64,000 nt of DNA, taken from positions 1 to 64,000 of the IMG/VR virus record IMGVR_UViG_3300042389_000994. The stretch is one strand, 5' to 3'. Source of the DNA: a virus. The translations under genes were made by a program, and so were the position numbers. Below are positions 1-64,000 of this stretch, piece after piece. The notes beneath the pieces are model-generated. The model did not search any database, had not been told where the DNA came from, and was given only the letters and a program-made list of their open reading frames with translations. The stretch's first letter is position 1. Every line of letters begins with the position of its first letter.

Positions 1-648
1 GGAGTTGCCAACCCAGCCGAAATCACTTTCTTGGTCAATGATAATCCACTTGAAAGAAAGCTGTTTAAATCAATAGCCTTAGAGTCAAGTTCAGCCTGGA
101 CCACCACGGTTATTACTCCTGATGAAACTGGTCAAAACGGAGCTCAAATAACCCCATCGCAATACGAACTAAAGGAGGGTATGTATTTCTCTAATCTCCG
201 ATATAACGGGAGTTATGTTTCTAGTCCTAATTTCAAGAATAGATCAACAATTGGGATTGGGGTTATAAGTGCGCCGGTGGGGGGTACGACCACTCCTAGT
301 ACTAGAACCTTTACATTTGGTCCAAATGTAAATATTAGTAGCTCCATATCCTTGGGGGATATTTTAAGTTATGGAGCAATTGTTGGTGGAGTAGCAGTTC
401 CATCAATATCTGCGAGTGGAGTTATTACGGCCATTAGTGGGAACGTTATAACGGTGGGTTCGGCTCTTAATCCCGCTACTGGTCCAAATATAGGCACAAC
501 TGATCGGTATGTTTTTGTAACTAAAAACGCTATCGCGGAGTCCTATGGTTTGTCGGGGTCTTATATGGAGGTGACCCTTCAAGAAAATACGACCAACCAA
601 TCTGAACTATTCGCCGTAGAAGTTGACTATATGAAGAGCTTCCCATAA
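1..648 (+). CDS. C-terminal part of large tail protein (5' end outside window)
   Basis: The frame is open from base 1, so this is the 3' end of a longer gene; the TTG at 31 is an internal codon. The visible 215 residues include NDNPLERKLFKSIALESS, then KEGMYFSNLRYNG, a glycine- and serine-rich beta stretch (SGVITAISGNVITVGSALNP), and a closing segment GSYMEVTLQE...ELFAVEVDYMKS. This order resembles the end of the large tail or stabilisation protein of crAss-like phages, which typically has a 'NDNPS..KSFKTLSYEGS' followed by 'KEGKW'. The N-terminal part of just such a protein runs off the right edge of the window from 60762, so the two are probably one gene. It is a virion component. Confidence is good that it is a tail-gene remnant and moderate for the exact role. 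Confidence 0.7.
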   Translation, partial: GVANPAEITFLVNDNPLERKLFKSIALESSSAWTTTVITPDETGQNGAQITPSQYELKEGMYFSNLRYNGSYVSSPNFKNRSTIGIGVISAPVGGTTTPSTRTFTFGPNVNISSSISLGDILSYGAIVGGVAVPSISASGVITAISGNVITVGSALNPATGPNIGTTDRYVFVTKNAIAESYGLSGSYMEVTLQENTTNQSELFAVEVDYMKSFP

Positions 649-653
649 AACGG

Positions 654-661
654 TATCTTTG
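654..661 (+). promoter_or_regulatory. Bacteroidetes-type -7 box TATCTTTG
   Basis: TATCTTTG matches the Bacteroidetes sigma factor -7 consensus TAnnTTTG and lies only 5 nt before the ATG at 667. Transcription would then start at or just before the start codon, giving an almost leaderless mRNA. No clear -33 TTTG is seen at the usual distance. Confidence 0.5.
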
Positions 662-666
662 TGTAA

Positions 667-1074
667 ATGAAAGTTAGAGCCGTTCAAGACGAAGACTATG
701 ATGAGATTCTCATCAAATGGTGGAAAGATTGGAATTTTCCATCCCCTCCCCCAAAGTCAATGCTCCCCACCACGGGATTCATTGCCTATGATGAGGATAT
801 TCCGGTAGCAGCTTGTTTTTTATATGTGACCAATTCAGAGATAGCTTGGGTCACTTGGCTTGTATCCAACAAGCAATATAGAAAAAAACCGCACCGGAGG
901 ATCATCATTAGCAATCTAATTGAGGCCGTTTGTGAGGGAGCTAGGACAACAGGTCATAGCATCATCTATACCGCAACAAGCAACAAGAGTGCGGTTCAAA
1001 GCTTTAAAGACGCAGGATTTATTTCAACATCCAAAAACACACAAGAACTTATAAAGACATGGGCGCAGAATTAA
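667..1074 (+). CDS. GNAT-like N-acetyltransferase
   Basis: This 135-aa protein has the layout of small phage GNAT acetyltransferases. It starts MKVRAVQDEDYDEI, has a central beta strand pair (TGFIAYDEDIPVAACFLY, then AWVTWLVSN), an alpha-3 region after KPHRRIII where acetyl-CoA would bind, and the C-terminal hallmark SAVQSFKDAGFI that ends most GNAT folds. The substrate is unknown. A TAnnTTTG box immediately precedes the ATG, so it may begin its own transcript within the late arm, between the tail gene and the internal virion genes. It overlaps the next gene by 16 nt. The A-site pattern is degenerate, so activity is not assured. Confidence 0.75.
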   Translation: MKVRAVQDEDYDEILIKWWKDWNFPSPPPKSMLPTTGFIAYDEDIPVAACFLYVTNSEIAWVTWLVSNKQYRKKPHRRIIISNLIEAVCEGARTTGHSIIYTATSNKSAVQSFKDAGFISTSKNTQELIKTWAQN

Positions 1075-1706
1075 TCGTAGGAGCAGTAACGGCTGGAGTA
1101 GGGGCGGGTATGTCATTTGCTCAAGCCAAACAACAAAGGGTGCTAGCGGAACGGGCTCAAACCGCCGCGGCAAAGGCTATGGAGGAGGCAAAGTCCCAAC
1201 TACAGGCCAACTACCTTGAGGGGCTAGCATTGCCCACAGCGGCATATGATGCCCAAAGGGAGGCCATATCCCAGCAAGGTGCGGACATTTTAGCCGCAGT
1301 TAGCCAAGGGGAGGACCGTGGCGCTGCTGCCGCTGCCGGTAAGGTAATGGCCGCAAGGACACAGGCAGAGCGTGAACTCACAAGCCAAATGGCTAAAGAC
1401 ATGTTTGAGTTGGATAAACTAAAGGCCGTGGAGGATCAGCGAATCGGCCAAACTTTGTCCTCTTTGAGCCTCCAAGAGGTTGAAGGAGCTCAAGCCGCCC
1501 AAAGGGAGGCAATGAGCGCAGCTGCACGGGCCATAACCAGTGGTGTTGGCACAATAGGACAAGTGGGCGCTTCTGTTATCCAAAGCCTAAATCCATATGC
1601 TGGAAAATCGGATAAGCCATTTGGAGAAACCGAAGAGGAGATGATTGAGGTCACTATGCCTGATGGAACAAAGCAGAAAGTAGTTAAAAGCGCTCTAGCA
1701 AAATGA
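1059..1706 (+). CDS. Internal virion protein (T7 gp14-like type)
   Basis: This 215-aa protein has a short hydrophobic glycine- and alanine-rich N-terminus (ELIVGAVTAGVGAGMSF) followed by a long alanine-, glutamine- and glutamate-rich helical region (about residues 20-160) and a charged C-terminal tail. Small proteins of this build sit at the same place in podoviruses, after the tail genes and before the giant ejected proteins, and in T7 the equivalent (gp14) is ejected into the outer membrane. The role is inferred from composition and position; no specific domain is recognised. It overlaps the preceding GNAT gene by 16 nt and the next gene by 4 nt (ATGA), implying translational coupling. Confidence 0.55.
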   Translation: MGAELIVGAVTAGVGAGMSFAQAKQQRVLAERAQTAAAKAMEEAKSQLQANYLEGLALPTAAYDAQREAISQQGADILAAVSQGEDRGAAAAAGKVMAARTQAERELTSQMAKDMFELDKLKAVEDQRIGQTLSSLSLQEVEGAQAAQREAMSAAARAITSGVGTIGQVGASVIQSLNPYAGKSDKPFGETEEEMIEVTMPDGTKQKVVKSALAK

Positions 1707-3238
1707 CATATTATAAATACGCAGAGAAAAAGGCTACCGATTTTGTTGATTGGGGCAAGATAAGTAGCGATGTAAATACCGACATCCAAAAAGCCTTATC
1801 CGAAAGGGAAGAAAGGCGCAGGACTCTTGACAAAGAGTACATGGAAACAATGAAGGCTGTCGGGGACTCGCCACAGGTTGATGCGATGGACGCAAAGCCT
1901 TGGGTGTTAAATGCAACAAATCAAGCGGCAGAGTTTTTAAGGCAGAACTATGAGTTAATGAGGAAAGGCAAGTTAAAGCCTGCCGATTTCACCGTCCTTA
2001 GAACAAACGTATACAACAATATGACGCAGTTGTATAGCGATATAAAGACATGGGAGGCACAAAGAAAAGGGAGAGTAGAGAAAGTATTGAAAGGAGAAAT
2101 ATCGGCAGTAACGGAGGCCGGCTATGATTTGCTTGAAAACTATTCAGACCTTTCAAGCACAATGCCTGTATTTGATGCAAGAACTGGTTATCTCTTTTAC
2201 TCAAAGGCGGGTCAAACAGGTAGTTCACCAACAAGTATTTTATCAAGCAATAATTTCTTCAAACTAAACAAAGAGGGTGTAGAAGTTGCTAAATTTGACT
2301 TAGACGGTTGGACTAAAAAGAGGCTAGAATCCATTGGCGATATTGATAGGATTTTGAATAGGGGCGGAATAGGCATAGAGCAGAGCAAGTTTCAAAACCC
2401 AGAGTGGAGAGAGGCTAGAACTACAGCTATTAATTCTTTAATCAATACAGCAAACACGCATTCTGCGGCTGATGTTTTAGTTCATCATTCTGGTCAAGGA
2501 TACAAGATGGTATGGGATGAGCCTAAAAATGACAAGGAGATAAAGGTGGTAATGAATAGGCAGGGTTATCCAGAGGCTCAACTAACCGAAAAGCAATTAC
2601 AGGCAGCAAAAGACATTGTTGGTGCATCTTTAGATAAAGCGGTAAAAGTTGGCAGAACACAACAGCCACAATCCCCGAATAAAAAGGGACTAACCGCCGC
2701 TCAACTAGGCGCGGTTAACGCTGCAACAAACATTGTGAGTGGAGATCTTAATTCTGCTACCGCGGCATTAAGGGCTTCAAATCCAAATGTTTCAACAATA
2801 ACTAGGACTCCAACATCGGTAACCGTAACCTACAATAACGGAAATCCACCATTGACCATTAATCACGGGGGAAGCCTTGCTACATTCTTGAACAATGGTG
2901 GGGATAGGATTGTTGGGTCGCCCGGACTTGGTGCTGAATTGGGTGGATATAATGTCCCAGTCGGTATTCCATCAAAAACATATAAGACACCAAACTTTTC
3001 TCTAAAATCAAAACAAACACTCATTAGTGAGGTTGGTGATTATTTTGGCGTAGAGGGTGCAGACTTAAATGAATATATCTCTGCCTTGCAAAAAGACTAC
3101 AACATTGATATAAGAAGAAGCAAGATGACAAGCGGAAGCCCAGCCTTAGAAGGATATGGTAATAGGGTAAAGTTAGATCCCGATAACCCAGCAAAGGCTA
3201 TAAGCGTGTTTTTGGATAAGTATGTCCCAGGTAACTAA
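1703..3238 (+). CDS. Putative internal virion or cargo protein
   Basis: A 511-aa protein of unrecognised family. The first 130 residues are charged and mostly helical (EREERRRTLDKEYMETMKAV), the middle mixes helix and beta, and residues 330-420 are rich in Asn, Thr, Ser and Gly (for example SNPNVSTITRTPTSVTVTYNN). There is no signal peptide or membrane span. Its place between the gp14-like protein and the 4525-aa polyvalent protein, with a 4-nt start overlap upstream, matches the cargo and ejection protein cluster of crAss-like and T7-like phages. It is therefore likely packaged in the capsid or tail and delivered with the DNA. Function beyond that is not visible. Confidence 0.5.
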   Translation: MTYYKYAEKKATDFVDWGKISSDVNTDIQKALSEREERRRTLDKEYMETMKAVGDSPQVDAMDAKPWVLNATNQAAEFLRQNYELMRKGKLKPADFTVLRTNVYNNMTQLYSDIKTWEAQRKGRVEKVLKGEISAVTEAGYDLLENYSDLSSTMPVFDARTGYLFYSKAGQTGSSPTSILSSNNFFKLNKEGVEVAKFDLDGWTKKRLESIGDIDRILNRGGIGIEQSKFQNPEWREARTTAINSLINTANTHSAADVLVHHSGQGYKMVWDEPKNDKEIKVVMNRQGYPEAQLTEKQLQAAKDIVGASLDKAVKVGRTQQPQSPNKKGLTAAQLGAVNAATNIVSGDLNSATAALRASNPNVSTITRTPTSVTVTYNNGNPPLTINHGGSLATFLNNGGDRIVGSPGLGAELGGYNVPVGIPSKTYKTPNFSLKSKQTLISEVGDYFGVEGADLNEYISALQKDYNIDIRRSKMTSGSPALEGYGNRVKLDPDNPAKAISVFLDKYVPGN

Positions 3239-3246
3239 TAAAGACA

Positions 3247-6200
3247 ATGGCAAATATTTTTGATGACTTAGAGAATCAAGATGGTTTAGTTGTAGATGAA
3301 AAAGAACTTTTAAGGAGAAAACTAGAGGCACAGCAAAACCCGTTTTTAGCCTCCGAGCAGGCTGCTAGCAATATGCCTGCAAGCCCCCTGCAAGAGCGGT
3401 TTGACACGGGTATAGTTGAGAGAATGAAAATCCCTACTCTAAAGGGGCAGGATGTTTCTATTGATGAGCAAACGGGATTAACAACAAGTATACCATCCGC
3501 AGTTGAGCCAGAGAAAATAAAGACAGAGGCATCCGTTGTGTCAGACGATGACCTTAATTCTCTTGATAAAGGCGGCAAAAAAGACCTTACCGGAACGCTT
3601 GATGATTTGACTAAGAAATTCGGAAAGCATGGAATAACATTTAAAGTAAATGCGGATGGTGGGTACGAAACAGGCAGGTATGAACGAATAGAGGCAATAG
3701 CGGCCAATCAAACCAAAAAGGTCATCTATTATGATGCATTCACAAAGTCTATTGTTAAGTCCGATGCAAATGAATTGAAATCATTCATCAAGTCAAATGC
3801 AATAAAGACCAATTATGTACCACGAAATAGGGAAGAAGCGGAAACCATTCAGGCGTACTCCAAGCAAGGACTTGACTATGCCTTAGTCAAGAAGAATAAC
3901 GATGACATGAAAGCATTGGAAACCTCTCTCAAAGAGGCCAATGCTATAAATGATTTAATTGAGTCAAATGCTAGAAAGGCAGCAACTTCAACCGGAAAAG
4001 TGGCTCTTGCGTATAAGGCAAAAGCAAAAGAGTTGGAGTCCCAGTTTAAGAGTGAATACGGAGCAACGCCTCAAGCATATATTGACTCAAACTCCCAAAA
4101 ATTAAAATCTCTTCGTGATGTCAAGATATCAAATCTTGATAAAAGCATAAATGCCGATAGAGAGATTCAAGGAAGAGCAAAGGTTCTTGATGAGAAAGCC
4201 AAGGGGTTACTTGGTGAGTCAAATAAATTACTTGAAGAATCCAAAAAGATATCAATAACAGGACTAGGAATCCCTTTGTTCAAAGAAGATGGAAGCTTCA
4301 ACGAGGATGGCTTTAAAAAGATTGCCCCGAATGAAGCAAATCAAGGGGTTATAAATCAAATCAGACACAACCTAACACTGTCCGATAACTATCGCAAGGC
4401 TGCCTATTCGGGTAAGCTTCAAGCAATGAATTATCTAAGTTCGCAGCAAAACAAAAACCTGCAGGATCAGTATGTTAGCAATTGGGAGGGGTTTCTCAAC
4501 AACGCAACTAATTCGTATAGAAACGCCGAATCAACCATGCTTTCACTAGCAACATCTGCTGCGAAATGGGCCGGTAAGGAAGAGTTGGCAAAACTATGGA
4601 ACGACAGGATGCTTGAACAGATGTACAAGCCACCCTTGGATGTTTCATCTGATCAAGAATTGATTAACCTAATCCGTCAATATGGTGACCCGGATGATTA
4701 CTTGAAATCACTTGGTCCAGATCCATTGAGGGCATTTAACGCAGCGGCCAACATGACCGTTAGCAGTATGCTGCTCTTTCTTCCACAAATGGCTGCAGCA
4801 TCGGGGACGGGGGCTGGTATTTCGGGAACACTTGCTGCTCTTGGAACTTTAGCCACCACAAAGAATCCGGCATTGGCTAGACAAGCTTTTGTAACCGGGG
4901 CATCAACGGGTTCTAGAGTCGGAGCGCAATATGTTGCTCCAACAAGTTTGGAGTATTCCACGTCCCTCATTGATGCAATTAGAAAAAAGTATCCAACCAT
5001 AGAGGAGGCGAGAGGAAAGGATTGGTGGAATGACAAGGAGATAATGGATGAGGCGTTGAGAATCGGCGTTAGTAGGGGTATACCCATTACTGGGGCTGGT
5101 GCAATGTTTGATCTTTTATCCAAAAAGTTTGCCCCTTTAGCCACGGCAAGCAAGGCAAGAAGGGTTGGTCAAACACTTGCGGTTGGTGCGGCAATTTCTC
5201 CGGTTATTGAGGGAGCAGGTGAAGCAGCGGCTCAATACGCCTCTGTCGGAGAACTTGACTGGAAAGACATCATTGATGAATCGGTTGGTTCATTAGGGTC
5301 AAGTACTGTTATTCCAACATTGCCATACGAGGTTTACTCTCAATTAAACAAAGACTACTACATCAATCTAGCCGACAAGATGGCTAAGAGTCCATCATTC
5401 TTAGGCTCTATGGAAGAAAGCATGGAGCAGATAAGGGATTGGACTGGACGAATGAAAGCCACTAGGCAAATAACCGATGATGTTGAAAGGCAGATAATGG
5501 GTAACATGTCGGCCATCTTGGAAGCGAGGAAGTTGCTCACAAGTCCTGATGCGTCAAATTCGGAGAGAATATATAATCGTCTTTTTGGAACAAAATCAGC
5601 AACAGAAGAAAGGCTATCAAAACTCCTCTTGGCTCAAAAGAAGATGGAGGAAACCCCGAAGATTAATCGGGAACTGCAGAGGAGGATTCAAGAGGAAATA
5701 GATTACACGGTCACAAATAAAAAGCCAATTGACAAACAACAGGCCGTAAATCTCACTCCAATCATTGGGTCGGAGGGAGCGATGTACAAGATTGGTGATA
5801 CACTTGTCACAAGGGATGATGTCAAAGAGGCATTAGTTGACAAGGAGAAAGCCAAGGAGATGGGATTGAAGGAGGATTTCTCCAACCTATCCATTGAGAA
5901 TGATCAGGTGTTAAAAGATGTCGTAAAGCAGGTATCCCCCAAGAAAGTTTTATTCCAGCAACCCGGTGTGTCCGACACACCATCTTCGGGAAAAACCATC
6001 GTGTTCCACGGTGGTACACTTGAAGGAGAGGGCAATATTTATGTTTCTCCATCACGTGAACAAGCCGCTGAGTACGCGAAAATGAGTATGACCTCAGTAA
6101 TGGAATTTGAGGTTGACCCCGAAAGCATGGCTTCAGAGCAAGAGGTTCGTGATGCATTTGAGGAACTTGGGTTGCAATTGCCTGAAGGGTATAATTTGGA

Positions 6201-9200
6201 TGAACTATTCCTCTATGAGGCATTAGACACAAGGCTTGATTCTTCGCTGAAAAAAGAGGATATCAAAAAGTTGTATGACTACCTCAAGGAAAAGGGGTAT
6301 GAGGGGATATCCTTTATTGATGAAGACATCTTGGGGAAAGACAAGAAAGGTGTAAGTAATTACATTGTATTTACCAAGGAGTCACTAAAACCCATCAAGA
6401 GGGATACACCAAAAGCATCGGAGGCAGCGAGTGTTCTTGGCAATATTGCTAAAAGCAAAGACATCTTCAACAAGATTGGGGAGATTGTTGCTAACTGGGT
6501 TGATGGCGATATTGAGATTGACGAAAAGACTGGTAATATAAAAATCACTCAAAGTCTTGATGGCAAAAAGATAGTAGGAGTACCTGCATCCAAACTAATT
6601 GACTTCTTGTTTAGCAATGCTCCATTTGATACAAGAATGTTCCCCGTTGATAAGGAGTGGATTAATACCGTTGTAAGGCTACGTGACTCCATCATTGAGG
6701 AGAACAGGGCGCAAAAGAAAAAGACGAAAGAAAAAAGAGCCGCCAAAAAGGGAAGCATAATTAGTGGAGATGAGGTTGTTGCGTCTGCTGTCAAGATGGG
6801 TACGGATGAGGGTTTCTCCGAGTTTACTCTAAAGAGAATAGCCAAGGAAGACTACACGGAGGAAGAGGTAAGCATTGAGGGATTGTTGATGGGTGACCCA
6901 TCATTGAAAGAATATGTTGATGCCGGTCAATTGCGGGATCAATCCGAAGTTACAGCCGGGATTCCTCCAATTGTATCGTCTAATGGCGACGTCATTGATG
7001 GATACAATCGTATTCTTCAAGCGGTAATGGACGGAAAAGACTCAATCAAAGTTCTAAAGGGAATCCCAAAAGAAGAACCCATACCAAAGAGAAAGCCACC
7101 GATGCAGAGGTTGATGGATGCGGGAGTGAAAGCCGGTATTTCTGCTAAAAACATGATTGACTTATATAATGTAAATAGGGATGTTTTTGGTCTTAACATT
7201 AGTCAATCCATAGCGAACGCTATTGTTATGGATAGGATGATGGGAGCGATGGCTAAAAGAAAGGGTGTTTCAAAGGATGAAATATATAAAAGCATAAAAT
7301 TCCAAAATGTAACAGAGGAGTTTATAAAGACACTATCCGAAGAGTCAAAGCCTCTTTTCCAAATGGTAGGAAAGAACGCTAAATTAAAGGCGCAAGTTTT
7401 CGCTGGACTAGAGTTGGCTAAAAAGATGAGAGCAGAAAATGCCGTTCAAAAATTAAGAGCCCCAGACGACCCACCTAAATATACTGACCTTGATATAAAA
7501 CGCTCAACTGGATGGGAATTTAATCCAGTAGATAACAAGTGGAGATATGAGATAGATTATGGGAAAACAAAAGATATATCTTTAAATGATAACCTATGGA
7601 ATAGTTATGATCCCTCTACGGAAAGGGGTATTGAAAAATCCTTGCTTAATCCACCCGGCATTGAAGTTGATTTTTTAAATGGGTACTTGTCAGACTTTTT
7701 AGATAACCAGGAATTATTTGATGCCTATCCGGATATCAAAGATGTAAAATTTAAAATAAGATTAGCATATAGCGATTCGCTTAACGGTGTGCCTATTACC
7801 CCGGACGATGTAGACAAATGGGCTAAAGAAGAGTTTACAGGACATGCGACTAGGGGTACATCAATAAGGGATGTAATTGCGATTGGTGGTGAGATTCAAT
7901 TAAATGCCCCCTCTCTTCCAAGTAAGTGGTCGGAAACTGAGCGAATTGATTTTCTCAAGAAGTTTTTTTCTAGGCCGGATACTCGCAATGAAATTTTAGC
8001 ATTAATCAATCATGAGGTTCAACATCTAATTCAAATAGAGGAAGGGTTCATTGGGGGTTCATCTGTTCAAAAGAAATACAGAACTATTGATGGGATAAAA
8101 GGCTTAATGAGGAAGCAACCTAGAAGGAGAACTTTTGATAATGATCAAAAAACATTCATTAAAGGTAGGACCATAGAAGACGCTTTAGACGCACTAGAAA
8201 CTTGGTATAGGAATAACCCAAATTCAACCAATGAGCAAGCATTGGGATTTCTATATAATGCCCTTTCAGGTACACAAAGAAGTTTAGCGGACGAATTACA
8301 GGAGCTTAAACGAATTAAACCACATGCTCAAGACAAGATTGGTGAAATAAATGATCGTCTTGATGTTATAGGAATATCACAAAAATTGGTGCTTGATATT
8401 TACCAAGACATAAAACCCGATGATGACTTAGTTGCCTATTTTGAAAGATTAAGGGGTAGATATTTTGGGACTTTATATAAAAGGAACGTCATCCCATACG
8501 AAGTATACTACCGCGTTGCAGGAGAAGCTGAAGCTAGAACGGCCGCAGATAGAGGCAGGATGCCCGCTGATATGAGGCGAGCAACACTTATAGCCGAAAC
8601 CACAGCGGGCGTTTCGCTTGCTGAAAGGCTTGCCTTTGCTTATCCTGGAACACTAAAATTCCAAGGTCCACAAGGAGCCGTTGCGATTGGTCAAGACGCA
8701 AGTGCTGTCATTTATGCAATAAGCAATCCCAACGTAACAACACCATTACACGAACTTGCCCACGTCTTTGAACATTATTTGACGGAAAAGGAGCGCAAGG
8801 CCGTGATGAATAGCGCGGGTACTCCGAATGAATGGAGTGTAACTACGAGTGAGTATTTCGCAAGAGGATTTGAGCGGTATTTGGCTGAAGGGGTTGCTCC
8901 ATCAACAATCTTGAAATCCCTATTTGAGGCATTCAAGTCTTGGCTTATTGAGATTTACAATGGTATTACGGGGTCAGACATTGACGTTGAGTTGAATGAG
9001 GCAATGCGTGGAATCTACAGCTCTATGCTTGGCTTTGAAAGACCAAAACCAACGATAGCCTCATATTTCTCTGGAGCCGGGACGATGGAGGCTGCATTTG
9101 ATGGAGATGTAAGGTCTGGACTTGCGGTGGAGTTTTCTCCAGACTACATAAATGCTTACAATAAAGCGTTTGGAAAAGACTATGAGCCAAGGGATGTGAA

Positions 9201-12200
9201 CGAGGTATCCCCACAAGAAATAAAGGATCTTGACCCACTCTTGTTTCATGCATCTCCTGTTTGTAAGAACTACTCTTTAGCCAAAGACCCAAGCCAAAGA
9301 GGAACAACGGATCTTGACATCAAGTCAGCAATATCTGTTGCTTCCGCTATTTCTATGGCCAAGCCACCCATAGTTACAATTGAGAATGTGGGAGGCTATA
9401 AGGGGGATGTTCCATACAACATCATCATTGAAGCGCTTGAGAAAGCCGGCTATAAGTATGACGCGAACATCTATGACGTGGCGGATTATGGGGGCGTGCA
9501 GACGAGGAAGAGGGTATTGATAAGGGCGATAAGGGAGGGCGAATTACCCCCATTGCCAGATAAGATTGGCCCAAAAGATTGGTATAGCGCCATTGAGGAT
9601 CTGATCCCAAATGCTCCCGACTATGTAATCGGTGAACAGGCCAAGCGAAATATTGACAAAGCAATGGGCAGAAAGCCAGACCCCTTGAAAGACGTGGAGA
9701 GTACGGCTAAAGCTTTGGAAGCGGTAGATAAAGGCAGCGAAAAAGTATTTGATGACATTAAGGCGATGTTCCCAAAAAGAGGCGTTACAGGAGGGATTGT
9801 TATTACTGATTCAAATGGGACTGAGTTGGCAGAGGTAGAATTTACGCAAAGGGATGCTAATTCTATTGAGGTGGAAAATATTGTGAGCAGAGAGGCCGGA
9901 AAGGGGATGGGATATGGCACGAAAGCGCTTCAAATAATAAAGGATATAGCTGATGCGCGAGGGGTAAAGGTGTATTTGTATCCCGAACCAATAAAATTAC
10001 TTCAGTTAAAAGGCTTGACAAAAGATGCTTTAATATCTTTTTACGATAAAAATGGCTTTAAATATTTGAGGGCTTTAGGACAATCGGTATATTCTCCAAA
10101 ATCTTCACAAGAGCTATCCAAGGCATACCACAAAGCCAAGAAAGACAGAAGTAATCCCGAATTAGTCAAAGCGGTTGAGGACCTGCTAGGAGCTAAAGCC
10201 GAGCCTACTACCGAAAAAACAGGGACAAAGGCAGGTAGAGCCGAATACGGCAAAATGAAAGATAGCTTTTTTGGCGGAATTGAACCAAATAAGAATAGAT
10301 TATTTTTTGCAGATGCAACTAATGATTTTCAGTATAGGGGAGATAGTCGTGCTGATATTGTTTTAATGCTAGATGGGGCTAATTTTTGGCTAACAGAAGG
10401 GCCCGATGGGTATGTTACAATAGAAGATTTCCAAGTAAGCGAGGACAAATTGGGTACGGGAAAGGGCAAATTCGCTTTATCTAAATTAATTGAATATGCC
10501 GACAGAAATGGTATAACACTAATTGGAGAGCCATTAGCACAAGCAGAAAGAGGAAGAACGCAAAAAGGTCTATCTCAAAAACAATTGATTGAGTTTTATA
10601 AAAAGAATGGATTTGAAAAAATAAGCAAAGACTCTTTGTCAAAAAACAGAACCGCTGAAGCTAATTATTTAGAAAGAAAACCAAAAGATAGCGCTGAAAA
10701 AACCCAACTAAGTGACTATGATTACTTTTGGCAAAGTAAACTTGGTAAGGATATACAAAAGAGAATTAACATTGGGCGCATTAGAGGATTGAAAGGGTTT
10801 AAAGTAAATAGAAACCAAATCAAACTCTATAAATCATCATTGCCTATCATTGTTATGGGAGAGGGTCAATATGGTCCAATGGCCGCCAATTCGGGTGGCC
10901 CATCGCCGACTCTTGTTAGTTCATCTGCTCAAACCGCTTTCATCGTCCTACCGGAAACAAAACAGTTGAAAGTATTAACGCCAAGGATGATGGCGAGAAT
11001 AATGGATCTTCCAGACACATACACGGTCCCAAGCGACTATAAAACCGCAAAGGAGGTCTTGGGCAATGGTATGAGCGGCGTTTTGACAAGGCAATTCATT
11101 ATGCCTTTGATATTTGGAAACTCCGTCACCTTGGCCAAGAATCCAACCCTTTTGTTCCAGCAACCAGGCGCAAAGCAAAACACCTTTGAGAATGATGGAA
11201 CGGCGCTTAATGTAGACGCTAATGCACCAGTTGTTGCCGGAGCAAATCTTCCACCAACAGTCAAAAAAGCGACCAAAGAAATCAATGCTGAATACTACGC
11301 TGAATATCGTGCGTCAGATTTGATTAAAACAACTCACTCGCCTAGTTCGGCTCTCGTTGGATTAATAAGGTCTTTATCAAGTGGGCAAGTTAGTGGTGAG
11401 GGTATTACAATTAATCTTCCATTTGAAGACAAAAAAACTACCAATAAAATAAATCAACTAACAAGTGAGTATCAAGGATTAGGTGATAAGGTAGCGGATA
11501 AAAAAAGAAAGCAGGAAATAATTGAAGAACTCAATGATGTAATTAAAAAGTATATGGGAGAGGTCATCAAAAAGATGACCCTTAATGTCTTGGCGTTATA
11601 TGACACACTTACTCCGGCCTTCATTCAAAGAGCAAGAAACTGGTACGCGGGCGCTAATAGGATAGCCAATACAATGGCATCTAAATATGGATTGTCATTA
11701 GAACAAACAGCAGGTATTCTTGCGGTATTTAGTCCAAAGACGGACTGGCAAATCAATGTATCTCATGCTGAAAGATTGATTGACATAATCCATAACTATT
11801 CTGATTTAAAGGTTGATAAAAGCTTCATTGGAAAGGTAAGAAAAAAGATTGAGGAAACGAGGAGTGGTGGAGTTTTAAACGATAAAGATGAGGAGTTTTT
11901 AGATTTGCTATCTAAAGCCACATCCTACTACCCTAATGGAATGTCAATAAATGAAATGAGCGACATTGGGTTTGACGAATCAACGCAGGGATTACTGGTA
12001 AGAGCCATAATGACTGAAAAGTTTCCGAAAACATATGCCGAAACTTATCCGGAGGGTGATTTATTTAGAAAGTCAAACAGGGCATACGCTGAGTCGTCTT
12101 ATGAATTTATGGGCAAGGCTATTCGTATATACAGAAACAATAGCCTAGGCATTATACATGAAGAGATAGGTGATGCAAACAAGGTTAGAAACTTTTACAA

Positions 12201-15200
12201 CAACATTGTGGACCCATTCTCTCCTGTGCCATATGTAACTGGAGATACACACGCAATAGCTGCGGCTATGGGTATGCCTTTGGCCGCAGATGACGCCAGC
12301 GTTTTAAAGCTGTTTGAAGGAGGTATATCTCCAATGTACACTATGTTAAAAGAGGCGTATATTGCAGCAACCGAGGTCATCAATCAAAATGATGGAACTA
12401 ATTTTCTACCAAGAGAAATGCAGTCTATTGTTTGGGAGGCCATAAGGATGGGTATGAATAACCTATCAACTAAAGAAAGAGAAGAATTGAATGAGGAATT
12501 AACAAAAAACAAAAAAGAAAACCCTTATGAAAAAACAAGACGAGTCCTTGCAGAATTTAAGCAAAAAGGAATTAGAACAAAAAACCCCGAATGGGGAGGA
12601 TCAGGTTTCTCTGTCCAGGTTTCTAAAATTCTGCGAGCAAGTAAAGAGGAAACCAACAAAAGAACTAGCCAAGTTGTGGATGTTTGGCGACAACTACGAG
12701 GAGGAAAAGGGGGAAAACTCACTACCGCTTTGGGTAGAGAATTTAGGGTAGGGTTAAATAATTTCTATGCATCTTTCTTGGCCTCAAGAGGAGATGTTAG
12801 GCGCTCACTTGAGTTGGCTAGATTCTTAAACAAAGCATTCCCCGGCGTTTCGGTGTTTATTGATAAGGAGTCATTTAGCAAAGTGATGAAAGAACCCGAA
12901 ACAAAAAAGTTCTTGAATAACAAAAATGACTTGATTTATGGTGTAACCAAAAACGGCAGGATATACATCAATCCCGATGCATTTGCAAGTGATACCGACT
13001 TGATGGAAACAATGATTCACGAGTTTGGTCATATTTGGCTAAACTACATCAAGGTAAATAATAGGGAACTATACGATCAAGGCATTAAGTTGGTTATGTC
13101 GGACTATCCGGATGAGTATAGAACCGAACTATTATTGAACAAAAACAACAAGGAGAGAGCCGCTGAAGAGGTGTTGGCTGCATTGATAGGAAAAAAGGGA
13201 AGACTCAAGGGTGAAGAGTTAAGGAAAGGAATAGCAATTGCTGCAGGAAAAAAGGAGGGGGCAATAGTTGGATTTTCCAACTGGCTAAACAAGATGTGGG
13301 AGTATGTTCGTAAAGAATTTAGAAGCCTGCGAGGGTTGAGTGTAGAAGAGATTCAAGACATTACTCTAACCGAGTTTATTGATGGCGCTTTATTTGACCT
13401 ATTTAGTGGAAAACCAGTTCCTCAAAGTCAATTAGCATTTGAAAACAGCTTAGTTCAAGAGCCTCAGTTTAGTTCATCCACATCAATGTATGATTTAATC
13501 AATCAGGCTAGAAATGATGGATATAGGGACGCGGAGATACGGAGGGTTCTTGAGGTCAATGGTTTTGCAGCGGAGGATATTAATGATGCACTTAAAGTGT
13601 ACCTTGATGTCCTCACGGTTATGCCTAACTCTTTTGCTCAAGTGCCTGGTGGTGCTTTTGCTGGTCAAAAGATGTATGAATCATTAATGGCCGATGTTCA
13701 AGCATACGCAAAGACAGGCGTTAAATCGGCACAAGTAAGAGAGTACGCTCAAAACAAGTTGAAAGATCAACAATTGTTCAAGGACTCCACTGAGTTCCAA
13801 CGGATGGCTATGATGGTTGATTTGGATAAGTCAATAAACATTAGTGCCAACAAAGCCATTACCGCTGAGATGAGAAAGATTCGGGCGGCTATCACTGGTA
13901 TTAAGAAAGGCAAAAGTCAAATGAGTGCTATTCAAAGGAGTTTGATTGCATTCATAAAGAAGAGTCTTCCGGTATCAACCTATGAGAAGAAAGATGTAAT
14001 GGACTTGATAAGGAAGATTCAGGCTCTTGACCTAAACAACATTGAACAAATCAAGAGAGAGGTGTTTGATTATGTAACAAAGTTTAGGGTTAAGAACGAA
14101 AAAGAAAGGCTTCAGACATTGCTATCAACCAAATTAGCAAAACTTGAAAGTTCTAGGCTAAAAGGATTGATGAGTGTTGAATTCCAACAGCGTTTTTCCG
14201 AATTGAAATCAAACTTAATGGGCGAGTCCGATGCTTTAACGAACCCATCCAATGTTGAGGACAAGATAGCCGAATTGAATGTGGAGTTTTTAGATGTTCA
14301 AAACCAAGTATTTGCCCAAGGGATGAATGAGCTTTGGGGCAAAATGGAAGACCTCCAGTTCGCGATTCAATACAATTCCACCTTGCTGCTTGATGATGAC
14401 AATCCAAACAAGTTGCTTTCTTTAGAGGAACTTGTAGAAAAAGTTGATGCATTAATTTCTGCTGAAAGATCCTCATTCAAGGATTTCTTGAAGTCTGAAT
14501 CGGAGAGGTACAATGAGATGAAAAACTACTTGTTGTATGATATTTCTTCGGGCAAATACGATATCAACTTTAACAACAAGGAAGAGGTTGAGAACGCAAT
14601 TGCTCAAATTCAAAATGATCAACTTGATGAGAAAAAGAGAAACTGGTTTATGGCAGCCATAAACAGGATTGTCAGCGTTCTTGATTTATCCATTCTTAAC
14701 ACCGAAGACCTTGATTCGGTCGTTGATAGAATATCCAAAGTCACAGGACAATTGTTTGGCGGAATTTCACAGGAATTGATAGGGCAAAGGATTGATGACT
14801 CACGGGATAATTTCATTGCCCTAAGAGCAATGGCAAAAGAAATGATTTCTCAAAATGCCGAAAGAATATTTGGGAAAAACTACCGTGATGTGATGGAACG
14901 CAATAGTAAAAAAAGCGTTCTTGTAGAAATCAATATGGACACAGTGCCAGCGAAACGAATGGAGCTTAGTCAAAATGAAATGTACTACTTGTACAATCTA
15001 TACAAAGACCCAGCAAATCATCCCGGATTCAAAACACTAATGGGTAACTCATACCCAGAAATAATGGATAAAATCATTAGCCAACTTGACCCTCAAGTAA
15101 AGGAGTGGGCCGATTGGCAGGTGAATGAGTTTTACCCAGCAATGTACCCCATTTACAACGAGGTATACAAGTCCATCTATCGCACGAATATGCCTTGGAA

Positions 15201-16824
15201 CGCGCATTACGCGGGTAGGGTATTTAGAGAGGGTGTGTCTGATTTTTCTACCATTGATTTCTTGAATGACCCCAAGGGATTCAAGATGCTTGCTGGGGGA
15301 CAGTCAACAAAAGCAAGGGTGAAGAACTCAGCGGCAATTCGTGCTATGGATGGCGACTATGTGTTGAGGTCGTATGTCAAGGACATGAACTTCTTTGCCG
15401 CATTTGGTGAGGCATTTAGGGACTTATCCAAATTGCTAAACAGCCCTCTAATAAGAAACGCGATGGATGCATTTGTTGGAGAGGATGTTAGGGAATACTT
15501 AGGCCTTCAGCAAGGGGGGAAAGGCGGTGTGCTTGATGCGATTCTTTCTGCAAACCTAAATAGAAGCAATGAACCAGCGATTCTTGATAGCATAACTAAA
15601 GGTTATGTTTTTGCTAAACTCGGAATCAACTTTAAGGTATTCCTATACCAAACAGCAAGTTTCTTGAACTTTACCATGTTTATTGGGTACAGGAACTACG
15701 CCCTATTTGCAGCCAAGGCATTCGGAAATCTTATGACTGGAGGGAAAAGTAATGCCTATAGGTTGTTTAAGCAAATGTATGAAAACTCCCAATATTTAAG
15801 GGATAGGGAAGACACGCAGAGCATACTTGATCTAATGGCCGGCTTTACCGCTAAAAACGCCAAAGGAGAAACAAAGTCATTGCTTGACAGGGTCACTGAA
15901 GGCAGCGTTGGGTCTATTCTAATGTTTATGCTTAGAAATGGAGATAAGGCCGGTATAGCAGGATCTATTCCGAATTATCTATACTACAAAACAGAGTATG
16001 CCAATAGATACGGTGTAGACATTGACAGTCAAGAGGCCATAGATTACGCTATCAAAAAGATAAACAAACAAGTTAGAAAAGTAGCCCAAGACAATGAGGC
16101 TGAAAACAAGAGCCTACTTCAGTCTACCGGTGGAGCCATTGCTAAAGGGTTTTACTTATTTGCATCACAACCATTGCAGTTATTGAGGAAAGAAATTCGC
16201 TCCATAAGAAACATCTATAGGATTCTTGCCGGACTAGAAGGGGCAAAAGGTACATTGCAAGAGAACGCAAGGGTATTCGTGACGGCTCATTTTGTTTCCC
16301 CTCTAGTATTCCAATGGCTCGCACTTGGTTTGCCTGGGGTTGCAAGAAAGTGGAATGATGACGATGAGGAAGAATTAATCTTGGCGGCAATCATTGGAAA
16401 CCTAAATCAATTATTCGTTTTAGGACAATTGCTTGACGCAGCAAAAGATAGAATACTAAAGAAACCTTGGGCCAATGTCCCAGAAACAGCTGTGCCATAT
16501 AAGATAGTCACTCAACTTGCCATATTAATGGTTGACGCAATTAGCGCAAAAGACGCAGACAAAAGGCTTGATGCTCAAATAAAATTCTCAATTGCCATCG
16601 CTGAATTGAGTGGCGTTCCAGCAAACACAATGCTTGGATTATTTAAGAATTACGAAAAGCTTTTAAAGGGAGAGGTAAGCGGATTCGGGGAGGCATTCTT
16701 GCGGATGTTTAATTTCCCAGAGCGCCAAATTACCGGACCTAAACCTAAAAAGGAGAAAAACCCATACGCCCCCAGTGCAGGTTCGTCTAGATCAAGGAAA
16801 AGTGAAAACCCATATGCACCATGA
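3247..16824 (+). CDS. Giant polyvalent protein (4525 aa) with ART, ParB-like, zincin, split methyltransferase and GNAT domains
   Basis: One uninterrupted 4525-aa frame with recognisable modules, residue numbers approximate. A hydrophobic stretch lies at 500-540. An ADP-ribosyltransferase-like domain at 915-1050 has IVFHGG and IYVSPSREQAAEYA. A ParB-like segment at 1170-1275 has VIDGYNRI. Three zinc-peptidase motifs occur: HEVQH (1589), HELAH (1835) and HEFGH (3258). A C5 cytosine methyltransferase runs from 1937 (FSGAGT, SPVCKNYS with Cys 2006, IENVGG, QTRKRV), is interrupted by two GNAT-like domains (2177-2288, 2342-2465), and finishes with the motif IX-X region at 2535-2622. A DUF7178-like domain (NWYAGANRIA, FSPKTDW) follows at 2780-3065. 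The C-terminal third is helical with hydrophobic patches and ends in two NPYAP copies. Polyvalent proteins are known to be injected and to act against host defences early in infection. The order of domains is seen; the functions are inferred. Confidence 0.85.
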   Translation: MANIFDDLENQDGLVVDEKELLRRKLEAQQNPFLASEQAASNMPASPLQERFDTGIVERMKIPTLKGQDVSIDEQTGLTTSIPSAVEPEKIKTEASVVSDDDLNSLDKGGKKDLTGTLDDLTKKFGKHGITFKVNADGGYETGRYERIEAIAANQTKKVIYYDAFTKSIVKSDANELKSFIKSNAIKTNYVPRNREEAETIQAYSKQGLDYALVKKNNDDMKALETSLKEANAINDLIESNARKAATSTGKVALAYKAKAKELESQFKSEYGATPQAYIDSNSQKLKSLRDVKISNLDKSINADREIQGRAKVLDEKAKGLLGESNKLLEESKKISITGLGIPLFKEDGSFNEDGFKKIAPNEANQGVINQIRHNLTLSDNYRKAAYSGKLQAMNYLSSQQNKNLQDQYVSNWEGFLNNATNSYRNAESTMLSLATSAAKWAGKEELAKLWNDRMLEQMYKPPLDVSSDQELINLIRQYGDPDDYLKSLGPDPLRAFNAAANMTVSSMLLFLPQMAAASGTGAGISGTLAALGTLATTKNPALARQAFVTGASTGSRVGAQYVAPTSLEYSTSLIDAIRKKYPTIEEARGKDWWNDKEIMDEALRIGVSRGIPITGAGAMFDLLSKKFAPLATASKARRVGQTLAVGAAISPVIEGAGEAAAQYASVGELDWKDIIDESVGSLGSSTVIPTLPYEVYSQLNKDYYINLADKMAKSPSFLGSMEESMEQIRDWTGRMKATRQITDDVERQIMGNMSAILEARKLLTSPDASNSERIYNRLFGTKSATEERLSKLLLAQKKMEETPKINRELQRRIQEEIDYTVTNKKPIDKQQAVNLTPIIGSEGAMYKIGDTLVTRDDVKEALVDKEKAKEMGLKEDFSNLSIENDQVLKDVVKQVSPKKVLFQQPGVSDTPSSGKTIVFHGGTLEGEGNIYVSPSREQAAEYAKMSMTSVMEFEVDPESMASEQEVRDAFEELGLQLPEGYNLDELFLYEALDTRLDSSLKKEDIKKLYDYLKEKGYEGISFIDEDILGKDKKGVSNYIVFTKESLKPIKRDTPKASEAASVLGNIAKSKDIFNKIGEIVANWVDGDIEIDEKTGNIKITQSLDGKKIVGVPASKLIDFLFSNAPFDTRMFPVDKEWINTVVRLRDSIIEENRAQKKKTKEKRAAKKGSIISGDEVVASAVKMGTDEGFSEFTLKRIAKEDYTEEEVSIEGLLMGDPSLKEYVDAGQLRDQSEVTAGIPPIVSSNGDVIDGYNRILQAVMDGKDSIKVLKGIPKEEPIPKRKPPMQRLMDAGVKAGISAKNMIDLYNVNRDVFGLNISQSIANAIVMDRMMGAMAKRKGVSKDEIYKSIKFQNVTEEFIKTLSEESKPLFQMVGKNAKLKAQVFAGLELAKKMRAENAVQKLRAPDDPPKYTDLDIKRSTGWEFNPVDNKWRYEIDYGKTKDISLNDNLWNSYDPSTERGIEKSLLNPPGIEVDFLNGYLSDFLDNQELFDAYPDIKDVKFKIRLAYSDSLNGVPITPDDVDKWAKEEFTGHATRGTSIRDVIAIGGEIQLNAPSLPSKWSETERIDFLKKFFSRPDTRNEILALINHEVQHLIQIEEGFIGGSSVQKKYRTIDGIKGLMRKQPRRRTFDNDQKTFIKGRTIEDALDALETWYRNNPNSTNEQALGFLYNALSGTQRSLADELQELKRIKPHAQDKIGEINDRLDVIGISQKLVLDIYQDIKPDDDLVAYFERLRGRYFGTLYKRNVIPYEVYYRVAGEAEARTAADRGRMPADMRRATLIAETTAGVSLAERLAFAYPGTLKFQGPQGAVAIGQDASAVIYAISNPNVTTPLHELAHVFEHYLTEKERKAVMNSAGTPNEWSVTTSEYFARGFERYLAEGVAPSTILKSLFEAFKSWLIEIYNGITGSDIDVELNEAMRGIYSSMLGFERPKPTIASYFSGAGTMEAAFDGDVRSGLAVEFSPDYINAYNKAFGKDYEPRDVNEVSPQEIKDLDPLLFHASPVCKNYSLAKDPSQRGTTDLDIKSAISVASAISMAKPPIVTIENVGGYKGDVPYNIIIEALEKAGYKYDANIYDVADYGGVQTRKRVLIRAIREGELPPLPDKIGPKDWYSAIEDLIPNAPDYVIGEQAKRNIDKAMGRKPDPLKDVESTAKALEAVDKGSEKVFDDIKAMFPKRGVTGGIVITDSNGTELAEVEFTQRDANSIEVENIVSREAGKGMGYGTKALQIIKDIADARGVKVYLYPEPIKLLQLKGLTKDALISFYDKNGFKYLRALGQSVYSPKSSQELSKAYHKAKKDRSNPELVKAVEDLLGAKAEPTTEKTGTKAGRAEYGKMKDSFFGGIEPNKNRLFFADATNDFQYRGDSRADIVLMLDGANFWLTEGPDGYVTIEDFQVSEDKLGTGKGKFALSKLIEYADRNGITLIGEPLAQAERGRTQKGLSQKQLIEFYKKNGFEKISKDSLSKNRTAEANYLERKPKDSAEKTQLSDYDYFWQSKLGKDIQKRINIGRIRGLKGFKVNRNQIKLYKSSLPIIVMGEGQYGPMAANSGGPSPTLVSSSAQTAFIVLPETKQLKVLTPRMMARIMDLPDTYTVPSDYKTAKEVLGNGMSGVLTRQFIMPLIFGNSVTLAKNPTLLFQQPGAKQNTFENDGTALNVDANAPVVAGANLPPTVKKATKEINAEYYAEYRASDLIKTTHSPSSALVGLIRSLSSGQVSGEGITINLPFEDKKTTNKINQLTSEYQGLGDKVADKKRKQEIIEELNDVIKKYMGEVIKKMTLNVLALYDTLTPAFIQRARNWYAGANRIANTMASKYGLSLEQTAGILAVFSPKTDWQINVSHAERLIDIIHNYSDLKVDKSFIGKVRKKIEETRSGGVLNDKDEEFLDLLSKATSYYPNGMSINEMSDIGFDESTQGLLVRAIMTEKFPKTYAETYPEGDLFRKSNRAYAESSYEFMGKAIRIYRNNSLGIIHEEIGDANKVRNFYNNIVDPFSPVPYVTGDTHAIAAAMGMPLAADDASVLKLFEGGISPMYTMLKEAYIAATEVINQNDGTNFLPREMQSIVWEAIRMGMNNLSTKEREELNEELTKNKKENPYEKTRRVLAEFKQKGIRTKNPEWGGSGFSVQVSKILRASKEETNKRTSQVVDVWRQLRGGKGGKLTTALGREFRVGLNNFYASFLASRGDVRRSLELARFLNKAFPGVSVFIDKESFSKVMKEPETKKFLNNKNDLIYGVTKNGRIYINPDAFASDTDLMETMIHEFGHIWLNYIKVNNRELYDQGIKLVMSDYPDEYRTELLLNKNNKERAAEEVLAALIGKKGRLKGEELRKGIAIAAGKKEGAIVGFSNWLNKMWEYVRKEFRSLRGLSVEEIQDITLTEFIDGALFDLFSGKPVPQSQLAFENSLVQEPQFSSSTSMYDLINQARNDGYRDAEIRRVLEVNGFAAEDINDALKVYLDVLTVMPNSFAQVPGGAFAGQKMYESLMADVQAYAKTGVKSAQVREYAQNKLKDQQLFKDSTEFQRMAMMVDLDKSINISANKAITAEMRKIRAAITGIKKGKSQMSAIQRSLIAFIKKSLPVSTYEKKDVMDLIRKIQALDLNNIEQIKREVFDYVTKFRVKNEKERLQTLLSTKLAKLESSRLKGLMSVEFQQRFSELKSNLMGESDALTNPSNVEDKIAELNVEFLDVQNQVFAQGMNELWGKMEDLQFAIQYNSTLLLDDDNPNKLLSLEELVEKVDALISAERSSFKDFLKSESERYNEMKNYLLYDISSGKYDINFNNKEEVENAIAQIQNDQLDEKKRNWFMAAINRIVSVLDLSILNTEDLDSVVDRISKVTGQLFGGISQELIGQRIDDSRDNFIALRAMAKEMISQNAERIFGKNYRDVMERNSKKSVLVEINMDTVPAKRMELSQNEMYYLYNLYKDPANHPGFKTLMGNSYPEIMDKIISQLDPQVKEWADWQVNEFYPAMYPIYNEVYKSIYRTNMPWNAHYAGRVFREGVSDFSTIDFLNDPKGFKMLAGGQSTKARVKNSAAIRAMDGDYVLRSYVKDMNFFAAFGEAFRDLSKLLNSPLIRNAMDAFVGEDVREYLGLQQGGKGGVLDAILSANLNRSNEPAILDSITKGYVFAKLGINFKVFLYQTASFLNFTMFIGYRNYALFAAKAFGNLMTGGKSNAYRLFKQMYENSQYLRDREDTQSILDLMAGFTAKNAKGETKSLLDRVTEGSVGSILMFMLRNGDKAGIAGSIPNYLYYKTEYANRYGVDIDSQEAIDYAIKKINKQVRKVAQDNEAENKSLLQSTGGAIAKGFYLFASQPLQLLRKEIRSIRNIYRILAGLEGAKGTLQENARVFVTAHFVSPLVFQWLALGLPGVARKWNDDDEEELILAAIIGNLNQLFVLGQLLDAAKDRILKKPWANVPETAVPYKIVTQLAILMVDAISAKDADKRLDAQIKFSIAIAELSGVPANTMLGLFKNYEKLLKGEVSGFGEAFLRMFNFPERQITGPKPKKEKNPYAPSAGSSRSRKSENPYAP
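5965..5981. repeat. 17-bp palindrome copy (perfect arms)
   Basis: GGTGTGTC-C-GACACACC has perfect inverted arms. It lies inside the polyvalent gene, where it encodes GVSDTP just before the ART-like domain, apparently in an interdomain linker. Confidence 0.85.
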
Positions 16825-17705
16825 CAAAGTTTGAAATAACGAGAAAATCAAGAAACATCCACATCATAGACTGTATCGGAAAGTCCAGAGATTTTCTGCT
16901 AATTAGTGATGTACACTGGGACAACCCTCATTGTGATAGACTGCTCTTAAAGAACCACCTTGACGAGGCGGTTAAGAGAGATGCACTCATCGTCATAAAC
17001 GGGGACCTATTCTGTTGTATGCAAGGAAAGGCCGACCCCCGAAGGGGCAAGTCAGACATACGTCCAGAGCATAATAATAACAAGTACATTGACTCAATCA
17101 TCAACACAGCGGCAGAGTGGTTTAAGCCTTACGCAAACAACATCGTCCTTATTGGATATGGCAATCACGAAACCGGCGTTTTGAAAAATGCAGAAACCGA
17201 TATCATTGAGCGATTTGTTGAAAAGTTAAATACGGTAGCGAATAGCAATGTGTATGCCGGTGGATATGGAGGGACACTGCATATCAACCTATCCGAAAAT
17301 GATAGTCAAAAAAGTTACTCTTTCGTGACCCATTATTATCATGGGGCAGGAGGCGGAGGACCCGTCACGCGCGGAGTAATTTCAGACCAAAGGATGCTAG
17401 CGATGAGTGAGAACTATGATCTCATATGGCAGGGTCACGTCCACGAATTATACCATCACATCAACCCGGTCCATAGGTATGATAGAATATCAAAAAACAT
17501 ATCAATAAGGCATGTCCATCAATTAAGGACGGCCACCTATAAGGAGGAGTGGGATGAGGGGTACATTGGATTCCACGTTGAACGAGGAAGACCCCCCAAG
17601 CCATTGGGTGGATATTGGATGACCCTTAATATTAGAAGGGATAACAAAAACGACTACAATAGGTATGTTGATGCGGAATTCTTGACCTGCACACGATACT
17701 ATTAA
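16821..17705 (+). CDS. Calcineurin-like metallophosphoesterase
   Basis: A 294-aa protein carrying the full set of metallophosphoesterase motifs in order: SDVHWDNPHCD (about residues 29-39), NGDLF (about 60), GYGNHETG (about 112), THYYHGAGG (about 170) and QGHVHE (about 204). These Asp, Asn and His residues bind the two catalytic metal ions. The substrate could be DNA, nucleotides or another phosphoester; the insert between the second and third motifs (RRGKSDIRPEHNNN) is not diagnostic. It overlaps the polyvalent gene by 4 nt (ATGA) and is the last gene of the rightward late arm, ending at the convergence palindrome. Phosphatases here could act on injected or host nucleic acid, but that is inference. 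Confidence 0.85.
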   Translation: MTKFEITRKSRNIHIIDCIGKSRDFLLISDVHWDNPHCDRLLLKNHLDEAVKRDALIVINGDLFCCMQGKADPRRGKSDIRPEHNNNKYIDSIINTAAEWFKPYANNIVLIGYGNHETGVLKNAETDIIERFVEKLNTVANSNVYAGGYGGTLHINLSENDSQKSYSFVTHYYHGAGGGGPVTRGVISDQRMLAMSENYDLIWQGHVHELYHHINPVHRYDRISKNISIRHVHQLRTATYKEEWDEGYIGFHVERGRPPKPLGGYWMTLNIRRDNKNDYNRYVDAEFLTCTRYY

Positions 17706-17721
17706 GTGTGTCGGACACACT
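17705..17721. repeat. 17-bp palindrome at the convergence of the two gene arms
   Basis: AGTGTGTC-G-GACACACT has perfect 8-bp arms. It overlaps the last base of the stop codon of the metallophosphoesterase gene and lies 4 bp before the stop of the leftward gene. It could act as a bidirectional hairpin between convergent transcripts, though it lacks a long T-run. Confidence 0.8.
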
Positions 17722-17725
17722 AAGT

Positions 17726-18022
17726 TTAAATCAACCTCCAACTCCAATCCCAACTACTTTCACTTTTGGCTTGACAAGTGAATATATTGTAAGCGGGCCT
17801 CCAACTACAAAGATGTACTACACCTGTTGGTGATTTAGCCAAAAGTTCAGTATTGTGTGGTGGTTCTTGCTCACTCACCGAAATAAAACCACTCCGCTCT
17901 TCAACAAGCCTAATGATTTCTTCTTGCTCCTTTTTAGTGAGCATCACATCACCATTCGCATCTCGCATCTGCTCAAAGCATGAGCGTAAGCTCCATTCGG
18001 TTTTGATTGTTTCGTTTTTCAT
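17726..18022 (-). CDS. Small DUF551-like protein
   Basis: This 98-aa protein has a helical N-terminal half (EMRDANGDVMLTKKEQEEIIRLVEER) and a C-terminal half starting GFISVSEQEPPHNTELLAKS that ends with a tryptophan-rich WDWSWRLI. The second half resembles the DUF551 family of short phage proteins (WISV..LP....VL pattern followed by aromatic strands). The biochemical role of that family is unknown. It is the last gene of the leftward early arm, and the repeat cluster at 18023-18303 lies immediately upstream, so those repeats could govern its expression. Confidence 0.55.
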   Translation of the reverse strand: MKNETIKTEWSLRSCFEQMRDANGDVMLTKKEQEEIIRLVEERSGFISVSEQEPPHNTELLAKSPTGVVHLCSWRPAYNIFTCQAKSESSWDWSWRLI

Positions 18023-18303
18023 AGGGTTTGGTTGGTAAGGTTATAGGCTGACGATGGGGGAATTTCCGAATAATTCGTAAGCCTATAGGCTGACGCCGGG
18101 GGAGGTTTGGTAAGCCTGTAGGCTGACGGATTTATCATTCATTATATGCGAGAAGGGTGCTTATTGACCGATTTATCATTCATTATACCCGAACGCGTAT
18201 AAATTTTGGGATTTTCTATACATTATACCCGATTGGGTATTAAACGTGGGTTTTTCTATGCATTATACCCGATTGGGTATTAAACGTGGGTTCGTGTTTC
18301 CGA
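18023..18303. repeat. Repeat-rich non-coding region (iteron-like)
   Basis: This roughly 280-bp gap holds three classes of direct repeat. An 18-bp unit TAAGsyTrTAGGCTGACG occurs at 18036-18053, 18078-18095 and 18111-18128; its core AGCCTATAGGCT is palindromic in the second copy. An 18-bp unit GATTTATCATTCATTATA occurs at 18129-18146 and 18170-18187. Three adjacent 40-bp units cover 18181-18300. An inverted fragment TTATAGGCTTA overlaps the stop of the next gene at 18304. No gene is seen. The organisation resembles an iteron-type origin or a multi-operator region. Confidence 0.7.
18181..18300. repeat. Three tandem 40-bp repeats
   Basis: Units at 18181-18220, 18221-18260 and 18261-18300 all begin CATTATACCCGA. 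The second and third share about 32 consecutive bases; the first is diverged. Units two and three contain the palindrome ATACCC-GATT-GGGTAT, a plausible dimeric protein-binding site, and all units have it or its remnant at the same offset. Confidence 0.85.
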
Positions 18304-18564
18304 TTATAGGCTTAAGGTTCGGTTGGCTTCACGCTGCAATTTTTCATTAATCGCATCAACAATCCATTTGCCTAATTCGTCTTGAAAACTTGCTGCTTTA
18401 TCTTCATCTATTAAACCGCCGGGGGCTTTAAATAGGTTTTGTATTGCCCCCCATCCTCTCACGTCGGCAATTTTTTGATATTTGCCGTCTTTGCTTACAC
18501 CCCAAATGGTTTGTCCACGTTCGTCATAGGTGGCTTTTGCCCCAATAAAATCTGTTACTTTCAT
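18304..18564 (-). CDS. Hypothetical early protein (86 aa)
   Basis: The start at 18564 (MKVTDFIGAKATYDE) is chosen because it overlaps the upstream lipoprotein stop as ATGA; an upstream in-frame ATG at 18600 would run deep into that gene. The protein contains WGVSKDGKYQKIADVRGWGAIQNLF and a C-terminal helix (FQDELGKWIVDAINEKLQ). It looks soluble, with no recognised domain. It sits in a run of small overlapping early genes. Confidence 0.6.
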   Translation of the reverse strand: MKVTDFIGAKATYDERGQTIWGVSKDGKYQKIADVRGWGAIQNLFKAPGGLIDEDKAASFQDELGKWIVDAINEKLQREANRTLSL

Positions 18565-18752
18565 AGGTTTAAGGTTTGAAATAGTTTGTACGCACCACAC
18601 GAATCGGTCAGGGTCTTTATTTGCGGTCCGAATCCGTTGCTTCGGGATAGAACATACTCGCAGGCATCCCCCTTGGCTCGGACCTCAATCACCCTCCAGG
18701 GGCGGTCGTTGGTGCAGGCGGTCAGGAGGAGAAGGAGAAACATCAGTCGCAT
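18561..18752 (-). CDS. Small lipoprotein
   Basis: A 63-aa protein with a short signal peptide MRLMFLLLLLTAC, a good lipobox (LTAC with Cys 13), and about 50 residues after it containing two further cysteines (DACEYV and DSCGAY) that could form a disulfide. It is probably lipid-anchored in the cell envelope, facing the periplasm or cell surface. Phage lipoproteins of this size can block superinfection, but nothing here proves that. It overlaps the downstream gene by 4 nt and the upstream gene by 10 nt, so it belongs to the early operon. Confidence 0.65.
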   Translation of the reverse strand: MRLMFLLLLLTACTNDRPWRVIEVRAKGDACEYVLSRSNGFGPQIKTLTDSCGAYKLFQTLNL

Positions 18753-18961
18753 GGCTCAAAATTATCCTCAAAGTACTGCTTTGCAACGAGCCATTGGTCG
18801 TCGTGGTTCTTAGGGTTTCGGGCAATCATGTCCCCAACCTTGGGGCTCCCATTATCCCTATCGACTTGCGATATTGATACGCTTTCGGGTAATTGTTCAC
18901 CTTCCTGAAAAGGCCGAAGCTCCGCAATGTGCTTTCTTCGGTATTGTTTAAATTTGTTCAT
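18743..18961 (-). CDS. Conserved small phage protein
   Basis: A 72-aa protein whose middle (SVSISQVDRDNGSPKVGDMIARNP) and end (DQWLVAKQYFEDNFEP) have the feel of a short protein found in many phage early regions, often paired with small membrane proteins. No catalytic motif is visible. The start ATG shares ATGA with the stop of the upstream 33-aa membrane peptide and its end overlaps the lipoprotein gene by 10 nt. Confidence 0.65.
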   Translation of the reverse strand: MNKFKQYRRKHIAELRPFQEGEQLPESVSISQVDRDNGSPKVGDMIARNPKNHDDQWLVAKQYFEDNFEPCD

Positions 18962-19059
18962 AGTGTCCAGATTAGTGTGAGCATGATTAAGATAAAGAGT
19001 GCAGTGGCTATCCCCTTGCCGATTTCAATGAGCAGGTCAATGATGTTTCCGATGTTCAT
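18958..19059 (-). CDS. 33-aa membrane peptide
   Basis: A very short gene, MNIGNIIDLLIEIGKG followed by a continuous hydrophobic helix (IATALFILIMLTLIW) ending TL. The ATG at 19059 is the only good start and the stop overlaps the next ATG as ATGA (18958-18961), the spacing used throughout this operon. It should insert as a single transmembrane segment with a short N-terminal amphipathic helix. Function is unknown; size and shape resemble small toxin-like or holin-like phage peptides. Confidence 0.55.
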   Translation of the reverse strand: MNIGNIIDLLIEIGKGIATALFILIMLTLIWTL

Positions 19060-19082
19060 CTTGTTTCATTTGATTTGATTTG

Positions 19083-19185
19083 CAGTCAGGACAGGATTCG
19101 AACCTGTTACGGCTTTGCCATAAAGAGTCAGCATCACCTGTTACTCAACCTTGGGGAGGTGCTTCCAACCAATGGACTCCTGACT
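19083..19185 (-). tRNA. tRNA-like gene, atypical, possibly tRNA-Ser(GCU)
   Basis: On the minus strand a perfect 7-bp acceptor stem (AGTCAGG with CCTGACT, extendable by one C-G pair) encloses a canonical T-arm ACAGG-TTCGAAT-CCTGT and, before it, a short variable-arm hairpin GGC-AAA-GCC of the class II type. The best anticodon loop is ATGCTGA, giving GCU (Ser) at 19130-19132, but its stem AGGTG/CTCTT has one mismatch and one G-U pair. A D-arm CTC-CCCAAGGTT-GAG is possible, leaving an extra hairpin TCCA-TTGGT-TGGA after the acceptor strand. At 103 nt it is longer than normal class II tRNAs, and CCA is not encoded. Isotype is uncertain. Confidence 0.55.
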
Positions 19186-19191
19186 GTTTTT

Positions 19192-19377
19192 TTAAAAGAC
19201 TTCTCCGTCCCCTAAGTCATCGAATCCTTCTTCAACATCTTCAACCGCCGATGAAAGCAAATTTTTAGTAGCATCAGCTTCTTCGCCTGTTACTACATTA
19301 ACTGCATCTTTTACAACCGCAACTGGAGTTAAAACTGTTTTAACTGTTGCGCTCAACATGTTTGATAAAAATCCCAT
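19192..19377 (-). CDS. Small conserved phage protein
   Basis: This 61-aa protein has an amphipathic to hydrophobic N-terminal half (FLSNMLSATVKTVLTPVAVVKDAVNVV) and an acidic C-terminal half (SAVEDVEEGFDDLGDGE). The 'TVKTVLTPVAVVKD..N...GEEADAT' pattern recurs in small proteins of many phages. It could associate peripherally with membranes; no function is known to me. It lies immediately upstream of the tRNA-like gene and reads in the same direction. Confidence 0.6.
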   Translation of the reverse strand: MGFLSNMLSATVKTVLTPVAVVKDAVNVVTGEEADATKNLLSSAVEDVEEGFDDLGDGEVF

Positions 19378-19391
19378 ATTTTTGATTTAGT

Positions 19392-19706
19392 TTAAAGTGT
19401 GTGTAAATATACTAATCTTTTCACAAAAACACCATTCTCCATCTTGCCGGCGCGATTTTTAATGACATTGTAGGCCGATTCCAAGCAGTCCTCCAAGTCC
19501 ATGCCTTGCATTTTGCACTGGATAATTAGCGTTACCATAATGTCGCCGATGGCGTCCTTGATTTCCTCCCGGTTATCGTCCAGAATGGCATTGCATAGCT
19601 CATTGACCTCCTCTTGGGTCTTCATAGCCTGCTTGATAGTCGTGGCCTTGGAGAGAATGCCTTTCTCTTCGGCCCATTGTTCTACTAGTTGGATTGTTTG
19701 TTTCAT
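19392..19706 (-). CDS. MazG-like nucleotide pyrophosphohydrolase
   Basis: This 104-aa protein shows the all-alpha NTP pyrophosphatase pattern: an early EEVNEL (E..E metal ligands, about residues 32-37), then REEIKDAIGDIMVTLII (E...D ligands, about residues 46-62). MazG-like enzymes hydrolyse (d)NTPs to monophosphates and pyrophosphate and bind Mg2+ through these acidic residues. Phages use them to adjust nucleotide pools or blunt the host (p)ppGpp response; which applies here is not visible. Length fits single-domain phage MazG proteins. It lies in the early arm near the replication genes. Confidence 0.75.
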   Translation of the reverse strand: MKQTIQLVEQWAEEKGILSKATTIKQAMKTQEEVNELCNAILDDNREEIKDAIGDIMVTLIIQCKMQGMDLEDCLESAYNVIKNRAGKMENGVFVKRLVYLHTL

Positions 19707-19726
19707 GGTTTGGTTTGGGTTATAAG

Positions 19727-19813
19727 TTAACTGCCATCTCCGTCAATGACCTCCGGGTTTACCGGCCTTGGGCATTCGCACTGCCCAGTTGATTCACAAA
19801 TCTTGCATTTCAT
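19727..19813 (-). CDS. 28-aa cysteine-rich micropeptide
   Basis: The frame from ATG 19813 encodes MKCKICESTGQCECPRPV followed by NPEVIDGDGS. The cysteines (CKIC and CEC) could bind a metal ion. It overlaps the end of the upstream 62-aa gene by 20 nt, in keeping with the dense packing of this operon. It is very short, so its status rests on the cysteine spacing and context only. Confidence 0.4.
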   Translation of the reverse strand: MKCKICESTGQCECPRPVNPEVIDGDGS

Positions 19814-19982
19814 CTTCTAAAGAGTTTGAAAGTTGTTTTAATTCTCTCGTAAGTTTTTTTATCACCTTTTTTGACTCCTCTTTATCTTCATCAATAAAGG
19901 CTTCATATAGCTCTGCTAGCAGCCCATGCAGGGAGTTCATTGTGTGATTTACATGAATAACCCTACTGGACTCCTTTTTCAT
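19794..19982 (-). CDS. Small helical hypothetical protein
   Basis: A 62-aa, strongly charged and helical protein (AFIDEDKEESKKVIKKLTRELKQL), probably a coiled coil. Its ATG overlaps the stop of the DnaA-like gene by 4 nt (ATGA), suggesting coupled translation with it. No domain is recognised; it might be an accessory partner of the upstream DNA-binding protein. Confidence 0.55.
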   Translation of the reverse strand: MKKESSRVIHVNHTMNSLHGLLAELYEAFIDEDKEESKKVIKKLTRELKQLSNSLEDEMQDL

Positions 19983-20428
19983 GGATGTAATGGTATAATT
20001 TTTTTTCCAGGCTCAAGAAAACTCATAGCGGCTTTTTCGGATACATATATGCCCTTTGATTTTTGTCCATCAAATATAGTGTAACAAACAACCCATTCCT
20101 TATTAGACATTTCATTGAATGACATAATCTTAGCGGATATCCTTGACATTGCGGCTATAACCCTTTTGTCATACGTCATTATTGACTCAATGGCTCTAAC
20201 CCCATATAGAACCGTGGTATGATCCGAAACAGGGAACACGCGAACTATTTCATGGTAGGTCATACTTGTGAACTTCCTTGCCATATACATAGCCACTTGC
20301 CTTCCCTCAACGTATTTCCTTTTGCTATACCCTTTTTGGGTTAGGGATTCAACTGGGATATCAAGTTCTTGAGCAACGGTGTCAAGAATCATCTCAATCA
20401 TTTCGGTAGATTTCGGTTTTAATTCCAT
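19979..20428 (-). CDS. DnaA domain IV-like DNA-binding protein
   Basis: The start at 20428 (MELKPKSTEMIEMILDTV) is preferred; an upstream ATG at 20518 would overlap the nuclease gene heavily. Residues 10-100 match the DnaA C-terminal domain: AQELDIPVESLTQKGYSKRKYVEGRQVAMYMARKF, then SYHEIVRVF-like TYHEIVRVFPVSDHTTVLYGVRAIE, where DHTTV is the signature helix-turn-helix contact (host DnaA has DHTTVLHA). No AAA+ ATPase domain is present, so it binds DnaA boxes but cannot oligomerise with ATP like host DnaA. The remaining C-terminal ~50 residues are unassigned. It could direct replication initiation, compete with host DnaA, or regulate promoters that carry DnaA boxes (see 33974 and 37166). Confidence 0.8.
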   Translation of the reverse strand: MELKPKSTEMIEMILDTVAQELDIPVESLTQKGYSKRKYVEGRQVAMYMARKFTSMTYHEIVRVFPVSDHTTVLYGVRAIESIMTYDKRVIAAMSRISAKIMSFNEMSNKEWVVCYTIFDGQKSKGIYVSEKAAMSFLEPGKKIIPLHP

Positions 20429-20636
20429 GTTCTTCGAGTTCTTTAATTCTATACTTTTGGATTTCTGATAGTCTGCCTTTTGGCGTTTTGATTTCACTAA
20501 ATAGCACATTGGAGTCACGAGGTATGGCTATGAGATCAGGAATGCCATTCTTGTTGGTCTTCATCAACTTGATGACATAGTATCCCTCTGCCTCTAACTG
20601 CTTAATGCGTTTGGTCTGTATTTGTTGCTCCTTCAT
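20394..20636 (-). CDS. VRR-NUC nuclease
   Basis: An 80-aa minimal VRR-NUC domain of the PD-(D/E)XK superfamily. It has an N-terminal helix with Gln and Glu (RIKQLEAEGYYVIKLMKT), the active-site GIPDLIAI (Asp), then SEIKTPKGRLSEIQ with Glu and Lys, and a final ELEEHGIKTEI. Stand-alone phage VRR-NUC proteins cut branched DNA such as Holliday junctions. It overlaps the SNF2-type helicase stop by 4 nt upstream and the DnaA-like gene by 35 nt downstream, forming a helicase-nuclease-initiator cassette. Confidence 0.85.
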   Translation of the reverse strand: MKEQQIQTKRIKQLEAEGYYVIKLMKTNKNGIPDLIAIPRDSNVLFSEIKTPKGRLSEIQKYRIKELEEHGIKTEIYRND

Positions 20637-21892
20637 AAAAAATAATCACACTTAAAGTGATTCAATGTGTAGTCTTTTTTCTTTATAACCGATGAATATA
20701 TTTTTGATTCTATACCCCCCTTAGAGAACACCCAATATACATCGTTTTTCAATCGGTCAACTGTAGTCATCCTATCCCTTGATTGCCAATAGGAAGTCGC
20801 ACTAAAGTCAATGTTGTAGTATACTAAAGCATCAGCCTCACGCAAAGATATACCCTCCCTCCCGGAAACAATTTGAAGTGCTATAATTTTTTCGGGATAT
20901 GAATTAAACTCCTCAATGCTGGATGTCAATGTGTGTCCGAACACACTTTCAAGTGCATCATATTCTGCCTTAAACTTATAGAATATGGCGATTTTTTTAC
21001 CCTTGAAATAGTCACGGATGAATATGGCTTTCTCGTTGTTAAGAACGGTAGATTTTCCGTTCTCACAAATGACGGTTCCAGAGCATATTTGGTGAACCTT
21101 GCTCATATACTTTGATGCTGTATCGCAAAGAATTGTACCGGAAGCAACATTGGCAACCTTGTGTTTTTTAAGGATACTTAGCAATTGGTATGCCTCTTGA
21201 GGCATATCCGATACAAGGACATGCTCCGTGATTACCGAGTTAAAGCCGGCCTCTTCTTGGGTGTATGGTATAGTGTAGGGGGACATCATGTCTATAATAA
21301 CACTTGATGCATCTGAATAGTCCTTGATGTTGTACCCATTTATTTTTTTCTCCGTTATTCTACAATAAGAATTAGCAAATGAATAAAAATTGCGGCACAA
21401 CCTAAACGGATTTGACGGAATGAAATACACTTGATGATACATCTGCGAATAAGATTCCGGCGTTGGAGTTCCTGATAGTAAAATTACATATGATTTACAC
21501 CGCTTAACAATAGCGGAAACATCCTTGGCTCTCTTGCTTGGCTTCGGGAATGCCCCCAGGCCGTGTGCTTCATCAAGGATGAGAACATCCCAACACTTTT
21601 TCCCACTCTTGTGCAGGGATTCATAGTTGAGAACATCAACACTAATGAGTAGCGAGCCAAAGTCGGCGATATCTTTCTCAATGCCGGTGATGGCTTTCTT
21701 CTTCGTTAGGAACAAAATATTGAGGGGGCGGTTGGATACCCCTTCTTGCAATGACAGTTTGTGACAGGTCGCTAACGCGGTCAATGTTTTACCGGTCCTC
21801 ACCTGCATAGACAAATACAGAAATCCGTATTTACCAAGAATCTCAACGCCTCTACTAGAGATGTTTTCTTGATAGTTCCTTAAAGTAATCAT
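20633..21892 (-). CDS. SNF2-family DEAH-box helicase
   Basis: A 419-aa superfamily 2 helicase. Motif I is QVRTGKTLTALA (about residue 29), motif II LILDEAHGLG (about 105), motif III LSGTPTPES, and motif VI SGREGISLREADALVYYN followed by WQSRDRM. This compact layout without extra domains is the phage SNF2-type helicase that often accompanies VRR-NUC. It would remodel or unwind branched DNA during replication or recombination using ATP. It overlaps the nuclease gene by 4 nt and the upstream 49-aa gene by 4 nt. Confidence 0.88.
   Translation of the reverse strand: MITLRNYQENISSRGVEILGKYGFLYLSMQVRTGKTLTALATCHKLSLQEGVSNRPLNILFLTKKKAITGIEKDIADFGSLLISVDVLNYESLHKSGKKCWDVLILDEAHGLGAFPKPSKRAKDVSAIVKRCKSYVILLSGTPTPESYSQMYHQVYFIPSNPFRLCRNFYSFANSYCRITEKKINGYNIKDYSDASSVIIDMMSPYTIPYTQEEAGFNSVITEHVLVSDMPQEAYQLLSILKKHKVANVASGTILCDTASKYMSKVHQICSGTVICENGKSTVLNNEKAIFIRDYFKGKKIAIFYKFKAEYDALESVFGHTLTSSIEEFNSYPEKIIALQIVSGREGISLREADALVYYNIDFSATSYWQSRDRMTTVDRLKNDVYWVFSKGGIESKIYSSVIKKKDYTLNHFKCDYFL
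20931..20946. repeat. Degenerate palindrome copy
   Basis: GTGTGTCCGAACACAC is the dispersed palindrome with one extra A in the right arm, within the helicase gene. Confidence 0.5.
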
Positions 21893-22038
21893 GCGAATCC
21901 AAAATAATGAAATGCCTGAATGCCTTCAAAATAAGTGGAACTAACCTGCCAGTTCACCTTATTTAGTTCTATAGTGTAACCATAAGTGGTTACAATTCCA
22001 TCTAATGGATCAATGGGTGTGTATTTAATTAAAATCAT
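21889..22038 (-). CDS. 49-aa hypothetical protein
   Basis: The frame from ATG 22038 to TGA 21889 encodes MILIKYTPIDPLDGIVTTYG...VNWQVSSTYFEGIQAFHYFGFA, a beta-rich, aromatic-rich small protein. Its stop overlaps the helicase ATG as ATGA, and its start overlaps the end of the 93-aa upstream gene by 14 nt. This fits the operon's packing, which is the main support. No function is recognised. Confidence 0.45.
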   Translation of the reverse strand: MILIKYTPIDPLDGIVTTYGYTIELNKVNWQVSSTYFEGIQAFHYFGFA

Positions 22039-22306
22039 TGTCTATGAGTTTTACTCCGTACATAACTACAAAAACACTCGTTTCCAAGACCGCGTCAATG
22101 TATGAAAGATGTGCCTCCGACTGAAAGTGGTCTATGCAAAAATCCCTCCACTGATTAAATTGATCCGTATTCATCTGGTATTTCCTCTTCCAATCGGGGT
22201 CATCAAGTATGGCCTCGTGGGTTATGTTATATCCAGTTATACGAAACAACTCATCAATGCAATTAAGTTTTGCTTTGGCTATTTTTTCTTCTTTGTTGGA
22301 CTCCAT
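22025..22306 (-). CDS. Hypothetical early protein (93 aa)
   Basis: A 93-aa mostly helical protein (ESNKEEKIAKAKLNCIDELF, DQFNQWRDFCIDHF, AVLETSVFVVMYGVKLI). It has no recognised motif or signal peptide. It overlaps both neighbours (28 nt with the upstream zinc-ribbon-like gene and 14 nt with the downstream 49-aa gene), so it is an ordinary member of the early operon. Confidence 0.6.
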   Translation of the reverse strand: MESNKEEKIAKAKLNCIDELFRITGYNITHEAILDDPDWKRKYQMNTDQFNQWRDFCIDHFQSEAHLSYIDAVLETSVFVVMYGVKLIDNDFN

Positions 22307-22431
22307 TTTACATTATCTACTTGTTTACCACAATAAGGGCAATACGCTCCCCCCTTTATATCAATCATTGATTGCTGGGCCTCGTGTTGGATAAGGCCGT
22401 GCGTTGTGCATTCTCCAATATACTTTCTCAT
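22279..22431 (-). CDS. 50-aa zinc-ribbon-like protein
   Basis: The frame from ATG 22431 encodes a short protein with MRKYIGECTTHGLIQHE, then GGAYCPYCGKQVDN. One Cys and two His upstream, together with CPYC, could coordinate one zinc ion. The start shares ATGA with the methyltransferase stop. Small zinc-ribbons of this kind are common next to phage replication genes; a specific role is not visible. Confidence 0.5.
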   Translation of the reverse strand: MRKYIGECTTHGLIQHEAQQSMIDIKGGAYCPYCGKQVDNVKWSPTKKKK

Positions 22432-24770
22432 TTCGTTAGTTCTTCAATGTAGCTAATTCTTTTTCCAATCCAATGCATCACATTTACAGCCATAGAATTC
22501 CCACAGGCTTTGTATCGTGGGCCATCAGGACATTGGTCAATTGGCTTATTACGGTAAGGAATTTTCGTCCAGTCATCCGGAAATCCCTGCAAGCGTTCGC
22601 ATTCCTTGGGGGTCAGCCTTCGGATAGCCATTGAGTGCAACACCGCAGGGGTTTGACATCGTTGCAACTGCGTCTTTTCTTGCAGATTCATTCCTCTCAT
22701 ATCTCCACCTGATTGCCAATCAAAGGCCATCGGTTGGGCAACACCATGGACTCCCGTTGCATTCATCGTATACATAGGTCCATCCTCGGTAAATCCATCT
22801 CCATTGCCGCCATTCATAGGCTGTCTTCCTATAGTGTTTTCCGCTAGGGCTATCGGTTGGGCAACTGCGTGTGGCCCTCTTGCAACCAAGGATGACATCG
22901 TTTCACTAGCCTCAATCCTCGGCTCGTATTGTGCATTCGGTCCTTGGTTAAATGCGGCTCGATCAATGACGGTTGGGTTTGCCATAGCAATGCAAGGCCC
23001 ACTCATCTTCGCGAGGTCAGTCTTGAGTGTTCCAGTCTTTTCAATATCCACTTGAGCGGTTCTCCAATCCACAGCAATGGGTTGAGCGATTGCAATACCC
23101 CCTTGGTTCTTGGATGGTTCGGGAACCGTTGTGTCAAGCGTCTTGCTTGTTTCAACCTCCCTGCATCCACTATGTGGGTTAGATGATTTCATTGAGTTGG
23201 AAGCAAGGGAATCAAATGAATAAGCAACAGGGTGAGGCACCAATGGCGTGTGACCCCCACCCATCCCCATTGCGGCCGGTAGTGTTGGGCATACATCAAT
23301 GCTAACCCCCTTTTGTGGGTGTTCCCCCGCAAGTACTGGTATTGGATGCATAACCGCATGGCTATTGCCGGTATCAGCAACAAGGGTAGGAGCGTTCTCC
23401 TCCCTATACCCAATCGTTCTTGACTGTGCGCCCTTTGCCACACTAAATGCCGCCGCCTTTGGAACGATGACCGCACCAATATGCTCAGTGCTTGTGTTGG
23501 CCCGAATGGTCTGTGTTGTTTCGCGGTTTATCGTCTGGTTGTAGGTATCCAAAGCGATAGGTTGCATAATTTGTTGATCTTGACTTACGCCAATGGTAAA
23601 TGCTTTCTCATCTTGCCCAAGATATCCCTTACCTGCCCTTTTTCCCGGAGTGCCTCCTTGTTCACCCGTTTCAACCTCCGAGCCACCACGAATCTTAAAT
23701 GCGTGAACAACAACATCCGTACTACGGATATCTCCCTGATCAAAACAGTTAATTGTATTAACTTTCTCGTCCTCCTCCCAGGTTTCAAAGTCTTCGGAAT
23801 CCTTTGCCCTCCTCACCTTACGGAAATGAGCAACATGAGGGGATTGATCATTATGCATCGCCTTAATCGTTCCCGAAATCTCTTCGCTAGGTTCGGGGCC
23901 AAATCCTCTCAAGTAATGAGATGGGGCAAACGATACCGCTGCTGGCTCTATAACAGCACCAAGGTTATTGGAGTCCGGCATCCTTTGTGCCCCATTTGCG
24001 TTGGAGCAAGTGAGTGTGGGTGCGGTTTGCTCACCATTCCACCAAGAGGGAATCAAGTGGCCATTGTTGACCGATTGATGGGTTAACTTTCCTCCTCCGC
24101 ATTCGGTGTCAAGGCTTCCGATGACATTTGGGACGCTTGGTCCTCCAACGCCTTGCGTAGGACTTCCGGAAGCTTTTTTCCCCTTCTTTCGGCTCTGCTT
24201 AAAATCCCCCGACAAGCACGACTGCTCAAATAATACTGCCGCGGCAGCTCTCCAGTTTCCAAGACATCCGACAACAAACACTCGCCTTCTCCGTTGAGGC
24301 ACTGCTCCTGGCCCTCCGACGTATTGAGCGTCAAGAACCCGGTAGGCGAACCCATACCCGAGCTCCCCCAACGCCCCAAGGAAGGTTCCAAAATCTTTTC
24401 CTCCGTTAGATGACAAGACGCCGGGGACATTTTCCCAGAGAATCCATTTGGGCTTCTTTGCATCAGCCAATGAGAGAAAGGTAAGCATGAGGTTTCCTCG
24501 TGGGTCAGCAAGTCCTTTGCGAAGTCCTGCGACACTGAATGACTGGCAGGGGGTTCCTCCGACCAGAAGGTTAATTGATTTGTCATTGAAAATAGGGTTT
24601 TGGGTTAATTGAGTCATATCGCCCAAATTGGGCACATTAGGAAAACGATACTTTAACACCTCGCTTGGGAAGTGGTCAATTTCGGAGTACCATTGGGCCT
24701 CCCATCCAAGGGAGTGCCACGCAACCGAAGCGGCCTCTATACCGCTACAAACAGAGCCATACTTTATCAT
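22428..24770 (-). CDS. dcm: DNA C5-cytosine methyltransferase with large repeat insertion
   Basis: This 780-aa protein begins with a normal C5 methyltransferase core: motif I SVCSGIEAASVAW, motif IV GGTPCQSFS with the catalytic Cys, motif VI WENVPGV, and motif VIII PQRRRRVFVVG by about residue 168. The C-terminal motifs IX-X (RRLTPKECERLQGFPDDW and ACGNSMAVNV) come only after residue ~715. Between them lies about 530 residues of imperfect repeats, each with a core like APTL or TIRA, then a His and a run such as HAVAQPIA. Usual phage Dcm enzymes are 300-450 aa. The insertion occupies the target-recognition region, so it might act as an extended specificity module. It would methylate phage DNA to evade host restriction. 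Confidence 0.85.
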   Translation of the reverse strand: MIKYGSVCSGIEAASVAWHSLGWEAQWYSEIDHFPSEVLKYRFPNVPNLGDMTQLTQNPIFNDKSINLLVGGTPCQSFSVAGLRKGLADPRGNLMLTFLSLADAKKPKWILWENVPGVLSSNGGKDFGTFLGALGELGYGFAYRVLDAQYVGGPGAVPQRRRRVFVVGCLGNWRAAAAVLFEQSCLSGDFKQSRKKGKKASGSPTQGVGGPSVPNVIGSLDTECGGGKLTHQSVNNGHLIPSWWNGEQTAPTLTCSNANGAQRMPDSNNLGAVIEPAAVSFAPSHYLRGFGPEPSEEISGTIKAMHNDQSPHVAHFRKVRRAKDSEDFETWEEDEKVNTINCFDQGDIRSTDVVVHAFKIRGGSEVETGEQGGTPGKRAGKGYLGQDEKAFTIGVSQDQQIMQPIALDTYNQTINRETTQTIRANTSTEHIGAVIVPKAAAFSVAKGAQSRTIGYREENAPTLVADTGNSHAVMHPIPVLAGEHPQKGVSIDVCPTLPAAMGMGGGHTPLVPHPVAYSFDSLASNSMKSSNPHSGCREVETSKTLDTTVPEPSKNQGGIAIAQPIAVDWRTAQVDIEKTGTLKTDLAKMSGPCIAMANPTVIDRAAFNQGPNAQYEPRIEASETMSSLVARGPHAVAQPIALAENTIGRQPMNGGNGDGFTEDGPMYTMNATGVHGVAQPMAFDWQSGGDMRGMNLQEKTQLQRCQTPAVLHSMAIRRLTPKECERLQGFPDDWTKIPYRNKPIDQCPDGPRYKACGNSMAVNVMHWIGKRISYIEELTK
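24083..24586 (-). CDS. 167-aa frame nested inside the methyltransferase gene
   Basis: On the same strand as the methyltransferase but in another frame, an open frame starts at 24586 with MTNQLTFWSEEPPASHSV and continues through SGMGSPTGFLTLNTSE, a LSDVLETGELPRQYYLSSRACRGIL block and ERRGKKLPEVLRKAL. The composition is protein-like, and the block 'SDxLETGxxPxxYxLS..AC.GIL.RAE.RGK.LP' is one I recall as recurring in phage proteins encoded beside Dcm genes. It may be a genuine overprinted gene or a by-product of the conserved methyltransferase sequence. Confidence is deliberately modest. Confidence 0.4.
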   Translation of the reverse strand: MTNQLTFWSEEPPASHSVSQDFAKDLLTHEETSCLPFSHWLMQRSPNGFSGKMSPASCHLTEEKILEPSLGRWGSSGMGSPTGFLTLNTSEGQEQCLNGEGECLLSDVLETGELPRQYYLSSRACRGILSRAERRGKKLPEVLRKALEDQASQMSSEALTPNAEEES

Positions 24771-24779
24771 AGTTTTAAA

Positions 24780-27218
24780 TTAAAAGGGTGGGTTTTCATT
24801 TATGTCGGACACACTATTGTTGTTAGTGAACATTGGATTGGGTTTAAAAATAATATACCTTCCACCAAGATCTCTACCCTCTTCGGGTGATGTTCCATAT
24901 TTATATACAGAATATGATGCAAGCCATCGGTAAAACCTTGTCCTGCTAATTGTAAGTTTTGCTTTCGGGCCAAAGTCCGGGTTGTCATTGATGAAATCAT
25001 CATACAGCACCTGCTTGTATACCCTTTCCCTTGATGACAGTAATGGATTCTCCGTGTGTCCAGGCAGAACACCACACCACTCAATGAACTCATGGCATGT
25101 TTCAGCAGAAAACTGTCTTGTCTTTAGGTTGACGAACTCACTCTTGACTAGGCCGGTTTCAAGGTAGGACTTTAGACAACGAATCATATAGTTATCAAAG
25201 TTGTTCCATTCCGTTTCACCCCAATCACTAAACATTAACTTACCAAAGTCATCCAATGGAGTGAAATCCTTTCGGTAGTGCTGGAACAATTCAAGCTCCC
25301 ACTTTCTTCTTGCGAATGAATTCCCTGCCCCCTTGATGGCGTAGTTCGTTGTAATTGCAATCTTTGGAGAACGAGAGAAAGGAATCTTGATGGCATCCTT
25401 GTTTTTCTTCTCAAGGGTCAAGCCTTCGGTGATTACCGAAAACAGCCTTTCAAATTCAAAACTTTTTCTCGTGTCATCAAAGCTTATGATTTGAGTGTCG
25501 GCACTAACTAATTGGTAGGCAAATGATTTTTCAAAATTGAATGCCTTACCGTCTATAGTAACTAGTTTCTTCAACTTGCCAACGCCGGTCATAAAGAGTC
25601 CCTTACCGGTCCCTCCCTCTGGGTTATCACTTATCTCTTCATCATTTAAGATAACAGCAGGACAGAACCCAAGGTTCTTGTAGCCGTGCAAGAGAAACCC
25701 AATGGTGGACTCCATTGACTTAACCCTTGACTCATCTTTTCTGCAAATATTTGTTATGAACTTTTGATAATCAGTCGGGACATCCCCATCCACAATGCTT
25801 ATGTTTCTGTCAATAATATGGTCTTTCCAAACATATCCGCCAAGATCAAAATAGTCTATGCACTCAATTGATTCATTCGTCACACGGATGGCGCAATTCC
25901 TGTAGTATAGGTAAGCCTCGCCCTTGGTGTCCTCAACCAAACTTATGTTCACATTAGCCAAGAGCGAAAGGAAGTCCTCCTTGAAATACTTGGTGTTTTC
26001 GGCGAAGTAGTTATACACATCCATATCGCCTACCTCATAAAGGTAATCAAGCACAAAGTCTTTGATTTGCTTTTCTCCACTATGCTCAATCAAGTTGTAT
26101 GTCACTCGCACAAACAGGTAGCTCGTGCTTCCCTCCGGTGAGTACTTGTAGAATCCGTTCTCTTCAAGAAATTTCTTGAATGCAATATGGACTATTTTGA
26201 TTGAGCCATTCTTCGGTGATCTTTCCCAAAACTTAACTACATTTTGTGTCAATGTTTGAAGGACATTGTCAATCGTAGCGGAATCAATATTGTCCCCCTC
26301 TAATTGGTTCCGCAGTTCTTTTTTTGTGACACCTCTCCTATAGGATGCCCGCAGGTCATTCATCCGTTCATCATCCTCGTAATACTTGGTTCCAAAGTTT
26401 TGGCTATGGGAGTATGCACTGTCTACCGTTCTCTTGATTTCTGATTGCTTAAAATCATTTGACGAGTATTGATTTAAAATATGTAAGGCCAAACTTTTAT
26501 TAACCCCGAAATCATTAAATGCAGATGCTAATACATAGGCATTGTGATTCCTCTGCCCCTCTGCCATCGGGTATTTCATTGTCCACCATTTGAGCAGAAT
26601 GTCAACAATTTTGGACTCATCACGAATCGGTATGCTGCTTAAATTGAGTGAACCGGTATGTTGCTCTTTATCTCTGCGATCCATATTCTCCCAAAGCAAT
26701 GACCCCTCATTGATGTAAATGCTTGGGTCATGGGACTCGTAGCAGACACGACTCAGGTTTGATGAGGTCTTATCAAAGTAGGGCGAACTAAAGTGGTTCT
26801 CAAGGCTATTAAAATAAGCCTTGTGGTCGTCTATGTCGGGAGGGATTCGCACCAACACCTTGAGCCCATCACCCGATGGGGATATAAATACCGCATAGAC
26901 ATACTCATCCTTGGCAAGAAAAGACTTGTAGGCAAGCATTGCCTTGTTTGTTTCAAATGCATCAAAGTCCAAGCAAATCAACCCGGAATGCTCTATGATT
27001 GCATTGTCTGCTCGCTTGGAGAAAGTCCCCGAAAAGCAGATGGCCGGCAATTGCTTCTTGAGTTCATTGCGGTCATTCTTTTTATCAACCGACCGAATCT
27101 TGCGGACGAGCTCTGCCGAAGACCCGATCTTAATTCGGTCAAGTATAAACGAGATATCCTTGTGATAGGGCGTATTCGTTTCGTGTATGTTTTTGAAGAT
27201 TGTGACAGTATTTGCCAT
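24780..27218 (-). CDS. Primase-helicase (VirE_N-type primase fused to SF3/D5-like helicase)
   Basis: An 812-aa two-part replication protein. Residues 1-190 resemble the BT4734/VirE_N primase-like domain, with the metal-binding HSGLICLDFDAF and the SPSGDGLKVLVRI nucleotide-binding turn. A PriCT-like helical region follows (residues 200-285). The C-terminal half is an SF3/D5-type ATPase with Walker A NPEGGTGKG (about 538), Walker B IISFDDTRK (about 578) and motif C KIAITTNY (about 625). It would prime and unwind phage DNA at the fork. The duplicated AT-rich element at 27242 lies immediately upstream of its start, and a 9-bp gap separates it from the methyltransferase gene. Confidence 0.85.
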   Translation of the reverse strand: MANTVTIFKNIHETNTPYHKDISFILDRIKIGSSAELVRKIRSVDKKNDRNELKKQLPAICFSGTFSKRADNAIIEHSGLICLDFDAFETNKAMLAYKSFLAKDEYVYAVFISPSGDGLKVLVRIPPDIDDHKAYFNSLENHFSSPYFDKTSSNLSRVCYESHDPSIYINEGSLLWENMDRRDKEQHTGSLNLSSIPIRDESKIVDILLKWWTMKYPMAEGQRNHNAYVLASAFNDFGVNKSLALHILNQYSSNDFKQSEIKRTVDSAYSHSQNFGTKYYEDDERMNDLRASYRRGVTKKELRNQLEGDNIDSATIDNVLQTLTQNVVKFWERSPKNGSIKIVHIAFKKFLEENGFYKYSPEGSTSYLFVRVTYNLIEHSGEKQIKDFVLDYLYEVGDMDVYNYFAENTKYFKEDFLSLLANVNISLVEDTKGEAYLYYRNCAIRVTNESIECIDYFDLGGYVWKDHIIDRNISIVDGDVPTDYQKFITNICRKDESRVKSMESTIGFLLHGYKNLGFCPAVILNDEEISDNPEGGTGKGLFMTGVGKLKKLVTIDGKAFNFEKSFAYQLVSADTQIISFDDTRKSFEFERLFSVITEGLTLEKKNKDAIKIPFSRSPKIAITTNYAIKGAGNSFARRKWELELFQHYRKDFTPLDDFGKLMFSDWGETEWNNFDNYMIRCLKSYLETGLVKSEFVNLKTRQFSAETCHEFIEWCGVLPGHTENPLLSSRERVYKQVLYDDFINDNPDFGPKAKLTISRTRFYRWLASYSVYKYGTSPEEGRDLGGRYIIFKPNPMFTNNNSVSDINENPPF
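24799..24815. repeat. Palindrome copy (one arm complete)
   Basis: TTTATGTC-G-GACACACT keeps the full right arm and the inner half of the left arm. It falls in the extreme 3' end of the primase-helicase gene (SVSDI). Confidence 0.6.
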
Positions 27219-27241
27219 CTAATTCCTTTTTTTATTTATCC

Positions 27242-27366
27242 TTGTCATCTGATTATCAATACAATGTCAATTATGTCAATTTTTTCTCTATTATATATTG
27301 GGAAGAAAAATAAAAGTAATATATATATAAGAGAAAAACCAAGAAAAAATCCGCATTTCTGACATG
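27242..27366. repeat. Duplicated AT-rich intergenic element, copy 1
   Basis: This 125-bp element begins TTGTCATCTGATTATCA, continues with two ATGTCAAT-type repeats, an AT-rich tract with ATATATATA, and ends ATCCGCATTTCTGACATG. The same elements occur in the same order and orientation at 37613-37740. TGTCA motifs near the left side and TGACA at the right end make it partly inverted-repeat in character. It is non-coding, upstream of the primase-helicase gene. Origin, promoter or protein-binding roles are all possible. Confidence 0.85.
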
Positions 27367-27382
27367 GGGAAAAAAATGGGGA

Positions 27383-27399
27383 GGTGTGTCGGACACACC
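27383..27399. repeat. 17-bp palindrome, intergenic, within larger hairpin
   Basis: GGTGTGTC-G-GACACACC has perfect arms, flanked by TGGGGA and ATCCCCA so that the hairpin can extend by about six more pairs. It lies between the 88-aa gene and the primase-helicase gene, and may form a transcriptional stop or a protein-binding site. Confidence 0.85.
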
Positions 27400-27428
27400 A
27401 TCCCCATATTCACCATACCTACACCCTT

Positions 27429-27695
27429 CTAGTAGGGAGCATCATCCCCTTGAGGACTTTGCCCAGGCGAATCCTGTTGCTTATCTTGTGGAACATAGGT
27501 GTCCACCTGCATATAGGTTTTGCCTCCCTTTGACCGTTTGATGTCAAGTGTTAACCATCCATCCTTGGCCTGTTCATTAATGAATTCAATGGCTTCATCA
27601 ACTTTGAATTTTACTTTGCCAATCACATAGGATGGCGCTCTGTCGGATGGGTCTTTGAAAAAGATCCCGCGTGAAAAAATTGTGTTGTCACTCAT
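27429..27695 (-). CDS. Small protein of the recombination operon (SSB-like?)
   Basis: This 88-aa protein starts SDNTIFSRGIFFKDPSDRAPSYV, continues with VDEAIEFINEQ and WLTLDIKRSKGGKTYMQVDTYVP, then a low-complexity acidic tail ending GDDAPY. Short proteins with 'F..GIFF..P...AP.FV' sit with phage exonuclease and annealing genes and are suspected to bind single-stranded DNA; the acidic tail is also seen in SSBs. Neither domain nor function is certain. It is the last gene of the exonuclease-annealing cluster, before the duplicated element. Confidence 0.5.
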   Translation of the reverse strand: MSDNTIFSRGIFFKDPSDRAPSYVIGKVKFKVDEAIEFINEQAKDGWLTLDIKRSKGGKTYMQVDTYVPQDKQQDSPGQSPQGDDAPY

Positions 27696-27705
27696 TTTGT
27701 TTTTT

Positions 27706-28470
27706 TTAGAGGGTTGAAAGAAAAGTTAATTGGGTGATGTCTTTTGTTGGCTCATGGCCATAGTATGTATCATAAAGCTCAATCGCTGACTGGACCTTGT
27801 TGGCCCCACGCTCCAAGAATTCCTCACTGCAATCATAGATTCCAATGAGCCCGGTTGGCTTATCAATGGCGATGAATTTAACCGGCCGGCCAAAGATGGT
27901 TGAGTAAATGTAGGCTTGGCTGTCATAGTGGTATTTCCGGGCAGAAAATCGGAAGTCATTGATTGACGATGTTGTCTTAATGTCATAAATGAAATCCGAT
28001 GTGATTACATCCGCTCGCCCTTTGAATAGTTTACCACAAATTTCACCAATGCCAGGTTGCTCATAGGTGGCCCCATCATCATAGATCAAGTCATAGACTA
28101 AAAGGTTTCCTTTTAGGATTGTGGCAAGGTTGTGCATCTCTATAGCCTCTGATTTAAGCAGAAGGATTTCAGCGCCCTCACGGGCAACTGTTTCCTTATA
28201 CTCTTTTGTGTTCCTCGTAGATGCATCCACGATTGTGTACTCGTGGGCTCTCTCCGGTTCAAGCATCAAGGTGTGAAGAAATGACCCTTCAATCATTGCT
28301 TTCGTCTTCTCCCTCGGATTCCCGAAATTCTTCGGGTCATCAAGCAGCATGCCGATGTCGGAGTTAGAAAAGAACTTTTGACCCATCTCGCCATAGTAGT
28401 TGGCCGGGTCCTTCAGGCCATTAAGAAAGCCTGGAATAGTGTTGCTGGAGTTTGTTGTGAGTTTCTTCAT
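27706..28470 (-). CDS. RecE-like PD-(D/E)XK exonuclease
   Basis: This 254-aa protein has the RecE/DUF3799-type nuclease layout: GSFLHTLMLEPE (about 62-74), LFKGRADVIT (Asp of the active site, about 149-158), FIYDIKTT (Asp and Lys, about 161-168) and YDSQAYIYS (about 182-190, the helix with conserved Gln). Such enzymes degrade one strand of linear dsDNA for recombination by the partner annealing protein, whose gene overlaps by 50 nt upstream. The 50-nt overlap makes an alternative start at 28386 (MGQKFFSNSD) possible, but the N-terminus given looks natural. Confidence 0.8.
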   Translation of the reverse strand: MKKLTTNSSNTIPGFLNGLKDPANYYGEMGQKFFSNSDIGMLLDDPKNFGNPREKTKAMIEGSFLHTLMLEPERAHEYTIVDASTRNTKEYKETVAREGAEILLLKSEAIEMHNLATILKGNLLVYDLIYDDGATYEQPGIGEICGKLFKGRADVITSDFIYDIKTTSSINDFRFSARKYHYDSQAYIYSTIFGRPVKFIAIDKPTGLIGIYDCSEEFLERGANKVQSAIELYDTYYGHEPTKDITQLTFLSTL

Positions 28471-29074
28471 TGATTTTGTATTTACTTTTTAGGTTGTTAA
28501 TGATTTTTTCAAATGGTAAGCTTTCCCTGACTGTATCAATGTAGGCCGTGACCTTGGCCCACACTTGCTTATTTGACTCCAATAGGTTAACCAACTCCTC
28601 TACCGGAGGGGCCGGCTGTCGTGATGGTGCTGCCGTTCTTGCATCGCCCTCTTCATCTTTGATCCATAATTGAATCCCGATACCGTGCATTGCAATGGCT
28701 TTGGCTGTGCTTCGTTGGATGGTCTTATTTACATCGTGGCTCGTAACTTTCTCCAATGGAATGGAGTTGTTGCGAAAGTCCATCACCGGAAGCATATCAA
28801 TATGCTCAATGCCATTGACCAAGATACCCACCTTGACATAGGCTGTCTTGCCATCGGTGAAATAATTGAGGCCGGTGACTGGCGACTCATAGATGATTCG
28901 CTGTGCATCCGGGAACTCGCTCTTCAACAGGTCCCAGGCATTGGCCCAAGATAGATAACTAAGGTTTCCCTTCTTGTTAATCTTTGGGGCAATGTTGATG
29001 CTGTTTAGTTTGCGGTAGTAATTTGTTGGTGTGTCTAACACACTCAACTCTTCTGCATTTTGTTTACCTCGCAT
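28421..29074 (-). CDS. DUF1071 single-strand annealing protein
   Basis: This 217-aa protein is a clear DUF1071 member. It has NLSYLSWANAWDLLKSEFPDA (about 37-57), then GILVNGIEHIDMLPVMD, and VNKTIQRSTAKAIAMHGIGI near residue 125. These proteins are Rad52/RecT-like annealases that pair complementary strands after exonuclease resection. The C-terminal 70 residues are helical and variable. With the downstream exonuclease it forms the phage recombination pair, which usually also supports concatemer formation before packaging. Confidence 0.85.
   Translation of the reverse strand: MRGKQNAEELSVLDTPTNYYRKLNSINIAPKINKKGNLSYLSWANAWDLLKSEFPDAQRIIYESPVTGLNYFTDGKTAYVKVGILVNGIEHIDMLPVMDFRNNSIPLEKVTSHDVNKTIQRSTAKAIAMHGIGIQLWIKDEEGDARTAAPSRQPAPPVEELVNLLESNKQVWAKVTAYIDTVRESLPFEKIINNLKSKYKINEETHNKLQQHYSRLS
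29028..29044. repeat. Palindrome copy (variant)
   Basis: GGTGTGTC-T-AACACACT keeps both arms except the first base of the right one. It lies in the 5' part of the annealase gene (VLDTP). Confidence 0.6.
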
Positions 29075-29400
29075 AGTTTTTCTTTAAGTTTTGTTATTAA
29101 TTGATTATTCGGTTTTAAATACTTTTCGTAACGTAATAATTTTTTTGAGAGCAATTCACTAGCAACTTCAACGATTCCATCCTCATACCCAAGGCTATGG
29201 AGTAGATCGACCATTGGAATGGAAAGCCTGTCATAGTACTCACCACCGCTATGGCTGGTCTTGTACTCATAACCCAATCCGCTCTTAATGATGTAAACCC
29301 CATAGAACTCAACCGTTGTTTCTAAATCACCGCCACGGATGATTCTTGCTCTTGTACTTGATATGGCTTGTTGCCACAATTCATCTGGTGTGTAAGGCAT
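29044..29400 (-). CDS. Hypothetical early protein (118 aa)
   Basis: The 118-aa product has TPDELWQQAISSTRA, a beta-rich middle VEFYGVYIIKSGLGYEYKT with SGGEYYDRL, and a lysine-rich helical tail. No domain is recognised. It overlaps the annealase gene by 31 nt and the DnaA-like gene upstream by 79 nt, an unusually long overlap; the natural-looking N-terminus (MPYTPDEL) argues that the start is right. Confidence 0.6.
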   Translation of the reverse strand: MPYTPDELWQQAISSTRARIIRGGDLETTVEFYGVYIIKSGLGYEYKTSHSGGEYYDRLSIPMVDLLHSLGYEDGIVEVASELLSKKLLRYEKYLKPNNQLITKLKEKLCEVNKMQKS

Positions 29401-29693
29401 TTCTTATAAATTCTATTTGTGAAATCTTCAATATGCTTCGCTCGTCGCATTTGCATAATCTTGTTGACACCGTGAATGATCGTTGAGTGCGGCGCACGAT
29501 AATCATTGCGAAAAAAGAAGTCGCTAATTTTTGAATTCTTTACACCAAGTTGATACATCAACCAGAAAGAAAAGTGTCTTGCGGTCGCAAGTGGTTGATC
29601 TTTTCTTTTCGTGAAGAAATCTTTGCGAGTATAACCAAGCTCATCGCATACGATGTCAATGACTTGGAATAGGTTTTCATTAGAGATTAGCAT
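29322..29693 (-). CDS. Second DnaA domain IV-like protein
   Basis: A 123-aa protein with DELGYTRKDFFTKRKDQPLATARHFSFWLMYQLG followed by ISDFFFRNDYRAPHSTIIHGVNKI. This is the DnaA domain IV plan, but the signature DHTTV loop is replaced by APHSTI, so DNA specificity may differ from host DnaA and from the first paralogue at 19979. There is no ATPase domain. It is expressed with the recombination genes. A role as initiator accessory, competitor or transcription factor is inference. Confidence 0.7.
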   Translation of the reverse strand: MLISNENLFQVIDIVCDELGYTRKDFFTKRKDQPLATARHFSFWLMYQLGVKNSKISDFFFRNDYRAPHSTIIHGVNKIMQMRRAKHIEDFTNRIYKKCLTHQMNCGNKPYQVQEQESSVAVI

Positions 29694-29839
29694 AATAGTT
29701 TTTTGGCTTCCAAAACATGTGAGAGTAAAACATAATTGATTCTAAAAGCAGACTTGATGTCGCAAGGGCCGGGCAACTCGGCCTTAATCACTTGTTTGCG
29801 GATGTATAGTTGCCAAATCCTAAAATTCATACTGTTCAT
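29687..29839 (-). CDS. 50-aa hypothetical protein
   Basis: The frame from ATG 29839 gives MNSMNFRIWQLYIRKQVIKA and then ELPGPCDIKSAFRINYVLLS. The start overlaps the stop of the upstream gene as ATGA, and the end overlaps the DnaA-like start by 7 nt. An internal ATG at 29830 is an alternative. Context is the main support; there is no recognised domain. Confidence 0.45.
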   Translation of the reverse strand: MNSMNFRIWQLYIRKQVIKAELPGPCDIKSAFRINYVLLSHVLEAKKLLC

Positions 29840-30159
29840 CTTTGAGATAATTTATCAAGACCCTTAACTAAATCAAGCAATGATTTCAATTGAGCGTTTG
29901 CGTCCTCTAATTTTTTCTTAAAGATTGTATCAGCAATAATGATGGCAACAATATAGCCGCTCATCATCATCTTGATATGCATCTGATCAATCTCAATTTC
30001 ATCGGCCGGTGTGTGTGTTCGGTTGATCATGTGCATCAAGGCCTGCTCAAGCGACTCGCAATCATCCGATTTAAGGAAGCCCGTTGCCTCGTCAATCTCT
30101 TGCGTTAACCATCCATCCGGAAGGCCAAGTTTTTTTTCTAAATTTTGAATGTTTTCCAT
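29836..30159 (-). CDS. Hypothetical early protein, paralogue of the 34.1-kb protein
   Basis: This 107-aa protein contains GLPDGWLTQEIDEATGF, then IEIDQMHIKMMMSGYIVAII with a hydrophobic helix, and a helical tail LKSLLDLVKGLDKL. Residues 55-80 align by eye with EISEYEKKVMMTGYLLAAV of the 103-aa protein at 34073-34384, suggesting a duplicated family with a conserved K(V/M)MM(T/S)GY motif. Function is unknown. A TATATTTG box lies upstream at 30185. Confidence 0.6.
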   Translation of the reverse strand: MENIQNLEKKLGLPDGWLTQEIDEATGFLKSDDCESLEQALMHMINRTHTPADEIEIDQMHIKMMMSGYIVAIIIADTIFKKKLEDANAQLKSLLDLVKGLDKLSQR

Positions 30160-30184
30160 TTTGTTGAATTGTGGTTTAATAGTA

Positions 30185-30217
30185 CAAATATAATTACTTT
30201 TTAAGCATTTTCCTCAA
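30185..30217 (-). promoter_or_regulatory. Bacteroidetes-type promoter for the 30.1-kb gene
   Basis: On the minus strand TATATTTG (30185-30192) follows a TTG (30215-30217) at 22 bp. The spacing is at the upper end of that seen for this sigma factor. Transcription would start about 20 nt before the ATG at 30159, inside the end of the upstream gene. Confidence 0.4.
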
Positions 30218-31054
30218 TTGTTCTTTAATTTTTTTTGCAACAGGTCCACGCCATCTGTCTGCATTGACAAGGAATCTCGTAACAATATCCCGTGCGTCGT
30301 CCTCAAAATATTTGTCCTCAATTGTTTCAAGTTCTTTCATTGCCTGGATGTATGGTATTGCGCCGAAATACGGTTTCTTCCAGTCAGCCTCAATGATGTC
30401 TGCAATTTGGGACAAGGATGGCTCTTCGTTGTTTTTATTTATAGCCATCTCTTTGACCGCATTTTCCGAAACAAAGTGAAAGCCTTGAACCACATGGGGG
30501 GCCGGGTTGCCTTTGTTAGCATGACACTTTATTACGGTGTAGGCATCACCTTTAAAGTCAAGGGCAACATCAATTGGAACCGGCAGTATGTCAGACACAC
30601 CGGATGCCTTGACCGCCTCTTCAGATGTTGCAAATACCCCGACCTCATGCATAATGACCGCATAGTCACCCACTTTGAATAGCCTGTAGTGGTATTCACT
30701 TGGGTCTTGGAACTCCACCTGTTCTCTCGTCCAAAAGTTGACATGGCTCTTCACGCGATCAACATCATAGGTCGTGTCCCGGCACTCACCGGTTGTCACA
30801 TCAACACCAAGGATCAGAATCCGTCCGGCCAAGTAGGTGGGGATGTACCGGTGGCTGCAAAAACTTGGGACCCCTTTCATATGGGGTTGGAATAACCCCT
30901 CCTCGTCAATCCAGATGTCATTTTGTGTGTCAAGTGTTACCTTTTCAACTAATTTGCACTCCAAGTGCTGATACATTGATAAAAGTGTGGCCTTGGAATC
31001 AATTTCCACCTCAAACACCGTTTGAGTAAATGGACAAGCAATAATGCCTTTCAT
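30194..31054 (-). CDS. DUF3846-DUF6908-like fusion protein
   Basis: A 286-aa protein that appears to join two families. Residues 1-120 resemble DUF3846: an N-terminal sheet, WIDEEGLFQPHMKGVPSFCS, then TYLAGRILILGVDVTTGE and VKSHVNFWTREQV. Residues 215-286 resemble DUF6908: IADIIEADWKKPYFGAIPYIQAM, a DKYFEDDARDIVTRFL stretch and WRGPVAKKIKEQL. Both are common, usually separate, accessory proteins of phages and plasmids of unknown biochemistry. The middle (PIDVALDFKGDAYTVIKC) is unassigned. It abuts the upstream gene with a 1-nt overlap. Confidence 0.6.
   Translation of the reverse strand: MKGIIACPFTQTVFEVEIDSKATLLSMYQHLECKLVEKVTLDTQNDIWIDEEGLFQPHMKGVPSFCSHRYIPTYLAGRILILGVDVTTGECRDTTYDVDRVKSHVNFWTREQVEFQDPSEYHYRLFKVGDYAVIMHEVGVFATSEEAVKASGVSDILPVPIDVALDFKGDAYTVIKCHANKGNPAPHVVQGFHFVSENAVKEMAINKNNEEPSLSQIADIIEADWKKPYFGAIPYIQAMKELETIEDKYFEDDARDIVTRFLVNADRWRGPVAKKIKEQLRKMLKK
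30585..30601. repeat. Palindrome copy (one arm complete)
   Basis: AGTATGTC-A-GACACACC retains the right arm and most of the left arm. It lies within the DUF3846-DUF6908-like gene, coding GVSDIL. Confidence 0.6.
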
Positions 31055-31641
31055 TAGAATCTACCTTTTAAATGATTGATAATATCATTTCGTTCCTCCT
31101 GAACCAAACTCACATCGTCACTGAGTTCTACCTGGATTTCCACCTCGCCGTCCCATTTGCGCCACCTCGTAATATAGCCCGTCACCTTTCGGTTGCGGTG
31201 GTACACCGTGAACTCATATGTACTAGTCGATTCCAAGAGATTGACCTTGCATTCCTTGATGCTTGGATTCAAAGTGTTGCAGATATACTTTGCAATGGAT
31301 GGCGGGTAAACCTCCCAAATAGCATCCTCCAACTCAATGACTTGGTCAATCCCAAAGCCTGGGTTAGACTCCGCAAGAGTTCGGTCTAACGGAATTGATT
31401 TTCTATCAACAAACGCCCATTCAAAATTTGTTACAATATGGCGCTTAACGAAGTCCAAGGGTATTAGTGTAATCGTTTGATTTGTTTTTAAATAGTTTAC
31501 ACTTGCCTCCTCCTCGGTTAGTATACTCCGCGTTACCCTCCCATTGGGGGTGGTTTCCTCAAGCAAGTAACCCTTGCTAATGTTTTTGACAACCATTGCT
31601 GCCGCGATGGTGTGCCAGACATTGATCCAATCTTTTTTCAT
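31054..31641 (-). CDS. Hypothetical early protein (195 aa)
   Basis: The 195-aa product has a basic N-terminus with a weakly hydrophobic helix (WINVWHTIAAAMVVKNI), a beta-rich centre and a segment TYEFTVYHRNRKVTGYITRWRKWDGEVE reminiscent of an antiparallel sheet, then a helical end. No family is recognised. It starts a subset of early genes immediately downstream of the terminator hairpin at 31697. Confidence 0.6.
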   Translation of the reverse strand: MKKDWINVWHTIAAAMVVKNISKGYLLEETTPNGRVTRSILTEEEASVNYLKTNQTITLIPLDFVKRHIVTNFEWAFVDRKSIPLDRTLAESNPGFGIDQVIELEDAIWEVYPPSIAKYICNTLNPSIKECKVNLLESTSTYEFTVYHRNRKVTGYITRWRKWDGEVEIQVELSDDVSLVQEERNDIINHLKGRF

Positions 31642-31690
31642 GGTTTTAAATTTAAGTTTAGGTTATGGGGTTGGGGGTTAGTTGATGAAA

Positions 31691-31718
31691 AGAAAAGGGG
31701 GGTGTTCGGACACCCCCC
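31691..31718 (-). terminator. Terminator containing the palindrome core
   Basis: A 9-bp GC stem, GGGGGGTGT with ACACCCCCC (31697-31705 and 31710-31718), closes a 4-nt loop. On the minus strand it is followed by TTTTCTTTTC. It lies just after the 307-aa gene. The loop-proximal bases TGTTCGGACA are a variant of the dispersed palindrome. Confidence 0.7.
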
Positions 31719-31728
31719 GTTGATTGAA

Positions 31729-32652
31729 TTATTTCTTGGTTGGGGTTAGCACCATTGCGTTATCGTCCTGTACAAGTTTCCAATCATATTCGGTAGAAAG
31801 GTAGAACGAGCGTTTGTCTAGCTCCTGATTGTCTGAATTTCTGACTTGAATAAAGTCCTCCACAAGCCCCAAGGATTCACAAACATCGTTTGAAACAACT
31901 TTCCCGCCTCTTATAGCATGCCTAGAGAAATCAAAGCACTTGCTCTCCTTGGGGAAGCAGTCAGGGTGGTTCGCCTTGATCTTGGGTTTCCAAGTTGAAC
32001 ATGCTAATTCGTGCAGTCCACGGATGGCTTCGTCGGTAGTCCTCCCATCTAACTTGAAGTGTTCTGTAAGGTATTCCTTCTGTGGGGCAGTAGCTGCGTT
32101 GTAGTACTCATTGAGTAACTCACGGGAGATTTGAATTGATTTTGACATGGGTGTTTGGGTTTGGTTTGTGATTTCACGGAACTGTTCAAGGGTGATTTCT
32201 ACAAATTGAGGATAACTATTAAGGCATTGTGCGATGAAACCACAATAGTACTTGCTTTCGTCAAGCGGATGGTCGGACATTAGGGTATAACCCACTCGAA
32301 AACGGGTGTAGCGTTCATCTGCATTGTTTCTCCACCAAGCGTAGAGTTCTTTAAAGTTTTCTTCCGTGGCTTCAATACACCAGTGTTCAGGATGTGGGTT
32401 GGTGATTTCACGGAATTGTTTGAGGGTGATTTTTTGGTAGGATTCATGCGTTGCGGCAAAGCCTTTCTCGGTGCCGGCCCAGTAATAACTTAAATCTGTT
32501 GGGTGCTCTGAAAGCAGGATGGCGTCTTCTTTTAGGCGGGCGTCTAGGTCACTTGTCCATCCGCTTTTTAAGGCTTGTTTTTGCCACCACGCTTGAAGTT
32601 CGTCGTGGTTCTCTTGGGTTGTGGGAATGTACCATTTTTCTGGATGTTTCAT
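31729..32652 (-). CDS. Tandem-repeat accessory protein (307 aa)
   Basis: Residues 3-80 and 83-165 are two copies of one domain. Each has W(Y/C)I..T.EN..EL.AWW near the start, L(L/M)S(E/D)HP near the middle, and IT(L)(K/E)QFREITN at the end. A third, unrelated segment (residues 168-307) starts MSKSIQISRELLNEYYNAA and could be an ancestral separate protein, or an internal start at 32151. Repeats of this QFREITN type occur in other phage accessory proteins; their function is unknown. A strong terminator follows the gene. Confidence 0.65.
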   Translation of the reverse strand: MKHPEKWYIPTTQENHDELQAWWQKQALKSGWTSDLDARLKEDAILLSEHPTDLSYYWAGTEKGFAATHESYQKITLKQFREITNPHPEHWCIEATEENFKELYAWWRNNADERYTRFRVGYTLMSDHPLDESKYYCGFIAQCLNSYPQFVEITLEQFREITNQTQTPMSKSIQISRELLNEYYNAATAPQKEYLTEHFKLDGRTTDEAIRGLHELACSTWKPKIKANHPDCFPKESKCFDFSRHAIRGGKVVSNDVCESLGLVEDFIQVRNSDNQELDKRSFYLSTEYDWKLVQDDNAMVLTPTKK

Positions 32653-32663
32653 TTGATTTGGGT

Positions 32664-33167
32664 TTAGGGTTTAGGTTTTAGGATTTGGTTTACTTTTTCA
32701 ATGATTAAATCGCCAATGTACTCTCGGCAGATGTCGGCGGTTTGCATTCTATTAGCATCGGCAGCGGCATCGGCAGCGTCAGCGGCATCGGTACCGTCAG
32801 CGGCATGGGCAGCGGCATCGGCAGCGGCACAGGCAGCGGCATAGGCAGAGGCAGAGGCAGCGTTAGCGGAAACGGCAGGGACGGCGGCAGCGTCTAACTC
32901 TTCACGAGTCGCTTTGCCTTCGCCAAAAGCAATTGCAACATCAACCGCCTTGATGGTACGCTCATCTATCAAGTGCCAAACCGTGCTAGCACAATGCCCC
33001 TTGGCAAGAGTCAGCGGTTGCAGTCCGATGTCGCACTTTCGGGCAAGCCACAGAAGCCAATCCCCTCGGTGGCAGGTTGCAACGACTTCTTCTATGGTCT
33101 TGTTTCCGGCCCACTCAACGGCAGGCTCGCAAGCCTCTACGGATTTTAAGTATTGATTTAAGGTCAT
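32664..33167 (-). CDS. Ala-repeat protein related to Imm-5-like phage proteins
   Basis: The start at 33167 (MTLNQYLKSVEACEPAVEW) is preferred to a longer frame that intrudes into the upstream gene. Residues 1-85 include GNKTIEEVVATCHRGDWLLWLA and a LKTVDV-like stretch; residues 90-140 are a run of AYAAA- and ADAA-type helical repeats, matched by a GGC/GCA-rich nucleotide repeat; the end ADICREYIGDLIIEKVNQIL closes it. Proteins of this build resemble the Imm-5-like immunity family spread among phages, but a toxin partner is not seen. The alanine tract is likely to vary in length between strains. Confidence 0.6.
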   Translation of the reverse strand: MTLNQYLKSVEACEPAVEWAGNKTIEEVVATCHRGDWLLWLARKCDIGLQPLTLAKGHCASTVWHLIDERTIKAVDVAIAFGEGKATREELDAAAVPAVSANAASASAYAAACAAADAAAHAADGTDAADAADAAADANRMQTADICREYIGDLIIEKVNQILKPKP

Positions 33168-33180
33168 GGTCTGTTGTATT

Positions 33181-33888
33181 TTAGTGTTTGTTGATTTTAA
33201 TATTTTTGAGAGTCTTAACCCTCCGGCCAGAACACAGATTGCAGGATGCACAGGTTGCCTTGAACCCTGCCTCCTTGGATGCTGGGCATTGGACGGCATC
33301 TGACTCTTGGCCCTTGTCCACCGTAATGAAGGATCGCCATCCCATCGCCTTTGCCTCAAGCTCTTCACCTTGGTTGTGGACCGATGCCATAAAGAAGGGA
33401 GCATAGTCTTGAGCCCAGGTCTTATCCCATTGATGGGTGTAGCCCGTATGCGACCGGCTAACATCCACCATCGCTGATATGAGATCCACCGGCATTAGGC
33501 TTGGCTCGCCATAAGTGCCAAAGCGAACATACCGGCCTCGGCACATATCAATGATGGCCGACCTCTTGGCCTCGTCCAATTGTCCTATGTCGGACACACC
33601 GACAGAGCGGAGTTGTGATAAGAACCCGGAGAACTGCATATACTTGTGGGTGTAGCACTTGCCTGTGCCTGAATTACCGGAGAGAGGGCAGTCAAGACAG
33701 TTGGACTGATCTTGGGCGAAGAAGTCGCCTTGGCTAACCTTGTCTTTGGCCGCCTTGAGTTGGCCAAGGCTGTAGGTGTAGGTTTGGACGATGAGTTGCT
33801 TTGGATCAGCAATCTTCGCGTTGGTGGTTCGTCCCAGTGTGACAACGAAAAGGTTGTCGCCGGAAATGTAACTGACTCGTTTGCTCAT
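33181..33888 (-). CDS. Cysteine-rich conserved phage protein (235 aa)
   Basis: The 235-aa product has a Cys cluster near residues 64-80 (NCLDCPLSGNSGTGKCYTHK), then MCRGRYVRFGTYGEPSLMPVD near 115-135, and a second cluster KATCASCNLCSG near the end. CxxCP plus a following CY motif is typical of a phage protein family (DUF7227-like) that recalls the shape of radical-SAM or replication-associated proteins, but no assured function exists. The clusters suggest metal binding. A promoter and DnaA box lie upstream (33941-33987). Confidence 0.6.
   Translation of the reverse strand: MSKRVSYISGDNLFVVTLGRTTNAKIADPKQLIVQTYTYSLGQLKAAKDKVSQGDFFAQDQSNCLDCPLSGNSGTGKCYTHKYMQFSGFLSQLRSVGVSDIGQLDEAKRSAIIDMCRGRYVRFGTYGEPSLMPVDLISAMVDVSRSHTGYTHQWDKTWAQDYAPFFMASVHNQGEELEAKAMGWRSFITVDKGQESDAVQCPASKEAGFKATCASCNLCSGRRVKTLKNIKINKH
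33584..33600. repeat. Palindrome copy (one arm complete)
   Basis: CCTATGTC-G-GACACACC keeps the right arm fully and the inner five bases of the left arm. It is in the Cys-rich gene, coding GVSDI. Confidence 0.6.
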
Positions 33889-33940
33889 GGTTTAAAGGTT
33901 TAGAGGAATGTTGGTAGTGAACAATTGTGGTTGAATGGTG

Positions 33941-33973
33941 TAAAGATAATAATGGTGTGGCTGTCACTCCAAA
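33941..33973 (-). promoter_or_regulatory. Early promoter with adjacent DnaA box
   Basis: On the minus strand, TATCTTTA (33941-33948) lies 21 bp from a TTTG (33970-33973). This is close to the Bacteroidetes consensus. It would drive the Cys-rich gene (start 33888) and downstream early genes, with a leader of about 50 nt. A perfect DnaA box begins 5 bp upstream of the -33 element. Confidence 0.45.
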
Positions 33974-33991
33974 AAAAGTTATCCACATTTT
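33974..33991 (-). promoter_or_regulatory. 18-bp DnaA-box sequence, copy 1
   Basis: On the minus strand AAAATGTGGATAACTTTT contains TTATCCACA (plus strand 33979-33987), a perfect DnaA box. The same 18 bp, in the opposite orientation, occurs at 37166-37183. Both lie just upstream of early promoters. Confidence 0.75.
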
Positions 33992-34072
33992 AGAGGCCGG
34001 GGCGAAATCCGAATTCGCCTGCATTAACCAGGGGTCCCCACCCCCATGCACTGCCACAGCCGGCCTGTACGG

Positions 34073-34384
34073 TCAAAGGTCTACATCTTTGCCTTCTATT
34101 AGTTTCTTGACGACCGCCTTGATGGCCATACCCTTGAGCATGGCATCGTTGCGGACAGCCGCAAGCAGATACCCGGTCATCATGACCTTCTTCTCATACT
34201 CGCTGATCTCGCCAACCGTTTCTTCGCCAAAGCATTCCGCCTGCATTCTGCGGATACCGGCGAGGCCGGCCTCGTGGATGGTATCATTAGTTTGATATAG
34301 CTTTTCGATTCGTCCTCGTGTGACGGAGTTCCAATCTTCGCCCAATCCGAGGGCTTCGGCAACTGTTTGATCTTTGTCTTGCAT
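34073..34384 (-). CDS. Hypothetical early protein, paralogue of the 30.0-kb protein
   Basis: The 103-aa product is helical, with IEKLYQTNDTIHEAGLAGIRR, then EISEYEKKVMMTGYLLAAVRND and a lysine-rich tail. The K(V/M)MM(T/S)GY motif matches the 107-aa protein at 29836-30159. It lies between the Cys-rich gene and the AAA+ partner gene, in the GC-richer section. No function is known to me. Confidence 0.6.
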   Translation of the reverse strand: MQDKDQTVAEALGLGEDWNSVTRGRIEKLYQTNDTIHEAGLAGIRRMQAECFGEETVGEISEYEKKVMMTGYLLAAVRNDAMLKGMAIKAVVKKLIEGKDVDL

Positions 34385-34400
34385 GGTGTTTTGTGTTTAA

Positions 34401-34429
34401 AAGATGGGGTGTGCCGGACACACACCCCG
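34401..34429 (-). terminator. Hairpin after the ATPase-partner gene, palindrome-derived
   Basis: GGGGTGTG and CACACaCCCC (34406-34413 with 34419-34428, one bulged A) form an eight-pair stem around CCGGA. On the minus strand it is followed by ATCTTTT. It contains the palindrome variant GGTGTGCC-G-GACACACA at 34408-34424. Confidence 0.6.
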
Positions 34430-34432
34430 AAA

Positions 34433-35311
34433 TTACAATGCCCTATGGTGGGCTTGTCCGGAGTTGATGCACTGTTGGATCTTGGCGGCTTGGAGTTTCA
34501 CCCAATCGGCGGTTTCATTGGTGTCCCCGAAGCAATCCATATCGGCGGCCGGTAGATCCACGACTAGGTCTTCGCCGCTGCCTCCAATCCAAGCGAAGAA
34601 CTCTTCGTCAGGCAGCATGGTGTCCCGGTTCTGGGCAGACCCAATTGCGCTCATGTGCTGCTTGCCAAGGCTAGGGAACAGAGCCCCGTACCAAGTGAAC
34701 GATACCCGACGGTGGAAGGATGGGTGGGTGGTCACACCTAGCCGGGGGATATCCAGGCTCTCGCTTGAGTCCTTGACCCGCACACACATAATCGCCCCGC
34801 CGTTGAACACACCGCTCGTCGTGTAGCTGGCTGTGATCTTGAGGTCCGCCGTCGCATCCAGTGCAGCCGCAAGGGCGGCGATGGCCCCGCCATGGTTGAT
34901 GTATGCCTCGGACGATGTGCCGGCGTTGGTGTTGCCCCGGTAGATCAGGTGGACCAAGGGGCGGCGTGGTTCGCCCTCGTACCTGTAGAAGCACCGCTTG
35001 CTGCCTTGGATGTAGGCGACCGGACTGAACTCGTCACCCGTGTAGTGTAGCGAAGGCGACTCTTTGTCCTCTCGCATCGCATCGATGATCAGGTCACGAG
35101 CCCCGGCAATGGCCCTCGCGTTGTAGCCGTCGTATGCTCGCTTGACCATCGTCGGCCAGTCAGGGGCATCCCCGTAGAAGTCAGTGTCTGTGGACTCTAT
35201 CTGCCCGTGGGTCGTGTGGGTCTTGGCTAGCTCTATGGCCTTCTGCACATACCCGTGGACGGTGGTGTCAACAAGAGTCAGGGTGTCAGTGTGGTGGATT
35301 CGGGGTGTCAT
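34433..35311 (-). CDS. AAA+ ATPase partner protein (DUF7192-like)
   Basis: A 292-aa protein with residues such as HGYVQKAIELAKTH near the start, then a beta-rich core (GGAIMCVRVKDS) and an end with MDCFGDTNETADWVKLQ. It lies directly downstream of the MoxR/CobS-type AAA+ gene with a 5-bp gap. MoxR-type ATPases are normally coupled to a VWA-like or CobT-like partner; DUF7192-like proteins fill that place in some phages. I do not see an intact DxSxS metal site. The pair might remodel a protein complex, possibly in metal or cofactor handling, but this is inference. Confidence 0.55.
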   Translation of the reverse strand: MTPRIHHTDTLTLVDTTVHGYVQKAIELAKTHTTHGQIESTDTDFYGDAPDWPTMVKRAYDGYNARAIAGARDLIIDAMREDKESPSLHYTGDEFSPVAYIQGSKRCFYRYEGEPRRPLVHLIYRGNTNAGTSSEAYINHGGAIAALAAALDATADLKITASYTTSGVFNGGAIMCVRVKDSSESLDIPRLGVTTHPSFHRRVSFTWYGALFPSLGKQHMSAIGSAQNRDTMLPDEEFFAWIGGSGEDLVVDLPAADMDCFGDTNETADWVKLQAAKIQQCINSGQAHHRAL

Positions 35312-35316
35312 ATGGC

Positions 35317-36432
35317 TTAGGCGTTGAGGTTGATTCCATCAAGAAGGCGAAGGCGTTGGTCGTCGGACACCCGGTTGAGGATGGCAAAGTTCAGGGCCTC
35401 CTCCAAGGTGTAACCGGATCTCATCAGGGCGTTGGTGCTGATGGCCCGGCGTGGCGATATGATCAGGTCCATCGCAAGGTCGAATGCCCGGCGGCGTAGG
35501 GCTTGGACGGTGCGGGTGGCAGTGGTGTCCCCGGCAACAGCGAGCTCCATGGCCTCATCCACGTTCCACGTAAGGAACTCAAATCGGTCTGTGCTGCTCG
35601 CATCCAAGCGGGTGGCCGCCGTGTAGGTGCGATTGGTGCCGGTCCCGAAGGTGTTTTGGCAGGCAACCGCCCGGAAGTCGGCGTGTCTTTTGACCTTCTC
35701 GCCGTTCGGGAACAGATGCGAAGACCCGGCCAAGACAGTGTTCAGGGCGATGGTCACCTCGGTGTTGGTGCGATCAAACTCATCCAAGCAAAGGATGCCG
35801 CCGTGCTTGTAGGCTGTGTACACAGGGCTCGCGAAGTATTCGCTGCCGATGGTGTAGCCGCGGATATCAGCGGCATTCATCTTTTGGTGGCAGGCAACGA
35901 GTTGGAAGTCCACGCCTAGGGCGTTGGCGAGCTGCTCCGCCCCGTAGGATTTGCCCGAACCGGCCTCGCCTACGAGAGCGGTGTGGCAGTAGTACCCTGC
36001 ACCGTCCCGGCTGGTCGCGATGCGGACCAGGTGCTGAAAGTTGCGGTGTGTCACTCCCACCGCCGTGTGTCCAACACACTGACCGGAGGAGTCGCGTTGG
36101 GCGACCGTCACGGTGATGGCTGCATCCGCCTGGGCCTGGGCATAGGCTTGCTGAAACACCCAATCCAGTTGGTGCTTGATCTCGGCCCGGGCATCGGCGG
36201 CCAAGGCATCTATCATCCCGTCCACGAGCGTGGTGGTGGTCCGGTGTGCCTCGTCGGTGGCGGTTCTTATGGCCTCGCCCTTGATGCGGTCAAGCAGGTC
36301 GTCGCTGACGGCGGCGAGGGCCTGGGCGGTCGCTTGGCCGATGATCGAGTTGGTGTCCACCGGAGCGGCGGGGGTGTAGGTGCGGCGGGAGGCGGCTTGG
36401 GCCGCGATATCCTGCCAATTGGTTTTGAGCAT
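35317..36432 (-). CDS. AAA+ ATPase (MoxR/CobS-like, AAA_5)
   Basis: This 371-aa protein has a helical, alanine-rich N-terminal half and an AAA+ domain in the C-terminal half: Walker A GEAGSGKSYGAEQLA (about residues 152-165), Walker B GGILCLDEFDR (about 213-223), sensor 1 ADFRAVACQNTFG (about 250) and an arginine in DASSTDRFEF. This pattern is the dynein-related AAA_5 subfamily of CobS, MoxR and GvpN. Such ATPases form rings that act with a VWA- or CobT-type partner to open or assemble target proteins. The gene pair lies in an unusually GC-rich section of the early arm, suggesting a later gain. Confidence 0.85.
   Translation of the reverse strand: MLKTNWQDIAAQAASRRTYTPAAPVDTNSIIGQATAQALAAVSDDLLDRIKGEAIRTATDEAHRTTTTLVDGMIDALAADARAEIKHQLDWVFQQAYAQAQADAAITVTVAQRDSSGQCVGHTAVGVTHRNFQHLVRIATSRDGAGYYCHTALVGEAGSGKSYGAEQLANALGVDFQLVACHQKMNAADIRGYTIGSEYFASPVYTAYKHGGILCLDEFDRTNTEVTIALNTVLAGSSHLFPNGEKVKRHADFRAVACQNTFGTGTNRTYTAATRLDASSTDRFEFLTWNVDEAMELAVAGDTTATRTVQALRRRAFDLAMDLIISPRRAISTNALMRSGYTLEEALNFAILNRVSDDQRLRLLDGINLNA
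36064..36080. repeat. Palindrome copy (variant)
   Basis: CGTGTGTC-C-AACACACT is within the AAA+ ATPase gene, where it codes QCVGHT. Both arms are preserved except at their outer or inner base. Confidence 0.6.
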
Positions 36433-36453
36433 GGGGTTGGGGTTTTGGTTAAG

Positions 36454-36469
36454 ACCCCCCGTGGGGGGT
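36454..36469 (-). terminator. GC hairpin between the 196-aa and ATPase genes
   Basis: ACCCCCC and GGGGGGT form a 6-bp stem with a 4-nt loop, in the gap between the two genes. On the minus strand it is followed by CTTAACC with no real T-run, so it may be an attenuator or RNA-processing hairpin and not a strong terminator. Confidence 0.35.
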
Positions 36470-36492
36470 TTCGGCCATTCAGGCCTCGTCAG

Positions 36493-37083
36493 TTAACCTT
36501 CGATGGCGTTGTCCATCGCGGCCATCAGGATGGCGATGGCTGCCTCAAGCTCCTCGCGGGTGTTGTGGGTGTAGGCTTGACCGTTCGCATCCAACCGGAC
36601 GGATACATTGGCGGCGTGGGGGTCACCCAAGATCAGGGGCATCTTGGCGGTAAAGGTGATGTAGGTGGGCACTTTGTCGGTGTCCTGATCGTCGGCGGCG
36701 GCGGGGGCATCTGGGCGCTCGTCAAATTTGCCTTTCAGGAAGTCGTCGTACTTGCGGACCGACCGGGCGATGCCCTCGGCCTCACAGAACTCGTTGAAGG
36801 CTTGCAGTTGGTCCAATGTACCCTTCGCAATCCGGGCGAGTTGGTAGTGCCACTTGGAGTTGATGTTGGCGGGGGTCATGCCCATCGCCATACATACACG
36901 GTCGAAGTTGAGCTCCTCGGTCTTGGCCTCGTCCGGGTTGGCCTTGAGCCACTCTTGGGCCTCGAGCAGGATGGCCCCAAGGTCTAAGCAGGCCTTGAAT
37001 TTGTCCTCGGTGGTGCGGTTAACCTTGGCGACGAGCGTTTGGGCCTTGGAGAGTTGGAGTGCGGTGATGATGGTTTTTTTCAT
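36493..37083 (-). CDS. Hypothetical protein, first gene of early arm
   Basis: The 196-aa product has a helical N-terminal half (ALQLSKAQTLVAKVNRTTEDKFKACLDL, EWLKANPDE), a middle MGMTPANINSKWHYQLARIAKGTLDQLQ, a proline- and alanine-rich linker near residue 125, and a beta-rich C-terminus. The middle block could be a helix-turn-helix, so a DNA-binding or regulatory role is possible but not established. It is the first gene after the divergent region, behind a predicted promoter and DnaA box, and thus likely one of the earliest expressed genes. Confidence 0.6.
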   Translation of the reverse strand: MKKTIITALQLSKAQTLVAKVNRTTEDKFKACLDLGAILLEAQEWLKANPDEAKTEELNFDRVCMAMGMTPANINSKWHYQLARIAKGTLDQLQAFNEFCEAEGIARSVRKYDDFLKGKFDERPDAPAAADDQDTDKVPTYITFTAKMPLILGDPHAANVSVRLDANGQAYTHNTREELEAAIAILMAAMDNAIEG

Positions 37084-37124
37084 GGTTTGGGGGTTAGAAT
37101 GTGGTTAGGTTGTGGTTGATGATG

Positions 37125-37154
37125 CAAAGATGCAGCGGCGGTGGGTGGTTGCAA
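37125..37154 (-). promoter_or_regulatory. Early-arm promoter
   Basis: On the minus strand CATCTTTG (37125-37132, one mismatch to TAnnTTTG) follows TTG (37152-37154) by 19 bp, the normal spacing. It would drive the first leftward gene (start 37083) with a leader of about 35 nt. A DnaA-box sequence begins 11 bp upstream. Confidence 0.5.
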
Positions 37155-37165
37155 CCGCTCCAAGC

Positions 37166-37183
37166 AAAATGTGGATAACTTTT
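37166..37183 (+). promoter_or_regulatory. 18-bp DnaA-box sequence, copy 2
   Basis: AAAATGTGGATAACTTTT on the plus strand carries the perfect box TGTGGATAA (37170-37178). It is identical over 18 bp to the complement of 33974-33991. Both copies are intergenic and adjoin leftward promoters. Confidence 0.75.
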
Positions 37184-37402
37184 GCGGTGTTCGGTTTTGT
37201 GCACAGTGGCTTGGACGGTGTGAGAGCGGTGTGGATGTATTGGATCAGGTGGGGCGGGACGGGGGTTAAGCCTTCGCCCAGGCTGTGGGTGTTGGGTGAA
37301 ACCATCCCCCTCCCGGTCGGTGGGTCGTTCAGGTTGGGGTGGATGTTCGGGGGGGCGGTCCGCCACCGGCCATCGGATCTTGGTCTTGGTCGGTTTTGGC
37401 GG

Positions 37403-37419
37403 AGTGTGCCGGACACACA
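37403..37419. repeat. Palindrome copy in divergent region
   Basis: AGTGTGCC-G-GACACACA is intergenic, with mismatches to the consensus at the inner T of the left arm and the outermost right base. It lies centrally in the 37.1-37.75 kb control region. Confidence 0.65.
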
Positions 37420-37612
37420 GAGTCATGACGATTTTGGTTTGGGTCGTGGCAAAATCGGCAAAAATTCCGGGCATCGTTGCCGGATTTGGCCCCCCCCACG
37501 TGCGCACGGGGGCACGTTGCGCCTGGGCGGGCGCACGCACAACGCGGTATATAACCCGATTTCTACAAGTATCTCCCGATTTTTTTTCAGTTATGACACT
37601 TGCTTTCTCTTT

Positions 37613-37740
37613 TTGTCATCTGATTATCAGGCTCATGTCAATTATGACGATTTTTCTTTCTATTATAACGATTCTAAAGAAAGAAAGAATATATAGTATA
37701 TATAGAGTAGAGAGGGGAAAAAATCCGCATTTCTGACATG
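37613..37740. repeat. Duplicated AT-rich intergenic element, copy 2
   Basis: It begins TTGTCATCTGATTATCA like the 27242 copy, has ATGTCAATTATG, ATATATAG tracts and ends ATCCGCATTTCTGACATG, all in the same order and orientation. A further TGACA lies just upstream at 37594. Here it precedes the rightward late arm, whereas copy 1 precedes a leftward gene, so it is not simply a directional promoter. Confidence 0.85.
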
Positions 37741-37743
37741 TGC

Positions 37744-37751
37744 TATTTTTG
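37744..37751 (+). promoter_or_regulatory. -7 box TATTTTTG for the chaperonin operon
   Basis: TATTTTTG matches TAnnTTTG and ends 5 nt before the ATG at 37757, so the transcript is likely leaderless. It starts the rightward arm with the 66-aa gene and GroEL/GroES. No clear -33 element is seen. Confidence 0.5.
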
Positions 37752-37756
37752 TTCCT

Positions 37757-37957
37757 ATGGACGTACCATTTTGGTATAGGAAAGAAGAGCCTGGTGTGAC
37801 CATCCACATAGACACAGGTGATCAGCATATATTTTTGGCTTTGAACGAGGTTTGGGTTGATGATGATGTGGAGATTTTAAGTCCAAGACATCGTTGGCCG
37901 CTTATTTTTGAGAAAACTTGGGTAATTCCTATTAATTTTGACCCACTAAACGAATAA
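37757..37957 (+). CDS. Small protein preceding GroEL
   Basis: A 66-aa protein, MDVPFWYRKEEPGVTIHI, then a beta-rich middle (LALNEVWVDDDVEIL) with HRWPLIFEKTWVIPIN. No family is recognised. It is the first gene of the rightward arm and is separated by 1 bp from groEL, so it is probably co-transcribed with the chaperonin pair. It may be a single-domain beta protein. Confidence 0.55.
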   Translation: MDVPFWYRKEEPGVTIHIDTGDQHIFLALNEVWVDDDVEILSPRHRWPLIFEKTWVIPINFDPLNE

Positions 37958-37958
37958 A

Positions 37959-39518
37959 ATGCATAAAAAACTCACAATCGGTGAGGATGCCCGTGCGCAA
38001 CTCACCAAAGGAATTCAGTTGATGGCCGAGGCCGTCAAGAGTACACTGGGGCCGTGCGGTAATACCGTCATTTTAGAGTCCCTTGAACACATTGGTGGGA
38101 TGACCATCACAAAGGATGGGGTGACTGTGGCGAGATCCATCGCATTGGAGGACCCCGTGCAGAACTTGGCGGTTCGGATTATGCGTCAAGCATCGGAGCG
38201 GACGGCAGCAATGGCGGGTGATGGCACAACAACAGCCATCGTCATCGCTGAAGCGCTCATCCTAGCCGGTATGGAGGCGGGCCTGACACTAAGCCAAGCC
38301 AAAGACCTCACCATCCTGTGCGACAAGGCCGTCGGCATGCTCAAGAAGCAGTCTAAAAAGGTGCGCCTGTCGGACCTTGAGTCCATTGCGACCATAAGCG
38401 CGAACAATGACAAGGAGATTGGGGCGATTATCGCAAAGGCATACAAGGACGTGGGAACAGAGGGCATCGTGACGGTTCAAAAGGCGCAGGGGCAGACGAG
38501 CTATGTTGAAACAACAATGGGCATGCGCTTCAAGCGTGGGTACACAAACCGGATGTTCGTCAATGATCAGCGCAAGGACGAGTGTATTTTGGAGGACGCC
38601 TATGTCCTTGTGTCGGACACACCGATCAACAACGTCCTGAACATTGAGAATATCCTCAAACCCGTCATTAATGGAGGCAAACCGCTCGTCATTATTGCGG
38701 ATTGTTCGGATGCGGTGCAGATGACACTGGCAGCCAACGTGGTCAAGAACGGCCTCAAGTTCTGCGTGGTCCAACCGCCATCGTTCGGATGGCGTCGACA
38801 GGAGCAGATGGGTGACTTGGCCTTTATGCTAGGTGGGAAGTACTTCAGTGAGCAGACAGGTGATGACTTGAGCATCGCAACAATCGGTGACCTTGGTGTT
38901 GCCCGGAGAATCGTGGTCGGTAGAGAAGAAACCATCATCGTTCGTCCCGACAGCGACAACGAGAGGTTCAAGACCCGTGTCACTGAATTGTGGGAGCAAC
39001 ACAAGAATACCGAGCGCAAAGACGAGCGCGAGTTTATACTTGAGCGCATCGCTTCGCTGAGTGGCGGCATGTCAGTCATCTATGTCGGGGCGAACACGGA
39101 CGTGGAGCAGAAAGAGTTGTACGATCGGGTGGATGACGCGGTGTGTGCGGTGAGGAGCGCCTTGGAGGACGGGGTGCTGCCGGGTGGTGGTGTGGCTCTA
39201 AAGCACATCGCTGAAACGATGGAGTTGCCCGATGGCGTGCTGCAGGAGTCGTTGAATGTGTTCCGAAAAGCCATTATGGCCCCATTGCGACAAATTGTAG
39301 GCAATTCGGGGAGAGATACCGCCGAGATAGAACTCAATATTGAGAATTGTGGCCCCAACTTTGGGTTTGATGTCAAGAATGGGGAATACGGCAATATGAT
39401 GACAATGGGCATCATTGACCCCGCCAAAGTGACGAAGAACGCCCTCGTCAGCGCGACGAGTGTAGCGGTTACCCTTTTAGGAACAAATGCAATTGTAACC
39501 AATGAGAGCAGTAAATAA
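37959..39518 (+). CDS. groEL: GroEL-like chaperonin
   Basis: A 519-aa group I chaperonin. It has TKGIQLMAEAVKSTLGPCGNTV (equatorial, residues 17-38), GGMTITKDGVTVARSI, the ATPase signature AMAGDGTTTAIV (about residues 84-95), and LEDGVLPGGGVAL near residue 405. Host GroEL is about 540-548 aa, so the protein is slightly short and lacks the Gly-Met-rich C-terminal tail. It would fold phage capsid or tail proteins with its own cochaperonin, encoded next to it with a 17-nt overlap. Base composition is visibly GC-richer than the structural genes, suggesting a transferred gene. The palindrome at 38607 lies within it. Confidence 0.92.
   Translation: MHKKLTIGEDARAQLTKGIQLMAEAVKSTLGPCGNTVILESLEHIGGMTITKDGVTVARSIALEDPVQNLAVRIMRQASERTAAMAGDGTTTAIVIAEALILAGMEAGLTLSQAKDLTILCDKAVGMLKKQSKKVRLSDLESIATISANNDKEIGAIIAKAYKDVGTEGIVTVQKAQGQTSYVETTMGMRFKRGYTNRMFVNDQRKDECILEDAYVLVSDTPINNVLNIENILKPVINGGKPLVIIADCSDAVQMTLAANVVKNGLKFCVVQPPSFGWRRQEQMGDLAFMLGGKYFSEQTGDDLSIATIGDLGVARRIVVGREETIIVRPDSDNERFKTRVTELWEQHKNTERKDEREFILERIASLSGGMSVIYVGANTDVEQKELYDRVDDAVCAVRSALEDGVLPGGGVALKHIAETMELPDGVLQESLNVFRKAIMAPLRQIVGNSGRDTAEIELNIENCGPNFGFDVKNGEYGNMMTMGIIDPAKVTKNALVSATSVAVTLLGTNAIVTNESSK
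38607..38623. repeat. Palindrome copy in groEL
   Basis: CTTGTGTC-G-GACACACC has the complete core GTGTCGGACAC and the full right arm. It encodes LVSDTP in the chaperonin's apical domain. Confidence 0.75.
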
Positions 39519-39759
39519 GTTCATCGTAGCCGAAGAGGTTCATCGGGAGATCAAGACCGGTAGTGGTCTGTTGATGTCAAGTGGAGATGCTGATGACATT
39601 CGCTACCGCGAGTGCAAGGTGGTTAGCGTTGGCAACGAGGTGGTGGCTATTAAGGAGGGTGACAGCGTCCTCTATGACAAGAACGCCGGTTTCAAGTTGC
39701 TCATTGATGGTCGTCAATACTTGGTAATTCTAGAGCGCGACGTCGTTGTCGTTTTATAG
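39502..39759 (+). CDS. groES: GroES-like cochaperonin
   Basis: An 85-aa protein with the GroES beta-barrel plan: NKFIVAEEVHREIKTGSGLL with the mobile-loop region, then YRECKVVSVGNEV, IKEGDSVLYDKNAGFKLLID and a closing VILERDVVVVL. It is about 10 residues shorter than host GroES. It overlaps GroEL by 17 nt and its end overlaps the convergent regulator gene by 59 nt. It would cap the phage GroEL to fold phage substrates. Confidence 0.85.
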   Translation: MRAVNKFIVAEEVHREIKTGSGLLMSSGDADDIRYRECKVVSVGNEVVAIKEGDSVLYDKNAGFKLLIDGRQYLVILERDVVVVL

Positions 39760-40150
39760 ACTCATTCAGCTCTTCGGCTGGTAGGCGCATGTTCCTTTGA
39801 GCGTAAGGGGCATCGCCTCGGTACATCGGGTTGGACCATCGTGTGTCCGGCACACCCTCCTCGCCGTTGAGTTTGCGGTAAACCCCGTTGATGATTCGGT
39901 TGGCGAGTGGGGTTAGGGAGTAAAGCTTGGATGGTTTCTCACGCACAACACCGATAAGACCGCGGTTAACGAGGGACTCAATACGCTTCTTGTCCCATTT
40001 CATCCCTATTTGTGCAAGTTTGAGCCGTCTTGCATTGAAGATTTTTTCGGGGTGCAGGAAAAGGAGTAGTTCAAGGTCCGCTATTTCTATCGCCCAACGG
40101 TACTTGACATAGAGGCGAACTAGTTTGAAGTATTTTAAGTAGTTTTTCAT
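39701..40150 (-). CDS. Winged-helix-like regulator, convergent with GroES
   Basis: The start at 40150 (MKNYLKYFKLVRLYVKY) gives 149 residues. Residues 25-85 (LELLLFLHPEKIFNARRLKLAQIGMKWDKKRIESLVNRGLIGVV...YSLTPLANRII) have a winged-helix pattern: two helices with a recognition helix followed by a beta wing and 'YSLTPLG'-like close. The C-terminus (RWSNPMYRGDAPYAQRN) is tail-like. It is the only leftward gene in the rightward arm, overlapping the 3' end of GroES, and stands back to back with the gene at 40181 (30-bp gap). A transcriptional regulator role for the adjacent genes is inference. Confidence 0.6.
   Translation of the reverse strand: MKNYLKYFKLVRLYVKYRWAIEIADLELLLFLHPEKIFNARRLKLAQIGMKWDKKRIESLVNRGLIGVVREKPSKLYSLTPLANRIINGVYRKLNGEEGVPDTRWSNPMYRGDAPYAQRNMRLPAEELNESIKRQRRRALELPSIDDHQ
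39840..39856. repeat. Palindrome copy (variant)
   Basis: CGTGTGTC-C-GGCACACC is inside the winged-helix-like gene (GVPDT). One central and one outer base differ from the consensus. Confidence 0.6.
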
Positions 40151-40167
40151 TTGGCGATAAAAATATG

Positions 40168-40175
40168 TATTTTTG
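40168..40175 (+). promoter_or_regulatory. -7 box TATTTTTG
   Basis: TATTTTTG ends 5 nt before the ATG at 40181, in the 30-bp gap between divergent genes. Transcription from it would begin next to the start codon. Confidence 0.5.
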
Positions 40176-40180
40176 GGCAA

Positions 40181-40516
40181 ATGAAAGATGCTTGCTATCG
40201 GAAAGTAAAAGCGCAGTACGATGTATTCCCTTCGGCCAGAGCTAGCCAAGCTATCGCCAAGTGCCGCAAGGAGTCCGGAAGTGTGCGCAAAACCGAGAAA
40301 GGCGAAAGTTTAAAACGATGGGAGAAAGAGAAGTGGGTCGACCAAAAGACCGGCCGCGCCTGTGGAGCTGGTGGGAAGAACGAGTACTGCCGGCCGAGCA
40401 AAAGGGTGTCCGAGAAGACGCCCAAGACGAGCTCCGAGATAGGCCGCTCTACGCTCCGGAAAAAGATCCGGGAGAAGGAGCGCGTTGGAATGGGTAAACG
40501 TGTAAAGCCGGTATGA
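40181..40516 (+). CDS. DUF5872-like small basic protein
   Basis: The start at 40181 gives a 111-aa, very basic protein. MKDACYRKVKAQYDVFPSA..., KCRKESGSVR, then WEKEKWVDQKTGRACGAGGK and CRPSKRVSEKTP resemble the DUF5872 family, seen in large DNA viruses and phages with a Tyr/Lys-rich N-terminus and W..EKWVD motif. The remaining C-terminus is Lys- and Arg-rich. It could bind DNA or structural proteins. It starts a run of small basic genes that precede the lysis and fibre genes. Confidence 0.65.
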   Translation: MKDACYRKVKAQYDVFPSARASQAIAKCRKESGSVRKTEKGESLKRWEKEKWVDQKTGRACGAGGKNEYCRPSKRVSEKTPKTSSEIGRSTLRKKIREKERVGMGKRVKPV

Positions 40517-40914
40517 AAAAGTTTCCATATAAGCCACCTCAAAAACCAGCTAGCGGTAAGGTTGAGTATGTGCCGTTAGTTGAAGTTTTGGTTGGGGGTT
40601 CTGCTCAAGTCGCAAAACTCGGCGTTAAAGCTGCTAAAACTCAATTAGAAAGCCTTGCCACTACGTCTGCTGCTGAAACATTAAAAAAGGCGCATGAGAA
40701 TAAAGGGAAAGGAGCAGAGGGTTTGAAAAACATTTTTTTTAAAAAAGGAGGAAAAATGCCATTAAAGAAAGCAAAGGGGAAGGCCGACATGCAGAAAGCG
40801 GTATCGGCAAACATTCAAGAGTTGACCCGTGCAAATCGGGAGAAACCAGCCGGCAAGAAGCGTAGCAAGGAACAGATTGCCGCAATCGCTTATTCAGCAG
40901 CTCGGAAAAAATAA
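40513..40914 (+). CDS. Small basic protein, possibly two fused or two starts
   Basis: A 133-aa frame. The first 80 residues begin MKKFPYKPPQKPASGKVEYV and end in a lysine-rich tail KNIFFKKGGK. The final 52 residues start at an internal ATG (40756) preceded by a near-perfect Shine-Dalgarno AAAGGAGG and read MPLKKAKGKADMQKAVSAN, then KRSKEQIAAIAYSAARKK, like DUF6496-type phage proteins. So translation may yield the full frame, the 52-aa product, or both. Very basic composition suggests DNA or scaffold binding. SD motifs are otherwise rare in this window. Confidence 0.55.
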   Translation: MKKFPYKPPQKPASGKVEYVPLVEVLVGGSAQVAKLGVKAAKTQLESLATTSAAETLKKAHENKGKGAEGLKNIFFKKGGKMPLKKAKGKADMQKAVSANIQELTRANREKPAGKKRSKEQIAAIAYSAARKK

Positions 40915-40917
40915 TGC

Positions 40918-40925
40918 TACCTTTG
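40918..40925 (+). promoter_or_regulatory. -7 box TACCTTTG
   Basis: TACCTTTG lies 25 nt before the ATG at 40951. It could start transcription of the 95-aa and following small genes, independently of 40168. Confidence 0.35.
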
Positions 40926-40950
40926 TTGCCAATAAACCCGGGACTACCCT

Positions 40951-41238
40951 ATGAAGAAAGAGTCAATGCCATGCAACAAGCCGAGGCCATCAACGAGTCC
41001 CGGAAAAAAGCGGATGGTAAAAGCTTGCGAAGGCGGCCAAGAGAAAATCGTTCATTATGGAGCGGAAGGCTATGGCCACAATTACAGCGCGGCTGCTCGA
41101 AAGTCTTTCAAGGCGCGTCACAAGTGCGACACGGCCACAAGCAAGCTTACGGCTCGCTATTGGGCATGCAAGGACTTATGGGCTGGCAAGGGCGGCAGCA
41201 CAAAGTCAAGCCCCAAGGGCAGAAAGGGTAAGTACTAA
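40951..41238 (+). CDS. DUF6321-like small basic protein
   Basis: This 95-aa frame is chosen over the overlapping frame from 40914. Its sequence (MPCNKPRPSTSPGKKR near the start, then GYGHNYSAAARKSFKARHKC, LTARYWACKDLWAGKGGSTK) resembles DUF6321, a family of viral and phage proteins with a conserved Cys-rich, Trp-containing core. The Lys/Arg/Gly-rich tail GSTKSSPKGRKGKY suggests nucleic-acid binding. Function is unknown. It ends with the 41238 ATG of the next gene (1-nt overlap). Confidence 0.7.
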   Translation: MKKESMPCNKPRPSTSPGKKRMVKACEGGQEKIVHYGAEGYGHNYSAAARKSFKARHKCDTATSKLTARYWACKDLWAGKGGSTKSSPKGRKGKY

Positions 41239-41510
41239 TGGGGACCTGTTCAAAAGGCTGTAAGTGCCGATCATGCAGCGGAGGCAAATCACGCACCGCA
41301 AAGTATTATGCAGCCAACCCAGAGGCTCGCAAGAAAAAAGCCGAGTACGATACCAAGTATCACTCCACCCCAGAACGACGTAAGTATCGTGCGGAGTTGG
41401 TTCAAAAAAACCGCGAGATGGGTAAGAAGGGTGACGGGCTTGATGTATCTCATCAGAAAGGCGGAAAGTTTATCTTAGAAAAAGCATCCAAAAATAGAGC
41501 AAGAAAATGA
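41238..41510 (+). CDS. Small basic protein (CKCRSC motif)
   Basis: The 90-aa product begins MGTCSKGCKCRSCSGGKS, a cysteine cluster, followed by NPEARKKKAEYDTKYHSTPERRKYRAELV and a final GDGLDVSHQKGGKFILEKASKNRARK. The block 'KKKAEYDTKYHSTPERRKYR...' recurs in small virion-like proteins of many aquatic phages and viruses. Very basic, so DNA-binding or condensation is plausible. It overlaps the holin candidate ATG by 4 nt. Confidence 0.65.
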   Translation: MGTCSKGCKCRSCSGGKSRTAKYYAANPEARKKKAEYDTKYHSTPERRKYRAELVQKNREMGKKGDGLDVSHQKGGKFILEKASKNRARK

Positions 41511-41791
41511 AAGAGTTTTTAATGGACCTAGGGTTCAACATTGGTTTAGCCCTGTCGGGTTTGTTGGGTAGCCTCGTAACGATCTGGCGCTCCAAGAAAA
41601 AGATGAATGTCAAGGAGCAAGCCTTGTCGCTTATTGCCGGTACATTGTCGGCAAACTACCTGACCCCATTGGTTATAAGCTTTATGGATCTAAAGGACAA
41701 CACCCAGTTTGGTGTTGCTTTTGTAGTTGGATTTGGAGGACTTAAAGCAGTTGAGTATGTCTACGAAAAATACTTCACAAAGCAAGGATAG
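41507..41791 (+). CDS. Holin candidate
   Basis: A 94-aa protein with two to three hydrophobic segments: LGFNIGLALSGLLGSLVTIW (residues 8-27), LSLIAGTLSANYLTPLVISF (39-58) and FGVAFVVGFGGLKAV (67-81). The first segment is followed by WRSKKKMN, a positive cytoplasmic turn. Length and topology fit class I-type holins. It is about 3.6 kb before the endolysin, not directly beside it, so the assignment rests on hydropathy, size and the absence of a better candidate. Confidence 0.5.
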   Translation: MKEFLMDLGFNIGLALSGLLGSLVTIWRSKKKMNVKEQALSLIAGTLSANYLTPLVISFMDLKDNTQFGVAFVVGFGGLKAVEYVYEKYFTKQG

Positions 41792-41939
41792 AGGATTCGG
41801 CGACACCTTGGCTCGTATCTTTACAACCACGGGCGTCAAGGCGGTCGTTGATAAGATATCAGAGGTCACAGGCAAAGACTGTGGCTGTAGCGAAAGACAA
41901 GAAGCGTTAAACGAGTTATTACCATATAAAACCCAGTAA
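41757..41939 (+). CDS. Small conserved protein with CGC motif
   Basis: The start at 41757 (MSTKNTSQSKDRGFGDTL) gives 60 residues. It contains TLARIFTTTGVKAVVDKISEVTG, then KDCGCSERQEALNELLPYKT. This 'TGI..VVE..S...G.DCGC..RQ..LN..FPY' pattern is seen in small proteins of phages, often near lysis or tail genes. The vicinal cysteines may bind metal. It overlaps the holin candidate by 35 nt and leads to the fibre-like gene with a 2-bp gap. Confidence 0.6.
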   Translation: MSTKNTSQSKDRGFGDTLARIFTTTGVKAVVDKISEVTGKDCGCSERQEALNELLPYKTQ

Positions 41940-41941
41940 AA

Positions 41942-44900
41942 ATGGCATTAGAGCAAATTTCAAGTTATGCATTCTTCCCAGCGATAAATGCTGGGGGCCA
42001 GCAGTATTCTGCGCAGTTGACAATTCCCGGACGATGGAACATTGGTCAAATTCGTAGGATTGTCAACTCTACTCGAAACAAGTTGATGTACAGCGATGAG
42101 CATGAGAAGCTTATCGGCACGATTTCATTTAGCGGGTATAGCGCAACGATCCCCGCTGGTTTACCGACGACATTAATACAAAAGGCCGGTGGTGTGACGA
42201 CGTTTAACCTGTTGATGGATACGACCTATATGGGGGCAAACGATACGCTTGAAATATTGGTCGAGAAGAAGGAGCAGATTGTTCGCCCATTTGACTTTGG
42301 AACGGATGCGATTGAGCGTATCAGGGTGTCCGACCCCAAGTCAATGATTGACGCTGACTTTGAGTACGGCTTGCAGCCTACCAAATGGGCTTCCTATGGA
42401 TTGAACCGGTACTTCCCGTCGATTCTTGAACTTCAAAGTAATGACCTTATTGTATCTACCATTACTTCCGATGGGACAACTACATCAAGTACGAACTCAT
42501 TAATTACGGTTACTACATTAGGGCCGCATGGAATTGCAGCTGTCAGAACCCCTATTCATGTTGCTGGAACAAGTCAAGCGATTGCCCTTGGTGTAGGCGG
42601 AGCAGACGGCGGGTTTTTAGTTGAAACGGTTTCTAGTACAACTCAGTTTACTTATAGGGCTAAAACGACCATAACTTCTGGGTCAATTTTTGCCGACAAT
42701 ATTGTACTTCGTCGTTGTATTTTTTCATCAAATTCGGAAATTCCAATTCAGCAGATTACGACCGCAAGTCATCTTGGTGGTGATCCATTAACGGTTTCAT
42801 CTGCCATTGCAGCAACACTTACCAATAGCACTTCATCTGGAACGACTATAACGGTTACTAGTACAGCAAATCTTGCGGCTGGTATGCAAATTTTAGTAAC
42901 AGTCGGTACTGGAACCCTTGCACCGGGAGGTGGTGTCATAACGGCAATTTTAACTGCAACAACCTTTTCTGTTGCTATTGCTCCTTCTACCGCTTTATCG
43001 GCCGCTACGGTGGTGGCTCTAATACCGCACAATCTTGTTCCAGGCACACCTTTGCTTGTTCGCGTATTGAACGGAACTAATACGGGTTTGGCCAATGGGT
43101 CTTTCTTTGTCAACAGTGTTCCTGGGCCTGGTCAGTTTACATTTAGACCACGCCAAGACCAAACAACCAACACCATAAACTTTACTGGCTCCACAACAAC
43201 TATTACGGCCAACTCAGACGGATTAGCCGCTCCAAGACCATGGGATGGTGGCGTTCAGATTTATACAGCGAGTGCTTCTCATGGAGCGTCTATTGTTCGT
43301 GCTACAAAAAAGTACAACCGATATCAGTCTGGTAAAGGATACCTATGGTCATCCGGTGTGTTATTCCGCCCGAACTATGACATTCGTAGCATCACATCTA
43401 CTGGAAACAGTCCCGGCTCAACCGTTACCGTTACTACCGACGGGGTTCCGCACGGACTGCAAACCGGCGCAACTGTTACTATTGCCGGGGTAAGCACGGC
43501 GGGATACAATGGTTCTTTTGTCGTAAATGGCATCACAAGTGCTTATGCGTTTACATACTCAAACCTTGTAGCGCTTGGAGGGTCCCCCGGCGTAACCGTT
43601 CCGGGCATAGACGCTAAAGCCATTGTCACGGCATGGTCCGGGGCCGTTGTGAGGGCTGGTCCTTTTGATGACCAAAACGGGATGTTCTTTGAATACGATG
43701 GAGCAACATTCTGGGCGGTTCGGCGAAGTGCGGTTTTTCAGCTTGCCGGAACTTTAGCTATTAACACTGGAAGGACAACAGTTACTGGAACGGATACTAG
43801 GTTTCTCCAACAGGTAAGGGTTGGTGATAAAATCGCGCTTAAAGGCATGACCTATTTGGTGGCATCAATCGGAAGTGACACTAGCATGACCATTTCTCCA
43901 GACTGGAGGCCAACGGCAAATGCGAGCGGAATTAAGGGAAGTATTATCCGTGAAACCCGAATCGCTCAGTCAAACTGGAACATAGATACTTGTGATGGTA
44001 GCGGCGGGGTAAATAACCCAAGCGGATTTTTGCTTGACTTGAACACCATGCAAATGGTCGGTATTCAGTACACATGGTATGGAGCCGGATTTATTGACTG
44101 GATGATTCGCGGCGCTGACGGAAACTGGATAATGGTTCATCGACTCAAGAACAACAACGTGAACTACGAGGCCCACATGAGGACTGGTAACTTGCCCGTT
44201 CGCTACTCAGTGGAAAACGAAGGGGCTTATACTTTCTTGACCGCATCGCTTGCGGCTGGCACCACTACCTCAATGAGCGTTGCAAGCACGGCGGATTTCC
44301 CAAACGCCGGAACTCTTTTGATTGACCAAGAAATCATTAGCTATAGTGGAAAAACAGCAACGACTTTTACTACGCTGTCTAGAGCGGCAAACTTGGTTAA
44401 GTTTCAAGGAGGGGTTTCAAGGACGTTTACTGGCTCAGTTGATAGCATCCACAACACGCCAACCGCATCTGCGACAAATGGACCGGGCGTTGTGCTTATT
44501 CGCAACACTTGTAGCCCATCGCTCGTTCACTGGGGTTCGGCTTTGGTTATGGACGGAGGGTTTGACTCTGACCGTGGCTATATTTTTAATACTCAAAGAA
44601 CCATTGATATACTAGGCGCTGCAACATCAACAAACAAAAAGCAGGCTTTTGCCTTGAGGTTAGCCCCATCCGTTTCTGCGGGTATTTTGGGGGTTTTAGG
44701 CTCTAGGGACCTTATCAATAGGGCTCAATTCCTTCTTGACACCATTGGAGTAGATATTGATAATGCCTCGAACGCAAGGGCCATTGTCGTTGAGGGCATT
44801 GTGAACCCAACAAATTTATCATTTTTACCAGTCACTCTAACAGGGGGTAGTTCTTCTGGAACAACCATAACGGTTGCATCAACCGCATCCCTTTCCGTAG

Positions 44901-45403
44901 GTATGACAGTTGTAGTGACGACTGGGACTGGGTTGTTTGCCCCTAGTGGAAGCGTCGTTCTTACCATTCCAAGTGCAACGACTTTCACTGTTGGTGCTGC
45001 TCCTTCTACCGCTTTATCTGGGGCTACAATAACTGCAACGGGAGGGTGGATTGATGTAAACTCTGTTTCCCAAGGGTCGCAGCCATCGTTTACGCAAGTA
45101 TCAACAGCATTTGTTGTTGGAAGCACGGGTAACTCTCAAAATAATAGTGGATGTACCGGTGGAGAAACAATCTTTTCCTTTGCGCTTCCCGTACCTGCTG
45201 GAGCCACAGCAGCGTCTAGTGGAGCCGTTAATGATAGACTTGGTCTAACTACCTTGAAAGAATTAACGAATGCCCCAATCGGGGGGGATGGCGTTTATCC
45301 GGACGGCCCAGAGGTACTAGTCATTCAACTTTCTATGGTAGGGACTGCTACAGGAACAGCTAGTGCCACAGTTCTTTGCCGCTGGTCTGAGGCTCAAGCG
45401 TAA
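41942..45403 (+). CDS. Large fibre- or spike-like structural protein
   Basis: A 1153-aa protein rich in Thr, Ser, Gly and beta sequence. Residues 1-130 (QISSYAFFPAINAGGQQYSAQLTI) look like an attachment domain. Internal beta repeats such as SSGTTITVTSTANL...GM, then PSTALSAATV, occur near residues 299-360 and again near 971-1030; at the DNA level GCTCCTTCTACCGCTTTATC is shared by both. Another repeat region (TVTTDGVPHGLQTGATVTIAGV) is near 500. Such repeat-built proteins are typical fibre shafts, and in crAss-like phages these form capsid or tail fibres. The endolysin ATG overlaps its stop. Confidence 0.65.
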   Translation: MALEQISSYAFFPAINAGGQQYSAQLTIPGRWNIGQIRRIVNSTRNKLMYSDEHEKLIGTISFSGYSATIPAGLPTTLIQKAGGVTTFNLLMDTTYMGANDTLEILVEKKEQIVRPFDFGTDAIERIRVSDPKSMIDADFEYGLQPTKWASYGLNRYFPSILELQSNDLIVSTITSDGTTTSSTNSLITVTTLGPHGIAAVRTPIHVAGTSQAIALGVGGADGGFLVETVSSTTQFTYRAKTTITSGSIFADNIVLRRCIFSSNSEIPIQQITTASHLGGDPLTVSSAIAATLTNSTSSGTTITVTSTANLAAGMQILVTVGTGTLAPGGGVITAILTATTFSVAIAPSTALSAATVVALIPHNLVPGTPLLVRVLNGTNTGLANGSFFVNSVPGPGQFTFRPRQDQTTNTINFTGSTTTITANSDGLAAPRPWDGGVQIYTASASHGASIVRATKKYNRYQSGKGYLWSSGVLFRPNYDIRSITSTGNSPGSTVTVTTDGVPHGLQTGATVTIAGVSTAGYNGSFVVNGITSAYAFTYSNLVALGGSPGVTVPGIDAKAIVTAWSGAVVRAGPFDDQNGMFFEYDGATFWAVRRSAVFQLAGTLAINTGRTTVTGTDTRFLQQVRVGDKIALKGMTYLVASIGSDTSMTISPDWRPTANASGIKGSIIRETRIAQSNWNIDTCDGSGGVNNPSGFLLDLNTMQMVGIQYTWYGAGFIDWMIRGADGNWIMVHRLKNNNVNYEAHMRTGNLPVRYSVENEGAYTFLTASLAAGTTTSMSVASTADFPNAGTLLIDQEIISYSGKTATTFTTLSRAANLVKFQGGVSRTFTGSVDSIHNTPTASATNGPGVVLIRNTCSPSLVHWGSALVMDGGFDSDRGYIFNTQRTIDILGAATSTNKKQAFALRLAPSVSAGILGVLGSRDLINRAQFLLDTIGVDIDNASNARAIVVEGIVNPTNLSFLPVTLTGGSSSGTTITVASTASLSVGMTVVVTTGTGLFAPSGSVVLTIPSATTFTVGAAPSTALSGATITATGGWIDVNSVSQGSQPSFTQVSTAFVVGSTGNSQNNSGCTGGETIFSFALPVPAGATAASSGAVNDRLGLTTLKELTNAPIGGDGVYPDGPEVLVIQLSMVGTATGTASATVLCRWSEAQA

Positions 45404-45807
45404 TGCGAGAGATTAAGAACCTCGTCTGCCATTGCACGGCTACCGCTAAGAATACTCCCGTCGATGCTATAAAAAAGTATTGGCGGGAGAATCTTGGCTG
45501 GAAGGCAGTTGGCTATCACCGAATAATCAAATCAAATGGAGAAATTATTCAACTCGCTTCGGACGAAGCTATCACAAATGGCGTGGCAGGTCACAATAGA
45601 AATAGCCTGCACGTTTGTTATATTGGAGGAAAGACTGCTGACGATAGAACGCCGGCTCAGAAAACGGCTATGGAGAAAGTCCTAAGGGAATGGCTATCCA
45701 AGTACCCGAAGGCCAGAATCATTGGGCATCGCGATTTCCCCGGCGTCAAGAAAGCCTGTCCTCAATTTAGTGCAGAAAAAGAATATGGCTACCTCTATAC
45801 ATCTTAA
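45403..45807 (+). CDS. Endolysin, N-acetylmuramoyl-L-alanine amidase
   Basis: A 134-aa Amidase_2 domain resembling T7 lysozyme. It has VCHCTATAKNTPVDA with the first zinc His (about residue 10), GYHRIIKSNGEII with a further catalytic His and Tyr, HNRNSLHVCYIG near 63-75, and a C-terminal IIGHRDFPGVKKACPQF carrying the last His and Cys ligands. It cleaves the amide bond between MurNAc and L-alanine in peptidoglycan. Without a signal peptide it needs a holin. It overlaps the spanin candidate by 23 nt. Confidence 0.88.
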   Translation: MREIKNLVCHCTATAKNTPVDAIKKYWRENLGWKAVGYHRIIKSNGEIIQLASDEAITNGVAGHNRNSLHVCYIGGKTADDRTPAQKTAMEKVLREWLSKYPKARIIGHRDFPGVKKACPQFSAEKEYGYLYTS

Positions 45808-46210
45808 ACTCCTCACGGTCCTGTTCTTGTTTGTGGGTTGCAGCAAGAAAACCGTCACTCAGATTGAGTATCGGACAAGGGTTGACATTCAGCGCGACAC
45901 CGTGCAGATGCCGGTCATTGTGGAAACAGCCATCCCATCGCCATGCGATACCAACGGGATACTCAAGGACTTTAAGTTTGAAACCCAAGCCGGCCCAACA
46001 AAGGTTAAGTTGGCGGTTGAAAAGAATCGCATAATCGTCAAACTAAAAACGGACACGATAAGGATTGGCTATAGGAGTGTGTCCGACACACTGTTTGTTT
46101 ATAAGGACAAGATCACAACCAAAAAGGTCACGCCAAGGTGGGCATGGCAGCTGCTGATTGCCAATATCGTTGTAGCCATCGGGATTTTACTATATTTGCG
46201 TTTGAAATGA
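45785..46210 (+). CDS. Probable unimolecular spanin (u-spanin)
   Basis: The start at 45785 gives 141 residues: MATSIHLKLLTVLFLFVGC is a lipoprotein signal with a lipobox ending FVGC. A beta-rich periplasmic segment follows (residues 20-110), and a C-terminal membrane helix WAWQLLIANIVVAIGILLYL with a short basic tail ends the protein. A lipoprotein N-terminus in the outer membrane plus a C-terminal inner-membrane helix is the exact topology of phage T1 gp11, a single-protein spanin that fuses both membranes in the last step of lysis. Its overlap with the endolysin gene supports this. The palindrome at 46076 lies in it. Confidence 0.7.
   Translation: MATSIHLKLLTVLFLFVGCSKKTVTQIEYRTRVDIQRDTVQMPVIVETAIPSPCDTNGILKDFKFETQAGPTKVKLAVEKNRIIVKLKTDTIRIGYRSVSDTLFVYKDKITTKKVTPRWAWQLLIANIVVAIGILLYLRLK
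46076..46092. repeat. 17-bp palindrome, perfect arms, in spanin gene
   Basis: AGTGTGTC-C-GACACACT has perfect inverted arms and codes SVSDTL in the periplasmic segment of the u-spanin candidate. Confidence 0.8.
46170..46198 (+). promoter_or_regulatory. Promoter TTG-N18-TATATTTG
   Basis: TTG (46170-46172) and TATATTTG (46191-46198) are 18 bp apart, near-consensus spacing. The -7 box ends 8 nt before the ATG at 46207, so the mRNA leader would be only about 4 nt. It would start the head-gene transcript. Confidence 0.6.
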
Positions 46211-46455
46211 AAAAGTCAAGGGTATACTTGAAGGAAATGCTTTCGGCTCCAGTGGTCACTCCGGGCCGGTTCTCCCATAAGTACAACCCCATCGATATTA
46301 TGGCCAACGGGCGCAAGATTGCAGAGGCGACCGGTGGCGAGTATATCTTTAACCCAAAGCAAGTATCAACCATGAAGCGTTTGGTCAAAAAAAATGATAA
46401 GGCCGGCCTTCATTCTTATGTTCGTTCACTCATCCAAAAATTTGAAAAACCATGA
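46207..46455 (+). CDS. Hypothetical protein (82 aa)
   Basis: The start at 46207 overlaps the spanin stop (ATGA) and follows a promoter. The product has MKKSRVYLKEMLSAPVVTPG, then NPIDIMANGRKIAEATGGEYIFN, and ends LIQKFEKP. No domain is recognised. It begins the series of small genes leading to the terminase. Confidence 0.6.
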   Translation: MKKSRVYLKEMLSAPVVTPGRFSHKYNPIDIMANGRKIAEATGGEYIFNPKQVSTMKRLVKKNDKAGLHSYVRSLIQKFEKP

Positions 46456-46565
46456 AAAACAAGCCAGCACCCAAAAAGAAGATGTCCGCCAAAGAAATGG
46501 AGGCCATGAAAAAATCCAAAATGTCCACCATGAAGTATGGCGGCAAAATGAAAAAGCCATGCTAA
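46452..46565 (+). CDS. 37-aa Lys/Met-rich micropeptide
   Basis: Between the two neighbours a short frame, ATG 46452 to TAA 46565, encodes MKNKPAPKKKMSAKEMEAM followed by KKSKMSTMKYGGKMKKPC. It overlaps the upstream stop (ATGA) and the downstream start (7 nt). Short Lys-, Met- and Tyr-Gly-Gly-rich peptides of this sort recur in phage structural regions and may condense DNA. The coupling and composition are the support. Confidence 0.5.
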   Translation: MKNKPAPKKKMSAKEMEAMKKSKMSTMKYGGKMKKPC

Positions 46566-46792
46566 ATAAGAAGAACCCATTAGCAAAATGCTATCAAGAT
46601 GGGGGAAAATTAAAAGGCAAGTCAAAGACCGCTTGGTCTGACGACATTCGCAATCCGGAAAACGCGGAATACGTTTCTGAGGTAGCGTTCAATAAAGGGG
46701 TAAATGAAAAGCGAGTTACCCAAAAGCAATTCAACAAACGATACAAGGACACACTGAGCGATTCTACCCTGAGTTCAAAAAAGAAACGATAA
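46559..46792 (+). CDS. Small basic protein (77 aa)
   Basis: The start at 46559 gives MLNKKNPLAKCYQDGGKLKG, then NPENAEYVSEVAFNKGVNEKR and a Lys- and Ser-rich C-terminus. Basic, soluble, unrecognised. A 7-nt overlap with the micropeptide and immediate adjacency to the next gene suggest an operon of small virion-associated proteins. Confidence 0.5.
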   Translation: MLNKKNPLAKCYQDGGKLKGKSKTAWSDDIRNPENAEYVSEVAFNKGVNEKRVTQKQFNKRYKDTLSDSTLSSKKKR

Positions 46793-47341
46793 ATGCCCAA
46801 GATAAGCACATACTCAACCGTAACTCCGGCAGACGCAGACCTTATACTTATTAGTGATGCTAACGATAGCAACAACACTAAGAATGTCCCGCTTGCATCT
46901 TTAAAGGGGGCGTTGTTTGCTTATACTGAAATTTATGATTCAACGCCGGGGGAGGACACGATTGCGGGCGCTACTCCTACCAAGTTGATTGTAACAACTA
47001 CGCAGGGGGAAATAAGCGCTAATTCGGGGTTACAGCAAAATGGCCTTGGGAGGATTACAAATGGGGGGGCGTCAAGAGTATTTGCGATAACCTATTCTGT
47101 ATCCATAGCGGCGCAAAACAACCGTGATGTTGAGTTTAGTCTTGGAAAAAGTGGAACGGTTATACCGCATTCTCAAACAGATAGTATAACCGGCCAGGGA
47201 GATAAAGGCGTTAGCGTTTCAAACACAATAATCACAACCCTAAATACGGGTCAGTATGTTGAGGTTTATATCGCTCATGTTGGCGGAGGCACTCTTTCGT
47301 GTGAATTGCGACATTTAAATTTAGTTTTAAGACAAGTATAA
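46793..47341 (+). CDS. Head- or fibre-associated beta protein (182 aa)
   Basis: This 182-aa protein begins MPKISTYSTVTPADADLILI, typical of phage fibre N-termini, and continues with a beta-rich, TNF-like-looking domain (AITYSVSIAAQNNRDVEFSL...GQYVEVYIAHVGGGTLSC). It may decorate the capsid or form a short fibre. Its stop overlaps the next ATG (TAATG). The specific role is not settled. Confidence 0.5.
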   Translation: MPKISTYSTVTPADADLILISDANDSNNTKNVPLASLKGALFAYTEIYDSTPGEDTIAGATPTKLIVTTTQGEISANSGLQQNGLGRITNGGASRVFAITYSVSIAAQNNRDVEFSLGKSGTVIPHSQTDSITGQGDKGVSVSNTIITTLNTGQYVEVYIAHVGGGTLSCELRHLNLVLRQV

Positions 47342-47562
47342 TGGACATTCGTAAAATTTCAATCGGGCAGGACTACAAGACTGCTATGCACTATATTGTC
47401 AATCAGCCGGTACTTAATGGGGAGTATACCGTGCATCTAATTAAGGTGTCAGACGGGGGTGGAGCAAAAGTGTATATCGTATCAAAATATAACGAAATCT
47501 TGCTTTGGAAGGAGTTCTCTGCTTCCATGCCTATTTCATTTGAGTACAACATCTCTTTCTAA
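47341..47562 (+). CDS. Hypothetical protein (73 aa)
   Basis: The 73-aa product has MDIRKISIGQDYKTAMHYIV and a beta pattern (YTVHLIKVSDGGGAKVYIV, LLWKEFSASMPISFEYN). A small single-domain beta protein of unknown role, adjacent to both neighbours with 1-nt overlaps, in the pre-terminase cluster. Confidence 0.55.
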   Translation: MDIRKISIGQDYKTAMHYIVNQPVLNGEYTVHLIKVSDGGGAKVYIVSKYNEILLWKEFSASMPISFEYNISF

Positions 47563-48128
47563 TGCGTTCCCCGTTTCAGTTCATCGTGCGTCCGCGCGAT
47601 GCGAAACGATACGATAATACACGAAAGTATGGAGATGTTGACTTTATCGTAAGTGTTTCGCAGGAGGACCACAAGTTTTCCAACCGGTATGCGGAAGTGG
47701 TTAGCACACCTATCCACTACAATGGCTCAATAAGGCCTGGGGATACACTTATTGTTCATCACAATGTCTTCAAGTTTTATTATGACATGCATGGCCGTCA
47801 AAAAAGCGGTCGTTCATTTTTGCACGATGACCTGTTTCTTTTAGATGAAGACCAGTTCTTTTTGTACAAATCTCCCGGCAAGGAATGGAAAGCTCATTCA
47901 AAGTATTGCTTTGTAAAGCCTAGTCCTACCAAAAACAACTATCTTGATGTTAATCACAAAGAAGAACCACTATACGGAACCATAAGATACATCAATGATG
48001 AACTCAAGGCTTTTGGGTTAAAAGAGGGAGATGAGGTTATTTATGAGCCGGAAAGTGAATATGAGTTCAATGTAGATGGGGAAAAATTATACCGTATGTT
48101 TACAAACAATATAGCGGTTCAAGTATGA
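47562..48128 (+). CDS. GroES-fold-like protein upstream of terminase
   Basis: A 188-aa protein whose N-terminal half includes NRYAEVVSTPIHYNGSIRPGDTLIV and whose C-terminus EGDEVIYEPESEYEFNVDGEKLYRMF resembles the GroES 'EGDxVLY...G....VDGxxY' ending. It may be a chaperonin-10-like fold used as a second cochaperonin, or a structural adaptor. It overlaps the next small gene by 4 nt. Divergent from the GroES at 39502, so duplication is ancient if real. Confidence 0.5.
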   Translation: MRSPFQFIVRPRDAKRYDNTRKYGDVDFIVSVSQEDHKFSNRYAEVVSTPIHYNGSIRPGDTLIVHHNVFKFYYDMHGRQKSGRSFLHDDLFLLDEDQFFLYKSPGKEWKAHSKYCFVKPSPTKNNYLDVNHKEEPLYGTIRYINDELKAFGLKEGDEVIYEPESEYEFNVDGEKLYRMFTNNIAVQV

Positions 48129-48403
48129 GTAAATCAAATGAAGAAATAAAGAAAGAGATAATCTCTGCTGGATACAAGGCGGTCAAGCACCTCATCAAGG
48201 TAGCCGAAGAGGACATCATCACGGGAGGAGAAGGCGATATAAGCGCCGACCGTCTAAAAAATGCCGCAGCAACTAAAAAGCTGGCCATTAATGATGCATT
48301 TGAAATCTTGGCTAGAATACAATCCGAGCAAGAGCTTTTAGACTCGCCAAATCAAAATAACTCCACTCAAAAACAAGGGTTTGCAGAAGGAAGGGCGAGA
48401 TAA
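48125..48403 (+). CDS. Small pre-terminase protein (TerS candidate)
   Basis: The 92-aa product is helical (MSKSNEEIKKEIISAGYKAV, then RLKNAAATKKLAINDAFEIL and an acidic-Gln tail). Its position just before TerL makes it a candidate small terminase, though no helix-turn-helix is clear and crAss-like phages often lack an obvious TerS. It overlaps the TerL start by 23 nt. Confidence 0.45.
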   Translation: MSKSNEEIKKEIISAGYKAVKHLIKVAEEDIITGGEGDISADRLKNAAATKKLAINDAFEILARIQSEQELLDSPNQNNSTQKQGFAEGRAR

Positions 48404-50621
48404 AGAGCTTTGTCGTGTCTTGAACCCTATCCCCATTAAAGGTAAAAAAAGATGGGAATATGGGTACAACAAGGAGTACGACATGGTCGTCATCTCAAAA
48501 GATGGGACTATTGGGGATGTCTATGAGATAAGTGGCTTGAGGATAGCCATTCCTGCATCGCCCGAAAAGTGCTACCGTAGATCAGAAAAGCAGCAAGAAC
48601 AATACTGGGAAAGTTTTGAGTACCCATCTCAACTATCCAAGATAAAGACAATATTCCAATGGCACACAATGCCCAAGGAGTTTAAGGCTTTATGGGTGGA
48701 CTATATAGAGGAGGAGTTCAATAGGAGAGAGAACGGATTTTGGTTTATGAACAATGGCGTCAAGACCTACATTCCGGGAAGCTTTTATATGTACTTGCAG
48801 TGGACGAAGATTGACATTGGGCAACCCGAATACAGAGAGGCCAATAGGCTATTCTTTATATTTTTTGAGGCGTGTATTGCTGACTCAAGGTGTTTTGGCA
48901 TGTGCTACTTAAAGATTCGCCGATCAGGCTTTTCTTTTATGAGTTCATCTATGATTGTTAACATCGCTACCCTTTCAAGGGATTCTCGCTTGGGGATTCT
49001 ATCCAAGACTGGTGTGGATGCAAAAAAGATGTTTACCGATAAGGTAGTACCCATTTTAAGTAACTACCCATTCTTTTTTAAGCCAATTCAAGACGGCATG
49101 GATAAACCCAAAACCGAACTTGCGTTTAGGGTTCCTGCCTCAAAAATCACAAAAAAGAATATGCACGATGTCTTTTCGGCAGATGAACCCGATGGATTGA
49201 ACACAACGATTGACTGGCGCAATACGGCTGATAATAGTTATGATGGTGAAAAGCTACTGCTTTTAGTCCATGACGAATCAGGTAAATGGGAAAAGCCTGA
49301 AAATATCCTAAACAACTGGCGCGTGACCAAAACCACTCTTCGGGTGGGTGGTCGCATTGTTGGTAAGTGCTTGATGGGATCTACGGTGAATGCTTTATCA
49401 AAAGGAGGGGGAAACTTTAAGAGTTTGTACGATGACTCTGATGCCTCTAAAAGAAACGCAAATGGCCAAACCAAGAGTGGTCTATACAAGTTCTTTGTTC
49501 CTATGGAATGGAACTTTGAGGGGTACATTGACCGATATGGGTTTCCGGTTATGGAAACTCCCAAGAAAAAAACATTCTCTCAAGATGGATCTCCTATAAC
49601 CATTGGAGCAATTCCTTATTGGGAGAATGAGGTGAGTTCATTAAAGCATGACCAAGATGCTCTTAATGAGTTTTATCGTCAATTTCCAAGAACGGAAGCC
49701 CACGCCTTTAGGGATGAGAGTAAACAATCGCTCTTCAATTTAGCAAAGATTTATCAGCAGATTGATTACAATGATGGGATGATAAAGGGTCAACAATTGA
49801 CGAGGGGTAATTTTCATTGGATGAATGGGGTAAAAGACACAAAGGTCATTTGGACTCCAAGCAATAACGGGAGGTTTTTGGTTAGTTGGATACCCCCATT
49901 AAATATGCAAAATAGGGTCATTGAGAGGAATGGGCGAAAAATGCCGGGCAATGAACACATGGGGGCATTCGGGTGTGACTCTTATGATATTTCGGGGGTT
50001 GTAGGAGGGGGTGGCTCTAATGGGGCATTGCATGGCTTGACAAAGTTCCACATGGAACAAGACGCTCCGGTCAACACCTTTTTTTTAGAATACATCGCCC
50101 GCCCTCAAACGGCTGAGATATTCTTTGAGGAGGTATTAATGGCCCTCGTGTTTTATGGGATGCCAATGCTAGCGGAAAACAACAAGGCTAGGCTATTGTA
50201 TCACTTGAAAAACAGGGGGTATAGGGGATACTCACTAAATCGCCCTGATCGCCCAATGGCGAAGTTGTCAAAAACAGAGCTTGAAATCGGAGGAATCCCG
50301 AATAGCAGTGAGGAAGTACGACAAGCGCACGCTTCGGCTATTGAGTCTTACATAGAAAAATATGTGGGTTATGATATGGAGGGGATATTTCGGGGTAGCG
50401 AGGATTGTGGAGATATGCCTTTTAATAGAACCCTTTATGATTGGGCGCTTTTTGATATCAATAACCGAACCAAACATGATGCCTCAATTAGTTCGGGATT
50501 AGCTATTATGGCAACCCAAAAACACCTTTATGTACCCGAAACAAAGACCAGCAAAATAAGTATTAACTTTGCTCGCTATAATAACAGGGGAATGGTAAGC
50601 AGTTTGATGAACAATGAGTAA
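48381..50621 (+). CDS. terL: Terminase large subunit
   Basis: A 746-aa packaging ATPase-nuclease. The best start is TTG 48381; the conserved stretch NPIPIKGKKRWEYGYNKEYD after it argues against the ATG at residue 35. The ATPase has an atypical Walker A-like KIRRSGFSFMSSS (about 174-186) and Walker B LLLLVHDESGKW (about 292-303). The nuclease domain has AFGCDSYDISG (about 530-540) and further acidic residues toward the C-terminus. Length and motifs fit the crAss-like TerL. It drives DNA into the prohead and cuts concatemers. The downstream portal overlaps by 8 nt. Confidence 0.88.
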   Translation: MQKEGRDKELCRVLNPIPIKGKKRWEYGYNKEYDMVVISKDGTIGDVYEISGLRIAIPASPEKCYRRSEKQQEQYWESFEYPSQLSKIKTIFQWHTMPKEFKALWVDYIEEEFNRRENGFWFMNNGVKTYIPGSFYMYLQWTKIDIGQPEYREANRLFFIFFEACIADSRCFGMCYLKIRRSGFSFMSSSMIVNIATLSRDSRLGILSKTGVDAKKMFTDKVVPILSNYPFFFKPIQDGMDKPKTELAFRVPASKITKKNMHDVFSADEPDGLNTTIDWRNTADNSYDGEKLLLLVHDESGKWEKPENILNNWRVTKTTLRVGGRIVGKCLMGSTVNALSKGGGNFKSLYDDSDASKRNANGQTKSGLYKFFVPMEWNFEGYIDRYGFPVMETPKKKTFSQDGSPITIGAIPYWENEVSSLKHDQDALNEFYRQFPRTEAHAFRDESKQSLFNLAKIYQQIDYNDGMIKGQQLTRGNFHWMNGVKDTKVIWTPSNNGRFLVSWIPPLNMQNRVIERNGRKMPGNEHMGAFGCDSYDISGVVGGGGSNGALHGLTKFHMEQDAPVNTFFLEYIARPQTAEIFFEEVLMALVFYGMPMLAENNKARLLYHLKNRGYRGYSLNRPDRPMAKLSKTELEIGGIPNSSEEVRQAHASAIESYIEKYVGYDMEGIFRGSEDCGDMPFNRTLYDWALFDINNRTKHDASISSGLAIMATQKHLYVPETKTSKISINFARYNNRGMVSSLMNNE

Positions 50622-53049
50622 AGTTGAGCCTATAATCAATGCACAGTATTTCCCGGATCAGTTTGCACCTGACTCCGAAAAGAAAACCGAACTATTCGGT
50701 TTAAGAATAGGTCAGGCTATTCAGTACGAGTGGTTTAGGAAAGACTCTAGGTCTGGGAGGTTCTATTCCCAGTGGAGGGATTTCCATAGACTGCGTCTTT
50801 ATGCTAGAGGAGAGCAATCGGTTGAAAAGTATAAGAACGAGATGGCCGTAAATGGCGACTTGTCTTACCTAAACCTTGATTGGACACCTATTCCTATTCT
50901 GCCTAAATTCGTTGATATCGTGGTGAATGGGATGTCTGATCGCTTCTTTAAGGTTAAGGCATATGCCCAAGACGCAATGTCTTTGTCCAAAAGGAATCAA
51001 TTCCAGCAACAAGTGGAAACACAAATGGCTGGGAAAGACTTGTACATAAGCCTTGAGAAAAACATGGGGGTCAATGGGTTCACAATGAATCCAAATGACT
51101 TACCCGAAAACGACGAGGAGTTGCAGCTCTATATGCAGATGAGCTATAAGCCAGCAATAGAGATAGCCCAAGAAGAGGCCATAAATACCATTTTGGATGA
51201 TAATAAGTATGAAGATCTTCGCAAGAGGGTTGATTATGACATTACAACCATTGGCCTAGGTATAGTTAAGCACGAGTTTTATCCCGGTGATGGAGTTCGT
51301 GTTCAGTATGTAGACCCAGCCAATGTGGTCTATAGTTATACCGAAGACCCCTATTTCAAAGACTGTTTTTACTGGGGAGAAATCAAGACGGTCCCATTGA
51401 CCGAAATAAGAAAGATTCGGCCGGACATCAGAAATGATGAATTAGAAGAGATATCCAAGTACAGCCAAGCCTGGTACGATTACTATAATGTTTCTCAATT
51501 TTATGACAATAGCCTTTTTAACCGAGATACCGCTACACTTTTATTCTTTAATTACAAAACGACTCAAACGTTTGTTTACAAAAAGAAAAGGCTAGACTCT
51601 GGGGGGGAAAGAATCATTGAGAAAGATGAGAATTTCAATCCCCCGGCCGAAATGATGGAGGAGCAGGGGTTTGAGCGCATAACCAAGACAATTGATGTTT
51701 GGTATGAGGGGGTTATGGTTATGGGCACAAATTATATGCTCAAGTGGCAAATGATGGAGAATATGGTTCGTCCTAAGTCTGCATCTCAAAATGCCATCCC
51801 TAATTATGTGGCTTGTGCGCCTAGGATGTACAAAGGGAACATTGAGTCTTTGGTACGCCGAATGATTCCATTTGCTGATCTAATTCAACTTACCCACCTC
51901 AAACTCCAGCAAGTTGTTGCAAGGGTCGTTCCTGATGGTGTGTTCTTGGATGCTGATGGTATTAATGAGGTTGATCTTGGAACGGGGCAGGCATACAGTC
52001 CGGAAGACGCCTTGAGGCTGTACTTCCAGACCGGTAGCGTCATTGGTCGTAGTTTCACGGGGGATGGGGAGTTTAATAATGCTAGAGTCCCAATCCAAGA
52101 GTTAAACTCAAGTTCCGGTCAGCAAAAAATGGCTGCCTTGATTGGCAATTACAACCACTATCTCAACATGATTAGGGCCGTGACCGGTCTAAATGAGGCA
52201 CGCGATGGCACAGTTCCTGATTCAAGGTCATTGGTGGGTGTGCAGAAATTAGCCGCTATGAATTCAAATACAGCGACTAGGCACATCCTTGATGCGTCTG
52301 TGTACATAACCAAAAGCCTTTCGGAGGCTTTAACATACAGGGTTTCCGATATTTTACAATATGCTTCTTTCAAGGAAGAGTTTGCTACACAAATAGGAAG
52401 GCACAATGTTTCGTTGCTAGAGGAAATGAAAGACCTCTATATCTATGATTTTGGTATTTTCATTGAGGTTTCTCCAGATGAAGAGCAGAAAAATCAATTA
52501 GAGCAAAACATACAATCGGCTCTGCAGAAAGGCGATATTAATCTTGAGGATGCTATTGATATCCGTGAGATTAAGAACATCAAGATGGCCAATCAACTTT
52601 TGAAGTTGAAGCGCAAAAAGAACATTGAGAACGTGCAGGCCAATGAGATGCAGAAGCAGCAAATGCAAGCGCAGGCTCAACTTGAAAGTCAAAAGATGGC
52701 GGCAGAAGCGGCAATGATGAAAGTCAATGCTCAAGCTCAAGCGGATATGCAGGTCAAGAGGGCTGAAATAGCTTTTGAGATTGAAAAGCTAAAAGCAGAG
52801 GCCGAATTGAAGACCGTTCTTATGGAGCGTGAGTTCAATTTCAACATGGAATTGGCCAAGGTTCAAGGTCAAACCCTTTCTAGCCGAGAGCAATTGAAAG
52901 AGGAAGAAAAGGCTAGGCGTATTAGTATGCAAAACACACAACAGTCTAAGCTTGTTGACCAAAGGAAAAACAACTTACCTCCCATCAATTTTGAGTCCAA
53001 TGAGGACAGCCTGGATGGGTTTGATATGGGCGAATTTGAGCCTCGTTAA
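50614..53049 (+). CDS. Portal protein
   Basis: An 811-aa protein. YARGEQSVEKYKNEMA, GDLSYLNLDWTPIPILPKFVDIVVNG (about residues 88-110) and IVKHEFYPGDGVRVQYVDPANVV follow the crAss-like portal pattern. The C-terminal 170 residues are a long Lys-, Glu-, Gln-rich coiled coil (KKNIENVQANEMQKQQMQAQ) that would project into the capsid as barrel. Twelve copies would form the ring through which DNA enters and leaves. Located directly between TerL and scaffold genes. Confidence 0.85.
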   Translation: MSKVEPIINAQYFPDQFAPDSEKKTELFGLRIGQAIQYEWFRKDSRSGRFYSQWRDFHRLRLYARGEQSVEKYKNEMAVNGDLSYLNLDWTPIPILPKFVDIVVNGMSDRFFKVKAYAQDAMSLSKRNQFQQQVETQMAGKDLYISLEKNMGVNGFTMNPNDLPENDEELQLYMQMSYKPAIEIAQEEAINTILDDNKYEDLRKRVDYDITTIGLGIVKHEFYPGDGVRVQYVDPANVVYSYTEDPYFKDCFYWGEIKTVPLTEIRKIRPDIRNDELEEISKYSQAWYDYYNVSQFYDNSLFNRDTATLLFFNYKTTQTFVYKKKRLDSGGERIIEKDENFNPPAEMMEEQGFERITKTIDVWYEGVMVMGTNYMLKWQMMENMVRPKSASQNAIPNYVACAPRMYKGNIESLVRRMIPFADLIQLTHLKLQQVVARVVPDGVFLDADGINEVDLGTGQAYSPEDALRLYFQTGSVIGRSFTGDGEFNNARVPIQELNSSSGQQKMAALIGNYNHYLNMIRAVTGLNEARDGTVPDSRSLVGVQKLAAMNSNTATRHILDASVYITKSLSEALTYRVSDILQYASFKEEFATQIGRHNVSLLEEMKDLYIYDFGIFIEVSPDEEQKNQLEQNIQSALQKGDINLEDAIDIREIKNIKMANQLLKLKRKKNIENVQANEMQKQQMQAQAQLESQKMAAEAAMMKVNAQAQADMQVKRAEIAFEIEKLKAEAELKTVLMEREFNFNMELAKVQGQTLSSREQLKEEEKARRISMQNTQQSKLVDQRKNNLPPINFESNEDSLDGFDMGEFEPR

Positions 53050-53064
53050 ATTTTTATATATTTG
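53035..53064 (+). promoter_or_regulatory. Promoter TTTG-N18-TATATTTG
   Basis: TTTG (53035-53038) and TATATTTG (53057-53064), 18 bp apart, form the best Bacteroidetes-type promoter in the window. It would start about 13 nt before the scaffold gene ATG (53082). Confidence 0.7.
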
Positions 53065-53081
53065 TCCCTAAATTCAATCTA

Positions 53082-54161
53082 ATGGAAAACATTACAGTCA
53101 GAGTCCTTGACGCGGATGGGCAACCGTCTGTTCAAGAAAAAGAGCGGCAGAATCAAGCTTTGCTTGAGGAGCAGCAACGGCAACAACAACAGGACCCGCC
53201 CGCCCCGGATCCTGCGCCGAAACCAGTTATTGAAGAGGGCGACGTTCTTTCATTTATTAAGGATAGGTACAATAAAGAGGTTAACTCCATCAATGACCTA
53301 CTAGTTGAGCCACAACAACAACAAGAACCCCTCCCAGAGGATGTTTCTGCTTTCTATAAGTATAAAAAGGAAACAGGGAGAGGGCTTGATGATTTTGTAA
53401 AACTCAATCAAGACATTGATGCTATTGACCCGGATAAGTTGCTTTTGGACTACACGTTAGCCCAAGAGGAAGCTTTAGATCGGGAAGATGTTGTTGAATT
53501 GCTTGCTGAAAAGTTCGGATATGATGAGGATCTTGACCAAGATTCTGATATCAAGAAGAAAAAAGCGGCAAAGAAACGAGAGTTAGCCAAAGCCAAGAAA
53601 TACTTTAACGAACAAAAAGAAAAGTACAAAGTCCCACTTGAGTCAAGAGGGGATTCTTTTCAGGGTTCAGATGAGTACAAACAATACAAAGATTACCTTG
53701 ACAAGGCCAATAGCGATCAGCAAGAGGTCAAAAGGAAAGGAGAGTGGTTCCAAAAGAAAACGGAAGAACTTTTCTCTAACGAATTCAAAGGTTTTGAATT
53801 CAATGTTGGTGAGAAAAAAATCACTTTCCTACCCGGAGATTCCTCTGAAATCAAGAGTCAAAACTCTACACCTTTAAATTTTGTTTCAAAGTTTTTAGAT
53901 GAGCAGGGGTTGATTAAGGATGCTGCGGGTTATCATAGGTCTTTATCAATCGCGATGAATCCAGAAAAGTTTGCCAAGTTCTTTTATGAGCAAGGCATTG
54001 CTGATGCCACGGATGATTTGGCTAAAAAGAGCAAGAATGTCAATATGGACATTCGGACCTTTGGACAGCCAATTAACCAAGGAGGAGGAATCAAGGTTGT
54101 TGATGTTAGCCCATCATCGTCGGGAATGGGTTTAAAAATCAAGCCTTTTAAAACTTCCTAA
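53082..54161 (+). CDS. Capsid scaffold-like protein
   Basis: A 359-aa acidic and glutamine-rich protein with an extended coiled coil (EKERQNQALLEEQQRQQQQ, KRELAKAKKYFNEQKEKYK) and a short C-terminal segment rich in Gly and Ser. Composition and the place between portal and major capsid protein are those of phage scaffolds, which template prohead assembly and are then removed. No protease gene adjoins it. A strong promoter precedes it, so scaffold and capsid may be over-expressed together. Confidence 0.65.
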   Translation: MENITVRVLDADGQPSVQEKERQNQALLEEQQRQQQQDPPAPDPAPKPVIEEGDVLSFIKDRYNKEVNSINDLLVEPQQQQEPLPEDVSAFYKYKKETGRGLDDFVKLNQDIDAIDPDKLLLDYTLAQEEALDREDVVELLAEKFGYDEDLDQDSDIKKKKAAKKRELAKAKKYFNEQKEKYKVPLESRGDSFQGSDEYKQYKDYLDKANSDQQEVKRKGEWFQKKTEELFSNEFKGFEFNVGEKKITFLPGDSSEIKSQNSTPLNFVSKFLDEQGLIKDAAGYHRSLSIAMNPEKFAKFFYEQGIADATDDLAKKSKNVNMDIRTFGQPINQGGGIKVVDVSPSSSGMGLKIKPFKTS

Positions 54162-54171
54162 AAACTAAAAC

Positions 54172-55680
54172 ATGCCAGTTAACGCATCTCCCAGTTTTGC
54201 CTTACAGCCAAGCGCTTATAGGCAAGCCATTAGCACCAACTATATTAGTAGTGCTAACTTCAACTTTGCAAACCAATACTTGCCCGATCTCTATGAAAAA
54301 GAGTTTGAGCGATTTGGTAATCGCAGCATCACCGGTTTTCTCCGTATGGTAGGCGCCGAAATGCCTTGCGCTTCTGACCTTATTAAATGGGCAGAACAAG
54401 GTCGTTTACACACGAAATGGACCGCATGTACATTGACAAACGTATCATCCAACCAGACGGTTTTGACAATCACCACCGGAAACGTAGGCGGCTCTGCTGG
54501 ATATCCCGTTCAGGTTAATCAGCCAATGACTCCGTATCCGACCAATTCCACACTTGCGGCTTTAAACCAAAACATCCGTGTTGGACAGACTTTGATTTGT
54601 CAGCGCGAAAATGGTGTTGGTGTTTTTCACGGCCGTGTAGCCTCTGTCACTTATCAGGCAAGCCAAACAGCGGCTCAAGCTGCTATTACGCTTGACATTT
54701 ACGAAGATACCACTGGCGCTTCTTTCCCCACCACATTGTCAACTGGAACATGGTCCGTTTGGATTTATGGTTCTGAATTTCGGAAAGGAACAAGCGGAAT
54801 GGCCGAGTCAACTCAGGTGTTTGATTCGTTCTTTGAAACCAATCCTATTATCCTAAAGGATAAGTTCACCGTAACTGGCTCTGACATGACCCAGATTGGC
54901 TGGGTTGAGGTCACTACCGAAAACGGAGCCTCTGGATACTTGTGGTACATGAAGGCCGAGCATGAAGCCCGCTTGCGTTTTGACGACTACCTAGAGTCCG
55001 CTATGCTTGAAGCCGTTCCCGCGGCAGCCGCTAACAGTGGGGCCACTACTGCCGGATTCAAAGGTACTGAGGGTGTTTTTAGCGCGCTAACAAGTCGCGG
55101 AAATATTTTTAGTGGCGGATTTCCGACTAGCCTTGTAGACTTTGACTCAATTGTTCAGCGTCTTGACAAGCAGGGTGCTATTGAGGAAAATGCCATTTTC
55201 GTAAACCGTGCTGCTTCTTTTGCTATTGACGACTTCTTGGCTGCCCAAAACTCTTATGGTACTGGTGGTACATCATACGGTCTGTTTAACAACAGTGAGC
55301 AAATGGCCTTGAACCTTGGATTCCGCGGATTCCGTCGTGGTTATGACTTCTACAAGTCTGATTGGAAATACCTAAATGACCCCACTATGCGCGGTCAAGG
55401 TACTTCAAGTGGCACTGTTGGTGGTGCAATCAATGGTATGATTGTTCCCGTTGGTTCTACCAATGTTTATGACGAGGTAATGGGTCAAAACGCCAAGCGT
55501 CCTTTCTTGCACGTCCGCTATCGTGAAACCGAAGCCGAAAGCCGTAAGTATAAGACCTGGGCAACCGGTTCTGCCGGTGGCGCTGCAACAAGCGACCTTG
55601 ACGCTTTGGAGGTACATTACTTGTCTGAGCGCGCTGTCTGCACTTTGGGAGCAAACAACTTCTTCTTGTTCCAAAGCTAA
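54172..55680 (+). CDS. Major capsid protein
   Basis: A 502-aa protein with a NFANQYLPDLYEKEFERFGNRS motif near residue 28, ADLIKW-like SDLIKWAEQGRL and a C-terminal 'VRYRETEAESRKYKTWATGS'. It matches crAss-like major capsid proteins in size and feel and sits in the right place, after scaffold and before the 239-aa head gene. HK97-fold is expected. A large T-tailed hairpin follows at 55687, probably limiting downstream expression. Confidence 0.85.
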   Translation: MPVNASPSFALQPSAYRQAISTNYISSANFNFANQYLPDLYEKEFERFGNRSITGFLRMVGAEMPCASDLIKWAEQGRLHTKWTACTLTNVSSNQTVLTITTGNVGGSAGYPVQVNQPMTPYPTNSTLAALNQNIRVGQTLICQRENGVGVFHGRVASVTYQASQTAAQAAITLDIYEDTTGASFPTTLSTGTWSVWIYGSEFRKGTSGMAESTQVFDSFFETNPIILKDKFTVTGSDMTQIGWVEVTTENGASGYLWYMKAEHEARLRFDDYLESAMLEAVPAAAANSGATTAGFKGTEGVFSALTSRGNIFSGGFPTSLVDFDSIVQRLDKQGAIEENAIFVNRAASFAIDDFLAAQNSYGTGGTSYGLFNNSEQMALNLGFRGFRRGYDFYKSDWKYLNDPTMRGQGTSSGTVGGAINGMIVPVGSTNVYDEVMGQNAKRPFLHVRYRETEAESRKYKTWATGSAGGAATSDLDALEVHYLSERAVCTLGANNFFLFQS

Positions 55681-55686
55681 TTTTTC

Positions 55687-55722
55687 GGGGTGGGTGTGTC
55701 CGACACACTCACCCCATTTTTT
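55687..55722 (+). terminator. Strong terminator after capsid gene, built on the palindrome
   Basis: GGGGTGGGTGTGTC pairs with GACACACTCACCCC (14-bp stem with one G-U pair, 1-nt centre) and is followed by ATTTTTTAATTT. The stem contains palindrome copy GGTGTGTC-C-GACACACT (55693-55709). It would end or attenuate transcription after the major capsid gene. Confidence 0.85.
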
Positions 55723-55745
55723 AATTTAATCAAACCTATAATAAA

Positions 55746-56465
55746 ATGTCAAGCAAACTTTACAAACTAATCGGAGGGTCTGCCCCTATGAGCTTTATGC
55801 TCGCTAGTCGAAACACAACCGCACGAAGGTTGTACTATTTTGACGGAAAGGTCAATCGTGAGCTTCGTTATGCTCGCAACCAAAAAAGTCCATTTGTTGA
55901 TGAACAAGATGGGAATTTTATTTTAGAGCCCATCATCTTTGAAGATGGCTTTTTAAAAGTTGAGGATACCAATCCTGTACTTCAAAGATTCTTGGAAATA
56001 CATCCGGACAATGGGGCATTGTTCGCAGAGGTTGATAATAGGAAAGACGCTGAAAAAGAATTGAATTATCTTGAAATGGAGGTTGATGCTTTAACAAAAG
56101 CCAGATCACTTGATTTCCCTATGATGGAAAACATCGCTAGGATTGCTCTTAGCATTGACCCATCAAGAATTAGTTCGCAAGAACTTAGGCGTGATATCAT
56201 TGTTTTTGCTAGAAACAATCCAGAGGAGTTCTTATCGGTGGCAAATGACCCCAATGTTGCACACAATGGCTTTGTGGCTAGGTTGTTTAATTATGGCGTT
56301 CTTTCGGCAAAGAGAAATAGCGTACACTATAATCTGCCCAATAATAAGTCAAAAATGCTTGTAGTCCCCACAGGGCAGGACGCTCAAGAGGCGGTTGCTT
56401 CTTATTTCCTAACCGAAGAGGGCATTGAGGTTATGGGGACGCTTGAAAAGTATCTCTCCGAATAA
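55746..56465 (+). CDS. Head-associated protein after MCP (crAss-like position)
   Basis: A 239-aa protein starting MSSKLYKLIGGSAPMSFMLA, with RRLYYFDGKVNRELRYARNQ and a C-terminal ASYFLTEEGIEVMGTLEKYL. The middle (LNYLEMEVDALTKARSLDFPMMENIARIAL) is helical. Crassvirales encode a protein of similar size directly after the capsid; it is thought to be a capsid or auxiliary head component. No catalytic motif is seen. Confidence 0.6.
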   Translation: MSSKLYKLIGGSAPMSFMLASRNTTARRLYYFDGKVNRELRYARNQKSPFVDEQDGNFILEPIIFEDGFLKVEDTNPVLQRFLEIHPDNGALFAEVDNRKDAEKELNYLEMEVDALTKARSLDFPMMENIARIALSIDPSRISSQELRRDIIVFARNNPEEFLSVANDPNVAHNGFVARLFNYGVLSAKRNSVHYNLPNNKSKMLVVPTGQDAQEAVASYFLTEEGIEVMGTLEKYLSE

Positions 56466-56469
56466 TTAG

Positions 56470-56477
56470 TATATTTG
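56470..56477 (+). promoter_or_regulatory. -7 box TATATTTG
   Basis: TATATTTG ends 4 nt before the ATG at 56482, after the head gene stop. It implies a leaderless transcript for the first of the paralogous small beta genes. Confidence 0.55.
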
Positions 56478-56481
56478 CCCT

Positions 56482-56799
56482 ATGAACAACTTTCTCAAAA
56501 TAGCAAAGAGCCTAAATGCCCTGCCGACAGGCCAAGGTATTTGCCCAACTTTGATTAACCCAAAGTATGTTTCATGGGTTTATTCAACTGTAAACACAAA
56601 TATCACCATTCATCTTAATGGCGGAGTAAATGCTGGTGTTGATAGAATCACGGTCACACTTCAGACTGGCGGAACTCTTCAGCGGGACGCGTTTATTAAT
56701 GCGGTTATTGAGGCTTCGTCTTCGACGACCTCAAATGCATCTTCAGTATCTACGCTTGATTTTCTGCCATCAACAACCTACACATACGTCTTAGCATAA
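56482..56799 (+). CDS. Small beta protein, paralogous family member 1
   Basis: This 105-aa protein has PKYVSWVYSTVNTNITIHLNGG, then DRITVTLQTGGTLQRDAFINAVIEASS. The pattern strand-strand-strand followed by an amphipathic helix resembles the proteins at 58135, 58466 and 58827 and the C-terminal part of the propeller protein. It probably forms part of a capsid- or fibre-associated complex. Function unknown. Confidence 0.6.
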   Translation: MNNFLKIAKSLNALPTGQGICPTLINPKYVSWVYSTVNTNITIHLNGGVNAGVDRITVTLQTGGTLQRDAFINAVIEASSSTTSNASSVSTLDFLPSTTYTYVLA

Positions 56800-56804
56800 T
56801 TATT

Positions 56805-58133
56805 ATGGCAAAATTTATTCAGTATCCATCTGAGTTTAGTAATACAAACTGGACTTCAGTCGCTCACAAACCTGGAGCTAACCAAGCTCATGTTGCTGTG
56901 GGTAATGCTGGCGCCTATAGAGTTGCCAGAAGCGCCGATGGTGGTGTCACATGGACCTATCCATTGGGGTTAACCGATGCGGCACAAACACGAACATGGA
57001 CCGCGGTAACGTGGAATCCCGGTGCTGGCTCTGGCTTGTTTATTGCTGTTGCATCAGGAACAGGGCCAGGTAGGATTATGACCAGCGCTGACGGAGTTAC
57101 TTGGACCGTTCAGACGTACTCCACAGGCCAGCAAGCGGTCAGCTTTAACGCAGCGGCATCAAGTCTTACTAGGACCGTAATTGTTGGAGGCGGCGGCGTT
57201 GCGGCCGACCAAACCATTACTACCACAAATGGGACGAGCTACACTTCAGTAGCATCTCCTGCGGTACGAAATTGGACGGGCGTTTCATGGAACAACGTAA
57301 GTGCTAGCGCCAACTGGGTTGCTGTTGCAAATGATGGAGCTGCTGCTGGCGCAGTTATGACGAATACTGAAACCGATATAGCCGCTGCAAATGCTTGGAC
57401 ATCACGAACCGCCGTAACTGCTCCCACGGCTACTCCATGGGTTTCTGTTGCTGCCCAGCAAGTTGCAGGCGGAGTAATGGTCGCTGTTGCTAGTAGCGGA
57501 ACGCAGGCAACGAGAATTATGACTAGTGCAGACAACGGGACCTCCTGGACTTCTCGAGATCCCAACGTTAATGTCAACTTTTCTTATGTTTTTGCCACTA
57601 GTAATGGTTATTACGCTCTTGGAACTACAGGTACTCAAACGCAAAGAATCTTGACTAGCGCAGATGGGGTTACTTGGACCGTCGGAGCCGCACTTCCGAC
57701 AACGCCCAATAAGTGGGCCGGGGGTATTGGAAACGCCTATACTGATCCGTCTTTCATTGTCTTTGTTTCTAATTCTGGTGGGCCAAGTAGGATTTTAAGA
57801 ATGGGAAACACAGTATTGACTTTGAGTTCCCCAGTTGAAATTAACGACTCCTATACGAGGGTTAAAACAGATTTGCCGACATATATTAATCTTGACAAAG
57901 TAATGCTTCTTAACCCAATTGATGAGGGTCAGATTAATTTGCCACAAGCCGCTGGAAGTACGGCTCAAGATTTTGTAACACTTAGCTTTGGAGCTGACCC
58001 AACAGGGATTACGCATGAGATTATCGTTCAAGATATCATCAACGCTTCATCGCCCAAGTCTTCAACGTCTTTGTTTGGATATATTGCATCAGAACTCCCA
58101 CAAAACAGAACAGTAATTGTAACAAGATCATAG
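56805..58133 (+). CDS. BNR beta-propeller protein joined to the small-beta family
   Basis: This 442-aa protein begins MAKFIQYPSEF like its downstream paralogues. Residues 15-340 contain repeats ending in (T)SADG(V/G)TWT or TSADNGTSW, about every 45-65 residues, typical of BNR/sialidase-type propeller blades (five or more). Residues 345-442 (LTLSSPVEINDSY... ITHEIIVQDIINAS) resemble the small-beta domain again. It could bind glycans on the cell surface, possibly as a head or tail decoration. A sialidase active site is not seen. Confidence 0.65.
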   Translation: MAKFIQYPSEFSNTNWTSVAHKPGANQAHVAVGNAGAYRVARSADGGVTWTYPLGLTDAAQTRTWTAVTWNPGAGSGLFIAVASGTGPGRIMTSADGVTWTVQTYSTGQQAVSFNAAASSLTRTVIVGGGGVAADQTITTTNGTSYTSVASPAVRNWTGVSWNNVSASANWVAVANDGAAAGAVMTNTETDIAAANAWTSRTAVTAPTATPWVSVAAQQVAGGVMVAVASSGTQATRIMTSADNGTSWTSRDPNVNVNFSYVFATSNGYYALGTTGTQTQRILTSADGVTWTVGAALPTTPNKWAGGIGNAYTDPSFIVFVSNSGGPSRILRMGNTVLTLSSPVEINDSYTRVKTDLPTYINLDKVMLLNPIDEGQINLPQAAGSTAQDFVTLSFGADPTGITHEIIVQDIINASSPKSSTSLFGYIASELPQNRTVIVTRS

Positions 58134-58134
58134 T

Positions 58135-58464
58135 ATGGCTAAATATTTAAGAATCCCAAGCACGGCTCAAGCCACCACAACAAATGGAGATTTCTTCATT
58201 GATATTGACTCCATTCTCAGTATTGTTCCAGTAAGCGATACCGTCCTTCATATTAATGCGGATATCCCGGACACTCTTAATGATACACTTGTTCTGACTT
58301 TCAATAATGCTTCTCCTGCTCCAACTAGGATTTTGCATCAAATTGTTTGTGACGCCATTATGGCGGCAAATGCTTCTACCAAAGGAGGAGAGCCTTATAT
58401 TGATTTGCCTTTAATGCCGGCTATTAGCGGCACTGCTACAACAATCACTTTAACTTTTACATAA
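58135..58464 (+). CDS. Small beta protein, paralogous family member 3
   Basis: A 109-aa protein: MAKYLRIPSTAQATTTNG, DSILSIVPVSDTVLHI, DTLVLTFNNASPAPTRILHQIVCDAIMAA and a final beta strand TITLTFT. Shares the MAxYLRIP start and the helix after VLTF with its neighbours. It lies 1 bp after the propeller gene and 1 bp before member 4, so the genes are co-expressed. Confidence 0.6.
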   Translation: MAKYLRIPSTAQATTTNGDFFIDIDSILSIVPVSDTVLHINADIPDTLNDTLVLTFNNASPAPTRILHQIVCDAIMAANASTKGGEPYIDLPLMPAISGTATTITLTFT

Positions 58465-58465
58465 T

Positions 58466-58759
58466 ATGGCAACATTTGTGCAAATAGGCTCTCTAGCCGT
58501 TGTAAACAATGGATACTTTAATGCCTCAAGCATTATATCGATAGTTTTTAATGCAACCAACACCTTGGCAGTAAGTCTTGTTAATCCAAATACAGGCGCC
58601 GACGTTGTTACATTAACCTTATCTAGTGCTGATTCAACCTATGAAACTCACAGGATTATTGCTAACGCTTTAATTTCCGCAACCCAATCTGGTTCGACTT
58701 ATTTTCAGTTGCCAGAAATTTTACCGGGAGGTAGAACTGTGACTTTGGCAATCGGATAA
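58466..58759 (+). CDS. Small beta protein, paralogous family member 4
   Basis: The 97-aa product has MATFVQIGSLAVVNNGYF, SIISIVFNATNTLAVSLV, VVTLTLSSADSTYETHRIIANALISA and a beta end TVTLAIG. It clearly belongs to the same family as 58135 and 58827. A strong terminator follows its stop. Confidence 0.6.
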   Translation: MATFVQIGSLAVVNNGYFNASSIISIVFNATNTLAVSLVNPNTGADVVTLTLSSADSTYETHRIIANALISATQSGSTYFQLPEILPGGRTVTLAIG

Positions 58760-58775
58760 TTAATTCACTCATTTC

Positions 58776-58813
58776 AAAGCCACCCGCTGAATCTCAGTTG
58801 GGTGGCTTTTTTT
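58776..58813 (+). terminator. Rho-independent terminator
   Basis: AAAGCCACCC (58776-58785) pairs perfectly with GGGTGGCTTT (58800-58809); a second small hairpin CTGA-ATC-TCAG lies in the loop. It is followed by TTTT. It ends the propeller and small-beta transcript, immediately before the next promoter. Confidence 0.85.
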
Positions 58814-58815
58814 AT

Positions 58816-58823
58816 TACCTTTG
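58816..58823 (+). promoter_or_regulatory. -7 box TACCTTTG
   Basis: TACCTTTG ends 3 nt before the ATG at 58827, right after the terminator, so a fresh and essentially leaderless transcript for the tail genes is likely. Confidence 0.6.
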
Positions 58824-58826
58824 TGT

Positions 58827-59126
58827 ATGGCCGAGTTTATACAAATTGATAGACCCTTGTACACATCGGGACCGGTATTCTTGGGGCTATCTAATGTGAG
58901 GTTCGCAAGGGCATCATCAACATCGGTAATTGACATTTACTATGTAGGGGATTCTAGTTCTACTAGTTTGACCTTTTCTTATGCCGATACGTCATATACG
59001 CTTCACCGATGGTTTTTTGATCAAATGGCGGAGGCCAAACAATACAGTGGAAGTACATATTTCTTACCTCCCATAATCCCTGTTGCCGGAGTGGATGGTA
59101 TAACTTTTTCAACCATATCGCCATGA
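58827..59126 (+). CDS. Small beta protein, paralogous family member 5
   Basis: The start at 58827 is chosen for its closeness to the promoter and its MAEFIQIDRPLYTSG beginning, like its paralogues. It has RFARASSTSVIDIYYV, SLTFSYADTSYTLHRWFFDQMAEA and an end with GITFSTISP. At 99 aa it is the last member before the tail genes, and its stop overlaps the next ATG. Confidence 0.6.
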   Translation: MAEFIQIDRPLYTSGPVFLGLSNVRFARASSTSVIDIYYVGDSSSTSLTFSYADTSYTLHRWFFDQMAEAKQYSGSTYFLPPIIPVAGVDGITFSTISP

Positions 59127-59842
59127 TAAATGATGTCCGTAATACGGTTTTAGCCATTGTCAATAAGAATAACTACGGCTACATTACCCCGGCTGATTTT
59201 AATTTGTATGCAGAACAGGCTCAATTAAGCATATTTGAGGACTATTTTCAATCATACAACAACCAAATCATCAAGGAGAACGCGAGGGCATCGGGGACGG
59301 GTTATGCTAATTTAAGGCAGATTACGGAAGAGGTCATTGATACATTTAGCACTTCAGCATCGGTTAATAAGGTCGGTGGTTTTTATGCTGTACCAAATGA
59401 TTGCTACTTGTTGATGAATGTCTTGTTTGGGTCTAGAATTGTTGAGAAAGTCCCTATGAATCGCATAGCGATGTTGAATGCCTCAAACCTCACGGCCCCC
59501 TCCACGGATTTCCCTGTGTATGTTGGGTCTGGAGTTATTTCTACTGGAACATTGGGGGCAAGAATTAATGTATATCCGTCTAGTATTACGAGTGCTTTGA
59601 CTATGGAGTACATTAGGTATCCGCGAGTACCCAAGTGGACATGGATACAACTTGGAGCGAACAACGATCCAGTATTCAACTCAAGCGCAGCTGACTATAT
59701 TGACTTTGAGCTTCCGGAAACCGATGCTCCATTACTCATTTCCAAAATCCTGCAATATGCAGGTGTTTCTATTAGGGAGGCCGATGTTTATAAACTAGGA
59801 GCCACCGATGAGGCCACTGAGTACCAAAAAGATAGAGCATAA
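59123..59842 (+). CDS. Tail tubular/ring protein A
   Basis: A 239-aa protein: VLAIVNKNNYGYITPADFNLYAEQAQLSIFEDYF, then GGFYAVPNDCYLLMNVLFGSR, ALTMEYIRYPRVPKWTW and helical TDAPLLISKILQYAGVSIREAD near the end. Proteins of this build with 'G.I.P..FN.Y..QAQ..LF..YF' are ring or tubular proteins of crAss-like phages, forming the neck or stump between portal and tail. Position is right. Confidence 0.7.
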   Translation: MINDVRNTVLAIVNKNNYGYITPADFNLYAEQAQLSIFEDYFQSYNNQIIKENARASGTGYANLRQITEEVIDTFSTSASVNKVGGFYAVPNDCYLLMNVLFGSRIVEKVPMNRIAMLNASNLTAPSTDFPVYVGSGVISTGTLGARINVYPSSITSALTMEYIRYPRVPKWTWIQLGANNDPVFNSSAADYIDFELPETDAPLLISKILQYAGVSIREADVYKLGATDEATEYQKDRA

Positions 59843-60765
59843 TGGCATACATTAGTCAATACGAATATTATGATAATAATGGCAATTCGCCACAATCAGC
59901 GAATTGGGGTAGTTATCAGTATGTGTCATTGGATGATATCGTTAACAACTTTATGTTGATGTATCAGGGCAACCATGAACTCATCAATAATATCAATCGG
60001 TATCAGATACTCTTTTTTGCAAAAAGGGCTATACAAGAATTAAACTATGACGCACTCAAGGAGGTCAAAGTCCTTGAGTATCCTGTTGGGTCTGACTTAA
60101 AGTTGTTCCTACCATCCGACTATGTCAATTGGGTTAGGATTTCGGCGGAGGTTAATGGTGTGCTATTTCCTCTTAGCGAGAATTTTCAAGTAAATTTTGC
60201 AACAGCATACCTGCAGGATCAGAATGGCCAATTGCTTTATGACCAAAATGGGAATGTTCTTTCCCCCCAATACTCCGAACTTGATCTTGGAAGAATCAAC
60301 AATACAGCCCCTAGTCTATACACGAATCCATTGAGTCCATACAATGGACAGTATGGGTGGTGCATTGATGATGTGTGGTATTTCCGTTGGGGTATCGGTG
60401 GGGCCTTTGGGGCAAATACCGAAACGGCAAATGTGAACCCTACATTCTCCATAGATAAGCAGAGTGGAGTTATCAACTTTAGCTCAAATATGAGCGGCCT
60501 TCTTTGTGTCATTGAGTATATCTCCGATGGTATGGAGAATGGAAACAATGGGCTAGTAAAGATCAACAAGCTTTTTGAGGATTACATCTATGCCGCCATT
60601 AAATATGCCATTCTAAACAATAGGACAGGCGTACAAGAATACATTGTGAACCGGGCAAGAAAAGACCGCAGGGCTCTTTTGCTGAACGCAAAAATTAGAC
60701 TTAGCAACATTCACCCAGGCCGACTCTTAATGACTATGAGGGGCCGCGATAAATGGATTAAATGA
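59842..60765 (+). CDS. Tail tubular/ring protein B
   Basis: This 307-aa protein has NRYQILFFAKRAIQELNYDALKEVKVLEY, then LFLPSDYVNWVRISAEVNG and VIEYISDGMENGN...IKYAILN near the end. The pattern is that of the second ring or tubular protein of crAss-like phages. The middle has repeated aromatic and Gly turns. Its stop overlaps the next ATG. Confidence 0.7.
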   Translation: MAYISQYEYYDNNGNSPQSANWGSYQYVSLDDIVNNFMLMYQGNHELINNINRYQILFFAKRAIQELNYDALKEVKVLEYPVGSDLKLFLPSDYVNWVRISAEVNGVLFPLSENFQVNFATAYLQDQNGQLLYDQNGNVLSPQYSELDLGRINNTAPSLYTNPLSPYNGQYGWCIDDVWYFRWGIGGAFGANTETANVNPTFSIDKQSGVINFSSNMSGLLCVIEYISDGMENGNNGLVKINKLFEDYIYAAIKYAILNNRTGVQEYIVNRARKDRRALLLNAKIRLSNIHPGRLLMTMRGRDKWIK

Positions 60766-63700
60766 AATCAGTAATCAATTTCACAAAAGGGATGATGAAC
60801 AAAGACCTTGATGAAAGGCTTGTTCCAAAGGGTGCGTATGTAAATGGGAAAAATATAAGAACGGGGTCTTCGGAGTCCACGGAAATTGGCTCTGTAGAAA
60901 AGGCGGGTGGAAATAATATTGTAACTACTGTCTATTTTGACCCTGTAAATCAAACCAACTTATTGAACCCAAAATGCATCGGTGCATTCAAGGATGATGT
61001 AGGGGAAGTTATTTATTGGTTTATAGCAGATGTTGACCAATCATATATATCCGGGCAGGTCAATCTTGTTGTTTCGTTCAACACAAAGACGCAAGCATTA
61101 AGGTATCACATTATAGATGATAAGAATATTCTAAATTTCTCAAATGACTATCCGATTACGGGGGTTTCATTAATAGAGAATCTTTTGTATTGGACGGACG
61201 GGTTAAACCCCCCAAGAAGGATAAATGTTAACTCATCCTATACGGGGTTAATGACAGAAGAGCCCTTTAATCTAATAGTTACTCCTCCAAGTTCTGCTCC
61301 AGCAATAAGTCTTACATTCATTTCAAATCAAGGGAATTTCCTTGAAGAGAATTTTATATCTTTTGCTTATCGGTATAAGTATGCCGATGGGGAATACAGT
61401 GCATTATCTCAATTTAGTGATATTGCTTTTTTGCCTAAAGACTTCGTTGTTGACTCCACATCGTACTTAAATGAGGGGATGCTCAATCAGTACAACGCTG
61501 TAAACATTAACTATTTTTCGGGAGGCTCATTGGTCAAGGAGATAGAGTTGTGTTATAAGAAAGCCGATTCCAATGAAATATATCTAATACAAAAAATAAA
61601 CAAACAAAAAGAGAGCATCCTTGATAATGTAACTGTATCATTCTTGTTCTCAAACAACAAGATATATAGCGCATTACCATCAACGGAATGGTTTAGGCTG
61701 TATGACAATGTCCCGCACAAAGCAAAAGCGTTGTCAATTATGGGCAATAGACTAATGCTTGGTAATTACACGGAGGGGTATGATATGGTTTCATCGGATG
61801 ACTATCCTGTTAACATAAATTTTGGTTGTCAAGCATTATCCGAAGAGATAACATCGGAAAAGCTAACGACCCCAGCCCCTACCCCCTATACATATCCATT
61901 ATCGTGGTCAACATCGGCCCCTCAAACAACAGTGAACGGCGCTAAATTTAGGATTAATATACCAACAGCGTATCAAACCAACATTCCATCGGGGTTGTAC
62001 ATTGGTTTTGAAATTACCCTTGAAAGCGCAACAATAAATGGGATTGCGGCTGGGTTAATAAACCCCTATCCGCAGGCCCCATTTACACTTAGTTTTAATT
62101 TTACAACTCAAAAAACATATCCGACATTTAATAGTTTATTGATGTCGGTTGAGTTTCAGCAAAAGTTAGGAACAATATCGGCTTATTACCAAAGCGCGAA
62201 TGGATTACCGTGTTCTGGTGGGTTTTCTTTGACGGACTACTTTGCTTGTTCAATATCGGATAAGCCAACAAGTCCTCCATTTGCAACTCATGCCGTTGGT
62301 TCTACATCTACACCAAAAACCGGATTTACAATAACGTCCCCCATTGGGCAAAATGTTTATTTTGAAATCGCTGTTCCGGCAATGGCTTACTACAATGGGA
62401 CTTCATATGCCTATGAATATTTTAGGGTAAGATCAATTTCGGCGGAATTAAATAAAACGGGAGCTCCAAAAAGTCTTCATAGCAATAGAGATTATCAGGT
62501 CGGTATTGTATATATGGATGACTACAATAGGTCAACGCCATCCCTAACAAGTAACTTAAATACCGTATTCTTCCCATCATCAACATCAATTAATCGGAAC
62601 AGGATAAAGGTCACCATACCAGTATCTCAAAAGCCCCCAAAGTGGGCAACGAGATATAAGTTTGTTGCAAAGTCAACGAAAGAACGGTATGAAACTATTT
62701 ATACTAACATATTTTTTGATGACCCAACAGACCAGGGGATATGGATTAAGTTGGATGGAGAATCTCAAAACAAGGTTAATGTAGGAGATAGGCTCATCGT
62801 TAAGTCTGATAGTGGTGGCCCTGTTAGGGACCTAGTTACCACGGTAGTCCTTGAAAAAGAAGTAAAACCTGCAAACTGGATAAGCGCAAATACAATTAAC
62901 AACCAGCAAATACTTGAGCCATCAGGCGCTTATATGCGCGTCAAATTAGATGGGTGGTCAGCAAATTATGACCCGAAAAGTTATATTGATACTGGTTTTT
63001 TAGTAGCCGAGTCAACCGATGATGACCCTGGCAGCGAGGGAGCCTATGCTCATTTAAGGATTCCTTGCTTTTACTCAACCCCAGCCACCCCTGTTGAGAG
63101 ATGGACTATACCAGCCGGGTCAACTGTTTTGCTATCATTTAGGTTTGTTAGAAATGGAAAGAATTGCGGAGGCTCAAGTAATAGTTGCGGAGAAACAGTA
63201 ACCGTTTATTCTAGCAAATTCGTAGCGTCAAGAAATTACAATGACTTGTATGAATTTTGGCTTGGAGAGGGTGTGAATGTCGGTGCATCCGTGTACCCTA
63301 TCTCATTGACATGTCCCGATGACGCTCCTATTAGTAATAGTGTTTTTAATGCAACACTCGGAGTAGGGCAAGGGGCTTATTCCATTCGTACACAAGGAAT
63401 AAATAGGTATCAGTTTTTTCAAGATACAGCGGCAGGGGGATCAACAACTCCTCTTTATCTCACATTAAGACAAGGGGCTCCAGCGTGTGGTGGGTTTGCT
63501 GGAATCGGATTAAGAAAAGGAATTATAGAGGCTAGGATTATTATTCAAAAGACAGGCGATAACCTCATTTTTGAAACCGAGCCAACAAATGCTATTCCGA
63601 ATGTGTACTATGAGAACCATGAGTCTTTTGCTATTACAGCGGGTAATCATATGTGCAACAATGTCAATCAGGCAATTGGGTCGGGTATAGCCGGTGTTAG

Positions 63701-64000
63701 TACGCTTGATTTTTATAATTGCTACTCATTTGGTAATGGTGTTGAAAGTTTTAAGATTAAGGATTCCATAACGGGTTCATACTTTTTGCTTGGGCAAAGG
63801 GTAACGGCAGCTATAGAGTCGCAGTTTAAGCAAACGAATCGTTTTTCAGATATTACTTATAGCGGCGTTTACAATAGAGAAACTAATGTAAACAAGTTGA
63901 ATGAGTTTAATTTGGGTCTATCTAACTATAAGCTTTTAGAGGCTATGTACGGTAGCATTCAAAGGATGCATCCAAGACAAACCGACTTATTGGTTTTCCA
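60762..64000 (+). CDS. Large tail protein (stabilisation/muzzle type), truncated by window edge
   Basis: The frame is open from ATG 60762 (overlapping the previous TGA) to the right edge, at least 1079 residues. It begins MKSVINFTKGMMNKDLDERL, then VPKGAYVNGKNIRTG and a beta-rich body, with LNEFNLGLSNYKLLEAMYGSIQRMHPRQTDLLVF at the edge. The 'NFTKGxMNKDLDERLVPxGxY' start is typical of large tail stabilisation proteins in crAss-like and other podoviruses. The missing C-terminus resembles the fragment at 1-648. Confidence 0.8.
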   Translation, partial: MKSVINFTKGMMNKDLDERLVPKGAYVNGKNIRTGSSESTEIGSVEKAGGNNIVTTVYFDPVNQTNLLNPKCIGAFKDDVGEVIYWFIADVDQSYISGQVNLVVSFNTKTQALRYHIIDDKNILNFSNDYPITGVSLIENLLYWTDGLNPPRRINVNSSYTGLMTEEPFNLIVTPPSSAPAISLTFISNQGNFLEENFISFAYRYKYADGEYSALSQFSDIAFLPKDFVVDSTSYLNEGMLNQYNAVNINYFSGGSLVKEIELCYKKADSNEIYLIQKINKQKESILDNVTVSFLFSNNKIYSALPSTEWFRLYDNVPHKAKALSIMGNRLMLGNYTEGYDMVSSDDYPVNINFGCQALSEEITSEKLTTPAPTPYTYPLSWSTSAPQTTVNGAKFRINIPTAYQTNIPSGLYIGFEITLESATINGIAAGLINPYPQAPFTLSFNFTTQKTYPTFNSLLMSVEFQQKLGTISAYYQSANGLPCSGGFSLTDYFACSISDKPTSPPFATHAVGSTSTPKTGFTITSPIGQNVYFEIAVPAMAYYNGTSYAYEYFRVRSISAELNKTGAPKSLHSNRDYQVGIVYMDDYNRSTPSLTSNLNTVFFPSSTSINRNRIKVTIPVSQKPPKWATRYKFVAKSTKERYETIYTNIFFDDPTDQGIWIKLDGESQNKVNVGDRLIVKSDSGGPVRDLVTTVVLEKEVKPANWISANTINNQQILEPSGAYMRVKLDGWSANYDPKSYIDTGFLVAESTDDDPGSEGAYAHLRIPCFYSTPATPVERWTIPAGSTVLLSFRFVRNGKNCGGSSNSCGETVTVYSSKFVASRNYNDLYEFWLGEGVNVGASVYPISLTCPDDAPISNSVFNATLGVGQGAYSIRTQGINRYQFFQDTAAGGSTTPLYLTLRQGAPACGGFAGIGLRKGIIEARIIIQKTGDNLIFETEPTNAIPNVYYENHESFAITAGNHMCNNVNQAIGSGIAGVSTLDFYNCYSFGNGVESFKIKDSITGSYFLLGQRVTAAIESQFKQTNRFSDITYSGVYNRETNVNKLNEFNLGLSNYKLLEAMYGSIQRMHPRQTDLLVF

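Follow-up and report, generated by a model that had tools for sequence, protein, structure and literature searches.

The locus examined here raises the question of which protein reads two identical DnaA-box sequences that lie, one on each strand, beside leftward promoters of a phage that also encodes two DnaA-like proteins, and what such a reading would do. The window, by which we mean the whole stretch of DNA analysed, comprises positions 1 to 64,000 of a virus record of 66,598 bases. This record is probably a near-complete genome, complete or circularly permuted, because its bases 1-42 recur at 66557-66598 with 97.6% identity over 42 bases. It encodes a primase-like protein, a Sak-type annealing protein, an exonuclease, a helicase, a DNA methylase and GroEL, and the primase defines a group of relatives of at least 205 IMG/VR contigs, with MW202828.1 among the named records. 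The relatives and the promoter type point to Bacteroidota as hosts. In agreement with a preliminary description of this DNA, the 18-mer AAAATGTGGATAACTTTT occurs once per strand and each copy holds a perfect DnaA box (Table 1). It is the sole exact inverted 18-mer pair in the record, which contains no further copy, and none of 100 dinucleotide shuffles reached an equal number of near matches. The window contains only two perfect TTATCCACA boxes, one in each 18-mer.

Table 1. Positions of the DnaA boxes, promoter elements, repeat elements and genes discussed in the text
Feature	Position	Strand	Remarks
P1, DnaA domain IV protein	19979..20518	-	DHTTV loop kept; Bac_DnaA_C (PF08299), E=1.8e-17
Primase-like protein	24780..27218	-	BT4734-like N, PriCT_1; marker defining the phage group
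AT-rich element, copy 1	27242..27366		TTGACAT/ATGTCAA repeats, 129 bp, upstream of primase
P2, DnaA domain IV protein	29322..29693	-	insertion, and PHSTI replacing DHTTV; Bac_DnaA_C (PF08299), E=1.8e-9
First gene behind box 1 promoter	33181..33888	-	235 aa, PHROG 2554
-7-like TATCTTTA	33941..33948	-	25 bp past end of TGTGGATAACTTTT
-33-like TTTG	33970..33973	-	immediately after box 1
Box 1, AAAATGTGGATAACTTTT	33974..33991	-	perfect DnaA box; orientation as in phased promoters of other phages
AAA+ ATPase	35317..36432	-	MoxR/CobS-like, PHROG 249
First gene of leftward operon behind box 2	36493..37083	-	196 aa
-7-like CATCTTTG	37125..37132	-	33 bp from box 2
Box 2, same 18-mer	37166..37183	+	reversed relative to adjacent leftward promoter
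AT-rich element, copy 2	37613..37740		77% identical, divergent region before groEL operon
GroEL, phage-encoded	37959-39518		behind long divergent intergenic region

Read toward its promoter, box 1 runs TGTGGATAACTTTT-TTTGG..., and the promoter itself takes the form TTTG-N21-TATCTTTA (33973-33941). A perfect TAnnTTTG is present at neither window promoter (TATCTTTA, CATCTTTG); the box 1 element ends in A, a -7 variant also used in the regulon of phage G491 described below. Box 1 has the orientation and the 25-bp gap of the phased promoters found in other viruses, together with TTTG at -33 and an imperfect -7 element, and a phased composite of this kind arose in 0 of 2000 Markov-1 shuffles of the window. 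With TTTG and TATCTTTA at this gap, and no shuffle to equal them, box 1 is by its geometry a member of the phased DnaA-box promoter class. Box 2 has the opposite orientation and a gap of 33 bp, and so departs from the class in both respects; it probably represents a different sort of DnaA site, serving repression or looping with box 1, or else a relic. A family search with the 196-aa product encoded behind it found none. The earlier statement that both boxes stand beside leftward promoters is correct as to the presence of the promoters, and needs revision in its details: TTTG follows box 1 directly, the -7 elements are imperfect and the boxes are oppositely oriented. Its reading of the boxes as promoter control is supported for box 1, which matches a virus-wide architecture; box 2 has the orientation that comes without phasing. 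Within the phage group, the exact 18-mer is kept in the closest relative among the matches listed (G001) and in a fragment (G495), and a further relative (G011) has it with one mismatch; most relatives lack the box. The idea that the 18-mers are conserved across the group was rejected, since only these three carry the extended box. A conserved TACCTTTG is about 92 bp away from the box in G001 and G495, an unphased gap, and the architecture is therefore not strictly kept even among close relatives.

The same design recurs elsewhere in IMG/VR. The exact 18-mer occurs in at least 118 stretches, and alignment of their flanks revealed a large excess of TAnnTTTR at 24/25 and 34/35 bp past the box over other distances. 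A second scan used TGTGGATAACTTTT-N12-42-TAnnTTTG, with the reversed box and a dinucleotide-identical scrambled box (TGGTGATAACTTTT) carrying the same AT arm as controls; redundancy was removed, as were TAnnTTTG matches inside second DnaA boxes (GGATAACTTTG), which had been false matches in the first histogram. With bins fixed beforehand on the 18-mer set, 20 of 55 members of an independent nonredundant set among the matches listed fell at 24, 25, 34 or 35 bp, against 7.1 expected (p=9e-6). In the pooled set, again among the matches listed, 33 of 66 were phased against 10.6 expected over five bins, of which the bin at 36 was chosen afterwards, and TTG occupied the -33 place in 24 of these 33 as against 9 of the 33 unphased matches. 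The reversed box was not phased among the matches listed (8 of 54 in the phased bins, 8.7 expected), and the scrambled box was at least 13 times rarer than the real one in IMG/VR, with 9 matches against at least 120. The two distance peaks are 10-11 bp apart, which is one helical turn. All IMG/VR and genome totals given here are lower bounds, and many of the records are fragments.

In some phages the composite is repeated to form an apparent regulon. Phages of the type of G470 and G463 have six or seven DnaA-box promoters per cluster: G470 (69 kb; region 44500-54500) carries six composites within 6.2 kb on one strand, with gaps of 25, 25, 34, 25, 35 and 24, and a similar cluster occurs in G463 (65 kb; region 4500-13500). 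The larger G491 (136 kb) has five composites, all with a gap of 34. Backwards controls for these regulon phages gave 0 matches. In most box promoters of the G470 region the -7 element is followed by an ATG at 19-20 nt. Some of these promoters contain a pair of boxes spaced 11 bp, an arrangement that unites the 24/25 and 34-36 distance classes. That the composite might be an ordinary host promoter type was considered and rejected, as it is rare in 395 Bacteroidota genomes (at least 27 matches, about three of them at phased gaps among the matches listed). A composite with a gap of 35/36 is present upstream of nrdA in four Emticicia-like genomes, and a box precedes 8 of 30 Spirosomataceae nrdA genes; nrdAB of E. 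coli is a classical DnaA-regulated promoter (PMC8203912). We note that the Emticicia-like nrdA loci (L462 2930-3416, L417, L549, L552, L562, L565) have, besides the composite, another DnaA box about 127 bp downstream.

These data suggest a box-promoter design common to many viruses of Bacteroidota-type bacteria, the hosts of these other metagenomic phages being assigned from promoter type alone, in which early genes would be timed by the host initiator. A Bac_DnaA_C (PF08299) domain is encoded in just 2 of 40 box-promoter virus records, many of them fragments and several longer than 60 kb, and host DnaA is therefore the simplest binder. It is probable, on this comparative evidence, that host DnaA regulates early phage promoters by phased contact from upstream. 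Box 1 would thus control a composite phage promoter, in which a DnaA box of one orientation lies 24/25 bp, or one helical turn further at 34-36 bp, before the -7 element. Such fixed spacing would set the bound protein on a constant face of the DNA beside the -33 element, within touch of host RNA polymerase, and in the phages that bear the architecture host DnaA would most likely activate early genes or switch them according to growth state. The box 1 promoter of the window would drive the leftward genes from 33888. We infer the binding of DnaA, activation as the direction of its effect, and its timing; the window promoters appear to be early from the content of the genes behind them.

In bacteria, DnaA is known to regulate transcription from nrdAB and further promoters (PMC8203912). 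The phage composite resembles these in having one or a few high-affinity DnaA boxes close by, and is shared with Emticicia-like nrdA; it differs in serving phage genes through a Bacteroidota-type -33/-7 promoter, with strict orientation and helical phase, and in recurring as a regulon within one phage. DnaA-stimulated transcription has also been reported in lambda (Szalewska-Palasz and others, as cited in PMC3985674 and PMC8203912), where, as we propose here, phage transcription responds to host DnaA. The DnaA-like boxes described in lambda are located downstream of pO, with an effect that benefits the origin, whereas in the present design the box immediately precedes -33 and is found at many promoters. 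When named phages were searched by blastn with one consensus composite, no match was convincing, and a literature search found no description of such phage promoters, an absence that is no proof of novelty.

Several other explanations of the boxes have to be weighed against contact by a phased host activator. Host DnaA might bind and yet repress, the box beside -33 blocking polymerase, or might be titrated from the host origin by decoy boxes. DnaA does repress several promoters (PMC8203912), and it could be titrated where a phage has as many as seven box promoters. Titration, however, would require no fixed orientation or helical phase, yet both are seen, and a box of single orientation a few bp before -33 is more usual in contact activation. 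We regard repression or titration as unlikely, although the sequence is compatible with repression. AT arms flank -33 in many AT-rich promoters, by our inference, and the boxes could in principle reflect chance or a generic AT-rich upstream element in which TTATCCACA is incidental. The rarity of the scrambled box, which has identical dinucleotides and the same AT arm, the orientation-specific phasing in the independent data and the failure of window shuffles to reproduce the composite together make this reading highly improbable. Another possibility is a promoter switch in which the phage's own DnaA-like proteins, P1 and P2, occupy the 18-mers in competition with host DnaA, as had been suggested in the preliminary description. 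The existence of two stand-alone DnaA domain IV-like proteins, one with DHTTV and one with a changed loop, is borne out by Pfam and by loop alignment: PF08299 scores are 63.6 bits for P1 and 37.9 bits for P2, both above the Pfam curated cut-off of 31.5. P1 also matches solved DnaA structures including 1J1V, while the matches of P2 are weak. At 179 and 123 aa, both consist of the C-terminal domain alone and lack the AAA+ ATPase domain of the full DnaA initiator. The DHTTV recognition loop is the reader of the DnaA box, and its retention in P1 is in favour of a switch. So is the precedent of GafA, an activator of the RcGTA gene transfer agent in which a DnaA domain IV-like DNA-binding domain serves transcription control in a phage-like element; in Hyphomicrobiales this domain is a small separate gene (PMC9638019). 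GafA is alphaproteobacterial and has a sigma-like C-terminal part, in contrast to P1 and P2, which are short proteins of a Bacteroidota-type phage group.

The distribution of proteins and boxes weighs against such a switch. PF08299 is encoded in 39 of 40 related records, many with two copies, but TTATCCACA is at background in the group (23 matches in 40 records, in which the backwards control gave 19) and lies mostly within genes; conversely, 38 of 40 box-promoter records show no PF08299 protein. Genes of the P2 type, with 61 copies in primase loci, are placed upstream of the primase at about 2.5 kb and have an insertion before the recognition helix, mostly xHSSI-like loops and no loop aspartate, while genes of the P1 type lie about 5-6 kb downstream (56 copies in primase loci) and mostly have DH[TA]T[IV]. 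Since both types keep fixed places around the primase, the gene pair appears, from these alignments, to be old, conserved and syntenic in a large phage group. Caudoviricetes sp. isolate ctfjg026 (MW202828.1) is a related phage that shares the primase and keeps the two DnaA domain IV genes at syntenic positions, but has no 18-mer at up to three mismatches, and its single TTATCCACA lies elsewhere. A tie between P1 or P2 and the DnaA boxes is thus not supported by these comparisons, and their competition for the 18-mers is quite unlikely. Also proposed earlier, and in our view very unlikely, is that the boxes mark an origin from which the phage replicates in dependence on DnaA. Origins of plasmids and chromosomes do generally include DnaA boxes, and box 2 is in a divergent region that also contains an AT-rich stretch. 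There is, however, no cluster: the two perfect boxes in 64 kb are single and 3.2 kb apart. GC skew, to which the preliminary description had looked for the origin, switches sign near 31-32 kb and 18.5 kb, away from the boxes, although this is confounded by gene direction. A conserved iteron element elsewhere is moreover the better origin candidate.

This AT-rich element is present in two copies, upstream of the primase and before the groEL operon. The duplicated element is conserved in G001 and G495, and it is kept before the primase throughout the phage group. In the primase-upstream regions of the group, CGACAT occurs 154 times against 11.1 expected and TGACAT 75 times against 19.7 expected, adjoining TATATA tracts; short direct repeats and an AT-rich tract near a replication gene, kept in relatives, are what is found at iteron-type origins. 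The duplicated element is accordingly best described as a candidate, either for the origin, where it is preferable to the boxes, or for a primase control element. Read on the opposite strand the repeat is TTATGTCGA, which has its TTAT half in common with the DnaA box, and we hypothesise that P1 or P2 reads a repeat of this type. Covariation of iteron variants with the P1/P2 recognition loops was looked for in the group and was not evident. It is possible, though we put it forward tentatively, that in many Bacteroidota phages host DnaA activates an entire early regulon by phased contact and in this way ties infection to host replication state, and that in the window's lineage the two DnaA domain IV paralogues read changed TTATGTCGA-like iterons, with the TTAT half kept, at the phage's own replication control element.

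If host DnaA does act in this phased manner, box orientation and helical distance would constitute a promoter grammar with which to find phages whose early genes heed the host replication initiator, and would give a sequence-level account of how such phages could sense the readiness of the host to replicate. It would also provide clear test promoters, including nrdA, for Bacteroidota, where DnaA as a transcription factor has been little studied. The iteron element and the two DnaA-like paralogues would form a testable pair for target change by a DNA-reading domain.

The region around the boxes has further features. From 32700 to 37350 it is mostly 50-65% G+C, compared with 44% genome-wide, with positive GC skew against gene direction, and is possibly acquired DNA. 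The 18-mers were considered as ends of a GC-rich mobile cassette (34-37.3 kb, about 60% G+C), an explanation rejected as no transposase was found among the enclosed genes and a promoter suits box 1 better. A tandem repeat array with spacing of 12 and 18 bases is present at 32737-32904, within gene 32664-33464, which overlaps gene 33181-33888 in a different frame. Intergenic hairpins such as GGGGGGTGTTCGGACACCCCCC and GTGTGCCGGACACAC recur in the window (31690-31728, 34406-34424 and 37401-37419) and at several sites in G001, and in both phages are terminator-like.
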